DNA of 64,000 nucleotides from Camellia lanceoleosa. Taxonomy: Eukaryota; Streptophyta; Magnoliopsida; Ericales; Theaceae. The stretch is from assembly GCA_025200525.1 (NCBI GenBank), contig CM045761.1, forward strand, positions 59,731,438 to 59,795,437, given 5' to 3'. The notes beneath the pieces were generated by a model. That model was not told the origin of the DNA. It did no database searches and worked only from the letters and a program-made list of their open reading frames with translations. A program made the translations under genes and the position numbers. Shown piece by piece: positions 1 to 64,000 of this stretch (the first letter of the stretch is position 1; each line of letters begins with the position of its first letter).

Positions 1-1039
1 TTAAAATACATATATAATCACACTGATTTAAAAAGTGTGATTAAAAAAAAATATATATAATCACACTTATTTAAAAAGTATGATTAAAAATAAATATTAT
101 ATATAATGATATTTAATTAAAAAGTGATATAAAAATAAATATAATCACATGTTAATTAAAAGGTGTGATTAAAAACATATATATATATATATATATAATC
201 ACACTTAATTGAAAAGTGACATAAAAAATAGATATTATCACACTCAATCAAATCAAGTGTGATTACAATATCAATCTAATTTTTTTTAGGGTGAATTACA
301 CTAATATTTCCTATAGTTTGGGGCTTGTGTCACTTTGGTTTCTAACTTTTCAATTGTGACACATTTGACCATGAATTTTGAATTTTGTTCAAAATAAGGA
401 CAATTGAAAATATCATTAGATTTTTCAACAGTAAAATCATCAATTTGATAAAATATAAACTAATTTGAGAAAAATAAATGTCAAACAAATATTTTTGAAT
501 TTTTTAAAATTATTTCTACCAACTAAAAATAAAATTATGTAAAATGATAAATCTTTTTAGACATTTATTTATTTTTTTTACCAAATTAATTTTTATTATT
601 TGTTTAGATAATGATCATGTAAAATTAATTTTTAAAAATTAATCATGTAATTTTTATTAATTTTTATCAATTTTACATAATTTTATCATTGGTGGATAAA
701 AAATTTTTTTTTAAAAATTAAAAATATTTTTTTGACATTTATTTTTGTCAAATTAGTTTATATTTTATTAAATTGATGATTTTTCCCTTGAAATTAAACA
801 ATGGTATCTTCAATTGTCCTTATTTGGAACAAGATTCAAAATTCATGGTCAAATGTGTCTAAATTGAAAAGTCAATGACCAAAGTGACACGAGTCCCAAA
901 CTATAGGGACCGTTAGTGTAATTTGCCCTTTTTTTTTAAATCACACTTCTATTAAAAGTGAGATATTTTTATTTACCATGGCTTGCATTTACTATATGTC
1001 GTTAATGTGAATCCGTGAAAACCCAGTTTTGTTGTAGTG
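1..1039. mobile_element. CACTA-like element, distal part with subterminal inverted repeats
   Basis: The region is built from many near-copies of a short unit, roughly AATCACACTT-(A/T)n-AAGTGTGATTA, each able to pair with itself, separated by AT-rich spacers and TA runs. It stops at TTTGTTGTAGTG (ending 1039), whose reverse complement CACTACAACAAA looks like a CACTA/EnSpm terminal inverted repeat. CACTA elements carry arrays of short direct and inverted subterminal repeats, which fits. The other terminus would lie left of the window. No transposase is visible. A separate foldback element interrupts it at 289-929. It could instead be another TIR-type MITE; the 3-bp target duplication cannot be tested here. 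Confidence 0.5.
289..929. mobile_element. Mutator-type foldback MITE inserted in the CACTA-like element
   Basis: The ends are long inverted repeats: left GGGTGAATTACACTAATATT and right, read inverted, GGGCAAATTACACTAACGGT, with similarity continuing about 150 bp inward (CTATAGTTTGGG, GTGTCACTTTGG, GACACATTTGACCATGAATT, AAGGACAATTGAA). The flanks are TTTTTTTTA on both sides (280-288 and 930-938), a 9-bp target duplication as expected for Mutator-like elements. The related copy at 1804-1830 shows the same junction without the insertion, so it acts as an empty site. The AT-rich centre has no coding potential. Confidence 0.75.
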
Positions 1040-1169
1040 AGGAGAAGAGACCTGTGTGTTTGTGAAATTCAACCTTGTTGGGGATGGAAAGAGTCGTCCT
1101 CTGTCATTCATGGATGTAGAATAGAGGCGCAAATTTGGGAATTGTATATTTTATATAAAAATAAAATTG

Positions 1170-1898
1170 GAATATTTTATACAATCACACCTATTTAGGG
1201 AGTGTGATTAAAAAGTAGTAATGTATATATAATTACACTTTAATTAGAAGGTGTGATTAAAAAATATATAAATAATAATACTTTAATTAGAATGTGCGAT
1301 TAAAAAATATATATATATATATATATAATCACACTCATTTAAAAAGTGTGATTAAAAAATAGTAATGTGTATATAATCAAACTTTAATTAGAAGGTATGA
1401 TTAAAAAATATATAAATAATCACAATTTAATTACAATGTGTGATTAAAAAATATATTTATAATCACACTTATTTAAAAAGTGTGATTAAAAAGTAGTAGT
1501 GTATATATAATCACACTTTAATTAGAATGTGTGATTAAAAAATATATTTATAATCACACTTGTTTAAAAAGTGTGATTAAAAAGTAGTAGTGTATATATA
1601 ATCACACTTTAATTAGAAAGTGTGATTAAAAAATATATAAATAATCACACTTTAATTAGAATGTGTGATTAAAAAATATATTTATAATCACACTTTAATT
1701 AGAAGGTGTGATTAAAAAAATATATATATATATAATCACACTTAATTGAAAAGTGACATAAAAAATAAATATTATCACACTCAATCAAATTAAGTGTGAT
1801 AAAAATATTAATCTAATTTTTTTTATCACACTTCCAATAAAAGTGAAATATTTTTTTTTTTTCTCAAAGTGTGATTTTTCACTATTTTTGTAGTAGTG
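1170..1898. mobile_element. Second CACTA-like copy with subterminal palindromic repeats
   Basis: More than ten units of the TCACACTTTAATTAGAAGGTGTGATTA type alternate with TATATA spacers. The last 170 bp match 195-288 plus 939-1000 closely but lack the MITE. It ends in TTTTTGTAGTAGTG at 1898, the reverse complement of a CACTACTACAAAAA terminus. No CACTA start is visible between 1040 and 1170, so this copy is either truncated or the 1040-1170 stretch is internal to one larger element. Confidence 0.5.
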
Positions 1899-2360
1899 AC
1901 TGTACAATATCAAAAACTTGGCTTGTTTCTTTTATTATAAACGGACCCAAGATAAAGCTAAAGGGGTGGGGATTAACCAAACCCATTGGGTATTCACCAA
2001 CTCTGCCTCGAAGCTAATGGGGATTCACCAATAAACGCTATAACCAATCTGTGGAGGAATTTTTTTGGAGAAAGACTGCTCAAGCGAGTCGGTGCGGGTC
2101 CTTGTCAAATCGAAGCACCGTTGCCATCCTTATAGTTACCACCCACCATCTCTATCCTCGTCCCTTCCCCTCTCTTCTCTCTCTATCAAGAGTAAGATTG
2201 ACCATAGAGAAAGAAAGTGATAGTATTGGTAGTGGCACCGCAGCGTAGTACTTAGAAGTTGTCATGATGGTATTGGTAGTAACAATCGTGATGGAGGAGC
2301 TACTCGCTTAAATGGGTACTTATGTCATATTAAATAATTGAGTAATGTTAGAGACCTTAA
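1899..2360. other. Unassigned single-copy-looking sequence
   Basis: I recognise no gene or repeat here. A 65-codon open frame at 2051-2248 has no recognisable domain and is probably chance. Pyrimidine-rich tracts near 2160-2190 resemble a leader but no promoter or intron structure supports a gene. Confidence 0.3.
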
Positions 2361-2519
2361 CGCTGTGTTTAGTTGAGGGATTTAGGGAGATATTTGAAAA
2401 AGAAAAGAGAAAAAATATGTGAAACAAGGTGAAATATAGGTATGTTTTATTCGCATTTTACCTACCTTTTTTATTTCCCTTTCCAAATCACTCATCAAAT
2501 CCCTCAATCAAACACAACA
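2361..2519. mobile_element. Small MITE, possibly Tourist/PIF-Harbinger type
   Basis: A 159-bp element has terminal inverted repeats CGCTGTGTTTAGTTGAGGG and, inverted from the right end, TGTTGTGTTTGATTGAGGG, with pairing continuing through GATTT. It is flanked by TAA on both sides (2358-2360 and 2520-2522), a 3-bp duplication of the kind made by PIF/Harbinger elements. It has no coding capacity. The superfamily call depends on the short TSD and is tentative. Confidence 0.55.
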
Positions 2520-2806
2520 TAAATATTTTACTAAATGTTCTACCAAATGTTGGGATCCCTAACATTTTTCTAAATAGTACATAAGATGTAACAGCGAAAC
2601 ACTCACTATTCTTATTATTTTGAATGCATTATACCCCATAACAAATTTAGTGGGTATTTATTTGTATAATTTAAGTTGTTCAAATTATAAAATTATATTT
2701 TTTCTCATCAAATTACAATCGTCTCCAATTGAAATACATGGTTGAAAATCAAAAACTTTAAAAACTAAATAAACAAAATTGATAGTTAAGGAATAAAATA
2801 GAAAAA
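2520..2806. other. AT-rich spacer
   Basis: Nothing recognisable: AT-rich sequence between two MITEs, without an ORF, RNA gene or clear repeat. Confidence 0.4.
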
Positions 2807-3317
2807 GGGTAAATTACATTTCGTACCTTTTTAGTTTAAACAATTTGATCTCTACACTTCAACTATAGTTTCAATTTAGTTATTCTGTCTAAATTTTTGT
2901 TAATTTTTTGTATGTGTATATTTAAAGAGCCTAACAAGTATTCCAAATTTGTAATTTTAAATTGGGTAAATTATACAAATAGTCCTTGTAGTTTACACGA
3001 TGTGTCAATTTGGTTCCTGTTATTTTAATTTGTTTGATTTTGCTCTTTAATTTAATGAATTGTGTCATATTGGTCTAATAAATAATGGTCGCTAGGTTTG
3101 GTAGACGGAAACTCAAACAATGTGTCAATTTAGTAGCCTGTAATTTGAGGTTAAAATTAACAATTTTGAGATATTTAATTTTATAAGATATATATGTAGA
3201 CAAAATTAATAAAAATTTAAATGGAATGATCAAACTAAAACTAGACTTAAAGTGTGTGGACCAAATTATTTAAATTGAAACTATAAGAATTAAAATGAAA
3301 TTTGGATCAAATTATGA
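2807..3317. mobile_element. Foldback (MULE-like) MITE with a second related terminus inside
   Basis: The left arm begins GGGTAAATTACATTTCG. Blocks from about 2825 to 2930 (AGTTTCAATTTAG, TAATTTTTTGTATGTGTATA) recur inverted at about 3180-3300 (ACATATATATC, AGTTTCAATTTAA). Within it, from 2955, lies another GGGTAAATTATACAAATAG start, suggesting a second related element inserted or overlapping. The exact right boundary and target duplication are unclear. No coding capacity. Confidence 0.45.
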
Positions 3318-4096
3318 GGGATAAATTACACTTTGCATCCCTACACTTTGCACCAAATCTCATTTTCGTCCTTACTCAAGAAATTATGACAATCAACTCT
3401 ATGCACTTCTAAGTGTCAATATTCCCTTTTTGTTACTACACCGTATAAGTCTTTTATAGAAGTCAGTAATATGACAAACATATGACTATGAAATGAGGAC
3501 AAAAGAGAAAAATCACTCTCATTTCTCGCCTATACACATTTTGTTCCAAATTTTACATCAAATTATAAATGTATTAGCCTAAAACAAAATACAAATTGTG
3601 AACGATTAAGGAGATAGACTAGGGTTTGTAGAAACTAAAATCACGAAGTTTTGTTTTTTTACAGTAACACAGTTTTCTGTTTATTTATTTTCCTTGCTCT
3701 TTGATTTCTCTGCTGCCTTTTGTGATTTTTAAAACTTTATTTTCTTATCTCTTTGTCCCAATTTTTAGTATATGAACATATATATATATATATATATATT
3801 GTGTTATATAACTCTTATGTGCTTATCACATGGAACAAAGTGTGTGTATTGGTGGGAAATGAGAATGATTTTCCTCTTTTACCCTTATTTTGTAGTTACA
3901 TTTTTTTTCAAATGACTGGATTCTGGTAAAGATTTAAACAATAGAGTAATAGAAGTAGGACATTGATACTTGATACTTATGTAGGGATCAAAGTGAGATT
4001 TGACAAGAAGTACAAAAGGTTGACTGTCAATTTCATGTATAGGAATCAAAATGAAATTTAGTGCAAACTGCAAGGGTGTAAAGAGTAATTTATCTA
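3318..4096. mobile_element. Foldback MITE with about 100-bp terminal inverted repeats
   Basis: The left end GGGATAAATTACACTTTGCA continues CCCTACACTTTGCACC and CAAATCTCATTTTCGTCC. The right end, read inverted, gives AGATAAATTACTCTTTACAC, CCTTGCAGTTTGCACTAAAT and TTCATTTTGATTCC, so the arms pair over about 100 bp. The loop is AT-rich and includes a (TA)n tract near 3780. It has the same GGGATAAATTAC-type terminus as its two neighbours. The target duplication is not certain. Confidence 0.6.
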
Positions 4097-4324
4097 ATTA
4101 TAAGATTGAAAATTGCAATTAATAAAAAATTGCTCCTCCAAACGGAGTGTGAGGGGAAAAAGTGAAATTGAATTAACTGCAAAGTGATTTTGAATCCAAA
4201 TCATTTTGTTTGGTTTTAAAAAAATTGATTGTCAAAAAATTAAATTATTATTTTTGTATATTTTTGTTTTAGTTAAAAATTTTAGTACTTTTTAATTTTT
4301 TTTTAAATGCATCTTAACCTAAAT

Positions 4325-6530
4325 TATAGCAATCCCGGTTTCCCCTTTTCTTTAATTATTGTATCCGAAACTTAGGTTCCCTGGAGATGGTAGTTGTGTA
4401 TATCTTGTTTTGAATCCTCTACTCTTTGTATTTGAGTCTTGGGTTGTGTTGGGCAGGTTTGAAACAGGTTGGTTGAGCTTAGGAACCAAGACTAGATGCC
4501 CAGATTTTGGCCTGTCTGCTCGAGCGGAGCTTTTGGCGCTCGAGCGAGGCCTTTGTTGTAGCTTGTCCGCTCGAGCGGGGGTTTTGGCGCTCGAGCAGGA
4601 AAATCAACCATGCAGTATCTCATCTGTAGTGTTGTACGCTCGAGCGGTGGTTTGGACGCTCGAGCGGGGAGTTGAACGCTCGAGCGGGGATCTGGTTCTG
4701 CGAAAGTACTAGAAGTGCATATTCGCCGCTCGAGCGGCGGATTGGACGCTCGAGCAGGGGCTTGTGAGTGATGCTCGAGCGGGGGTTTCCACGCTTGAGC
4801 GGGGCAACTGGTTTAAGACTCCGTGTTTTGACTTTTTAAAATCACTTTTTCACATCTCTTCTCTCTCTTACTTTTCCAAAAACTCCATTGTTGAGCCTCT
4901 CTCTCTAGAACCTTGCCTTCTCTCTAGGTATTGATCTAGTAGGAGTTGTTTGCTCACCTTTGGCCTTTACAAAAAAGTTGTTGATCGTCGAGGGCTATCT
5001 TTTGATTCGGGAAACTTGTGATTTGGAGCATTTTCGTTTTCATCTCCTTCTTCGTTGGGTGTCAACTCTTGAGGTAGAGATTCCTACTCACTCTTATGGT
5101 CTTTGACATAGATTTTTGGTTGTTTTGATAAAGTGTTGAAATTGGGAAATTTTGGAACTTAGGGTTTCAAAATGGTAAAAGAGGATTTTGTTATTTTGAC
5201 TCTAAAAACGTATATTTTGGTTTCAAAATGATGATGTTGTTGTTGGTTGATGATATATAGACCATTGGGTCAATATTGGGAAATGGGGTAGAAAACCCTA
5301 GTTTATTGTATAAATTAATTGGTATAATTAATTTGGGAAAAGTGTTGTTATATGGAATTGAGTTGGAAATAATGGAATTGATTCATTATGTGTTAGAATG
5401 GTAGAGTTGGATTTATGAATCGCTCACTGTGAAAACATTGACTTTTTTTATCTGTTGGAGCTCTTATTATCTGTTTAGAAATAATTGTTTGGGCTACCGG
5501 TGGAGGGTAGTTTTGATTGTTGTAAACAATGTATGATGATTAGGCAAATTAAAACTAATTAATTGGATATGTCATAGAGTATTGTGGTTGATAGAATACA
5601 TTAACGTTATGTATTGATTGATTGTGTATATGACTTATATGTATATACATTGTGAGTGTGGGAGGAGATAGGGGATGTACTCCACGGTTTAAAGGAAGAT
5701 AGGGGATGGATCTCTAAACCGGATGTTGATTGGGAGGAGATAGGGGATTGACTCCACTGATACAGCTCATATGCTTGTCAGTTAATGTGTTGATATAACT
5801 AATATGCTTATCTAAGGAAGTGTTGATACAACTTATATGTTTATCATTGGAAGTGTTGATATAGTTAATATGCTTATCTGTTGAAAAGTGGATACTGCTT
5901 GTATGTTTATCTGTTGAGATGTTGATACAACTATTATGTTTATCTATCGTAAAATGGGAAACATTTAATATGAGTCACTGTCTCATATAAGTGGTTGGCC
6001 AGGTTCTGAGCCGTTGATGTAAAATTGTGAAGTTGATAAGAAATGAAAAATGAAAAATGAAACAAAACGTGAACATAGTGGTCATGAAGTGGAAATGGGT
6101 TATAAATTGATTTATGGGAATTGAACATTTATCAATTGCTAAGGTCTTAGTTATTGCTCATACTGTGTTTAGCATATCTCTACTGGGCGTTGGCTCACCC
6201 TATATGGGACATTATTTTCAGATACAGGTAGCATACCACCTCCAAGGACATAGTTTGGATGATGATGAGAGTTGAAGACTCTTTTTTTGATTATTTTGTT
6301 TGTGTTACATGTACACCTAGCCAAGGGCTTATTTTGTATAGAGTTAGTACTCTTCTTTTATGTAACCAAGTGTTAACTTGGAAAGCTGTAAGTCTATAGG
6401 GCAATTGCTTTTGTTGTTAACATGTAACATTGTTGTAAGAACTACTCTGATGAATGGAAATAGTTGATTTCTCTTGTATCAATTCATGTCTTTAGTGATG
6501 GGTTTTATGTATTATGTTGAGCGCATTACA
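4325..6530 (+). mobile_element. Solo LTR of the chromovirus-like Ty3/gypsy family
   Basis: A 2,206-bp LTR without an internal region. It starts TATAGCAATCCCGG and ends GAGCGCATTACA, matching both ends of the LTRs at 46126 and 56916, and it is flanked by the perfect 5-bp duplication TAAAT (4320-4324 and 6531-6535). Shared blocks include GTGTTGGGCAGGTTTG, the CTCGAGC repeat cluster, a GGTATTGATCTAGTAG leader block, GGGGATG(G/T)A(C/T)T motifs and TATGGGACAT near the end. Solo LTRs arise by recombination between the two LTRs of a full element. It begins with TA rather than the usual TG, as do its relatives. Confidence 0.9.
4517..4803. repeat. Clustered CGCTCGAGCG palindromic motifs in LTR U3
   Basis: About eleven copies of (C/T)GCTCGAGC(G/A), each a near-perfect palindrome, are spaced about 20-45 bp apart with G-rich linkers (GGGG, GGTGG). 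The cluster sits some 200-480 bp into the LTR, upstream of a pyrimidine-rich leader, where the U3 promoter or enhancer should be. The same cluster occurs in the two LTRs of the element at 46-59 kb. Confidence 0.85.
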
Positions 6531-6535
6531 TAAAT

Positions 6536-6850
6536 ATACTTAAAAAGTATAATATTTATGAAAAACATTAAAAAATTCATCAAATACAAAAAAAAAAAAA
6601 TAAATAAATAAATTCTATATATTTTCGTATTTTTGTATATTTATTAAAATTTTAAAATATTTTATTTCATAAATGTATCTAAGTTATTTGCATTTAAAAA
6701 ATAAAAATAAAAATTTTTAAAAAAGTCACAAAAAATAAAAAAAATAAAAACACAAAAAATAAAAGAAATAAAAAAAATTAATTTTAAAAAATAATCAAAA
6801 TTAAACAAAGTCAATTATTTTATTTTTAGAAAATATTTTAGACACTAAAA
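6536..6850. other. Very AT-rich spacer
   Basis: Poly(A)-like and AAAATAAAAA runs only; no gene or defined element seen. Confidence 0.4.
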
Positions 6851-7220
6851 AACTAGGGAGATTGACTAATAAGTCTCATATTTTGAACTTGTAATCCATA
6901 TAGTCCCATATTATTTCTTGTAATCCATTTAGTCCTTTAGATATGTAATGACTCATTTGCCCACCACATTAGTGTATCACATTTGGAAAAAGTACACTAA
7001 AAATTTTTTTAGTGTCACATCATACCTGGCCAGTTAGAGTATCACATTTGGAAAAAATATATTAAAGAACTTTTAAGTTTTTAGAGTATCATATCATACC
7101 CACCACGTTGGAGTGTCACATGTCACGTTTGGAAAAAGTATACTAAGGAATTTTAATTTTTTTTAGAGTGACACATCATACCCGTCATGTTGTCACATTT
7201 GAGAAAAATAAACTAATGAG

Positions 7221-7261
<41 letters not shown>

Positions 7262-7830
7262 GAGTAAGTTTTGGAGTGTCACATCATACCCGCTACATTG
7301 TCATATTTAAAAAAAGTACACTAAGAAGTTTTATCATACCCGCCACGTTGAAGTGTCACATGTCAAATTTGGAAAAAGTATACTAAAGAGTTTTTAATTT
7401 TTTTAGAGTGTCACATCATACCTGGTACGTTGTCACGTTTAAAAAAAGTGCACTAAGGAGTTTTTTTATTTTTTTGAAGTGTCATATCATACTCGACACA
7501 TTGTCATATTTGGGAAAAGTATACTAAGGAATTTTTATTTTTTTGGAGTAAAAGTTTTGGAATGTCACATCATACCCGCCATGTTGTTACATTTAGAAAA
7601 AGTACACTAAGGAGTTTCTAAATTTTTTGGACAATCACATCGTTGAAGTGTTACATTAATACCTGTCACATTGGAGTGTCACACAATACCTGTCACGTTA
7701 TCACATTTAGGAAAAGTACACTAACGAGTTTCTAATTTTTTTTGGAGTGTCACATCGTTGAAGTGTTACATTAATATTTGCCATATTGGATTATCACATC
7801 ATACCTGTCACATTAATAAAAAGGTATAGT
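6850..7830. repeat. Degenerate tandem repeat, roughly 100-160 bp period
   Basis: The phrase GAGTGTCACATCATACC(C/T)G, then CACGTTGTCACATTTGG, AAAAAGTACACTAAGGAG and TTTT-AATTTTTTT recurs about eight times with indels and substitutions. No ORF. A TTA microsatellite sits inside one unit. It resembles an old satellite-like expansion or the body of a decayed element. Confidence 0.65.
7223..7261. repeat. (TTA)n microsatellite
   Basis: About thirteen uninterrupted TTA/ATT triplets within the degenerate tandem repeat. Confidence 0.95.
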
Positions 7831-8302
7831 TGTCTACCAAAACACTACCAAAATAAAAAAATATGACCACATGGAAAAAAAAAACTTTCCGGTAATGGAA
7901 TTTAACAGATCAATAAAAAAAATTTGAGACTAATTGAAGTACTTGTTTGTAAGATAGAATTTATTGATAAATATCCAAAAAAATAATGGGAATACAAAAA
8001 GAAAATGGCATAAATGAAAAGTTTCATCTTTTGTTTTGAAACAGTATTGGGAAGTTTTGAAATAATTTGATGAGTTCAATTTGTAAGACATTGGAAGTAT
8101 TCAAAATACAAACACAAGTTTAATTATTCATGGCAAAGGAGATCTGAATTGCATTGAAAATTGTATTAGTTTTTGTCAAGTTATAGATGCACCAGGTTGA
8201 TTATACCAACAAGGACTCTTTTTAGGTGTGCCTTTCATACTATATGCAAGGCACTTACACTTTTTATGTTTTGGGTTATATAAACTTGTGTGATTAGTTA
8301 TA
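7831..8302. other. Unassigned AT-rich sequence
   Basis: No gene, defined repeat or RNA recognised. Confidence 0.3.
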
Positions 8303-8578
8303 GAGTAAATTATTAATAAGTCCTAACAGTTGGATTTCATTCCTATGAAGTCCTATTAAAAATAAGTCTTAGCAAAATTGTCACTAAAAATAATTTTTTA
8401 ATGACAATTTTTTACATACGTCGCTAAAAATTGACAATTAGTGACACTTTTTTGTCATAATTTTTATAAATTATCACTAAAATTTACAATTAGTGAATTT
8501 TTTTATGACAAATTTTTTCTATAGGACCTATTAGATAATAAATTTATTTATTAGAACCTACACGTAAGTACCCCCTAG
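8303..8578. mobile_element. Probable foldback MITE with GTCACTAAAA repeats
   Basis: Arms TAAATTATTAATAAGTCCTA and, from the right, inverted AAATTTATTATCTAATAGG, GTCCTATAG are partly complementary. The centre holds repeated, mutually inverted GTCACTAAAAAT and AATTAGTGACA motifs, common in plant TIR elements. The boundaries are approximate and no target duplication was established. Confidence 0.4.
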
Positions 8579-8649
8579 TTATATCAAATTTTGATAAAAC
8601 TTAAACATTGGTGACCTGCTAAACAGGTTACCTTGCAGGTAAAATGAAC

Positions 8650-10505
8650 AAAATAATATATTATATGCTAAAGGCGTAAGTTTTCACAAAAACAGTAAGT
8701 AATTTCATAAAAAGACGTAAGTTTTCACAAAAAGAGTAACTAATTTCACAAAAATGAGTAAATTTTCACAAAAAGGGTAAGTAATTTCATAAAAAGGCGT
8801 AAGTTTTTACAAAATGCGTAAGTAATTTTACAAAAGGCGTAAGTAATTTCACAAAAAGGTGTAAATTTTCACAAAGGGGATTAGTAATTTCAAAAAAATG
8901 CATAAGTTTTGACAAAAGGTGTAAGTAATTTCACAAAAAAGCATAAGTTTTCACAAAGAGGCGCAAGTAATTTCACAAAAACATGCAAGTTTTCACAAAA
9001 GATGTAAGTAATTTTACAAAAACGCATAAATTTTCATAAAGAGGCGCAAGTAATTTCACAAAAACGCGCAAGTTTTCACAAAAGACGTAAGTAATTTTAC
9101 AAAAAGACGTAAGTTTTCACAAAAAAATATAAGTTTTCACAAAAGGTGTAAGTAATTTCATAAAAAGGCGTAAATAATATCACAAAAAGACGTAAGATTT
9201 CACAATAGGCGTAAGTAATTTCACAAAGGGAGTAAGTCATTTCACAAAAGGCATAAGTTCTAACAAAAGGTGTAAGTTTTCACCAAGAGAGTATTTCACA
9301 AAAAGTTTAAGATTTCACAAAAGGTGTAAGATTTCAAAAAAATGTGTAAGTTTTTACAAAATGTGTAAATTTTTACAAAGAGGGTATTTCACAAAAGGTA
9401 TAAGTTTTCACAAAAACACGTAAGTTTTTAAAAAATGTGTAAATTTTCACAAAAAGTGTAAATTTTCAAAAATTGTGCAATTTTCACAAAGTGAATATTT
9501 CATTAAAGGTATAAGTTTTCACAAAAGGCGTAAGTAATTTCACAAAAAGGCATAAGTTTTCACAAAAGTTGTAAAATTTCACAAAGAGAGTATTTCACAA
9601 CAGGTGTAAGTTTTTATAAAAATACGTAAGTTTTCACAAAAGGTGTAAATTTTCAAAAAGAAAGTATTTCACAAAAGGTATAAATTTTTACAACAGACAT
9701 AAGTAATTTCACAAAAAGACGTAAGTTTTCACGAAAAGTATAAATTTTCGCAAAGAGAATATTTCATAAAAGGTGCAAGTTTTCATAAACAAGCGTAAGT
9801 TTTCACAAAATATGAAAATTTTCGCAAAGAGAGTATTTTACAAAAGGTGTATGTTTTCATAAAAAGGCATAGTTTTCACAAAAGATGTAAGTTTTCACAA
9901 AAGGCGTAAGTAATTTTACAAAAAAGGCATAAGTTTTCACAAAAGGTGCAAATTTTTACAAAGAGTATTTCTCAAAAGGTGTAAATTTTCACAAAGAGAG
10001 TATTTCACAAAAGGTGTAAGTTTTCACAAAAAGCGTAAGTTTTCACAAAGAAAGTGAGTGATTTCACAAAAAGAGATAAGTTTTCACAAAACAGGTAAGT
10101 AACTTCATAAAAAGGCATAAGTTTTCATAAAATGCGTAAGTAATTTCAGAAAAGACGTAAGTAATTTCACAAAAGGCGTAAATTTTCACAAAAGGAGTAT
10201 GTAATTTCACAAAAAGGCGTAAGTTTTCACAAAATGTGTAAGTAATTTCACAAAAATGCATAAGTTTTCACAAAAGGTGTAAGTAATTTCACAAAAAGGC
10301 GTAAGTTTTCACAAAAAGGCGTAACTTTTCACAAAATGTGTAAATTTTCAAAAAATATGCAATTTTCACAAAGAGAGTATTTCGCAAAAGGTGAAAGTTT
10401 TCACAAAAGGCGTAAATAATTTCATAAAAAAGCATAAGTTTTCACAAAAGGTGTAAATTTTCACAAAGAGAGTACTTCACAAAAGGTGTAAGTTTTCACA
10501 AGAGA
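8650..10505. repeat. Dense minisatellite array, about 20-bp unit
   Basis: Roughly ninety near-copies of two alternating units, AAAAGGCGTAAGTTTTCAC and AAAAAGGCGTAAGTAATTTCAC, plus a variant with AAAGAGAGTATTTCAC. Units differ by point changes (GGC/GAC/GGT/TGC before GTAAG) and small indels; some blocks show a higher-order order of long and short units. Low-complexity frames across it, such as one on the minus strand at 10064-10261 repeating FCEITY-like words, are a product of the repeat and not genes. It abuts a TATAAAAG at 10507 and the decayed LTR downstream. Confidence 0.9.
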
Positions 10506-10602
10506 TATAAAAGGGCAAGGTGCCTTGGCGGGGAGGCGGGCCCAAAAAAAAAAAAATTCATAATGCATTCGAAGTTACTTGATCTATGTCCGCAATTCAC
10601 CA

Positions 10603-10654
10603 CTTTATAAGAATTTGGATACAAAAATGTTTCCTCTCTCAGCGATGTGGGACT
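10603..10654 (-). promoter_or_regulatory. Candidate snRNA-type promoter, leftward (USE + TATA)
   Basis: On the minus strand, AGTCCCACATCG (10654-10643) matches the plant U-snRNA upstream sequence element RTCCCACATCG exactly. TATAAAG follows at 10609-10603, exactly 33 nt after the USE. In plant snRNA genes a spacing of about four helical turns marks the Pol II type; Pol III U6-type genes have about ten nt less. I recognise no known snRNA downstream. Confidence 0.55.
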
Positions 10655-10678
10655 CAAAGAGTAGACAAAAGTGTTGTG

Positions 10679-10696
10679 CCAAACGACGTCGTTTGG
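10679..10696. promoter_or_regulatory. Perfect 18-bp palindrome between the divergent promoters
   Basis: CCAAACGACGTCGTTTGG is a perfect inverted repeat centred on GACGTC, lying between the two USE boxes. It may be a binding site for a dimeric factor (the ACGT core is bZIP-like) or part of the repeat carrying the promoters. Confidence 0.6.
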
Positions 10697-10709
10697 TGTG
10701 CTTGTTGGA

Positions 10710-10762
10710 AGTCCCACATCGATTACAAGATACATTTTAAGGTGGGCAAACTTCTATATAAG
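10710..10762 (+). promoter_or_regulatory. Candidate snRNA-type promoter, rightward (USE + TATA)
   Basis: AGTCCCACATCG at 10710-10721 is followed by TATATAAG at 10755-10762. The gap is 33 nt, identical to the leftward copy. A transcript would start around 10785-10795 and run into the decayed LTR; its sequence does not match U1, U2, U4, U5, U6 or U3 starts that I know. The module may therefore drive a transposon or an unknown noncoding RNA. Confidence 0.55.
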
Positions 10763-10939
10763 TGCAAGTGCTGAGGGTTAGCTTATCAGCTTCTATGGTT
10801 CTTTCTTGGTTTAATGAGCTATTACGAGCCGAGCTCGAGTTATAAATTTTAGTTGTATCGAGCTGGATTTTGGCCATAGTTCCATTGGGATTTTGGCCAT
10901 AGTTCCTTCGCCAAAGTTGTGTAATTTCTAGAGGGCTTT

Positions 10940-12367
10940 GTGGTGTGTGGTGGAGATCGAGTTTCAACTCTTTTCATCTTCTCCATTTGAGCTTCAAATT
11001 TGAGGTAGGGATATCCTACTCCTCCTTATGAGCTTTGTCTTTAAAGTTTGGTATTTTGATATGTTGGAAGTTGCTGTGTAATTTTCAGAAAGTTTGGGCC
11101 TTTGTGAAATTTTACAAAAGTTGGGGTTTTAAATATATAAAATTTATATGCATGTTTGGCTTGGAGAAATGGGTTAATGTTGAAACATTGATGAAAATAG
11201 AACCTTAGGGTTGTTATGTAATTTATGGGAATAATGCCTTAATTACATTGATAAATTAATTTGAGAAATTAATTTGAAAGGAAATTGAAATTGTTGGAAT
11301 TGGGGGTGTACTGGGCTAAAGGATGTAGTGGGACAATTTACTGCTCATCTAGTTGAAATGTTGATTTTATATCCATTTGGTGCATTTATTTTCTGTTTAG
11401 AAATAACTGCTTTGGGCTATCGGTGGATGATAGTCTTGATTGTTGTAGACAATGCATGATGATTAGGCAAACGAAAACTAATCAATGGAATGTATCATTG
11501 AGTATGACGGTTGAAAGAATACATCAACTTTATGTATTGATTGATGATGTGTATAATAATTGTTTATATGCAATGAGTTGTGTTGGAGGAGATAGGGGAT
11601 GTACTCTACGGTTTAGGGGAAGGTAGGGGATGGACCTCTAAACTGGATGTTGTTTGGGAGAAGATAGGGGATGGACTCCGTAGATACAGCTCATATGCTT
11701 ATCTATTGATATGTTGATACAGCTCATATGCTTATCTTTGGAAGTGTGATATAGCTCTTGTACTTATCTGTTGATGTGTTGATATAGCTAATATGCTAAT
11801 CTGTTGTGAAATGGGAAAATGTCTAATATGAGTTACTGCCTCACATAAGTTGCTTGGCCAGGTTCTAAGCCATGGTTATTAGTTGAGAAATGAGTAAGAA
11901 ATGGAAAATGAAAAGTAATATGGACTTGTATGTCATAAAACTGTAATGTGATATAAGTGGATGTATCAGTGTTGACCATCTATCAAATACTAATCTTTTA
12001 GTCATTGTTCATAGCTGGTTTAGTGTATTTCTACTGGGCTGTTAGCTCACCCTATACGGGAATATCATTTTCAGGTGCAGGTGAGATGTTACCTCCAAGG
12101 CAATAGTATGGATGGACCATCGGGAAGCAAGAGTTTCCTTATTATGCTTTATGTGTGCATGAATGTTATTTGTAAAGCCAAGGGCTTAATATGTAATGAG
12201 CGAGACTCTATTTGTGTAACCAAGCAATGTCTTGGAAAGATGGAAGCCTATATGGCATTTAATTGTTTGCTAAACAGTGAACTCTAATATATGAACTTAT
12301 GTTGTTTTTTTTTAAATATTTATTCCGCATATGAGTTGTCTTTATTGCAATATTTCGGGGCGTTACA
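10940..12367 (+). mobile_element. Decayed LTR (3' portion), chromovirus-like family
   Basis: From about 10960 the sequence parallels the LTRs at 4.3, 46 and 57 kb: TAGGGATATCCTACTCC, TTTTGATATGTTGG, GGAGGAGATAGGGGATGTA, TTGGCCAGGTTCTAAGCC, TACTGGGCTGTTAGCTCACC and AGCCAAGGGCTTA. It ends TTTCGGGGCGTTACA at 12367, a typical LTR 3' end. The 5' half is unlike the relatives and no TATAGC start is seen, so the LTR is truncated, or its U3 is the divergent promoter module or even the minisatellite upstream. The end abuts the left LTR of the minus-strand element. Confidence 0.65.
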
Positions 12368-14116
12368 AAAAATATATATAATGATTATAACAATGACCAT
12401 GGCTCTTAAGAGATAGCAGAATGATTCCCAACACCTTTCATTACATGATCCTAGGGTTTATACAAAATAATCCCACATGCGATTATACATTCAAGGACTT
12501 CTAGCACATGAATCTATAGCATGTAGAATATTCAATCAAAAATAAATAAATGCCCTTGTGGGCTTACAAGTTCCAAGGCTTAAGCCCGGCTACACAAAAG
12601 ATGGTTTCTCAGACCCACACATATATAGCCATTGGCTTACAAAATATAATCACCACAAAATAGAGCCTCGTGCTCTCAATACATATATCCACGTCCTAGT
12701 TTGGCGGGTTCATCACATCTTTTTCTGCCCCAAAATCCCATAGGGTGAGTAAAGCCCAGTAGAGAATTCTTAACAAAGTATATATACATTTTATACAAGT
12801 CCAAAGGAATGAAATGCATATGCCATGTTATTTTCTTTTGAAAGAGAATCACATTCTTCTCATTTTTTTGAAAACCATCATGGTCAATGATATTGTGATA
12901 TCTTCAACAAATTTAAAGTTTATGAATTTAATTCAAGGGGCGATAAATACGATTCAAGTAATCCATAGGTTAGTGTCTGAAAGTAGGCATAACTAGCACT
13001 ACCAATACCCCACTTCATCGGTTGCTAATCGGAAGGGAAGTGGTACCTTCTCTGCACGTGTTTTCGATCTTTCACCCCAGACACTCAGGCTAACTTAACC
13101 AATTTCATCTATACCTCCTATTTAGACTTACCAGCGTATTTGCCCCAAAGCAATTCCATGAAAAGATTCATTCACAAACTTCTTTTCTCAATGCAAAAAT
13201 TTCCAAACTCAAGTCAAAATGTGTAATAACCAATTGAAGGAATATGTAATGCAATAATTTTCAATGCCATATAACATCTCGTCATTTTCAAATACTTCAA
13301 TGATAAGTCCATGGCAATCAAAATTCCCATTTCTTCCTTTCAACGCTATTTCACAAAATAGCCACATATTCAATGAATTCTATTTTTTTTTTTAAAAGAA
13401 AAAAAAAGAACAACATTTCCATATCTCGTATTTTTCTTAACAATTTAGTCCTTACAAGACTACATTACCATTCATGCACAATAACCTCCAAAATCACCAC
13501 TTCTTATATTCCATGAAACTCATCATTTACATATATGTATAAACAAGAAATTTTCCCATCTTTTATTCATTTTGGTGCACAAAATAATGTATCAACAATG
13601 CCAACCAAGTTTTCTCAATATTCTTTTAAAACCCCAAATTTCTAGGTTTTTCCCAACCACACTACACACTCACAAATCTTTTGAAAGAATTTCACCAAAA
13701 ACATTTTTCCTTCGCCAATGTAATTAAAAAACCCTCAAGAAAATTATTTCATGAGAAACAAGGAGCAAATCCCCTCCTAAACTACCTACATTGTTGAGCC
13801 AAGCATCAATATTCAATATTCACAAGAGAAATTCGAAAATCAACAATAAATCTTGCAAAAATATATATATAACTCTAAGAAATTCCCTACCTCAAGTTTT
13901 GAAGAAGAAAATGAGATGAAACCCTCGGAATCAATAGTGCCAAAACCCAATCTCCACTGCACACAATGTAGCCCTCGAGGAGTTCTTCAACTTTGACCAA
14001 GGAACAAGGGTCAAAATGTTTATGGATTTGGAGAAATCAAAGATTTAGTGAGTTTTGATGTAGGAAATGCAAAGAGATGGAAGAGAAAGAGTTCTTAGAG
14101 AGAGAGAGAGAGAGAT

Positions 14117-14123
14117 GTATATA
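14117..14123 (-). promoter_or_regulatory. Putative LTR TATA box
   Basis: TATATAC on the minus strand, just upstream of a (CT)n tract and downstream of the CACGTG-type repeat cluster, where an LTR promoter is expected. Confidence 0.45.
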
Positions 14124-14178
14124 ATGATATACACATAGCCCAAGAAAAAAAGAAAAGCAGAAATTCGGACTCAACGTC

Positions 14179-14390
14179 TCCCGCACATGCGGTGCCCATT
14201 TCTGCACGTGTAGAGTGTGCCTCCCGCATGTACGGCCTTCTTCTTCCTGCACCTGCTGCTTCACGTGCATTTATTTCAGTATGCACCCAGGTCTTCCCCT
14301 GTTTTCCCCACATGCAGCCTCACCTCCTGCACGTGCGGCCCATCTCTCGCACGTGCGGCCCAAGGCCTCACATGTGCGACTCTGGTCCTC
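14179..14390. repeat. GCACGTGCGG palindromic motif cluster in LTR U3
   Basis: About nine variants of CGCACGTGCGG / CGCACATGCGG / TGCACGTGTAG lie just upstream of the putative TATA box. The core CACGTG is a G-box. The position and palindromic nature mirror the CGCTCGAGCG cluster of the related LTR family, though the core hexamer differs. Confidence 0.7.
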
Positions 14391-14622
14391 CAACCCAAAA
14401 ATTTCTCAGCTCAATTCCAAACATTCCGGACCTGACCTCGCACCCTCCGAAACAAGTGAAATTCAACACCGGAATAAACAAGAACAAGAATTTTGAGAAA
14501 AGCTTCTGAACACAACAAACCTAAATGGTTAACAAGGTTCCAAGTCAAACCCGTCACTCTAACAAGGGCAAACCCAATGTAAACAAGGAGGGAAGGGACG
14601 CACAATGTAACCGGTCATCACA

Positions 14623-14636
14623 ACCTCCCCACCATA
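14623..14636 (-). other. Polypurine tract
   Basis: Minus-strand TATGGTGGGGAGGT directly precedes the LTR start TGTGATGACC; this is the plus-strand DNA priming site. Confidence 0.75.
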
Positions 14637-14938
14637 GGAAATTTTGTCCCCGAAATTAAATCAACTACTGAAACAAAAGAATTTCTAGCAATCACAATTG
14701 TTCTAATAGATTCTCAAACAACATTTACTATCATCATCATGGTTCCCAAGTGTCCTAGTTACAATGTTAACAACAACAGTTCATGTACATGAAGCCTTCC
14801 AACAAGATAATAGCAATTCATAACAATTCCAATTATTATTATTATTATTATTATAAATAACAATACATGTTACAACACATGATCAACAACTTTGATACAT
14901 TTCTCTCTAACATTAGGGAATAATGCAAATTAAAATAA

Positions 14939-16968
14939 CTAAGCATTTCCAAACAAATCCGGATACTTGGAGCGGACCTCCTCTTCTCGTTCCCAAGTTG
15001 CCTCCTCAACCCCATGGTGCCTTCACAACACCTTTACTAACGGTATAGTTTTACCCCGTATCACTTGCTCTCGGGTATCTAATATTTGAACCAATCACTC
15101 TTCGTAAGAGGCATCCTCGTCTACCTCCAAATCGACCCAATCAAGCACATGAGAAGGGCTGGGCTCATACTTTCTAAGCATAGATACATGAAATACATTG
15201 TGAACCTCCGAAAGTTGTGGTGGTAAGGCCAACTGATACGCCACTTCCCCAATTCACTCCAATATCTCGAAAGGCCCAATAAACCTCGGAGACAATTTAC
15301 CACTCTTACCAAATCTCAACCCCACCTTGGCTAGATTTTACAGAACACGTGGTCACCAATTTCGAAAAACAAGGGTCGCCTCCTCTTATCGGCATAGCTC
15401 TTTTGTTAGCTTTGAGCCATAGCTAACCTCTTCCTAATGAGAGTTACTTTCTCAGTTGTCTCTCTAACAATTTCTGGGCCCAACAACGGTGTATCACCCA
15501 CCTCGGCCCAACAAAATGGTGATCTACAAGGTCGGCCATACAAGGCCTCAAACGGTGCCATCTCGATGCTAGTTTGGTAACTATTGTTATAGACAAACTT
15601 AATCAATGGCAAGTGCCTCTCCCAAGACCCCTTGAAATTGAGGACGCAAGCTCTAAGCATGTCCTCCAAAATTTGAATGGTACACTCCGACTACCCATTA
15701 GTTTGAGGGTGGTAAGTGGTGCTAAAGGTCAACTTAGTTCCCAAAGCTTCTTGAAGGCTTTGCCACAACCAGGCAGTAAAGTGAGGATCTCTATCCGATA
15801 CAATGGTCACAAGAACCAAGTGAAGTCGAACTATCTCTCTAATGTATAACTCTACCAAGTGCTCAACTGAGTCACCGGTGCGCATCAGAATGAAATGCGT
15901 AGACTTAGTCAACCTATCAACAATTACCCAAACGACATTATTGCCCCGCTGTGTTCTAGGAAGCCCAACTACAAAATCCATGGTAACGTGCTCCTATTTC
16001 CACTCGACTATTGGTAAGGGTTATAACAAACCCGCTGGTCTTTGGTGTTCGGCCTTCACTTGTTGACAAGTAAGGCACTTTGATACAAATAAAGTGACAT
16101 CTCGCTTCATGCCCCTTCACCAAAACTGATGACTAAGATTATGATATATTTTGGTGCCTCCCAGATGTACCGCAAGGTGTGAGTGATAGAACTCTCGAAG
16201 TACTTCCTCCCTACAAGATTCTGGTATAAACAAGCAGTCTAGATAACGTACACTTAAATCCGAGTGAATGTTCAGACCCTTCTCTTCCTTCTCGTTGGAA
16301 ATTCTATCTCGGATTGACTCCACTTCACAGTCTCCTTGTTGCACCTCTATGACTTTACTAATCAAGGTAGGTTGAGCACTCAAAGTAAACAAGGTTGCAC
16401 TCTCATTGGACTCACCCAAGTGCAAATCAAACTTGCCAATATCACTTAGCATAACCCATTCCCGAATGGCCACACTTGCCAAACTACTCATAGATTTCCG
16501 ACTTAAGGCATCGGCCACTACATTGGCCTCTCCCGAATGATAGTGTAATTCAAAATCGTAACCTTCCATAAACTCCATCCACCTCCGTTGGCGTAAATTC
16601 AAGTCTTTTTGGGAAAACAAATACTTTAGGCTCTTATGATCGGAGAAAATTGCAAACTTCCCGCCATACAAATAATGCCTCCAAATTTTCAAGGCAAAAA
16701 TCACCGCTGCTAATTCCAAATCGTGGGTGGGGTAATTCTTCTCATGAGTTTTCAATTGCCGTGAACCATAAGCCATAACGTTTCCTCCTTGCATCAAGAC
16801 ACAACTAAGCCCATCCCAAGACGCATCACAATAAACGGTGTAACCCAAGCCTCTTTCCAGAATTATCAACACCGGTGCAGTAGTCAATCTAGTCTTAAGT
16901 TCTTGGAATGACCTGTCACAAGTTTCAATCCACACAAATTTGACGCTCTTTCTAGTCAACCTAGTCAA
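14939..16968 (-). pseudogene. pol: RNase H - integrase - chromodomain-like part of pol, broken
   Basis: A 283-codon open stretch (16968-16117) holds RNase H motifs ([43 protein letters not shown]) and runs into the integrase HHCC zinc finger ([11 protein letters not shown], then [11 protein letters not shown] past a stop). The integrase core follows at 15981-15691 ([34 protein letters not shown]) with the catalytic glutamate kept (codon 15687-15685) but a TAG two codons before it. GPY-type sequence (SPRFIGPFEILE) and a tail with IPLVKVL and EEATWEREEEVRSKYPDLF end at a TAG at 14939. At least six stops interrupt the frame. Integrase inserts the cDNA; the tail resembles chromodomains that guide insertion. 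Confidence 0.85.
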
Positions 16969-16999
16969 AGGCGTGGCTTGTCAAGAGAAGTCCCCTTAC

Positions 17000-18018
17000 A
17001 AAACGTCGATAATACCCCGCTAATCCCAAGAAACTCTAGATCTCAAAATTTTTTTTGGGTTGTCCCTTATCCTATATCGCATCTATCTTTGAGGAATCCA
17101 CAATTACTCCCTCTCTTCACACCACATGACCCAAAAACTTCACCTCGGTTAACCAAAACTTGCATTTCTTAGATTTGGCATACAACTGGTGCTCTCTAAG
17201 CAAATCGAGTACTACCCACAAGTGAGCCTCGTGTTCCTCCTCAGAGGTTGAGTAAATTAAGATGTCGTCCACAAAGACAACCACAAAACGATCCAAGTAT
17301 TCTCAAAAAATTTGGTTCATCAAATCCATAAAGAAAGCTGGTGCATTAGTCAACCCAAAAGGAATTACAAGGAATTCATAGTAGCCATAACGCGTATGAA
17401 AGGCTGTTTTCTGGATGTCCTTCTCCCGGACTATCAACTGATGGTACCCCGGCCTCAAATCTATCTTTGAAAAGAAACAAGACCCTCTAAGTTGGTCAAA
17501 CAAGTCATCTATTCTGGGTAGAGGATACTTGTTCTTGACGGTAACCCGGTTCAACTTACACTAATCAATACACAACCGCAACTACCTATCCTTCTTCTTC
17601 GCAAAGAGAGCCGGCACTCCCTAAGGTGATGTGCTAGGGCGAATGAAGCCTTTGTCTAAAATCTCTTGGAGTTGAATCTTCAACTCATGCAATTCGGCGG
17701 GTGCAAATCTATACGATGCCATGGTTATCAACGCGTGCCAGGCATTAAGTCAATGGTGAACTCAATCTCCCGATGGGGTGACAAACTAGTAAGATCCTCG
17801 GGAAATATGTCCGGGTATTCACAAACTACCCTTGGCAACTCGACATGGGTCTCGTCACTCTCATTATTCAAGAGAGTAGCAAGAAGGCCACTAAGCTTGC
17901 TTTTACTACGAGCGTTCAAAACTGGCAACAAGACCCTATCAACCCCGTCCCCCAGAAAGTAAAAATAGTTGCCACTCGAGGTGCACACCATAACTCTTTG
18001 ACAATAACAATCAATCAC
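17000..18018 (-). pseudogene. pol: Reverse transcriptase part of pol, broken
   Basis: The N-terminal linker ([27 protein letters not shown]) is followed by RT blocks: [37 protein letters not shown]-like [32 protein letters not shown], then the catalytic FVDD motif (17275-17264) and [12 protein letters not shown]. The FVDD aspartates are intact, but several stops and frame changes break the protein, for example after NQIF. RT would copy the element RNA into DNA in cytoplasmic particles. The plus-strand element at 53.5 kb has the same architecture. Confidence 0.85.
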
Positions 18019-18021
18019 AGC

Positions 18022-18414
18022 TTAGTACGAGGATAACCAATCCATGCCTAAGATGACATCAAAACTTGACATGTCTAGCAACGCAAAAGCAAACGAGAGT
18101 CGACGCTCGGCAACCTCTATCTCGCAACCACGACACCTCCGGTCTAAATCAACTGTACCCCCAACAGGTGACTCTACTCTGAGTGGAGACGCTAACTGTG
18201 CCACCTCTAACCCTAATGTAGGCGCAAATGTAGTAGATATGAATGAATGAGACGAACTCGTATCTATCAATACATTAACCAAAGAATTACAGACAACAAA
18301 AATACCTCTCACAACTGAGGATCCTAGAAATTGCTCTAGTGCTTTAATAGCATATATGCGCCCCTGTGGCCTCTGATCAACCTGCTCCTCTCTCACAGCA
18401 TAGGCCTGCTGCAC
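18022..18414 (-). pseudogene. Retroviral-type aspartic protease domain, catalytic triad altered
   Basis: A 130-codon open stretch has the typical flap and core VLIDTSSSHSFIS, ATTFAP-like STTFAPTLGLEV and VILGMDWLSSY. The active site should read D-T/S-G; here it reads DTSSS, so the essential glycine is serine (GGT to AGT), which probably destroys activity. It sits between the zinc knuckles of gag and the RT linker, the normal Ty3/gypsy order. It would cleave Gag-Pol during particle maturation. Confidence 0.85.
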
Positions 18415-19695
18415 TGACTGAGCCGAAGCAGCTCCCTAATTAGTTCGCAAAGTCTGAACTCAGTGAGCCTGCTGATGGCTTTGAGTCTGCCTTGACCCTG
18501 ATGCGCCAGATGCGCCTCCCAACTGTGGGTAAACTCTTTTCATGTGCCCCAAATGACCGCACTGATAGCAAGTAAGTCCTTGCCCTCTACTCTGAGACTG
18601 ACTCTGGGATCGGTTAGGTAGTGGTGGTAACAACATCTGCTGTCCCCCTCCCTTCTACGAACATGCAAAGGCCTTGTGACCCGGTTGGGCACACTTAAAA
18701 CATGAAAAACCACTCGGTGCACTCTTCCCTGAGCCTGTACTAGGCAAGAGAAATGTGGATCTAGACTACTGTGGTTGGGGCTGGGATGAAAAGATGTTTC
18801 TGCTCTTCTTACTGGGTCTATAGTCCCCTTGTTACCCTTGACCCCTCGATCTCGAACCCCGAAGTCTCTCATTCTCAGCCTCCATGGTAATCTCTGCATG
18901 TGCTACTACTTCCACAAGGCGGTCATAGTTCCGAATCATGTTCCCAGCAACCTTGAACAAAATCTTGGTTCTCAACTTCTTCTCAAATTCAATGCAACGG
19001 CGCTCTTCCGTTGCCACTAACTACAGTGGAAACCTGGACAAACTAGAGAAGGTCGCTTCAAACTTGGCCATGGACATATTAAGTTGCTTGTGGTTTTGAA
19101 ATTCTCGCCTCAACCTCTCCCTAGCAGTGGGAGGTAGATACTTATCTTGGAAAGCCACAACAAATGCTTCCCACGTCGGTTCTACTTGACCCTTGGCATA
19201 CTTCCGCCATTGGCCCGCATCCCCCTTGAGATAGTAACTCGTAAGAGTTACCTTTAACTTGTTATCCTTAATGTGAATCATCTTAAATGTCTTCACTATT
19301 TGTTCAAGCCACTCATCCGCTTTCTTAGGCTCGGGGCCATCGTAGAACTCATCTGGTTTGGCCCGCAAAAACTCCCTAGTAAGAAAGCTCGCCCTTATCT
19401 CTATAGCGTTCTCTCTAGCTTGATTCTCCGCCCTTAGTATATTCATTGACTCCCTCAAGGCTCCTGCAATTTCTCAGGCTAGGGCCCCCATTGCGGCTTG
19501 ACCCGCTTGCCCCAGAACTTCTGCTTGCCCCATTTGCTCAGCCACATTAGCTTGGCCCGCTTGTTTGGCCGCATTGGCTTGGCCGAACCCCTCCTCTTGC
19601 ACAAGAATCTCATGGACCGGTACTTCATGTACACCTCGGTGAGCCCTACCACATCTCCCACCTCTACCACCACAAGCTTGACCCCTTCCTGACAT
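18415..19695 (-). pseudogene. gag: gag (capsid/nucleocapsid), broken
   Basis: It starts MSGRGQACGGRGG at 19695, the counterpart of MSGRERGGRRG in the sister element. The capsid domain (about 19458-18832) reads FLRAKPDEFYDG, KADEWLEQI, LKGDAGQWRKY, FEATFSSLSRF, CIEFEKKLR, characteristic of plant chromovirus Gag. Two CCHC zinc knuckles follow: CFKCAQPGHKAFAC, intact, and CYQCGHLGHMKRVY, in which the last cysteine has become tyrosine. Stops occur at about 19473 and 19020 and several more lie between the knuckles. Gag packages the RNA into virus-like particles. Confidence 0.85.
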
Positions 19696-20112
19696 CCTAA
19701 TTAAGGGACAAGATAAACGATTTAGCACATAATCTCAAATGTGCTCGTGACTTCTCTCACACGTTTGACCACAACAATTCTATATATTTTCTACCATACA
19801 AACAATTCAATTCCATTCCACATAAGCACTTAGTCACAGAAGCACATAAGGATTATCTTTTGTGATGAAATTCGTCCCACAAAAAATCAAGAATTCTTAG
19901 TAGAATGAGTATTGATCAAGTACCCTTCTAACAAGACGTCAAAGAATTTAATAGGCGCAAACAACATCCCAAAAGTCCAATCCAATACCCATCTAGTCAT
20001 ATAAGCATGTTATCACATAGTCACAAAATACAAACACCTCCTAATCATGCGAAATGAACCCACTGTGGTACAACAACCACTTCTCACAAGCTCCAAGTAT
20101 TCAAACCTGGTA

Positions 20113-20124
20113 GCTCTGATACAA
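20113..20124 (-). other. Primer binding site (initiator tRNA-Met type)
   Basis: Minus-strand TTGTATCAGAGC differs by one base from TTGGTATCAGAGC, complementary to the 3' end of plant initiator tRNA-Met. It lies 2 bp from the LTR end. Confidence 0.75.
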
Positions 20125-20126
20125 AT

Positions 20127-21631
20127 TGTAACACCCCAAAAAAATATATATAATGATTATAACAATAACCATGGCTCTTAAGAGATACCGGAATGATTCC
20201 CAACACCTCTCATTACATGATCCCAGTGTTTATACAAAATAATCCCACATGCGACTATACATTCAAGGAATTCTAGCACATGAATCTATAGCATCAAAAA
20301 TAAATATATGCCCTTGTGGGCTTACAAGTTCCAAGGCTTAAGCCTGGTTACACAAAAGATGGTTCCTCAGACCCACACACATATAGCCCTTGTCTTACAA
20401 AATATAATCACCACAAAATAGAGCCTCGTGCTCTTAATACATACATCTACTCCCTAGTTTGGCGGGTTCACCACATCTTTTCCTACACCAAAATCCCATA
20501 GGGTGAGCAAAGCCTAGTAGAGAATTCTTAACAAAGTAAATACATTTTATACAAGTCCAAAGGAATGAAATGCATATGCCATGTTATGCTCTTTTGAAAG
20601 AGAATCACATTCTTCTCATTTTTTTGAAAACCATCATGCTCAATGATATTGTGATATCTTCAACAAATTTAAAGTTTATCAATTTAATTCTTGGGGCGGT
20701 TACGACTTAGGTAATCCGTAAGTTGGTGTATGCAAGTAGGCATAACTAGCACTACCAATACCCCACTTTACCAGTTGCTAATCGGAAGAGAAGTGGTACC
20801 TCCTCTGCACGTGTTTTCGGTCTTTCACCCCGGACACTCAGGCCAACTTAACCAATTTCATCTACACCTCCTATTTGGACTTACCAACGTATTTGTCCCA
20901 AAGCAATTCCATAAAAAGATTCATTCACAAACTTCTTTTCTCAATGCAAAAATTTCCAAACTCAAGTCAAAATGTGTAATAACCAATTAAAGGAATATGC
21001 AATGCAATAATTTTCAATGCCATATAACATCTCCTCATTTTCAAATACTTCAATGATAAGTCCATGACAATCAAAATTCCCATTTCTTCCTTTCAGCGCT
21101 ATTTCACAAAATAGCCACATGTTCAATAATTTTTTTTTAAAAGCAAAAAAAAAAAAAAAAAAAAAAAAGAACAAAATTTCCATCTCTCATATTTTTCTCA
21201 ACAATTTAGTCCTTACAAGACTACATTACCATCCATGTGCAACAACCTCCAAAATCACCACTTCTCATATTCCATGAAACTCATCATTTACATATATGTA
21301 TAAACAAGAAATTTTCCCATCTTTTATTCATTTTGGCACACAAAATAATGTATCAACAATGCCAACCAAGTTTTCTCAATATTCTTTTAAAAACCCCCAA
21401 TTTCTAAGTTTTTCCCAACCACACTACACACTCACAAATCTTTTGAAAGAATTTCATCAAAAAGATTTCTCCTTAGCCAATGTAATTCAAAAACCCTCAA
21501 GAAAATTATTTCATGAGAAACAAGGAGCAAATCCCCTCCTAAACTACCCACATTGTTGAGCCAAGCATCAATATTCAACATTCACAAGAGAAATTCAAAA
21601 ATCAACAATAAATCTTGCAAATATATATATA
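20127..21631 (-). repeat. 5' LTR of the minus-strand gypsy element, truncated
   Basis: It begins on the plus strand with TGTAACACCCC at 20127 and follows the left LTR to about 21631 (AAATCTTGCAAATATATA). The last 750 bp present in the left copy, including its U3 and promoter, are missing. The break coincides with the CTAG end of the candidate Helitron. Confidence 0.85.
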
Positions 21632-21660
21632 CTAGCGTATGCCCGTGCCTGAAGGCACGG
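21632..21660 (-). other. Helitron 3' terminus: hairpin plus CTAG
   Basis: Minus strand: stem CCGTGCC, loop TTCA, stem GGCACGG (21660-21643), then 7 nt, then CTAG (21635-21632), then T. A short GC hairpin just inside a CTRR end is the hallmark of Helitron 3' ends. Confidence 0.7.
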
Positions 21661-22862
21661 TACAATTAATTATGAGATTAAAATATAAATCAAAATTAGA
21701 GAGGAATGTATTCAAATTTTTTGTTTTTTGTTTTTTTTGTTTTCTTTTCAAAGAGTAGGTAATGAATTCACCGGAAGGAGAAAAATTCCTAAATGAAGAC
21801 ATGAAACTTAAATGAAACACCAATTAATTAGTAACTGAAATAAATTTCAGGAGCCCCCAAAATTAGGAACCTCCATGACTCCCAAAATGATGTAAACCAA
21901 TCATATATTTTAATTTTTTTTCTTTCCTTCCTGGACCAATCATAGGTGAGCGAGAGTTATAAAGTTGTATTTTTTTAAGAATATGTAGCATTTTTTGTAT
22001 TTTTAATAAAAAAAATCTTCCCAAGATAAATTGCACTTCCCCAAATTGCAATCTCTCAATTTTCTCACCCACTCTCTCTTCTTCTCTATTACCTCAATCT
22101 CTCTCCCCCAAAGACTGTAATGAGTTAACGTTGTGCACTAAAATGCTATGAACAACTGATAAAAAAAAAAATCAAATAACTCTAACTATCCATTTGGTTT
22201 GCTGAGATGAACACACAATGAAATTAGATCAAGGGACTGGAACAATAAAGCAAGGACCAAAACAACATCCATCCAGCAATATAGCTAAAGAGAGTGAATA
22301 TCCTCTGTCCAAAAAAAAAAAAAAAAACAATACGGGTATGTAAAAATAAAAAATTTAAAAAGCTGAGAGTACCTTTGCAAAATCCACCCCTCCTTTAGTC
22401 CCACGGGTCTGTGAGCTTTGGATCTGAAGAATAAATGGAGAAGATGACCAAGGAACTTTCAGGATATTGTAGACGCCCCATTTTTTACCGTCCTCAAGAC
22501 CTGGACGTCACCGCTTGAACACTCGGTGATTATCCATGTTCGTGTTCGTTTGGAGTTCCCGGAGTTCTCGGCTACGCGCCTTGCCTCAAGACCTCCGAAC
22601 TTGACCGTTTTGTGTCTGGTTTTGCACCAAACACTTGTGCTTTGCCTTGGAGGGGTAGGGAATGCCTTATGAGGCATCCCCACACACCACCGGCAGTGGC
22701 TAGAGGCCACTGGCTGGTTGGTGTTGCCATCGGCACTATATTGTGCCGGTCGGCACTCTTTTGTGCCGGTCGGCAGTAAATTTTGTCAAAATGACATTCT
22801 TTTGCGATTCTTTGGCAGTTCTTGCTTTTTGAGATATTTAGAAGCTGTATAGCATTTGTTTC

Positions 22863-22886
22863 CCCTCCATACACGTGTATGGAGGG
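22863..22886. promoter_or_regulatory. 24-bp perfect palindrome with central G-box
   Basis: CCCTCCATACAC followed directly by its reverse complement, so CACGTG sits at the centre. It ends 39 bp before the TATA box. The identical palindrome is at 37982-38005 in the other LTR at the same distance. A site for bZIP or bHLH factors is the likeliest reading. Confidence 0.8.
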
Positions 22887-22925
22887 ATGAGCTTTTGTTT
22901 TGCTTAGCTTGTAAGCTTTGTTGCC

Positions 22926-22931
22926 TATAAG
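22926..22931 (+). promoter_or_regulatory. LTR TATA box
   Basis: CCTATAAGAGAGGGCTCTCTTC; the same TATAAG is at 38045-38050 in the 3' LTR. RNA would start about 30 bp downstream, placing the hairpin cluster in the leader. Confidence 0.6.
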
Positions 22932-23379
22932 AGAGGGCTCTCTTCTCTTGGCTCAAGGGTTAGAAAAATTAGACATTTTTGGAGAGAAAAGACAGAGAAG
23001 AAGCTCTGGTTTTAGGTTAGAACTTGTGTATCTATCCTATCTCTCTTTTCCCCTCTTGTTTCTACACTAGGTGCTTTAATCTATATTATTGCACACAAGC
23101 ACCTAGTGTTTCACCTTCCTTTGGTTACTGAGGTTCTAAGGGCTGGTTCTTGAAGTTTTTGGTGGGATTTGAGCTCAAGGAAGCAACAACATCAACCTTT
23201 GTGAAGGTGGTCTTCAAGGGTAAGAAACTACCCCTTTTTACCCCATTTTTGCATTCCATTTTTGCATAGTTTAGAACTGTTTTTGTGCTTAGCATTTAAT
23301 ACAAAAAAAGTTCTGTTTTTTAGTCCTCTTTCTTGTTGGTTCAGAGTATTTTGTGCTTTGGGGAGGTTTGACCACCCTT

Positions 23380-23548
23380 AGGCCTTGAAAAGGCCTCATT
23401 TTGTGCTATTTTGTGAGAGCTCTGGGATTTTGGTGTTGGGGTCTCTTCACCACTGAAATCTTGAGGGATTTCAGTGGTGAAGATGATGCCTTGAAGTCCC
23501 AAGAAGGAGAGGGCCACCCCCTCCCCTTGTTGTCCTTGAAAAGGACAA
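23380..23548 (+). other. Cluster of three perfect stem-loops in the LTR leader
   Basis: Hairpin 1 (23380-23396): AGGCCTT, loop GAA, AAGGCCT. Hairpin 2 (23445-23482): 16-bp stem CTTCACCACTGAAATC with a 6-nt loop TTGAGG. Hairpin 3 (23530-23548): TTGTCCTT, loop GAA, AAGGACAA. All three recur unchanged at about 38497-38666 in the 3' LTR. They could act in RNA dimerisation, packaging or translation. Confidence 0.75.
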
Positions 23549-26232
23549 GTTTTGGCCTCTTGAGGAAGCCCATGTTCAAGTGTGTGTTGAGCATGCCATG
23601 ACTTTTTTTCATGCTTATTTTACCATGATATAACATGATTTTAAGTTGGTTTTGGTCCCTTATGCATGCTTAGCATAGTTGCCATGTAATGCCTTGTAAT
23701 GCCTTTAACATGTCTTAGGTTGTTAGCCTTTATTTGAGCATGATTTAGGCTTAGACTTATGAATGTTTTGTGCTTATTTTGCCATGCTTTAGGTCTGTCC
23801 ATGGTCGTTTGGATTGATTTTGGCATGTTTAGTATAGCTCCTTTGCATTTGTGGCTTGCCGGGCTTGTACGCCTCAAGTATGTGAATGTGTAGCTTGTGT
23901 TTCTTGCATCATTTCGGTGTTTTGGAACCACCTAACATGTAATTTCAGTCCCTTTGGCATGCTCATATGCTTGCCTAAGTCGCCTCTTTATTGCTTTGAA
24001 AGCATATGTTGTATGCCTCTTGTTTCGACCATTATGCATGCCTTTGAATTTGAGACCCTTAGGTGCCATCTAAGTGGTCCTTTGGACTTAGTTTTATGTG
24101 TTAAAACTCTGTTTTTGGTCACCTATTGCATGCCATGTATGGTTGTGTTAAGTGTAGTCCATTACCTCCTTGATGAGCCTTGAATACTTGGCCCCTTTTG
24201 CATGCATTTGCTTGTCTTGTTTAACATGATTTGACATCATTCTATAGCATGATTTTAAAGCTTATGATGCATGCTTAGTGTCCATGATATCCCCTTTCAA
24301 GTGTGCTTGAGGGTTGCTTACTTGGTGCCTAAGTGTTAAGTCTTAACATATGCATGTGTGTATGTGTGTTGGCTTTCATTTTTGGGCATTGTTGGCCACT
24401 GATTTTAGGCCTATTTGGGGTTGCCTAGATCATGTTTAGGACCATCATTTGCTTGGCTTGCATTGCCTCATGTTTGCTTGCATGCTTACATAAGTGTCTT
24501 GCCATGATCATGTTGCATATTAGCTAACATGCTTAGGTTGCATTGCACCTTGCATACGCGCCTTGTTCCTTGACTTGGTGATAGGAATTGGGCCTTGTTT
24601 TGTTTGTTTGGTTTACATGCATTTGACATGAAAGTGCAAAACTTGGTTCTTTGGGCCATCATGCATGGGAATGCGTGATTGGTGGCCCGAGAATCGAGGA
24701 ACATCATCCTTTGAGTCACAAACATGATAAGGAGTGTGTTTGGGGCATACATTGCTTGAATAACATTGCCATGCAAGATTTTGCCCTCTGCTTCTGTGAG
24801 TTGCAGGTTCTGCAGACATTCAGTGCCGATCGGCAACATTTAGTACCGGCCGGCATTAAATTATCAGCCGATGAGTTCATTTTGTGCCGGTGGCCACATA
24901 CTTCAGCCGGTGGTGTCTTCCCTCAGCCGATGATGTCCCTCAGTGTCCTGGGAGGCACTCCTGAGACTTTGGCAGTCTTCTAAGATGCAAAGCAGGGAAA
25001 ACAGAGGCAATCTAGGCATGGCAAAGGCCCGAGCAGACCCGAGCACGTCTTTGCATTTGGCTCTCCTCGAGGCGGTTTCTTCGCTTTTTCTTAGTTTAGT
25101 TAGTTTGTCAACTAATTAGGCTATTTGTAATATTTAATTAGCTTGCGTAGTTAATTATTTGTATTATTCTTTTGGTCCCTCCGAGCGAGGGCAAATTTGT
25201 AATAAGTGTGTGTGGGTGTGTGTATGTCTTCCAACCCCCATTTCTTTCTCCCTTTTATTTACCTGCTTATGATGGTAGATTAGGGAACGTTTATTTTAGC
25301 ATACCTTATGCAATGCATGCGTGCATCCATGCATTTGTTTACATGCACCGGGCTCGGTACATCATACAAACTGCATTGTATTTTTAATTCCAAATTGAAT
25401 ACGTGCATCGAATAAAGTGCATTTCACATGTCATCTTTAGGGTTAGCCGAGCCTACTCTAAATTGCATCTTCGCCTGTGTTGCATTAGCCATTTAACATG
25501 AACTAGGTCATGCATGTTTGCTAACTAGTTTCTTGTTTTGGCACGGAGTACGATGTAAGTATTTATGCTTTAGCATATCGCATGCGTGTGGATGTTAACA
25601 TAACAGTATGCTTACCATGCGGCTAAGTGCTTATATGAGATAAACTGCTTGAATGCCTGTGGGTGGAGGTTGGATTGCTTGAGTTGGAAAACTCATTGAA
25701 ATCCATGTTTTAGCCTACTTGCGAGTAGCAAATTCCAAAGCATTTTCAAAACTAACGGATATGCAATGATTATTTCCAAATTAGGCAACCTAGTCTATAC
25801 TTGTTTGCTGCGCGCATAACATAGTAATTCTAGGCTAATAATTGGAACAAGAGCACATAATGTTTTCAAAATCGGATATCACGATTAGTAGAGGCCGGTC
25901 TTCGGACCGGGCGAAAGGGGGTGCTCATAGCTGACCTTCCCCGATCGTACCCAAGCTCCCGAGCCAAGACCACTTTGGTGATGACGGACACGTGGCCTTG
26001 ACCGAGTCAGGGTTTCCTAAATTTCCCATTTTAAAATATTTAGGTGGCGACTCTGTATCTGGCAAAGCAGTCCATGTTTGGCACTACTTTTCAAAAATCT
26101 GTTTTCTCAAACGATTTGCCAGATTTGGACTCTTTGGTTCAAGATTAAGAACCGTGACATTTGAGTCCTTGAACTGTAGTGACCCCAATATGAACGGAAC
26201 GGGACTTAACCTCCGGCGTTCGGGACGCCTGA

Positions 26233-26250
26233 TTGGCGACTATTTGGGGA
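26233..26250 (+). other. Primer binding site
   Basis: TTGGCGACTATTTGGGGA directly follows the LTR. It resembles the TGGCGACTC-N-CTGGGGA sites common in plant Tat-type elements, thought to pair with a tRNA-Arg; three to four bases differ. Confidence 0.55.
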
Positions 26251-26937
26251 GTTAGAGAGCTTGACTCGAACTCGTGATATCCTATTTTGATCTCATTTAT
26301 GTGTCTCTTTGCATTGCATGTGCATTGGTGCGCCTAGGACACCGTGTTGGCCATCTGCTATTCCTGAGCGGTTTGCCGGAGGCTTGTCTTGTCAAGGCAT
26401 GTCCATAAAATTTGACCGGCTATGCTGCCAAGATAGAACACAAACCCGGGTTTAACGGCGCCTCCCTCTTTGACCATTCGACCTAGTGCATATTCGGATC
26501 CATAGTGACCATTCCAAATTAGGACAGGTTGCTTACCCGATATAGGTTGTTTGAAACCGCTGCGTGCGTAGTGAAACCCTAGCTCCTGACAAAATAGGAC
26601 AGGGAAACCCTACCCCAACATAGGGGTGTATTGGCTCTCTTTTACCTGTTATGTGCTTTTAGAGTGTATCTCTGCAGGGAACGATATATCGTTTGCAAGT
26701 TTGGGTATCGGCCCGAGGGCACCAAGATCGTGTTGTTGAGAATCAGCGTCTGCGGGTATCGCTCGATTTTGAATAGTGATTACGGGAACAAGTGTTGAGT
26801 AGAGTGCAGTTGTTCGACTGCACCCGTGTTTGATCTATTTGGGGCTGAAATACTGCTTGTTTTCCGTTTCAGTTCAGAGGTTCAGAGGGTCGATTCAGAA
26901 CAACTAGTGTCTTCTCCTTGCTGAGGCAGGACTGAAC
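26251..26937 (+). other. Untranslated leader between primer site and gag
   Basis: No ORF or repeat recognised; moderately GC-rich with ATAGGACAGG-type phrases repeated near 26522 and 26594. Confidence 0.4.
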
Positions 26938-27936
26938 ATGACGCAGAATTCAGAAGAGATCGTGGTCATGACGGCCGCGTTGAGTCAAGGAATTACCCCG
27001 CAGGATGAGACTACTATTGACGTGCCGCATCCACCCAGGTCGCCTGCCGCACATCCAATTTGGACCCCTCAACTATATCAGGCTCGTAAGCCTACTACAT
27101 TTGAACTAATGGGAATGATAGGTGATCTTCAAAGGTCCGTGGCGGGTCTCGCCTATGGAATGTCTGCTTCGCCACCAGCCGTACCATATGCCGGAGGCTT
27201 TATACCCCAGGAGCCCCCGCTACTGGGACGAATTGTAATTGAACTCAGCCAACCGGAGATGGCCTCCAGCTATGGCAACGACGCATCAAACCAAACTCTA
27301 GATCAGGCTGAGGCCAGAGACAAAGGCAAGATGAAGGCAGATGCCGACCCTATCGAACAACTGCTGTGGGCAGTAGAGGCTTTGAAAGCCGGGGGAATGA
27401 ACAAGCAACAGATATCCGCAGTTACGTCAAAAGCTGTGGAGGATGCTTTCCCCACTCTGCCTGAGGGCAATCCCAGTCAATCAGAGAATCGAGATAGGCC
27501 CCGTCATGCCAAGACAGTTCTTCCCGCTCCCAGCCTTGCATCCGGAAAGGATTAGAAACCCAAGGCCGCACCCGCCGATCCGTTCGCTAGTGCATCTAGC
27601 AAGAGTGCTCAGACTCCAAAGTACCTGCCCCGAGGCCGCAGGGTCTTCCATGCTCTCTACATTCCATTGTCCAAGGCACTTCAAATCCTTGCCGAGAGGG
27701 AACACCTTAAACCCCTGGAGCCTCGGCCTCTCCCGAAGAATCTCCCTGCCATACATGATGCTGCCCTGTACTGTGCGTACCACCAGCAGACTGGCCATGC
27801 TACCGACAATTGTTTCCGCCTCCGGCACGAGGTGCAAGATTTGATTGACAACGAGGTTATCCTCCCGCCTACCTCAGCAAAGTCCGTTACCACTCAGTTG
27901 TTGGATTTTGAGGATACAGACACTGCAAGTATGTAA
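26938..27936 (+). pseudogene. gag: gag remnant of Tat-like element, capsid domain missing
   Basis: One frame of 332 codons starting MTQNSEEIVV is broken only by a TAG at 27553-27555. The N-terminal part includes KPTTFELMGMIGDLQRSVAGL, a proline-rich stretch and an acidic/lysine segment. After the stop comes the conserved C-terminal block: PLSKALQILAEREHLKPLEP, then LPKNLPAIHD and the zinc knuckle CAYHQQTGHATDNC with FRLRHEVQDLIDNEVI. This C-HH-C knuckle with an R-H-x-I/V-Q-D-L-I tail is typical of Tat/Athila-type Gag. The roughly 200-residue capsid domain expected between the two halves is not seen, so Gag is internally deleted. GC content is higher than the surroundings. Confidence 0.75.
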
Positions 27937-30900
27937 TCAGAGGGTGGACCGCCTGTGGGCAGTGCCTGGCACGTTTTTGGATGTGGCGTTTGGCACACAT
28001 TTTTGGGCATCTGTTAATGTTAGTTTTGTAAAATTCTGACTTGGGTGTCGAGTCAGTCTTTTATTTTGTTTTGAGTCTGTCTCTTTGTATGGAGTCAGTC
28101 TTTTTGCTTACAAGGTCTGTCTTGTTGTAATAAGTCAGTCCCTTTTGTATAGTATACCAGGTGATTTTGGGGTTGTTGCCTCAAACACCGTTTTGTCTTG
28201 TAATTAGTTGCTTTTGCTATTTGAGCCTGTTGCTGCCGAGGAGCCGGTTATACCACCAAATCTGAATGAAACAGTTGTGGCTATCATGTGCCGTATTTAT
28301 TGCTATTTGAGTTAGCCGTGCCGGAAGATGTGAATGGAACGACAGTGCATTTCGCCTACTCTCTTGTGCCTTAAACATCGTCATAATGACCTAAGCTTTT
28401 CATAAAACCCCTTTTTTTCGAACACTGTGGTGATGAAAACGAAGAGGAAGTAATTCCTCGGGTTTTGTAAAATTTTGATCATTTTGAGAGAAAGAGAGGC
28501 CTGCTAAGCTTTTAATGAATGAAATCATGCTCGTCGGCGTGAGCACTGAGAAGGATCCTGGTCCAATCCAGACTGGTTCCACACTATCTTCAACGCGAAT
28601 GATTTGTCGCTTTCTTAAAAACTTTCAAAAACAAAATGTCTTGCGCAGTCTTGCGAAGACCGGTGTGGAACCGCTCTTGAGATTGTGCAGCCCAGGATCG
28701 CTCTCGGTCTCAAGTTTCAATTCATCTGTTGTAAACTGGACCCGTTCAAAATGTTCAGTACCATGAAACGCCTGTGTGGCCCATTTCGAGGCAGCCCTCG
28801 AGCAAGAGGCGTCAAAGTTAGATCAAGGAAATCAGATCTCACCAAGCAAAGCTCGAGAAGCAATCGTGATGGACTTTTCCTGCAAATCAATACGATAGTC
28901 GCTCTCCTGGATACGGAGAGGCTTCAATCTCAAAACCATTTGGCATGGGCTTGCTCCACTTTTACCCTTTGAGAGGCTCGCTGGACTGAAAACCCGGAAG
29001 GGCGGCCTAGGCAAAAGTTAGAGCAAAGAAAAAAAAAAAATTACGAAGAGAAATAATGCAAAAAGAAGCAAAAAGAAAAGAAAAGAACAAAGAATAGCAA
29101 AAGGAAAGAAATAAAAGAAATAAAAAAAATGTAAAAGAAAAGAAAAAAAGAAAAGAGAAGAAAAACAAAGCTCGCAAGGTCGAAAACCTGCAACAGGCGC
29201 CTTGGCAAAAGTTAGAGCCTAAATAGTGAAGGTTAAAATACCCGAGTGTACCTTAATCGGAACTACGTAAAGCTTGATTCCCATGTTTGGGATACGTAGG
29301 CAACTTCATCCTGAAGTCCAGCCCCCAACGCTTCCATAGCGTCTCAGTCCATGTCATGGTTTTGATCACTTGTGCCTCCTCCGAATCCAATGTCTCGATT
29401 GCAGCAACCCAGAACTACGTGATTAACTTCCTCTTGAAGCCAAACCACCAACACCTTCCAGGTGACTGTGTCCACATATTGATTCAAACCGTCTTCGACT
29501 CCTCCGCGTCCGAGGGTCCGATCGTCATCAACAAGGATTGGCTTATAACATGCCGCGGCATCATCCAAACAAGGGGCAACTTTCCGTTGCCATGCATTGC
29601 CATAAGTCGCCCTGAGTTACCGTCCAAACCAGGGGCAACTTTCCGTTGCCTTATCCCCCTTTAAGCCAGGGGCAATTTTCCATTGCCTCCGATCCGAGGT
29701 TGCATATCTCGAGGGTAAGTTCTATGCTCGTCAAGCATCGACTGTTTGCAAAAATAGTTTTTGAAAATTTTTACTAAGGTTGACTGTTCTCTCGAAAACT
29801 ATTTCATTTTCAAAATTGGACCATGTTTGGACCCAAAAAAGGAGAATTTTCAGTGCTCGCAGCCTGATTCACATGATTTTCAAATCAAGAATCGAATAAG
29901 TGTGTTAATCCGACTCTCAATTTTTATCAAAACTGTTTTAGAAAACAAAAAATGGTCAAAATGACGAACTAGGGGCACGATTGAGTCAGGTCTTCTGTCT
30001 TTCCCCCGCTAACATGCTTGCCAACAGGGCACCCTATTCACCAGAAGAAATAGCCGTGAGCTAACAGTGTTGGGCATGAATCTACGATTTCCTATTCATC
30101 CATTAATCACCCTGGGGAGGGATTGAAAAATGAGAGATTAAAGAATAGAGAGGAGCAAGTTGAGCGAAAAGTGAGAAAAGGGTTTTGAGAGAAAAACCAA
30201 GCATGAGGCCCGAGTGATGTGAGTATCACAAATTAGAAAGGATGGGAATAATACCCGGAGGAATTGGCTCCTCGAGATTTGAGGTCTTTTTGTAAACATG
30301 TCTGTGCGTCGTGTCTTTTTGATTTGTCGGTCTTGATTTTGGCTTTGAGTCTTGTCCGTACATGTCTCGTTCTTTTAGGTTGTGTGCCTTTTATTTCTTT
30401 GTTTGAATCTGTCTCACTGTGTTCTGTGGTAGGCTCGATACCCTGGTTGAAAACCCTTCCTTATTTAAAAAAAAACTCGTTTGTGCTCAGAATGCTGTGC
30501 CACTCTCTACATTCGTGCGAAGCAAGAGAAGGGAAGAGAAAATTTGGGACATCCGAGTGTGTTTCAACTGCAACCGTATCAGTTTTGTGATCCGTCTTGT
30601 CAGATTGGGGCTATTTGTTTAGGGTTTGCTGTGTGCAGAATGAACCGAATGCTGTGTTATGGGCTATATACAGGTCAATCCCCAGTAGAGTATGGGCTGT
30701 ATATCCCGTTTGAGCAGTGGTTTGTATGAGTTGTTTTGCTGATTAATTGGTTGACTATCTGATTACTACAGTACAATTGCTCAATTTTCAGACAACAGAT
30801 CAATATCATTTACATTTGAGGTGTAACATGACGCAATGCAGTGCAAAGTATGAAAGATGCAGATATGTACAGATATAACATTTTTTCAGACAAAAAGTTT

Positions 30901-30976
30901 GTTTCATTTCATATCATCTTTTTCAAGTACATAGTTTTGGAAACAAAAATGCCTCTGGCAAGATAAAGTACGCTAT
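27937..30976. other. Noncoding interior where pol would be expected
   Basis: Three kilobases lack any RT, protease, RNase H or integrase motif in six frames. Visible are a purine-rich stretch (29020-29165), paired phrases AGGCAAAAGTTAGAGC / GGCAAAAGTTAGAGCC (29009 and 29201) and three near-copies of CCAGGGGCAACTTTCCGTTGC (29565-29690). This looks like the spacer of a non-autonomous derivative. Confidence 0.6.
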
Positions 30977-31369
30977 CTACCAACAAAAGGAAAAGTACAA
31001 AAAAGAAATAAAAGAAACAAAGAAAGTCCGGGTCATCAAGATCATCAATGGCCTCATGGGGATCTGGTTGCCGCCCTCTTCTGGGCGAAGTCCAGGAGCA
31101 TCACCAGAAGTGTCACTGTCTGGGCCCGAGCCCGAGCTGCCCCCGATCTCCTCATCGGATAACTCCGCCTCCTCGGACTCGCCGTCGAATCGAGCCCGCG
31201 AGTTGCTCCGGCGTAAGCACGCCTCCTCGTGCGGGAATATCCTGCCATCCCGAGTAGAAATGGGAGGTCCAGATGGAGCGCCACCACCCACTGGAGGAAT
31301 CGGGAAGGGAGGCTGAAAAGCACAAAAGGCAAATGCATCAGTATACATGAAGCAGTTTATCAATGCAGA

Positions 31370-31690
31370 AAGTACAATGTATGAATGCCGTGAGCAGTTT
31401 ATCAATGCAGAAAGTACAGTGTATAAATGCCGTAGCGGTTTATCGGTCACGATGTATGAACACGAGTATGAATGCCGTGAGCGCTTAAACAAAGATGTAT
31501 GAGTACAGAGTATGCAAGCCGTGAGCAGTTGAAACAGTGCAGAATGCAGTGTATGAGTACAGTACATGCATGCCGTGAGCAGTTGAATCAGTGCATAATC
31601 CAATGTATGAGTGCAGTTTGTGAGCGCCGTGAGCAGTTGAATCAGTACAAGATGCAGTGTGTGAGTACAGTGTATCAAGTGCCGTGAGGG
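31370..31690. repeat. Tandem repeat inside intron 5 of the antisense gene
   Basis: About six loose copies of GCCGTGAGCAGTT-(G/T)A-ATCAGTGCAG-AATGCAGTGTATGAGTACAG, roughly 40-65 bp each. Not coding. Confidence 0.7.
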
Positions 31691-33689
31691 CTGGGTATCC
31701 AGTGTTGTGTTATGCATCAGATTATGCGAAGCAGTTTGTGTATGGTTTGAAGCTATGACAGAGAGAACATACCGGAAGGCCGTAAAAGGCTAGGAACTCG
31801 AAGGTCCGCTGCAGCATCCCCGTCATGGAGGCATTCATCTCCAGTAACTGCCGGGTGTATCCAGAAGACGCCTGCAAGGGAATCAGATGCATCAATATTC
31901 TGTGGAATATCAAATAAACTGAAATGAAATAACTGCATGAAGCAAGAACACATACCGAGGTAAGTGGGGACACCGACAAACTCGTGATCACCGCCGGAAG
32001 GGCGAAGGGGATCGAGGTCGCCCATCCGACCCGAAAGTCGGCGAAGAAGGCAAACCCAATCGCCTCCCGTCCTCTCTGGACTCCGCCCCTGCCGCGGACT
32101 CGAGCCCTCCTCGGCGCTCCTTCTCCTACTCCTGCTCCGGCCGCTGGCGCCGCAGGTCTCTCTCTCTCAGCTCGGGGACCACCGCTCAGAGGCGGCATGA
32201 TGAAGGTCCAGACGTACTCTGAGTAATCGCCCTCGCCTCTGTAGCCGTCTGCCTCCCAACCGATGGTGTAGTCCGCCATCTGCTCGGCGGTGAAACGCTC
32301 GGTGTCCCTCATATGCTCAGGAGGGTGCACCGGGACTATTTGCTCAGGTAAGCCCAGGATCTGATGCAAGAAGCGCTCGCCCAGGTACCAAGCCCGACAG
32401 ACCGGGCCCTCCAGTAGAATCCGGTAACGCGAGGTCTCGACGGCGCCGGCAAACCGATCCCGCATCATCCCTGGCAAAGGAGCCCACGGCTGCCAGGTGA
32501 TCTAAAATTGAAATACAGTTTGTTACCTACTGGTATTGCAAATATACAGTGGAAAAGCGAAGCTTAAATGAACTGCAAGTAAAACATACCTCTGCGGGAG
32601 TGATGGTGTCGAAGTAGCGGCGGAAGAAGCTGAAAGTCTCCCGCGGCCTCCGCGTGCACCTCCCGTCATAGCGGCGTGAGAAGGGGATGACTAGAGGAGT
32701 CTCCGCTCCCAGACTGCCCACTGGGAAAGTATGCATAGACCCACAACTGCAAGACAGATGTCAGTATGACTATCGGATCAAGTAGAATACAGAATAAAGC
32801 AGAAATAACAGAGCCGTGTATTGTGTATTGTGCGGAGTGTACAGTGTGAGTAGTGCGGTCGAACAAGCAAAGTATGTGTGTGTGTATGCAGATACTGATC
32901 CGTGAAACAGACTACAAGCAGTGCATGATGAGTACGAAAATGTAGAGCGAAATGTAAAGCGGAAAAGGAAATGTACCTCCCAAGACGCCAAGGCCCCGAA
33001 AGCAACCGTTCTGCCAGGAGGCGGAGACTCATATATAGTCAGAGAGGCGGCGAGCCGCACCACCCCAATCGCAATGCAAGCTATCTCTGACATCCACCAT
33101 GCCGAGAGGCAGAGAGGAACTGTGTTCGCCCGATCGGCGAAAATCGTCGTCCCAAACAGGAACATGAGGAAGCCGCGTGCGTATCTATCTACGGCCTCCT
33201 GAGTCATCGGGGCTGCATCAATGAGGGCAGGCTGGACCCTGAACTGCACCTCGAACTAGGAGTAGCAGACGAAACCTGGACGCGCAAGAGGTGGCGCCTC
33301 GCCAAGCAAATAGATCTGAGCGGTGGTCCACTCATCCATATCGATGTCGAAGGGGATCGGATCACCCCCCACCCCGATGCCTGTGAGCATCGAGAAGTCG
33401 TAGGGAGTCATCGTCATGTCTCCCGCCATGGGTAGGTGGAATGAATCGGTGGTGTCCCACCACCTCTGCCAGTAAGGCTAGAAGAGGCTCGCATAAGCGA
33501 AGTCGGGTTAGACCCCTGCAGAAAGCGCCGAAGCCGGCCTGGTCCACGATACGTCGAACCGCCTCGGGAAGCTTCGTGTACCAATCTCGAGCTGTGACAT
33601 TCCCATACCCGCGGATGGTATGGGAATCTCCCTGTTTTCAAACAAATAGCAGCAAAGCAATATGAAATGTACAATTTTGAAGAAACAGT

Positions 33690-34010
33690 GGTTCAGTGCC
33701 AATCTAGCATGTGTGCAAGTTTTTTAGATTCAAGCAGATACCGGGTGCCGGTGTGCTTACGGTGAACTACAACGTGTGATGCGTCAGCGTGTTTGAGGGG
33801 TTCAGTGCAAATATGGCATGTGTGCAAGTTTTTTAGATTCAAATAAGTGCTGGGTGTCGGTGTGCTTACAGTGAACTACAACGTGTGATGCGTCAATATG
33901 TTCGAGTGGTTCAAGATAGATATGGCATGCGTGCACATTTTCATATTCAAGCAGATGCTGGGTGTTGGTGAGTTTGTAGTGAAATGCGGTGTGTGCCATG
34001 TGTTTGGGTG
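33690..34010. repeat. Tandem repeat (about 120 bp, 2.6 copies) inside intron 1 of the antisense gene
   Basis: Repeated blocks: TGGCATGTGTGCAAGTTTTT, TAGATTCAA, GGGTGCCGGTGTGCTTAC, GTGAACTACAACGTGTGATG, CGTCA. Copies start near 33705, 33820 and 33938. Confidence 0.8.
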
Positions 34011-34685
34011 ATTGAGGCTAGTGCAGTGTGTGTGCATGTGTCCGTCTTAAACAGATATCAATTGTAAGCATAATTGCAATCGATTACAGTGAACAGTGTA
34101 TCAGAATAAAGCAGTTAAAGAACGAAAACGACTTTGACAGTTAACAGTTCTACATTGCAGAAAGTAAAACAGGGAAGAGTGTTACCTCAGAAGTGCCAAA
34201 GGATAGGTGAGAGGTCGGCTCGCGTAGGAGGAGCTCCGGGTCCAGTGCTCGGTCAAAGCTGCGAAAATGGCGGAGTTTATCCGGTGGTAGCACATGAATC
34301 GCCGGGCGGTATGTCACCGGGCCGAAAGGACGCTCGCTCAACGGGAGAAGCTCGACCCCGGGATCCATCTCATGATCCGGGGGAGTCCCGACGTGTGGAA
34401 TGTCATCAGCCATGATAATGGTAGTGACAAAATGGCCGGAAAATCCGGAATGCGGAAAGCCAACCGAAAAAGTCGACCCCGAGTGGGCCGAAAATGGCCG
34501 GAAGATGAAAAGGCACGGAAATGAAGAGTAAACCGAGGGGAACAAGTCCCGAAAAAGAGGAAATAGCAAAAGAGGCACCGAAACAAAGATTTGTTTGGTT
34601 GAAAATGTGCGAAACGCGGTGAACTTCGCGAATCGAACGACGAAAATGGCGCGAAAACACAAAGAAATGGCGAAATGAGGAGAGA

Positions 34686-34765
34686 AAAAAGCTTTAGAGA
34701 GAGAGAGAGTTGATTTTCGGCGATGGAAAAGTGAGAAAATAGGGTTGGAAACCCTATTTTAAAAG
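34686..34765 (-). promoter_or_regulatory. Putative promoter and leader of the antisense gene
   Basis: On the minus strand a TATA-like CTTTTAAAATAGGG (about 34766-34753) precedes a repeated CCCTATTTT block and a (CT)n tract (34710-34697), then about 290 bp of leader before the ATG at 34413. Typical of plant genes but unproven. Confidence 0.45.
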
Positions 34766-34799
34766 ACCCGAGGTGAAATGTCAAAACTGTCCCCGATCA

Positions 34800-34915
34800 G
34801 CAACTTTTGGCCGGTCGGCACTATTATGTGCCGGTCGGCACAATATTGTGCCGATGGAACTTTTATGCAGCCGGTGGCCACCTAGCGCAGCCGGTGATGT
34901 TCCCACAGCCTTGTT
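34800..34915. repeat. CCGGTCGGCA motif cluster upstream of the antisense gene
   Basis: GGCCGGTCGGCAC, GTGCCGGTCGGCAC, GTGCCGATGG, CAGCCGGTGGCCACC, CAGCCGGTGATG in series. The LTRs carry the same series at 22728-22776 and 24826-24930 (and 37860-37890, 39940-40050). Confidence 0.75.
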
Positions 34916-35194
34916 TAGGCCATGTGGGTAATTTCTGGTCTTCATAGCTCAAGAAAGTGCAAGAAAGTGAATCCCTGATGCTCAACCGGCCTCTGTTTTG
35001 ACCTCGGACCGTGTCTTCTGTGCGTGGCACCCAGATTCAAGCAAAGATTGTATCCTTTTGTATCCTTTGTCTTTTACAATATTCAAAAATTGCCCCGTGT
35101 GCGTTGCACGCATCGATCACATTGTTCGGCGCGTCGCATCGCGCCGTCTTCTGCACCGTTTTGCATTGTCGTGTGGCATGCGTGTCATACTTGC

Positions 35195-35665
35195 ATTTTA
35201 TTTTCCATTCAAATGAGGTATGCGTGCCTCATTTTACATTTCATTGCATCTCGAGGTACGCGTGCCTCGTTTTGCATTTCATTTTCCATTCAAATGAGGT
35301 ATGCGTGCCTCATTTTACATTTCATTGCATCTCGAGGTACGCGTGCCTCGTTTTGCATTTCATTTTCCGACTAATGAGGTATGCGTGCCTCATTTTATAT
35401 TTCATTGCATCTCGAGGTACGCGTGCCTCGTTTTGCATTTCATTTTCCATTCAAATGAGGTATGCGTGCCTCATTTTGCATTTCATCGCATCTCGAGGTA
35501 CACGTGCTTCGTTTTGCATTTTATTTTCCGTCTAATGAGGTATGCGTGCCTCATGTCCATTTCAGTTTTGCATCTTGAGGTACGCGTGCCTCACTTTGTA
35601 TTTCATTTGCATTTCGTTTTGCATTTCGCATCCATGAGGTATGCGTGCCTCATCTTGCATCTCAT
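35195..35665. repeat. Minisatellite, about 82-bp unit, about 5.5 copies
   Basis: Each unit has two halves: ATGAGGTATGCGTGCCTCAT and CTCGAGGTACGCGTGCCTCG, each followed by TTTTGCATTTCATT. The halves are themselves related, so the basic period is about 40 bp. Open frames rich in ACLILHFIASRG words across it are a product of the repeat. Tat elements are known for tandem repeats in this 3' region. Confidence 0.9.
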
Positions 35666-36355
35666 TTTGCATTCCATCGCGCTATTTTGCGCACCTCATT
35701 GTTTTTCGCCCCCGGTCTGGCGAGACCTTAAACACGCACGGTCTAGTAGACCTTAAATCCTTAGGAGGTGCAAGACCTTCATTCGCGTTGTTTGAACGCA
35801 TCACGTTGTTTAGCGCATTGCATTAGCTTGTGCATTGCGTCCCATTCGCGCTATCTTGTGCACCTCATCGGCACTTGTTAGTGCGTTGTATATCATTCGC
35901 ACGGTTTAGCGTATCTCATTGCATTTTGCATGCATTCCAAATAGCTTATTCGCGCATCTCATTGCATTTACATGCATTCAATTGCACTTTTGCACATTGC
36001 ATTGTTCTATGCATCACGGTCTAGGAGACCTTAAATCCTCTGAAGGTGCAATTCGCCGGTGTTTGTCGTGTCTAAACGACTTCGGTGGTCTGGTAAAGCC
36101 ACCACTGTGTTCTGATGTGTTCCTAGGAGACCAATAGGGACGGTGAAAACTAGAGTTCGAACGGCTCATGCCTAGAACGCAAAGGTTCGGGATTTCCGAG
36201 ACTAAAGTCTGGTTTAAATACCCAGAGGGTGCACCCTCGGCTTGAAATCTGTATGGAAGCCCCATAGGTTGAGGCGGCGTGTCACGCCTCGATTGAATCT
36301 TGAACCAACCTAGTGTATCGCCCTGTTGGGAGAATAGGGAAAACTGCAATCGCAG
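35666..36355. other. 3' noncoding region with GGTCTAGNAGACC duplicates
   Basis: Two copies of the phrase CACGGTCTAG(T/G)AGACCTTAAATCC at 35735 and 36014, each followed by an AGGTGCAA. TTGCGCACCTCATTG-type words extend the minisatellite theme. No gene. Confidence 0.5.
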
Positions 36356-36600
36356 GCATTGCATCATACTGCATTGTCATGCATCATTGTGAATATTGCA
36401 TATGTCATGCATTTCAAAAAAACAAAAACAAAAAAACATACTGCATTGTCATGCATCATTGTAAATATTGCATATGTCATGTATTTCAAAAAAAAAAAAA
36501 AACCATGCATATGTCATGCATTTCATTGTAATATAGCGCATATGTCATGCATTTTCTGTAAACATGCACATTCCATTGCATATTGTACATATTGCATTTT
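36356..36600. repeat. CATGCAT-rich tandem repeat
   Basis: Two 70-bp copies of CATACTGCATTGTCATGCAT, then CATTGT(G/A)AATATTGCATATG and TCATG(C/T)ATTTC plus an A-rich tail, followed by shorter TCATGCATTTC words. Noncoding. Confidence 0.75.
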
Positions 36601-37577
36601 AGTTGTATCATCTACCGCATCATCTTCCATCTATGGCTTGCACCTTTCCTTGTTGAGCTTGGTCTGGTATGTGCCCTTACTTTTCACGTTGAAGCACAGT
36701 TCTGCATGTGTACGCACCTATTCCTTGATAAACTTGGTTTGAGGGTGGCGGCACCTTTTCTGTGTTAAACATGGCTTGTACGTGTACATGCCTTTCCTAG
36801 GCAAAATACGGTTTTGGCTACAGGCCATATCCATTTCTATTACATTGTAGTGTAATTATTGCATCCAGCATTAGGATCATTATTCTTTCCTCAGCGGGTT
36901 GTCACCCCACTTATGTCATTCCACCCAATACTTGTTCTTGTGTCCGTCTACATCACTCATAGTTCAGACATCGTTCTATGGTAGACGGACTCGTTACTTC
37001 CATCAATCTATTTGACATATGTGTGGTTTCGAACCGCTCATGATTGAATCATGATTCGATTGCTCTGCATTTAGTCTGCATTGTTTCAATTGCATTGCAT
37101 TATCGTTTGCATTGTTTATACTTCGTTTTGTATATATTGCATATCATTTTGCATTCATCATTGCATTGTCATGCATATTGCTAACGATATTGTACCTGTT
37201 AAGTTTACTTTCTTTTCAGGCACGATATTGTATGTACGGTTCATTTGAGGCCGGTGCAACCGGACGAGCCGCACAGGTATCGTATCCTCCGCGTGAGATG
37301 TTTTGAGAATTGCATAATTCTCTTACATCCTTTCTGCATTGTAGTGTAGATTGACATATGCTAGCTTACAACTGTTGCATGCGTGCTTCATTACAGCTTT
37401 CTTTGCATGATCATAAGTTATGCTCGGCTTCTTGCATTGTCTTGCATTTTGCCCTTGCCTTCGGGCGCATATCTTGTTTGTCTTTCATGTTTGTCCAAGT
37501 CTTCGGCCTTGTCAAAAATGGGTCGTCTCTGGGCTTTGACATTCACTCCCGTCATTGTTATGACTTCTGAGTTCTGT
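36601..37577. other. 3' noncoding region of the Tat-like element
   Basis: Pyrimidine-biased sequence with many TTGCATT words and no credible ORF, leading to the polypurine tract. Confidence 0.45.
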
Positions 37578-37591
37578 CAAAGAGGGGCAAC
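37578..37591 (+). other. Polypurine tract
   Basis: CAAAGAGGGGCAAC immediately before the LTR start TGTAGACACC. Confidence 0.75.
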
Positions 37592-40500
37592 TGTAGACAC
37601 CCCATTTTTGACCGTCCTCAAGACCTGGATGTCACCACTTGAACACTCGGTGATTATCCATGTTCGTGTTCGTTTGGAGTTCCCAGAGTTCTCTGGCCAC
37701 GCCTTGCCTCGGGACCTCCGAACTTGACCGTTTGTGTCCGGTTTTGCACCAAACACTTGTGCTTTGCCTTGGAGGCGAGGAATGCCTTATGAGGCATCCC
37801 CACACCACCGGCGATGACTAGAGCCCACCGGCTGGTTGGTGTTGCCATCGCCTCTGTATTGTGCCGGGCGGCACTCTTTGTGCCGGTCGTGATAAATTTT
37901 GTCAAAATGACATTCTTGCTTACCGATTCTTGTGCGATTGCTTTTTGAGATATTTTGAAGCAGCTGTATAGCATTTGTTTCCCCTCCATACACGTGTATG
38001 GAGGGATGAGCTTTTGTTTTGCTTAGCTTGTAAGCTTTGTTGCTTATAAGAGAGGGCTCTCTTCTCTTGGCTCAAGGGTTAGAAAAATTAGACATTTTTG
38101 GGGAGAAAAGACAGAGAAGAAGCTCTGGTTTTAGGTTAGAACTTGTGTATCTATCCTATCTCTCTTTTCCCCTCTTGTTTCTACACTAGGTGCTTTAATC
38201 CATATTATTGCACACAAGCACCTAGTGTTTCACATTCCTTTGGTTACTGAGGTTCTAAGGGCTGGTTCTTGAAGTTTTTGGTGAGATTTGAGCTCAAGGA
38301 AGCAACAACATCAACCTTTGTGAAGGTGGTCTTCAAGTGTAAGAAACTACCCCTTTTTACCCCATTTTTGCATTCCATTTTTGCATAGTTTAGAACTGTT
38401 TTTGTGCTTAGCATTTAATACAAAAAAGTTCTGTTTTTTAGTCCTCTTTATTGTTGGTTAAGAGTGTTTTGTGCTTTGGGCAGGTTTGACCACCCTTAGG
38501 CCTTGAAAAGGCCTCATTTTGTGCTATTTTGTGAGAGCTCCAGGATTTTGGTGTTGGGGTCTCTTCACCACTGAAATCTTGAGGGATTTCAGTGGTGAAG
38601 ATGATGCCTTGAAGTCCCAAGAAGGAGAGGGCCACCCCCTCTCCTTGTTGTCCTTGAAAAGGACAAGTTTTGGCCTCTTGAGGAAGCCCATGTTCAAGTG
38701 TGTGTTGAGCATGCCATGACTATTTTTCATGCTTATTTTACCATGATATAACATGATTTTAAGTTAGTTTTGGTCCCTTATGCATGCTTAGCATAGTTGC
38801 CATGTAATGCCTTGTAATGCCTTTAACATGTCTTAGGTTGTTAGCCTTTATTTGAGCATGATTTAGGCTTAGACTTATGAATGTTTTGTGCTTATTTTGC
38901 CATGCTTTAGGTCTGTCCATGGTCGTTTGGATTGATTTTGGCATGTTTAGTATAGCTCCTTTGCATTTGTGGCTTGCTGGGCTTGTACGCCTCAAGTATG
39001 TGAATGTGTAGCTTGTGTTTCTTGCATCATTTCGGTGGTTTGGAACCACCTAACATGTAATTTCAGTCCCTTTGGCATGCTTATATGCTTGCCTAAGTCG
39101 CCTCTTTATTGCTTTGAAAGCATATGTTGTATGCCTCTTGTTTCGACCATTATGCATGCCTTTGAATTTGAGACCCTTAGGTGCCATCTAAGTGGTCCTT
39201 TGGACTTAGTTTTATGTGTTAAAACTCTGTTTTTGGTCGCCTATTGCATGCCATGTATGGTTGTGTTAAGTGTAGTCCATTACCTCCTTGATGAGCCTTG
39301 AATACTTGGCCCCTTTTGCATGCATTTGTTTGTCTTGTTTAACATGATTTGACATCATTCTATAGCATGATTTTAAAGCTTATGATGCATGCTTAGTGTC
39401 CATGATATCCCCTTTCAAGTGTGCTTGAGGGTTGCTTACTTGGTGCCTAAGTGTTAAGTCTTAACATATGCATGTGTGTATGTGTGTTGGCTTTCATTTT
39501 TGGGCATTGTTGGCCACTGATTTTAGGCCTATTTGGGGTTTCCTAGATCATGTTTAAGACCATCATTTGCTTGGCTTGCATTGCCTCATGTTTGCTTGCA
39601 TGCTTACATAAGTGTCTTGCCATGATCATGTTGCATATTAGCTAACATGCTTAGGTTGCATTGCACCTTGCATACGCGCCTTGTTCCTTGACTTGGTGAT
39701 AGGAATTGGGCCTTGTTTTGTTTGTTTGGTTTACATGCATTTGACATGAAAGTGCACAACTTGGTTCTTTGGGCCATCATGCATGGGAATGCGTGATTGG
39801 TGGCCCGAGAATCGAGGCACATCCTCCTTTGAGTCACAAACATGATAAGGAGTGTGTTTGGGGCATACATTGCTTGAATAACATTGCCATGCAAGATTTT
39901 GCCCTCTGCTGCTGTGAGTTGCAGGTTCTGCAGACATTCAGTGCCGATCGGCAACATTTAGTGTCGGCCGGCATTAAATTATCAGTCGATGAGTTCATTT
40001 TGTGCCGGTGGCCACATACTTCAGCCGGTGGTGTCTTCCCTCAGCCGATGATGTCCCTTAGTGTCCTGGGAGGCACTCCTGAGACTTTGGCAGTCTTCTG
40101 AGATGCAAAGCAGGGAAAACAGAGGCAATCTAGGCATGGCAGTGCAATTAAGCGAGCAGACACATCTTGCATTTGGCTCTCCTCGAGGCGGTTTCTTGTT
40201 TTCTTAGTTTAGTTAGTTTGTCAACTAATTAGGCTATTTGTAATATTTAATTAGCTTGCGTAGTTAATTATTTGTATTATTCTTTTGGTCCCTCCGAGCG
40301 AGGGCAAATCTGTAATAAGTGTGTGTAGGTGTGTGTATGTCTTCCAACCCCCATTTCTTTCTCCCTTTTATTTACCTGCTTATGATGGTAGATTAGGGCA
40401 TGTTTATTTTAGCATACCTTATGCAATGCATGCGTGCATCCATGCATTTGTTTACATGCACCGGGCTCGGTACATCATACAAACTGCATTGTATTTTTAA

Positions 40501-41354
40501 TTCCAAATTGAATACGTGCATCGAATAAAGTGCATTTCACATGTCATCTTTAGGGTTAGCCGAGCCTACTCTAAATTGCATCTTCGCCTGTGTTGCATTA
40601 GCCATTTAACATGAACTAGGTCATGCATGTTTGCTAACTAGTTTCTTGTTTTGGCACGGAGTACAATGTAAGTATTTATGCTTTAGCATATCGCATGCGT
40701 GTGGATGTTAACATAACAGTATGCTTACCATGCGGCTAAGTGCTTATATGAGATAAACTGCTTGAATGCCTGTGGGTGGAGGTTGGATTGCTTGAGTTGG
40801 AAAACTCGTTGAAATACATGTTTTAGCCTACTTGCGAGTAGCAAATTCCAAAGCATTTTCAAAACTAACGGATATGCAATGATTATTTCCAAATTAGGCA
40901 ATCTACTCTATACTTGTTTGCTGCGCGCATAACATAGTAATTCTAGGCTAATAATTGGAACAAGAACACATAATGTTTTCAAAATCGGATATCACGATTA
41001 GTAGAGGCCGGTCTTCGGACCGGGCGAAAGGGGGTGCTCATAGCTGACCTTCCCCAATCGTACCCAAGCTCCCGAGCCAAGACCACTTTGGTGATGACGG
41101 ACACGTGGCCTTCGGCACCGAGTCAGGGTTTCCTAAATTTCCCATTTTAAAATATTTAGGTAGCGACTCTGTATCTGGCAAAGCAGTCCATGTTTGGCAC
41201 TACTTTTCAAAAATCTGTTTTCTCAAACGATTTGCTGGATTTGGACTCTTTGGTTCAAGATTAAGAACCGTGACATTTGAGTCCTTGAACTGTAGTGACC
41301 CCAATATGAACGGAACGAGACTTAACCCTCCCGGGGCGTTCGGGGACGTCTACA
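37592..41354 (+). repeat. 3' LTR of the Tat-like element
   Basis: 3,763 bp, nearly identical in arrangement to the 5' copy, with the palindrome at 37982, TATAAG at 38045 and the hairpins at 38497-38666. Ends GGGGACGTCTACA, followed by GGTAT. Small indels separate the two LTRs mainly in the first 350 bp and the last 60 bp. Confidence 0.85.
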
Positions 41355-42884
41355 GGTATTCTCTACACTGTTTCCACCATTATTGTGGGTCAAGAAATTT
41401 ATCAAAAAGGGGAAAAATAGAAATTGAAAGATAAAATACATATTCTCACACACATAAATAAACACAAACCTAGAGATTACAAACTTTCTACTAAGTTTTT
41501 GAATTAATTTTTATGAACACAAACACAAATGCAACAGAAATGACAAAATTGGAGCTAATATACACAAATAAAACCGGTAATTTTATCACACTTCAAAAAA
41601 CAAAAACCCAGATTAATAAAGCTTAACACATAAATTGCAAGAAAAATTCCACCAACAGAAATGATGATCAAGATCCCAATTCCACCAACAAACTTGAAGA
41701 TATATCACTCTTGGGCCAAACAAAAATCTGGCTATCGTTAGAATTAGAATATAACCCGTGCCTTAAGATATATCACACTTGGGCAAAAAAAAAAAAATAA
41801 TAATAATAATTTGAATAGGAGAAACCAAAAAAAAAAAAGTGAAAAAATACCAAATAGAAATATACTAAACAGATAAAACTACATAATCATTCTGTTCTGG
41901 AGAGGTTGTTTTCGAATTGAGTAAGAGAGAGAGTAGTAGAATCTCAGATAAGCTCATTATTTAATTTTTTATGTTTTAGAGAAACAAAAAAAAAGATTAG
42001 TTTTTGGATATAGAAATGGTAGAGACTAAGAAATTGACTACAGAAAATATAACACACATCTATTTTGATCGCCAAATAATCACAAAAGATTAGACAAAAG
42101 AAACACAAATGTAGATATTAGATGAATAAATGATACAAATGATAGAGAATCACAAACCCATATCGGTTTCTTGAACATATAGAAAAACATATAGAAAAAC
42201 ACAAATGATACAAATGATAGAGAATCAAAATGATTGAGAATCACCTAGAATACCTACAAAACTCCATAGTAAATATTACCACCAAATGATACAAATGTAG
42301 ATATTAGATGAATAAATGAAAGAGAGAACCATAGTGTCAACCATAGTAGACTTGTGGGTGTTTCCAAGTTAGCCATTTAAAAACATTTGGCTCAATTCAA
42401 CCAAATTCTAACTCAAATTGGACCAATAGATATTGGCTAAACCAAATGAGTTATGTATAAACTATACAACAACATGATTCCAATATATTCTAGGTGTTTT
42501 GATTTACGATTTAGAAAAACAAAAATCAAAAATGAGGGCCAAACTGCAGGTGACTTTTGCAACTTGGCAACCTAAAAAGAGTCCCAAAAGAACCACTTAA
42601 AAAATGCCCTAGTAAAAACATCACACCCAGATCCTCTCCCTAAAATCACACCAAACCCAGATCATAAAACTAAAATTCTTGGGTTCAATACTTACTGCTA
42701 AATAATCACAAAAGATTAGACAAAAGAACATAGGCTTATTGAAAGAGATACAATTCCATTTAATCCAATAACAATAAAAAAAATGATACAATTTCTCCAC
42801 AAAATAAAACTAAAATGGCATCAAGTTAAACCAAACTTGTGTGTTTCAGAACAATGTAAATACCTAAAAATAACCCAAGTCAAT

Positions 42885-42985
42885 TAAGAACAAATCGAAC
42901 AAATAACCCAAGTCAATTAAGAACAAATCGAACAAATAACCCAAGTCAATTAAGAAAAATATCTAAAAATTGAACAAATCGACAA
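42885..42985. repeat. 33-bp tandem repeat, three copies
   Basis: AATAACCCAAGTCAATTAAG plus AACAAATCGAACA, three times, the third ending early. Confidence 0.9.
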
Positions 42986-43199
42986 ATAGTTCAACAACCC
43001 AATTCAATTAAGATCATCAACACTCTAATAGTTAGTTGCCTTGATGAGTCCAAATCTTTTCATTATCAAAAAGCTACCCATAAGACTCAAAGTAAACACA
43101 ATCCCAACTTTCAGGGCAACTAAACATAGTAACCAATTATTAGCCAAAGGAAACCCAAATTTCACTTTCTTTACTATTTCCACACTTTCTCACCAACCA

Positions 43200-44300
43200 A
43201 ACAGGATAGAATTTTTTTGGTACAAACTAATGATTTACGGGCTGATAAAAATCTAATGCCATTTGTGGAATACTTGATAGTTAGATGCCTTAAAAATCTG
43301 ATTTATGATGGACTAACCCAACACATTGAAAAAACAATGGAAAGTTTGAAAAATCTAAAATCTAAAATCTAATGGAAGTTTAAGTATTCATGGGATGAAA
43401 ATATTCATGGCAAAATCTTTTATTCAATTTGGTCTGATTTTGATAACAAAAATACAACAATAATTTCATGGCTTTTCATAGATATCCATAGAAAGCAAAA
43501 TAAGAGAGAGACATAGAGAGAGCATGCCATTTCTGCTCACAAATTCATATGTTTATAGATTCATATATCCATAAACATTTCTAGGAGAGATAGAGAGAGT
43601 AAACTCACGGGGATGTGCCGGAAAGCACCGAAGCCGGAAAACTTGTTCTTGGGGATGATGTCTCAAGTGAAACAACTTCGAATTTCTGTAAATTTCTACG
43701 AATAAAACCCATCAAATCCATTTCAAATTTCAGAAATCTCAACCCATCAAACTTTTTTGGTGCAAACTACTGATTTATGGGTTAATAAAAATATGATGAA
43801 ACTACTGATTTATGGGCCGATTTATGGTGGAATACTCAACATATTTATGGGATGAAAGTTTAAAAATCTGATGAAATTTTAAATATGTGAACTGATAAAG
43901 AAACCTAAAACTAACCCAACACAATGAAAAAACAATGGAAAGTTTGAAAAATCTAAAACCTGATGGAAGTTTAAGTATTTATGGGATGAAAGTATTCATG
44001 GCAGAATCTTTTGTTCAATTTGGTCTGATTTTGATAAGAAAAATACAACAATAATTTCATGGCTTTTCATAGATATCCATAGAAAGCAAAATAAGAGAGA
44101 CACAGAGAGAGCATACCATTTCTGCTCAAAAATTCACATGTTTATATATTCATATATCTATAAACATTTCTAGGAGAGATAGAGAGAGTAAACTCACGGG
44201 AATGTGCCGGAAAGCACTGAAGCTGGAAAACTTGTTCCCGGGGGTGATGTCTCGAGCAAAACGACTTTGAATTTATGTAGATTTCTGCGAATAAAACCCA
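43200..44300. repeat. Tandem duplication of about 550 bp
   Basis: 43200-43745 and 43750-44300 share, in order, TTTTTTGGT(A/G)CAAACTA, AACACA-TGAAAAAACAATGG, TTTTGATAA(C/G)AAAAATACAA, GAGAGAGTAAACTCACGGG, ATGTGCCGGAAAGCAC and ATAAAACCCATCAAATCCAT. The TGCCGGAAAGCAC stretch is GC-richer and reads like a 5' leader in the minus direction. Confidence 0.8.
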
Positions 44301-46316
44301 TCAAATCCATTTCAAATTTCAAAAATCAAAATCCATCAAACCCCAACAAATTAAAATAGTTTACACCAAAATCATTAACTTTAAAGCAAAACCTGGAGAG
44401 TATCTGTGTATTTTTTCCTAATGTAAGAGTTTAGGTTATTCCTACACTCTTCTAACTCATTGAGGGTATTTTTCAATGGAAACCCAAAAAAAGGAATGTG
44501 AGACATGTATTTCATAGAAAAGAAAAGTGGCATTATTAATTGGAACATGATTAAACAACGTTATAATGGATAAGAATTTTTTAAGATTGTAAACTGACAC
44601 ATAATTAAATTCAAAAAGCAATTAAAGTTTACCTTGTGTTTAATATTCAGTTTTGGATGAATATGTTGCTTTGAGTTCCCATCAAGAAAACAACCCAATT
44701 GGAAACATTGTTAATTATAAAGGTTAAAAAATACAAAATAAATATAAATCATAAAAATTAAAATAGAAAAACAATATAATATTTTGATTCAGATCCAAAA
44801 ATATACATGATCCCCTAGCCAGAAAATTCAAATCATATTAAATAAAACCTCCAACGAAGCTCAATAATTAAATCATGAATTTACCTTTATAACTATAACT
44901 CATGCCTCAATCTGGAAGAGTTCACACTGGTAAATAAAAAAAAAAAATTACAAACTTCAATCAATGTGAATTTTTTCAAAAAAAATGAGCATCAAAACTA
45001 ACATCCTAAAAAGCAATATATTAAGGACATGGAAAGAATTTCAAAACAACAAATATAAAGGTCGAAAGAGCTTAACAATTCAATAAATCCTAGTTCTGCT
45101 ACATCAATGGAAAGAGTGTCTCAACTCCATACAATATAATATTAACACCTAAGCTCAATCCCGTTCAGTCAGTCAATTTTATTTATTTTATTTACTTTTA
45201 ATAAAAAAAATAATAATAATAAAACAAAGAAGACCATGAATTACTCTACTCAAGCAAATAACATAACATCCATACAAAGATAAAGAATTACATGCCTAGA
45301 ATCAAACCATGACAAAATTGGACTTTCAACATGTTTAACTAATAAAGATAAAAACACATTAGCATGTTTTGTAGACTAAAAGAGGAATAGTTGTATAACC
45401 TAATCAGCATAATCCACAAATCTAAAAGTAAATATTTGAAATCTAATACACAAACTGAAGGAAAGAAGAAAAAGAAAAAGAAATCTCCCTTAAATTAGCA
45501 AAAACTTTAGTCTTCACTGGGGATTGGTTAGTGCCCTGTTGATTTCTTATAATTTATTTTTTCAAACTCTTGCTAGACCTTTAATTCCACAACACTGTTC
45601 AGATTCCATAAAAAAAATAAAAATAAATAAAAAATAAAAAATAGGAGTATGATGCTTTATCGATCATGACTCACATCAATTTATAACTTCTGCATATATC
45701 ACTTGCATAAGATAATGAAATTTCACAATGTTTTATTGGCTACATAATACTACTATTGAGGGAATTTATCTCTGGCAATCTCAATTTGGAGTTCAGCCTC
45801 CATGTCATGTATTTCTCAAAGCAGTTTTTAGTTTTTCTACATAGAAACAATTTACAAAGTATATGGAGCTCAACTGGTCATAGACTTCAGGGTGTGAAAA
45901 ATTAGGGCTTTCTGCTATATGAGAACAATAGTTAGATTAAGTAAAATCATGCGAATGCAGTTAAAAATCTTGATCAAACTGAAGCATGTATATAAATAAA
46001 TGTGTTTACCCTTCGCAATGTTGCATGAGGCTAAGATGGTAGCTGTGCGATGGCTGAGATGGGGAATGGGGTTGCTATAGTTGTTGCGATCAAGATGTCG
46101 ACAAAGGGTCGCTAAGGAGGGAGGATATAGCGATCCCGGGTTTTACCCCTTTATGTACAGTGTTCCGGACTTAGATTCCGTACTATTGGTTGTGGTTATA
46201 TCTTGTTGGCATCCTTTAATTTCTTATTTTTGAGTTATAGGATGTGTTGGGCAGGTTTGTTACAAGTTGGGTGTGTTTGGGAACAAATGGTTGCTGCCAA
46301 GAATTTTGGTGCTTTG

Positions 46317-46622
46317 CTCGAGCGAGACTTTTGTCGCTCGAGCGAGAGTTGAGTTTTGTGTCTGGTCACTCGAGCGAGAAGTCCTTCGCTCGAGCTTGCG
46401 TCTGTGTCTGGTTCTGGACCTGAGAGTTGCATTTCTTGGCTCGAGCGAGCGAGGTGTATGTTTTGAGTTTCTTCGCTCGAGCAAGAATTTTGTCGCTCGA
46501 GCGTGCTTCTGGTTGCAGACCTGGAGCTTTGTATTGTTGGCTCGAGCGAGACTTTCTTCACTTGAGCGTGGTTTCTTTGTGTCTGGTCGCTCGAGCGACC
46601 AATCCTTCACTCGAGCGAGCCT
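46317..46622. repeat. CGCTCGAGCGA motif cluster (5' LTR)
   Basis: Eleven CTCGAGC or near-identical motifs, spaced about 20-45 bp. Confidence 0.85.
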
Positions 46623-47147
46623 GTGTTATATCAGATCGCAGCAGCGGGAAACACTTCACTTTTTCATCTCTTTTCTTTACACAAACCCTAGATCCGGGCT
46701 CTCTCTCTCTCTCTCTCTCTCTACACACCTTCTCTCTAGGTATTGATCTACTTCTAGTGCGTTTGTAGCTTAGTTTCTTTGTAAGAAAGATAGAGGATGA
46801 GTTGGGCTTCCTTTTAATCTGAAAAATAGTGGATTTGAAGAACTTTGGTTTTTGGTAATCTTCTCCTTTGGGCTTCTAATTTTGACGTAAGGATATCCTA
46901 CTCCATCTTATGAGCCTTGTCTTTAAATTTTGGCATTTTGATATGTTGGGGTTGTTGGGTAATTTTGAAAAAGTTAGGGTTTGTTGTGTAATTTAAGAAA
47001 GAGGGGTTTTCAAATTATTAAAGCCTTTGTGTATGTGAGTTGTTGAAAATGGAAATAATGTGGTACATTGGTGAAACCAAACCTTAGGGTTGATATGTGA
47101 AATATGGAAAATGCCCTAATTATTGAAATAAATTAATTAGTATAATT

Positions 47148-50100
47148 GTGAAGCCCCCGAAATATGCACTTACTTTTAAGACCCTAATGATGAATTATTT
47201 TCTTAAAGCCCTCGATTACTTGAATTATTTCGAATCTTGTCGGTTAGCAATTTTATTTTCTTTTTTTCAAAACAGAAATTTTCCTAGCCGGATTAGGTTC
47301 CTTAACCTAATTTAATAAATTACATGTATTCAACACCAAGCCCTTAATTCGTTGATTGCTCGCAAATTAAACCCTAGAGTCAAAAACGCATCACGGACGA
47401 AACCATACAAACCTTAATCGACCTTGGTAGCTTAGAAATCAATTATAACACTCTAATATTAATTATTTAACTCTTAAATTTTAGATTAATTGCTCTAAAC
47501 CCTAACTTCCGAATTTTACAGTCTTCATTCAGTTATTTACCTTTAAATTCAAAACAAGATAATACAAACTGAATTATTATTATTTTTTTTCCTAGACACT
47601 AATTTATTAACTCTTCACTTGAAATAGATATTTTAATTAAGCCCAAGCCCTCACATTTTTATTAAATCACAAATTGACCTCAAATAAGTACCATCATATA
47701 TTTATATATATACACTTGTAACCTAAAATCTTTTTTAACATTATTTTTCATAATTTCCAAGATTTTTACACCAAATAAATAAGAAAATCTTCCCAAATTT
47801 TGAGGACATGACTATGCATCATCATTATACTATAGTACAAACAAATCCCTTGAATCTTGGAGCAATAATGACCTTAGTACCAATAAAGATTTGCTATGAG
47901 TATTTAAATTAGCCCTAAATCTAACCAGATCATAAGTAAATACATAAATAAGATTCCAATACATGAGTTTAATTCCAAGCCCTCATTTCTTTTATTAAGC
48001 ATTACCCAAAAAAAAAAAAAGTACATGTACCCTAATGTTATTAGTACCATCAATCTTGTAAGATATATATATATATATACACACCTTGAAGAGTGTGCTC
48101 TAGGACCAAAACAAATAAAATAATAACCCATCACACTCCTAGGGAAGAGTGAGAAACCAATTTCCAAGAACCACCATGATAGAATTCTAGAAATACACAA
48201 CCTAATACCTAGACCTAGGATGCTAATTCCCAAAACTAGTTTCATTACAACCAAGTGTTACCTAATCCTTGAGTAAACCACTTTCTATTCATTTGAACTT
48301 CAAACAAATCCTAAACTTTCCATCCATTCTCAACTAGTGGGCATTTAGGACATTTTGCATCAAAACTTGTCTATAAATACCAACACCCCCTAGCTTGCAA
48401 GCCCATATAACACACCACACCCACACACACATTTTGGCTAGAGAGAGAGAGAGAGAGGAGAGCAAGGAAGAGAAGTCTAGGAGAAGAGGAGGAAGGAAGA
48501 AGAGAGCTTCCTTGTGCAAAGCTTAGTAGGTAAGCCACAACACAACCTTCTCTTTCATTTTTCTTTTTCAAATACATGTTTCTAAGGGTTCTAAATAATG
48601 TTTTCAAATATGTTACTGATGAGTTACTTGTGTTAAAAATGCTAAAAGTTGAGCATTGATTCCATCTCTCTTGTATTTTTCCCATTTTGGCACAAACCAC
48701 CTTCTTTTCTACCAATCTCTCAACTTTTCAAGAGCACTCTTTCAAACAAATTTTCTGAGTTAAACATGTGATACTTCGTATATTTTCTTCACAAAATAAA
48801 TGAAACTTTCCCATGATGGAACTCCCTTTTTATAATTTTTCTTGTTTTGGGCATTCTACCTAAAAATCTGTTTTTGCAGCCACTTTCAAAAATTCCAGAA
48901 AAATGTACATAAATATTCTGAACCTCCATTTTATGTCAAAACCTCCCTTAAAGAGTTATCTTTCAACTAAAAATGGTTTCATCGAAAAACATTAAGCGTT
49001 TTGAAAGAAAATCAAGTTTTCGTAACGGTCGACGGATCTGGACAGATTCTGGACAGCGCTGGACTATTTTCTAAATAACTTAAAATCTAGAAAAGCAAAC
49101 CCATTTCCGAAAAATGTTCTAGAAACTAGATCAAATTCTCTACAAACCATAGGAAGACCGAGTTCGGTGGATGATCTAAAGTAGTCCTTTTGTATCAATC
49201 TTCGCGTGATGATTAATCTGGAAATTTGTTATGTATGGATGTTTTGTGCCCTTGTATTCATGAAAATGTTTAATGGCTTATGATCATATCTTGGCAAGAT
49301 GTTGTATGTGCATGTTATGTTATTTATCTTTCTTATCTTGAGGATGCATGCTTATGTGGATATTATTATATTGTTTAGTTGGACTAACCGACTTAAAACA
49401 CTTAATTCAGCGAAACCTAATTGGGTGGGTATTGGGTTTTGAACACTTGAGTAATGAAAAGATGAGAATGTGTGGTATATGGCTTGTTGGGATCGTTCCT
49501 ATTCGAGGTTAAATCTTGCGCAAGTGGTTTTCGGAACCCTTGAACGGAGCGGATGTATTCGGACCCTAGGTGGTTTGGTGTGAGGAGGGATTCGGGCAAG
49601 GCACTATTTTACCGTCTCTTTTGAGGCCCTGCGGTTGGCGCTACGCGGTATATAACCGTTGGTAGGCATCCGAGTTAGTTACGCAACAAAGCAAAAGAGG
49701 GGGCATACCGAATAATCCGCGTCCGATTCTTGTGGTTGGGAGGATGAAATCTCTTTGGGGAATTTCTAGATTACTAACATCTAACCTAACCATTTATTTA
49801 TTTATTTATTGGAGTATCATGCTTTACTACTTGATGTTATATTTTGGGATTGTGTATTGGATTAGGAAAAAGGGGTGGGGTGTGTGTGTGTTTACTGGGC
49901 ATTCAAAGCTCACGGCGTGTCATGCAGTCAAGAGGAGCTTATAGTCGGAGACGACAAACCGAAACCTTCGAAGACTTTTGGCTATCTTAGGAAAGTTAGA
50001 AACCCCTTTTGATATTTTGTAAGACTCATATGAAGATTTAAGTTTTCTCTTGGGATGTAATGTAATGGATCAGGCTTTTGAGATTAATGATATTTGAGGT

Positions 50101-50340
50101 TGTTATGTACTTATGTTCTATATATTGATATGTATGAACCTTATTGTTGCTTATGAGACCTTGTGTCAATACCTTTTAAGGTCTGTCAAAAGGGTGGTGC
50201 ACTGCCTAAGAAAGCCGGACTTAGAAGGGAGGCTAATTTGACTCCTTTGGCGATCTGGGATCTTATTTGGTTATTGACCATAGGACTCATTAGTGACTCT
50301 CCCTTAACTGCAACCTATAGTGTAGATTCGAGGCGTCACA
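47148..50340 (+). mobile_element. Solo LTR of a third family, nested in the 5' LTR
   Basis: 3,193 bp starting TGTGAAGCCCCCGAA and ending GAGGCGTCACA, so TGTGA and TCACA form a 5-bp inverted end. The target duplication ATAAT is perfect (47143-47147 and 50341-50345). The undisturbed 3' LTR reads straight through this site (TAGTATAATTAATTTGGG). Inside are TATAAAT at 48372 and a GA/CT-rich leader. No primer site, tract or coding region is present, so it is a solo LTR. Confidence 0.92.
48372..48378 (+). promoter_or_regulatory. TATA box of the nested solo LTR
   Basis: TCTATAAATACC, followed about 65 bp on by a GAGAGAGAGA leader; the usual layout of an LTR promoter. Confidence 0.55.
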
Positions 50341-51492
50341 ATAATTAATTTGGGAAATTATGGAATTGATTCGAAATCCATGAAATTGAGAAATTATGGG
50401 ATTAAATGGTGTAGTTGGATTAATTTATCACTCACCCATGAAAATGTGGATATTTTATCTGTTGATGCATTTATGTTCTATTTAGAAATATCTGCTTTGG
50501 GCTATCGGTGGAGGATAGTCTTGATTGTTGTAGACATTGCATGTTGATTAGGGAAAACCGAAACTAATCACATTGAAAGTGTCATAGAATACGACAGTTT
50601 GCATAATACATCCAATATGTGTATTGTTTGATCCTCGTATATGATAATTGCTTATATACTTGGAATATGTGTATTGTGTGGGAGGAGATAGGGGATGTAC
50701 TCTATGGTTTGAGGGAAGATAGGGGATGGACTCTCAAACTAGTTTGGGAGGAGATAAGGGTTGGACTCCGTAGATACAGCAAATATGTGTATCAGATTGA
50801 AGTGTTAATACGGCAAGTATGTGTATTAAATGGAAGTGTTAATATAGCGAATATATGTGTATTACTTGAAGTATGGAAGTATACAAATATGAGATGAAAT
50901 CTCATTTACGAATTGTGAAATCTAGAATTGTTTTAATATGAGTTTTAATCTCATTGAAGTGTTTGGCCAGGTTCTGAACCATGTAATATGAAATGATTTT
51001 GATAAGTAAAGGAAAAATGGAGTGTAACATGGACATGTCTGTCATGGAATGTATTGCAAGTTAAATAGGTTTATAAGTGTTAACCATCTATCTAATGCTA
51101 TTGTTTTAGTCATCGCTTATATTTGGTTTGGTATATCTCTGCTGGGCTTTGGCTCACCCCTTTATGGGACATCATTTTTAGGTACAGATGGTATGCCACT
51201 TCCAAGGACGTAGCTTGGAAGGCTAGAGGCTGAAAGACTTTTAGTGTTATCTATTATCTATTACATGTAAATCAAGCCAAGGGCTTACTTGTTTAAAAGA
51301 GTTAGTACTCTTCTTTTGTTGTACCCAAGTGTTGGCTTGGAAAGTTGTAAGCCCATTGGGCATTTACTTTTGTTGTCAACATGTAATACTTTTGTAAGAA
51401 CTACTCTGATGAATGGATAAGTGTTTATTTCTCTTATATCAATGCATGTTAAGAATGCGGGGTTTTATGTATTATTTTGAGGGCATTACAAC

Positions 51493-51505
51493 TTGGTATC
51501 AGAGT
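51493..51505 (+). other. Primer binding site (initiator tRNA-Met)
   Basis: TTGGTATCAGAGT, 2 bp after the LTR end; complementary to the 3' end of initiator tRNA-Met. Confidence 0.9.
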
Positions 51506-51894
51506 GTACCGGGTTCGAATACTTTGGGTATGCGGGAAGTGGTTAGTACCACAATGGGTTTGTCTCGTTTGTTAGAGGCTTATGTATGGCATGAAGTGTT
51601 TATTTGATAACATGTTTATGTGATTATTTGGGTATGGGATTTAGTTTCTAGGATGTTGATTGGATCCTTGGGTTTCTGTGAGTCTTGTTGGAAAAGCACT
51701 TGATCAATGTTGTTTCTAACCGGAACTCTAGTAACGCCTCGGGACTCTCCTTATCTAGAAATGAAATTTGTAGGTGCTTATGTGATTATGTGCTTACATG
51801 GAATGAATTACAGTTGTTCAACGTATTAGGACGTGAGTGTTATAGCTTCGGCACATTTGTGAATGTGCTAATGTTCTTCGTTACCTTTGTTAGG

Positions 51895-53150
51895 ATGTCA
51901 GGACGAGAACGTGGTGGTAGGCGAGGTAGGCCTAGGAGGTAGGAGATACCCATACCGGATGACATTCTGGCGCAGCAGGAGGGTGTTGTCCAGGCCAATG
52001 TGGCCGAGCCAGTGGGTCAGCAGGCCATGGGCGCCTTAGCCCTCGAGATGGCAGGAGCTTTGAGGGCATCCATGGACATTCTCAGAGCTGAGAATCAAGT
52101 CCAGGCCCAAGTTGTTGATGCAGGGCCTTCTTTTTTGAAGAGGCAGTTCTTCCGGTCAAATCCGGATGAGTTTTTGGGGGATCCGAAAGAGCCATGTAAG
52201 GCTGATGAGTGGCTGGAGCAGATGACTAAGATGTTTGAGATGCTAAGCATCGAAGACGGGGCTTTGAAGGTGACCTTGGCATCTTTCCAGTTAAAGGGAG
52301 ATGCGGGTCAGTGGTGGAAGTTCATGAGGGGCCATATTGGTGGAAGTTTCATCTCCATTGTCGAGGAGAAGTCTTGAGATCGATTCTGCCACCCAGCATG
52401 TTGAGTTCATCAGTGGCCAAGTTTGAAGCCACATTTACTAGTTTATCCAAGTTTGCACCTGAGCTTGTGGCGTCTGAGGAGCGCTGTTGTCTGGAATTTG
52501 AGAAGAAGTTGAGGCACAGGCTCAAGATGAGGATTGGAGGGTCTATGACCCGAGAGTATGGGCGGCTTGTGGATGCTGTTGCCTATATGGAGATTATGAT
52601 ACATAAGGCGGAGGAGAGATTGAGGGGCTCCAAGAGGAGTCGGGATGGCCAGGGTGATGGCAGTTGACAGAGAAGTTCTAACCCTCAGCAGCCTCAGGGT
52701 GGTTTTGCTAGATCTACCTTTCCAGTGCCGAGTGCAGGTTCTAGAAGAGTCAGTCAGGGAGACGTGACTTGTTACAAATGTGGCCAGCTGGGTCACAAGT
52801 CTCCAGCTTGCCCTTGAGAGGAAGGAGGTCGAGAGTCGCTTCATCTTCGCTCGACCTCGAGCGAGTCGAGGTCACCCCTTTGTCTTGTTATCAGTGTGGT
52901 CAGGCGGGGCACCTGAAGAGGTTTTGCCTGCAGTTTAGTGCCACATCGGGTGCGCCTGGTTCTAGGCAGACACAGAGTTTTCAGCCAGCACAGTCAGTTC
53001 AGGCCTCGAGGGCCAATCAGGGAGCTTCGTCGTCCCAGTCTGTGCAGCAGCCCTTTGCTCCTAGGGGTGAGCAGGTTGATCAGAGACCTTCTGGGCGCGT
53101 GTATGCTATTACCGCGCAGGATCTTGTACCTGCTCCACCTATTGTGAGAG
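51895..53150 (+). pseudogene. gag: gag with stops and frameshifts
   Basis: It starts MSGRERGGRRGRPRR at 51895 and meets a TAG at 51940; the same frame then runs to 52377 (FLKRQFFRSNPDEFLG, KADEWLEQMTKMFEM, LKGDAGQWWKF). A frameshift near 52350 moves to the next frame (SVAKFEATFTSLSKFAPEL, CLEFEKKLRHRLK), with stops at 52665 and 52815. Two CCHC knuckles are intact: CYKCGQLGHKSPAC (about 52767) and, after another frame change, CYQCGQAGHLKRFC (about 52880). A Gln/Ser/Arg-rich linker leads to the protease. A segment between GRGHIG and SVAKFEA is shorter than in the minus-strand copy, so a small deletion is likely. Confidence 0.88.
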
Positions 53151-53460
53151 GTACCTTCTTGTTTTGCAACTCGGTTGCCAATGTGTTGATTGATACGGGT
53201 ACATCCCATTCTTTTATATCTACTGCATTTGCATCTGTTTTGGGGCTGGAGTTGGCACAGTTAGCATCTCTTATATGTGTTGCATCACCTGTTGGGGGCG
53301 AATTGATTTTGAAAGCAAAGTGTCATTTTGTGATATAAGGTCGCCTTATGACTTCGTTCCTTTTGTAGTTATGCATATGTCGGGTTTTGATGTTATCTTG
53401 GGTATGGACTGGCTATCGTCATATCGGTCACATTGTTATTGATTACCGCTTGAGGTCACG
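53151..53460 (+). pseudogene. Aspartic protease domain, frame broken
   Basis: ANVLIDTGTSHSFIS keeps the D-T-G active site, followed by STAFASVLGLELAQLAS and ASPVGGEL. The frame ends at 53338; the second half, VMHMSGFDVILGMDWLSSY, is in another frame (about 53366-53430). It lies between the zinc knuckles and the RT linker, as expected. Confidence 0.85.
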
Positions 53461-53469
53461 ATATGTACC

Positions 53470-55077
53470 TTGAGCGGGGATTGTTTCCATTTCTTGGGGG
53501 ATCGGGTTGGTAGTGTGTTGCCACCGGTGTGTCATCCGCGAGGGTGGAGTGAGCTTAGTAGTCTCCTCACTAGCTTTGAGAGTGGTGAGTATGATGAGAC
53601 CCTGATTGTATTGCCGAGTGTGGTTTGCGAGTATTCGGATGTTTTTCCCGAGGACCTTGTTAGTTTACCACCTCATCGGGAGATTGAATTCTCTATTGAT
53701 TTAGTGCCCGGCGCGGCGCCGATTTCTATGGCACCTTATCGTTACGCCCCAGCTGAGTTGAGTGAGTTGAAGATTCAGCTCCGAGAATTGCTAGATAAGG
53801 GCTTTATTTGCCCTAGTGTTTCGCCGTGGGGAGCACCAGCCCTCTTTGCTAAAAAGAAAGATGGTGCCTTAAGACTTTGTATTGATTACCGAAAGTTGAA
53901 TCGGGCTACAGTCAAGAATAAGTACCCTATGCCCCGCATTGATGATTTGTTTGACCAGTTGAAGGGTTCCCGTTGTTTCTCTAAGATAGACTTGAGATCG
54001 GGTTACCACCAGTTGAGGGTCAGGGAGGAGGATATTCCGAAGATGGCATTCCGTACGCGGTATGGCCACTATGAGTTTCTGGTGATGCCTTTTGGGCTCA
54101 CCAATGCACCGGCAGTGTTTAAGGACTTGATGAACCGGATATTCCGGGAATTCTTGGATCGTTTTTTAGTCGTTTTTGTGGATGACATTCTGATTTATTC
54201 ACCTTCTGAGGAAGAGCACGGGGAACACTTGAGAGTGGTGCTAGAGTTGCTTAGAGTCCATAGGTTGTATGCCAAATTTGGGAAGTGTGTGTTCTGGCTA
54301 GGAGAGGTCAAGTTCTTAGGCCATGTAGTCTCCGGGGAAGGGGTGTCTGTTGATACATCCAAGATTGAGGCAGTGCAAGATTGGGCACATCCTAAGAGTG
54401 TTTTTGAGATCCACAGTTTTCTGGGATTAGCTGGGTATTACCGTCGGTTTGTGAAGGATTTCTCCAGGCTAGCTTCACCGTTGACTAGATTAACCCAGAA
54501 AGGGGTCAAATTTGTATGGAGTGAGACTTGTGAAAAGTCGTTCCAAGAGCTGAAAGTTAGAATTACCACCGCTCCGGTCTTGATTATTCCGGAGAAAGGG
54601 TTGGGTTATGTAGTTTATTGTGATGCTTCACGAGAGGGTTTGGGTTGTGTGTTGATGCAAGAGGGGAAGGTCATAGCCTATGGCTCGCGGCAGTTGAAAA
54701 TACACGAGAAGAATTACCCTACACATGACCTAGAATTGGCAGCTGTGATTTTTGCCTTGAAGATTTGGAGGCACTACCTTTATGGAGAGAGGTTCGAGGT
54801 ATTCTCGGATCATAAGAGTCTGAAATATCTGTTTACATAGAAAGACTTGAACTTGAGGCAGAGGAGGTGGATGGAGTTTATTGAGGATTATGACTTCGAG
54901 TTGCATTATCATCCAAGGAAGGCCAATGCTGTGGCCGATGCCCTTAGCAGAAAATCCATTAGCGATGTAGCTTGTATAGCCATCCGGGAGTGGGAAATGT
55001 TAGGTGCACTTGGAGAGTTTGATTTGCTTCTGGGCGAATCCGTTGAGGTTCTTGACCTTGTTTTCTGTTGTTCTTGA
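53470..55077 (+). pseudogene. pol: Reverse transcriptase and RNase H, one in-frame stop
   Basis: 456 codons are open from 53470 to a TAG at 54838-54840; the same frame continues to 55077. RT motifs in order: [96 protein letters not shown], catalytic FVDDILIYS (FVDD at 54175-54186), [33 protein letters not shown]. RNase H follows: [45 protein letters not shown], the stop, then [19 protein letters not shown] and ADALSRKS. The minus-strand relative has CAG-type glutamine where this copy has the TAG. Catalytic residues of RT look intact. Confidence 0.92.
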
Positions 55078-55199
55078 CCACTCGTGACTCAAGTGTTGGA
55101 GGCACAGAGAGGTGACCTTGAGGTGGAATCCCTCCGAGAGAAGATCTCCAATGGGAAGGTTGAAAGGGTTTATCTGTGTATCCCGACTAGAGTGTGAGA

Positions 55200-56494
55200 T
55201 ACTGAGACCGTTTGTTTGTGCCGGAGTCTTGCCCAGAGGAGGTACTCCGAGACTTTCACCATTCACACCTTGCGGTGCATCTGGGAGGCACTAAGATGTA
55301 TCGGGATTTGGGTTGCCAGTTTTGGTGGCGGGGAATGAAGAATGATGTGGCAATTTTCGTGTCTAAGTGCCTTACTTGTCAACAAGTGAAGGCCGAACAT
55401 CAGAGGCCAGTGGGTTTGTTACAACCCTTGCCTATTACCGAGTGGAAGTGGGAGCATGTCACTATGGACTTCGTGGTAGGTTTTCCGAGGACTCAGTAGG
55501 GTAGTGATGCTATTTGGGTGGTTGTAGACCGGTTAACTAAGTCGGCGCACTTCATCCCTATGCGCATGAGAGATTCGGTAGATCATCTTGTCGACTTGTA
55601 TATCCAGGACATAGTGAGGTTGCACGAGGTCCCAGTGTCGATCGTCTCAGATAGAGATCCACGCTTTACTGCTAGGTTGTGGCAGAGTTTGCAGAGTGCC
55701 TTGGGTACTAGGTTGACCTTTAGCACGGCTTATTATCCTCAGACTGACGGGCAGTCCAAGCGTACTATTCAGATCCTTGAGGATATGCTTTGAGGTTGTG
55801 TTCTTGACTGTAGTGGGTCGTGGGAGAGGCACTTGCCCTTGGTGGAGTTTGCCTACAATAACAGTTTCCAGTCAAGTATCGGTATGGCACCATTTGAGGC
55901 CTTGTATGGCCGACCTTGTGGGTCTCCAGTTTGTTGGGCCGAGGTGGGTGCCTGGAGTTGGTAAGGGAAACGATGGAGAAAGTTGAGCTTATCCGTAGGA
56001 GGCTTGTTATAGCCCAGAGTTGTCAAAAATGTTATGCCGACCGTAGGAGGAGGCCTTTGGCATTTGAGGTGAGTGACCACGTGTTTCTAAAGATATCACC
56101 TAAGTGCGGTTTGATGAGATTTGGTAAGAGAGGGAAGTTGTCCCCTCGATTTATTGGCCTTTTTGAGATCCTTGAGAGGATTGGCGAGGTTGCCTACCAT
56201 TTAGCCTTGCCGCCGCAGTTGTCCGGGGTGCTTGACGTGTTTCATGTTAGTATGCTTTGGAAGTACGAGCCGGATCCATCGCATGTATTGGATTGGACCG
56301 ACTTAGAGGTTGATGAGGATGCCTCGTATGAGGAGAGACCAGTTCGGGTCTTGGATAGGCGGGATCAAGTCATGCGAGGCAAGACCATTCCCTTGGTAAA
56401 AGTTTTGTGGAAACATCACGGAGTAGAGGAAGCCACTTGGGAACGTGAGTTGGAGGTTCGAGAGAAATATCCGGATCTATTTGTGGATGTTTGA
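55200..56494 (+). pseudogene. pol: Integrase with chromodomain-like tail, catalytic Glu replaced by Lys
   Basis: Zinc finger [16 protein letters not shown]...[11 protein letters not shown] (55245-55400), then core MDFVVGFPRTQ, a TAG at 55497, [28 protein letters not shown] and [17 protein letters not shown]. The third acidic residue of the D-D-E triad should sit in GQSERTIQ; here codon 55758-55760 is AAG (Lys). A TGA follows at 55791, then a frame change near 55930. The last 192-codon stretch (55916-56494) has SPRFIGLFEILERIGEVAY, LDVFHVSMLWKYEPDPSHVL, IPLVKVLWKHHGVEEATWER and YPDLFVDV, the GPY/F module and chromodomain-like end. The protein cannot be active. Confidence 0.9.
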
Positions 56495-56900
56495 GTGTAT
56501 GTTGTATATTTTATTGTGTTGTTAACCCTTAAGAGCATTGAATGTGTCTTAAGTTGTAAACATTATATATGTTTCAATTTATGGAAGCATTGTAGAACTT
56601 GCCATGAAATGGAAGTTTATTATACATTGTGTATGCTGAATGTGTTGTAGAAATGGAGATATATCATGAACATTGAATATGATATGAAATTGTGAGTAAT
56701 GTATATTAGAACATTGTTGGATTTGGAAGAAATGCATGTTGATAATGCATGTTGTTATATATATTGTGAAATGCCTCTTGAATAGAGATGAAATGATTAG
56801 TAATCGATCAAATTATTGTGTATTGAAATGTGATATTGTTAGAAATTGAGAAAAACTTGTCTTTGAAAACTTGTGCTTAATTTCGGGGTCGAAATTGTTT
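56495..56900 (+). other. 3' noncoding region before the polypurine tract
   Basis: AT-rich with repeated TTGTATATTTTATT and GAAATGTGATATTG words; no ORF. Confidence 0.5.
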
Positions 56901-56915
56901 AAGGGGGGGGGAGGT
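56899..56915 (+). other. Polypurine tract
   Basis: TTAAGGGGGGGGGAGGT directly before the LTR start TATAGCG. Confidence 0.8.
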
Positions 56916-59072
56916 TATAGCGATCCCGGGTTTTACCCCTTTATGTACAGTGTTCCGGACTTAGATTCCGTACTATTGGTTGTGGTTATATCTTGTTGGC
57001 ATCCTTTAATTTCTTATTTTTGAGTTATAGGATGTGTTAGGCAAGTTTGTTACATGTTGGGTGTGTTTGGGAACAAATGGTTGCTGCCCAAAATTTTGGT
57101 CCTTCGCTCGAACGAGACTTTTGTCGCTCGAGCGAGCTCTTTGTTTTTTATCCTTCGCTCGAGCCAGGGTTTGTTTGCTCGAGCGAGAGTTGAGTTTTGT
57201 GTCTGGTCGCTCGAGCAAGAAGTCCTTCGCTCGAGCATGCATCTGCATCTGGTTCTGGACCTAAGAGTTGCATTTCTTGGCTCGAGTAAGCGAGGTGTAT
57301 GTTTTGAGTTTCTTCGCTCGAGCGAGAATTCTGTCGCTCGAGCGCACTTCTGGTTGCAGACCTGAAGCTTTGTATTGTTGGCTCGAGCGAGACTTTCTTC
57401 GCTCGAGCGAGGTTTCTTTGTGTCTGGTCGCTCGAGCGACCAATCCTTCGCTCGAGCGAGCCTGTGTTATATCAGATCGCAGCAGCGGGAAACACTTCAC
57501 TTTTTCATCTCTTTTCTTTACACAAACCCTAGATCCGGGCTCTCTCTCTCTCTACACACCTTCTCTCTTGGTATTGATCTACTTCTAGTGAGTTTGTAGC
57601 CTAGTTTCTTTGTAAGAAAGATAGAGGGTGAGTTGGGCTTCCTTTTAATCTGAAAAATAGTGGATTTGGAGCACTTTGGTTTTTGGTTATCTTCTCCTTT
57701 GGGCTTCTAATTTCGAGGTAGGGATATCCTACTCCATCTTATGAGCCTTGCCTTTAAATTTTGGCATTTTGATATGTTGGGGTTGTTGGGTAATTTTGAA
57801 AAAGTTAGGGTTTGTGGTGTAAATTAAGAAAGAGGGGTTTTCAAATTATTAAAGCCTTTGTGTATGTGAGTTGTTGAAAATGGAATTAATGTGGTACATT
57901 GGTGAAACCAAACCTTAGGGTTGATATGTGAAATATGGAAAATGTCCTAATTATTGAAATAAATTAATTAGTATAATTAATTTGGGAAATTATGCAATTG
58001 ATTCGAAATCCATGAAATTGGGAAATTATGGGATTAAATGGTGTATTTGGATTAATTTATCACTCACCCTCGAAAATATGGATATTTTATCTGTTGATGC
58101 ATTTATGTTCTATTTAGAAATATCTGCTTTGGGCTATTGGTGGAGGATAGTCTTAATTGTTGTAGATATTGCATGTTGATTAGGGAAAACCGAAACTAAT
58201 CACGTTGAAAGTGTCATAGAATATGATGGTTTTCATAATACATCCAATATGTGTATTGTGTGGGAGGAGATAGGGGATGTGCTCCATGGTTTGAGGGAAG
58301 ATAGGGGATGGACTCTCAAACTAGTTTGGGAGGAGATAAGGGATGGACTCCGTAGATATAGCAAATATGTGTATCAGATTAAAGTGTTAATACAACTAGT
58401 ATGTGTATTAAATGGAAGTGTTAATACAGCGAATATATGTGTATTACTTGATGTACGGAAGTATACAAATATGAGATGAAATCTCATTTACGAATTGTGA
58501 AATCTAGAATTGTTTTAATATGAGTTTTAATCTCATTGAAGTGTTTGGCCAGGTTCTGAGCCATGTAATATGAAATGATTTTGATAAGTAAAGGAAAAAT
58601 GGAGTGTAACATGGACATGTCTATCATGGAATGTATTGTGAGTTAAATAGGTTTATAAGCGTTAACCATCTATCTAATGCTATTGTTTTAGTCATCGCTT
58701 ATATTTGGTTTAGTATATCTCTGCTGGGCTTTGGCTCACCCCTTTATGGGACATCATTTTTAGGTACGGACGGTATGCCACCTCCAAGGACGTAGCTTGG
58801 GAGGCTAGAGGCTGAAAGACTTTTAGTGTTATCTATTATGTATTACATGTAAATCGAGCCAAGGGCTTACTTGTTTAAAAGAGTTAGTACTCTTCTTTTG
58901 TTGTACCCAAGTGTTGGCTTGGAAAGTTGTAAGCCCATTGGGCATTTACTTTTGTTGTCAACATGTAATACATTTGTAAGAACTACTCTGATGAATGGAT
59001 AAGTGTTTATTTCTCTTATATCAATGCATGTTAAGAATACGAGGCTTTATGTTTTATTTTGAGGGCGTTACA
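56916..59072 (+). repeat. 3' LTR, 2,157 bp
   Basis: Begins TATAGCGATCCCGGG, ends GAGGGCGTTACA, followed by GAGGA. It matches the split 5' LTR closely. It has about 13 CTCGAGC-type motifs (57114-57462), two more than the 5' copy owing to a block of about 57 bp near 57140-57190, and a shorter TC run (57541-57554). Confidence 0.9.
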
Positions 59073-59862
59073 GAGGAGCAAAGATGGTTGTGAGGAGTGT
59101 GGGTGTCTGCGAAAAGGAAGAGGCAAATCTGCTACTGTGGTCATGGTGGAGAAATCTGTTTACATCAGACAAACCAGACAAAGAACTGATTGAAGACAGA
59201 GAAAGCGAAAATTGGAAACCAAAACTAAAAAATTGGAAACCAGTTCATATATATAGACTGATTCAAAAATTGGCCCTAAAACTGAAGCCTCAAAGAACTG
59301 AAGAACTGAAGAAATAAAATACCTCTCATATTGGGAGGGTGGGAGCCGAGGGAGGGTGGACAATCACGGAGCTTGATGTTGATCAACGGTGAGACCACCG
59401 TTTCTGTTGCAGAGAAAGAGAAAATTGGAAACCACAACTAGAATATAAAATATAATTGAATATAAAATTATTAAATTAAAATGTAATTTATTAAATTCAT
59501 TGCTAAAAATTTGAGGTTAAAATACAATTGTTGGTTTCGACTTTTAAATGAATTTTGTAAAATTATTGGGCCAGAAATGCACCCCAATAAAATTAAAGTA
59601 AAAACTGGAAAATATAATTTATTGTAAGAATATGTCTCGTGGGCTTTGTCACCGAGGTGGATAACAAAGTTTTGTTAAAAAAAAAATATTCCTTTTCCCA
59701 GTCTTTAAACAAATAACATCGCCCTTATTATCTCCCTTCTCTCACCCTCTCTTTTTCACTTGCCTTGTGAAAAGATTACATTTTAATAGTAAAACATAAA
59801 CTACTTTGATTACTATTTTTTTTTAACAGAACTCGATTCAAATTTTGAGTTTAAATTTGTCC

Positions 59863-61404
59863 ACCAAAAAAAAAAAAAAAAAAACATTTCCAAAAAACAA
59901 TTTCACTTGCCCTTTGCCTCCAAATCCTTCCCTACTTTCTTTTTGCCTTTCCTATACTAACTACAAAAACAAATAAATCTAGGGCATGCTCTTCACTTTG
60001 AGAAGTCCCATAAAACCCATAAAAAAGAGGGACCAATTTCACACTTAAAAAGCCATCAACCCATACACTTTCTTCGGGAAGTCCCCTTCTCAAGACACTC
60101 CTCCATTTACCCCCACTCACTTTATATAGAATAGAATGAATTTATATATAAATACTGGTTAAGATATAGAATACTGATAAATTAAATGTGACAATACAAT
60201 TTTTTTTTTTTTTTTTTTAGCTCACCAACATATTCAAAATTACATCCGAACTAATCTTGAGATGTTTGTATTTCGCATATACCAAGTAATTTCCGTCATT
60301 TTCATAAAATCTTAAAAAAACTAACAACCATATATTGTAGTCAAATATTTTTTCCAAATCATTTTTTGTAAGCTCTCTAATTTCTAAAAAAAATAAATCA
60401 TAAAAATTGTAACAATATATTCAATAGAAATCAAAACTTAAATATTCAATAGAAGTAACGAAACACCAAATATATTAAAAAAAACATACATACAAATGTA
60501 TGTATGTTTCTACAATTTAAGTAGTATTCAAAAGCAGACCCACCTTCCCTCTCTCTATTTTCTTTTCTCCTTTTCTTAGGTTCTCAGAAATCCTATGATG
60601 ATTAACCTTTCTCTATGGTGTTTGGTTACTTATATAGACTTCAAAAAGCTGTAAACAATATATCAAAACCCAAATATATTGTAGGTTATTAATAGCAACA
60701 AAGATACGATTTAACCAAAAAAAAAAAAAAAAACATTTCCAAAAACCAATCTCACATACCCTTTGCCTCCAAATCCTTCTCTACTTTCTTTTTACCTTTC
60801 CTGTACTAACTACAAAAACACATAAATCTAGGGCATGCTCTTCACTTTAAGAATACCAATAAAACTCATAAAAAAGAAGGACTAATTTCACACCTAAAAA
60901 GCCATCAACCCATACACTTTCTTTAGGAAGTCCCCTTCTCAAGACACTCCTCCATTTACCCCCACTCACTTTATATAGAATAGAATGAATTTATATATAA
61001 ATATTGGTTAAGATATAGAATACTAATAAATTAAATGTGACAATACAATTTTTTTTTTTTGATTTTTTGTTTTTAGCTCACCAACATATTCAAAATTACA
61101 TCCCAACTAATCTTTAGATGTATGTATTTCGCATATACCAAGTAATTTCCGTCATTTTCATAAAATCTTAAAAAAACTAACAACCATATATTGTAGTCAA
61201 ATATTTTTTCCAAATCATTTTTTTTTAAGCTCTCTAATTTCTAAAAAAAAATTAGATCATAAAAATTGTAACAATATATTCAATAGAAATCAAAACCTAA
61301 ATATTCAATAGAAGTAACCACACACCAAATATATTCAAAAAAACATACATACAGATGTATGTATGTTTCTACAATTTAAGTAGTATTCAAAAGGCATACC
61401 CACC

Positions 61405-61450
<46 letters not shown>

Positions 61451-61609
61451 CATTTTCTTTTCTCCTTCTTTTCTTAGGTTCTCAGAAATCCTATGATGAT
61501 CAACCTTTCTCTATGGTGTTTGGTTACTTATATAGATTTCAAAAAGCTGTAAACAATATATCAAAACCCAAATATATTGTAGGTTATTATTGACAACAAA
61601 GATACTATT
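59863..61609. repeat. Tandem duplication of about 850-895 bp
   Basis: Copy 1 59863-60711 and copy 2 60714-61609 match throughout: poly(A), ACATTTCCAAAAA(A/C)CAAT, CTTTGCCTCCAAATCCTT, AAATCTAGGGCATGCTCTTC, AGCCATCAACCCATACACTT, CTCAAGACACTCCTCCATTT, ACATACATAC, and TTCTCAGAAATCCTATGATG. Each copy includes a TATGTATGTTT palindrome with ACATACATA. Copy 2 has an expanded TC run. Confidence 0.9.
61407..61450. repeat. (TC)n microsatellite
   Basis: About 20 TC units, nearly uninterrupted; expanded relative to the first duplicate copy. Confidence 0.95.
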
Positions 61610-61704
61610 TTGGTTCACTACAACAAATATACTATTTTAATAACATACAAAGACTGATCTAATATACAATGACCCACACTATTTTAACCAAAAAAATAAA
61701 TAAA

Positions 61705-62130
61705 TAACTTGATTGTGTTGAAATAGACAAATTTTCATGAATCAAATTCCCAAGTTTAGAGATAAATTAGAAGAGAGAAGTTGTTTGGTGTGATTTTGAT
61801 TTTGTTGTTGCCTCAAGAAACTTGACTGTGTTGAAATAGAAAAAATTTCGTGAATCAAATTCCCAAGTTTAGAGAGAAATTAGAAGAGAGAAGTTATTTG
61901 GTGTGATTTTGATTTTGTTGTTGCCTCAAGAAACTTGACTGTGTTGAAATAGAAAAATTTTTGTGAATCAAATTCTCAAGTTTAGAGAGAAATTAGAAGA
62001 GAGAAGTTATTTGGTGTGATTTTGATTTTGTTGTTTCCTCAAGAAACTTGACTGTGTTGAAATAGAAAAATTTTCGTGAATCAAATTCCCAAGTTTAGAG
62101 AGAAATCAGAAGAAAGAAGTTAAATTAAGG
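61705..62130. repeat. 112-bp tandem repeat, 3.8 copies
   Basis: Unit: AACTTGACTGTGTTGAAATA, GA-AAATTTTCGTGAATCAA, ATTCCCAAGTTTAGAGA, GAAATTAGAAGAGAGAAGTT, ATTTGGTGTGATTTTGATTT, TGTTGTTGCCTCAAGA. Starts near 61705, 61818, 61931 and 62043. Confidence 0.92.
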
Positions 62131-62330
62131 CCAACAACAAAATCAAATTGAGGCAACAACAAAATCAAAATCAAAATTAAAATTGAGGCAAAATCAAAAT
62201 CAAAATTAACATGAATCAAATTGAGGCAACAGCAAAATCAAAATCACACCAAATAACTTGAGGCAACAGCTTGAGGCAACAACAACCTAACAAAAGTCAA
62301 TCAAAATCACACCAAACTAAACATTAGACC
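62131..62330. repeat. Inverted counterpart of the 112-bp repeat end
   Basis: Several copies of TTGAGGCAACAACAAAATCA / AATCAAAATCACACCAAATA, the reverse complement of the last third of the 112-bp unit, so the region can fold back on it. Confidence 0.8.
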
Positions 62331-63049
62331 AAATAAATTCAAAGAAAGAAACAAAGGAATAGGGGGTTTGGGGTTGGGTAGAGAGAGAAAGTAAGAGAAT
62401 AAGTTATTCTTCAAAGCTTGACAACCACTCACCACTCCTGAATTCACCTCCAAATTCAGACCCAGCTCACCAAATTAGCTCCAAACATAGAAGCACTCCT
62501 AAGTTTCCATCAAACAAATCCAATGACACCAACCCACCAACAAAACTACTTCTATTAAGTCTTAAAACTCAAAACCCAATAAAAATTCTCTTTTTTTCTG
62601 GCAATAACAAACACAATTGGGTACAAACAAATCAACATAATTTGAAACACATCAACTATACATGAACATAATTACAAACTAATCGAAACCCACAATGGAA
62701 TTGAAGTCACTGTCAAAAAATAAAACACAAAAACACTCACCGATCAATGGATGCGGTGTATACAGAGAGCTCTGAAACCGAAATGCTATTTTTCAAAGAA
62801 TTGTTTGAGAGCAATCCAAATACCTAAAAATGATATCCAGAAAATACCTAATAAACAAATCAATTTAAGGTTTAGAAAAATCAAAATCAAAATCAAAATC
62901 AAAATGAGTACTCTGTTACTTTGTAAGGGTCAGATGTGGGTATATTTAGGCGGCAATCATTATTCATCTGAACCATCGATATAAACTTAAATTCATCTTA
63001 TCCGTTAATATCAAATGTATTTCCAATAAATTTTATATATTTTCAAAAT

Positions 63050-63071
63050 CCCTTCTCCCTTATTATATAGA
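63050..63071 (-). other. Helitron 5' terminus (TC end)
   Basis: Minus strand TCTATATAATAAGGGAG preceded by A; plant Helitrons commonly open with TCTATATAAT-like sequence. Confidence 0.6.
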
Positions 63072-64000
63072 TGGGTTTGGGGTTTGGAATCATATATATA
63101 CATACATATTGGAATCATGTATAGAGAATTCTCCATTCTCCCTTTGGAGCACCTCATCCCAATACGAAAATGGTGTATTAGTATAGTCACAAATTACTTT
63201 CACATATACACATGACAAAGTTTCAGATTTACACTTGAAAATGAAAAATCAAAATAAGTTTCTTCATCAGCAAAAGGGCATAAATCAGTTGTGACAAAAG
63301 TAACTGTAACACTAATGATGCCTAAAAATTAAAAAATAAATCTAAAATCATAATTAACTATTTATTATCCATGCCAACAACACTTCAAATGTATAAACAT
63401 TTATGGCCAATCAAACCAAAATGGAATACATAAATCAAACCAAAACCAAATTACTTACATTTATTTGGGCAAAGGTAAAACTTTGTTTTTCCTTGCTTCC
63501 AACCTGTCGAATATTAAGAAATACTGGACGATCAAACGACACTAAGTATCTGTTGGGTGCACTCACTGTTTATGCTGAAGAATTGGTCAGCTCAAAGTCT
63601 ACAACAGAGTTGGAATCTAGGAATATGTTCACAAAAAGTGTATGGACTTGCTAATATCTCTTCCACTTCTCTTTATTTGTTTTTTCTTTTTCTTTTTTTG
63701 GTTGTTGGATACTATAAAGAATATTGGATGTATATTGGCAATTCTTGCAGGACCCTTTTCTGGTAATCTCGAAAAGTGCACGGTTTCTGTTTGTTTCTTT
63801 TTCCCTTTTCTTCAGCTTGTTTTGAATTTTTTGGATGGGCTTTTAAGTGATGACTTTGAACATTATTTTTTGCTGGTGCATTTAAGATTACAAAGTTAAT
63901 TACAGTTTGCTTAGGATTACAAAGTTAATTACAGTTTTTTATCAACTCAAATTAACATTCCTTTGTAAATTAGGGAGGGGAGGGGGAATCTAAATCAACA
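63072..64000. other. Right flank, nothing recognised
   Basis: AT-rich sequence without repeat or element that I can name. Overlapping short open frames at 63403-63899 are pyrimidine-rich and lack recognisable domains. Confidence 0.35.

Follow-up and report, generated by a model that had tools for sequence, protein, structure and literature searches.

Structure of the element and its antisense gene

The window, a stretch of 64,000 nucleotides at C4:59731438-59795437 of the 3.0-Gb genome of Camellia lanceoleosa, carries an LTR retrotransposon at 22468-41354 with LTRs of ~3.76 kb each. Between the two LTRs, on the minus strand at 34413-30977, lies a multi-exon gene of the plant mobile domain (PMD) type. 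The PMD is a domain of unknown function that occurs in Gypsy elements, in MULEs and in the host silencing proteins MAIN and MAIL1. The features are as follows, with P0002 and P0003, two predicted C. sinensis proteins, serving as exon references:

22468..26232, plus strand: 5' LTR (TGTAGACG...), pairing with 37592-41344; end approximate
26234..26251, plus strand: primer binding site (PBS), decayed, adjoining the LTR end
26938..27936, plus strand: short gag-like ORF with one in-frame stop in the window copy, located by tblastn of P0160
30977..31312, minus strand: PMD exon 6, acidic tail; 34 of 93 residues identical to P0003
31313..31772, minus strand: intron 5, with 54-bp and 42-bp tandem repeats at 31351-31688 (TRF)
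31773..31871, minus strand: PMD exon 5, frame open; 25 of 33 residues identical to P0003
31956..32501, minus strand: PMD exon 4; 130 of 180 residues identical to P0002
32590..32746, minus strand: PMD exon 3; 44 of 52 residues identical to P0002
32977..33631, minus strand: PMD exon 2, PMD core; 172 of 216 aligned residues identical to P0002
33632..34185, minus strand: intron 1, GT-AG, with a 109-bp tandem repeat at 33690-33970 (TRF)
34186..34413, minus strand: PMD exon 1, ATG at 34413, frame open; 64 of 76 residues identical to P0002
35215..35651, no strand: 11 near-palindromic 16-bp sites GAGGTAYGCGTGCCTC, candidate binding array, from a site search
37579..37587, plus strand: polypurine tract (PPT), approximate; AAAGAGGGG near CAAC/TGTAG, before the 3' LTR
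37592..41354, plus strand: 3' LTR (TGTAG...TACA), from comparison of the LTR pair

The LTRs, primer site and polypurine tract of the original prediction are borne out. The TG..CA LTR pair is 96.7% identical over 3779 columns (K2P 0.033 in a global alignment that includes a few flanking bases), PBS and PPT are in place, and the flanks GATAT (5') and GGTAT (3') agree at four of five bases as a target-site duplication, so that the full set of marks of an LTR retrotransposon is present. At the PBS position another copy, L069 (L069+L070 form the copy to which L015 belongs), reads TGGCGACTCTGCTGGGGAT, putatively the tRNA-Arg type used by Ogre. With no pol found in the element, its Tat/Ogre membership is tentative, drawing on this PBS type, the LTR size of 3.76 kb and the PMD itself. 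The tRNA-Arg type is given as the Ogre PBS in the accessible text of one survey (PMC9289625).

Exons 1-4 fit P0002 end to end (residues 1-76, 77-298, 299-352 and 353-541), and exon 5 corresponds to residues 514-546 of P0003. The stop of exon 6, at about 30977, is uncertain, and the P0003 alignment stops at 31022. In 29 other copies from the same genome the splice donors of introns 1-5 are kept in 29, 28, 29, 27 and 26 copies, and the acceptors in 27, 20, 26, 23 and 3. Dinucleotide identity inside introns 1-4 provides a background of 0.83 (~24/29). Every donor exceeds it, as do the acceptors of introns 1 and 3; those of introns 2 and 4 fail to, and for intron 5 the acceptor position mostly lacks an alignment, in part because the fetched flank stops there. 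Six exons with five GT-AG introns, all in phase 0, had been predicted. Exons 1-5 agree with the C. sinensis proteins, although acceptors 2 and 4 do not rise above background; phase 0 holds for the junctions of the family, but exon 3 of the window is 157 nucleotides long, and exons 2 and 4 shift frame internally.

Relationship to other PMD proteins

The PMD motifs read by eye in the original prediction were found again with PF10536, if weakly in the window, where a single piece of exon 2 matches (27.3 bits, E 2.6e-6), below the Pfam cut-off of 34.9. The relative P0002 scores 107 bits, above that cut-off, and all 100 members of A3 match at E<=0.1. Of 7992 candidates scored in a protein search, 66 passed E<=0.001; 65 belong to Camellia, the other to Rhododendron. 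Many are near full length, not all of which need be intact, since gene prediction can bridge lesions. In BLASTP, P0002 aligns with two of the five long PMD frames without introns in this genome, with identities of 20% and 28%.

DUF1985 (PF09331) gave no match at E<=0.1 in P0002 and none in the five intronless frames, and is weakly present in 47 of 100 relatives (best E 1.9e-5). There was no match to PF04195 (TRP28) among the scanned element ORFs or A3. Searches of viral_contigs and, at E<=0.001, of BFVD gave no match either. That the exons belong to a host gene unrelated to the element was considered and rejected, since P0001, a gene model of C. sinensis, matches further minus-strand stretches in order, within the 3' LTR as well as in the sequence separating it from the PMD (41133 down to 34186).

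Decay of the window copy and its relatives

Against P0002, exons 1-4 of the window hold 0, 4, 1 and 4 frameshifts (9 in total) and 0, 2, 0 and 0 in-frame stops (2 in total). Against P0003 and P0005, references in which parts of exon 4 or of exon 2 are missing, there are 5 frameshifts and 1-2 stops. The counts come from a frame-break-tolerant alignment and, at the variable end of exon 4, change with the reference: this exon has 4 frameshifts against P0002, 3 against P0005 and 0 against the shorter P0003. The window PMD copy is a pseudogene whichever reference is used. A working gene at this locus, as first proposed with these lesions unseen, is not supported, and an intact one was rejected. A very short extra intron restoring the frame of exon 2 was also rejected; at ~38 nt (by eye) it is too short, and relatives have coding sequence across it.

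The 29 other copies were picked by likeness to exon 2 of the window, to which 40 of 5817 first-look candidates were scored, giving 30 loci, one of them the window. Judged by their exons against P0002, all 30 are broken, the least damaged being L015 and L035 with one frameshift and one stop each. Median identity of the window to the other copies is 88.6% in exon 2, against 95% in introns 1 and 3. The LTR pair differs by 13-14 gaps in the global alignment, or 26 gap openings in BLAST; scaled by hand to ~1.7 kb of exon, this leads one to expect ~2-6 frameshifts per copy if all lesions are younger than the insertion, and 5-9 are seen.

A gag-bearing family without pol

P0160 matches the window gag at 87.7% over 334 aa (tblastn). 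The gag relatives P0160 and P0163-P0166 are 329-363 aa long, and their end matches the end of the window's second gag piece. The "gag traces" of the original prediction are real but too weakly worded: a defined ORF of ~335 aa in relatives recurs in other copies, with a finger-like motif C-x2-H-x4-H-x4-C (by eye). Eleven relatives gave no Pfam match at E<=0.1.

The predicted absence of pol was confirmed with five chromovirus-type queries, whose best match in the internal region reached only E 0.19; as these are not Tat pol, a short decayed Tat pol remnant could be missed. One of the pol queries, P0064, scores E 0 and 5e-167 against the two adjacent elements. Nothing of relevance came out of Pfam scans of four plus-strand ORFs inside the element, downstream of gag.

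The same plan is found elsewhere. The gag-to-PMD interval is 5.04 kb in the window, 5.04 kb in L012, 4.92 kb in L022 and 5.00 kb in L015, where a pol search of the interval gave no match. Besides L022, the distance from the mid region to PMD is 2.38-2.53 kb in seven copies and that from gag to the mid region 1.25 kb in two; partial intervals fit the window layout in nine more copies. Linkage to gag at the same distance argues against exons confined to host genes outside LTR elements, and the central claim of an antisense spliced PMD gene inside a pol-less, gag-bearing LTR element is supported. First-look searches gave 5817 candidates for exon 2, 6207 for gag and 8559 for the mid region, 40 being scored in each, numbers that suggest thousands of family copies. 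One same-strand gag/mid pair, at C6:96.75-96.76M, is 15.2 kb apart instead of 1.26 kb, and a longer, pol-bearing family member may exist.

Selection on the PMD protein

Selection was tested between the 29 copies of one genome, the window being left out. Codons at most 3 from a frame break were masked, and likeness to P0002 decided the codon assignment, a step that may depress dN slightly. Median pairwise dN/dS was 0.427 (406 pairs). Methylated CpG and CHG sites mutate faster, and 0-fold and 4-fold sites were for this reason compared within the same base context; their ratio was 0.379 overall (0.350-0.404 in a copy bootstrap of 25 draws), 0.341 outside CG and CHG and 0.300 for transversions. 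Pairwise dN/dS drops with distance from 0.64 to 0.33 (regression slope 0.21 and intercept 0.043, descriptive values, as pairs share history), a pattern in the sequences which indicates that old branches are constrained and recent ones are not.

Median dN was 0.084, median dS 0.212 and median divergence of introns 1 and 3 0.092. Because dN is close to intron divergence and dS above it, the selection claim rests on synonymous sites; with introns as the yardstick no constraint would show. Synonymous sites were trusted over introns because they lie in the same GC-rich exons, a preference that is a judgement. By this yardstick, the substitution patterns show past purifying selection on the PMD protein of the family. 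The selected role that had been suggested for the gene is in this sense upheld for the past, but the window copy is broken, and a role of the gene in host silencing, for which a predicted structure speaks (below), is plausible.

An inert passenger could leave part of this record: the PMD gene would be a remnant, and its conservation would date from earlier times in a gag-pol-PMD ancestor or sister that was autonomous, so that it is uninformative on the pol-less family. The damage to all 30 copies, the closeness of dN to intron divergence and the widely spaced gag/mid pair are in its favour. We nevertheless consider it unlikely, given that the copies with pol-less spacing belong to the very set that keeps most splice sites and in which dN/dS falls with distance, and that many Camellia gene models have a near full-length PMD.

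The transcript, rather than the protein, could also matter, if minus-strand transcription were a source or sink of small RNAs regulating the family, with the protein secondary. Tea PMD genes are described, in the accessible part of one study, as having 175 PHAS loci and low expression, with 21-nt phasiRNAs that hit PMD transcripts (PMC10673657). Those phasiRNAs look like host repression, however, and the constraint on 0-fold relative to 4-fold sites points to the protein, which leaves an RNA-level role very improbable.

A candidate binding array upstream of the gene

The array of GAGGTAYGCGTGCCTC sites lies in the stretch that separates the gene from the 3' LTR, ~0.8 kb upstream of the PMD start codon. 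With up to 3 substitutions allowed per site, spacing in the window is mostly 38 and 42-43 bp, and two different spacers alternate. The copy L069+L070 has 18 sites. At least two sites occur in 18 of 20 further copies (901-bp stretch each, up to 2 substitutions), with 194 sites in total and none in shuffles; L083 and L086 have zero in their 901-bp stretch. Genome-wide, exact site pairs number 1292+1746, and the reversed pattern 0. On C1, within the listed part up to 85 Mb, the two exon-2 copies located there, L028 and L032, both have an array 1.6-1.7 kb upstream. The motif is also seen with other spacer families.

A second PMD clade (P0036) has an array of another type, GAACACRCAG, with 14-33 sites at four of four loci, within 1.5 kb 5' of the main exon. 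This type is found at 0 of 29 window-type loci, and the GAGGTAYGCGTGCCTC motif is absent from the 3.7-kb stretches at the four P0036-type loci; the comparison covers just two clades and two motifs, the second of which was chosen from the very loci it describes. Tandem short motifs in an element's own noncoding DNA, a trait of VANC systems, are thus found here. Such arrays may serve other ends, and in the accessible text on Retand elements tandem arrays are common (PMC11963269).

These arrays bear on the possibility that the PMD protein is a decoy in a host pathway, mimicking MAIN/MAIL1 and disturbing the MAIN/MAIL1/PP7L complex by contact and not by DNA binding. It would draw on the PMD homology, on the silencing of transposable elements (TEs) by MAIN and MAIL1 together with PP7L (PMC7156037), and on an anti-silencing guess voiced earlier in parts of two papers (PMC5418596, PMC8616336). 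A decoy leaves the family-specific arrays without explanation, and the match of P0002 to just two of the five intronless frames also counts against it; we regard it as quite improbable.

Discussion

The PMD fold predicted for a relative resembles that of VANC21, the anti-silencing protein of VANDAL21. Identity is 8%, and the Foldseek TM by query of 0.37 and the hhalign probability of 23.6% are both low. A PDB sequence search with A3 listed 56 chains up to E 10, VANC21 not among them; the top two (E 0.0014 and 0.013) align to the tail. A first structure model (shallow alignment, pLDDT 47) was set aside. Membership of the VANC family is not claimed, because the DUF1985 cut-off is not reached and the carrier is not a MULE. 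A common fold does not show common function, and the PMD proteins MAIN and MAIL promote silencing; that the PMD works like VANC21 is our hypothesis, by analogy.

Taken together, the antisense PMD gene in the window is best read as a decayed one from a single member of a large Camellia family that is pol-less and Ogre-like, and which when intact would act in VANC21-like anti-silencing directed at the family itself; we give this reading a probability of about one half. In an intact copy, an internal promoter would transcribe the minus strand. The introns would survive retrotransposition, not being removed because the gene lies opposite to the genomic RNA. The PMD protein would enter the nucleus, bind the near-palindromic repeats of the family that encodes it and there remove or block silencing, as in VANDAL21, where VANC21 acts at tandem motifs. 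The family would then be copied by its gag and by enzymes supplied in trans from an autonomous partner, and single copies would decay afterwards, as the window copy has.

More tentatively, PMD and VANC/DUF1985 could form one superfamily of chromatin factors that bind DNA, present in retrotransposons, MULEs and MAIN/MAIL, with which TEs undo silencing and hosts impose it. The pol-less Camellia family would have survived with a short gag, a VANC-like factor, a self-specific array and borrowed enzymes. If this is true, a transposon weapon and a host silencing pathway are linked by descent. A VANC21-like fold, as modelled, would give the PMD a concrete, testable activity, sequence-specific DNA binding, for which the motif array supplies the exact DNA, and would suggest self-directed anti-silencing as the reason why many Ogre-type elements carry a PMD. 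Fold and family-specific array together turn the old anti-silencing guess into a precise, testable mechanism. Among the papers searched, none joins DUF1985 with the plant mobile domain, although the paper behind PDB 9lnj could already point out the resemblance; in the accessible text of papers where both MAIL1 and VANC21 occur, they are handled as separate subjects.

Comparison with known systems

The presence of PMD in Ty3/gypsy elements, antisense extra ORFs and the anti-silencing idea are not new. Steinbauerova et al. 2011 reportedly described PMD in Ty3/gypsy elements. In the accessible text of later surveys, PMD occurs in Ty3/gypsy elements and in 57% of Ogre elements (PMC6317226), is the commonest atypical domain in plant LTR consensuses (PMC9289625), and has PMD-A clades that are exclusively Gypsy, with use of PMD in TE anti-silencing already guessed (PMC5418596; for the latter also PMC8616336). 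Antisense extra ORFs in such elements, as stated in the original prediction, are indeed described in parts of two papers (PMC7264820, PMC11963269).

Among known systems, the PMD-bearing Ty3/gypsy elements (Ogre; PMD-A1/A2, Ikeda et al. 2017) share with the Camellia element the PMD extra ORF in a giant, here putatively Tat-type, LTR element, as well as long LTRs, tandem repeats and a PBS that looks Ogre-like. They differ in that the Camellia copies tested are without pol and have the PMD antisense, with five introns. Because the 2019 survey, as far as its accessible text goes, counted single ORFs of at least 250 codons (PMC6317226), it could miss a PMD gene split by introns. Retand, Grande and RIRE2 (TRP28; Grande accessory gene) likewise carry an antisense gene between pol and the 3' LTR with tandem repeats near it, but the domain is TRP28/PF04195 and just some of these elements lack coding domains; the word "intron" does not occur in the accessible text of the Retand paper (PMC11963269), whereas the Camellia PMD gene has five.

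MAIN and MAIL1-3 (PMD-C) have the PMD and a context of TE silencing in common with the Camellia gene, but are host genes that promote silencing. In VANC21 of VANDAL21 (Arabidopsis) the carrier is a MULE DNA transposon and here an LTR element; P0002 is without a DUF1985 match, and binding and anti-silencing are candidate activities for its PMD. VANC21 and VANC6 differ in the tandem motifs that the targets of each one's family contain, according to the accessible text (PMC10398659). A VANC21-like predicted fold, together with short motifs repeated in tandem in its noncoding DNA, is what the Camellia PMD element appears to share.

Divergence within the PMD gene and related frames

Identity between the window copy of the PMD gene and the 29 other copies in the same genome is uneven along its length. 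The median falls to 88.6% in exon 2 and 81.9% in intron 2 (window 33631-32747), and introns 1 and 3 are closer to the other copies, at about 95%. Judged from sequence comparison, the 33631-32747 segment looks as if it had been derived from another subfamily via recombination.

The same genome carries five intronless open frames of 626-782 codons (loci L001-L005) with very strong scores for PF10536, the plant mobile domain profile, and these may represent the MAIN/MAIL-type genes of the Camellia host. A second PMD clade, of the P0036 type (L091-L094 and further listed copies), is also abundant there. Its main exon is free of stops in many of the copies listed, and directly 5' of this exon lies a large array whose short motif differs from that of the window family. 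For the 16-bp motif, a genome-wide listing of site pairs gave several different spacers, relative to which the asymmetric T/G pair is also flipped, as would be expected if conservation acted on the dyad as such.

Neighbouring elements and an unusual gag/mid pair

Domain matches and self-BLAST delimited two further LTR elements in the window, and self-BLAST two tandem arrays:

8670-10510, tandem array
12367-21631, LTR element of chromovirus type, inverted relative to the next
about 46116-59072, LTR element of chromovirus type, inverted relative to the preceding one
61706-62122, tandem array

The two elements, with RVT_1, RNase H, RVP_2, SH3_Tf2-1 and a weak chromodomain, share about 71% identity over 3.6 kb. 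On contig C6 (96746095-96763563), matches to gag and to the mid region lie on the same strand 15.2 kb apart instead of 1.26 kb. This spacing may reflect a longer member of the family, an insertion nested between the two matches, or matches that belong to two separate elements.

PMD-like pieces in other gene models

Pieces resembling the window's PMD gene occur inside the Camellia gene models P0059, P0062, P0063 and P0065 (a thaumatin-like protein, a LOV1-like NLR, a PF05600 protein and VPS41), either because annotation of the host genes took in fragments of the element or because the predictions are chimeric. In the Rhododendron simsii gene model P0130, a PMD-like stretch (71% to P0054) is fused to the phosphatase domain PF00149, a join that recalls the PMD-PP7 fusions reported in Brassicaceae and grapevine (PMC7156037).
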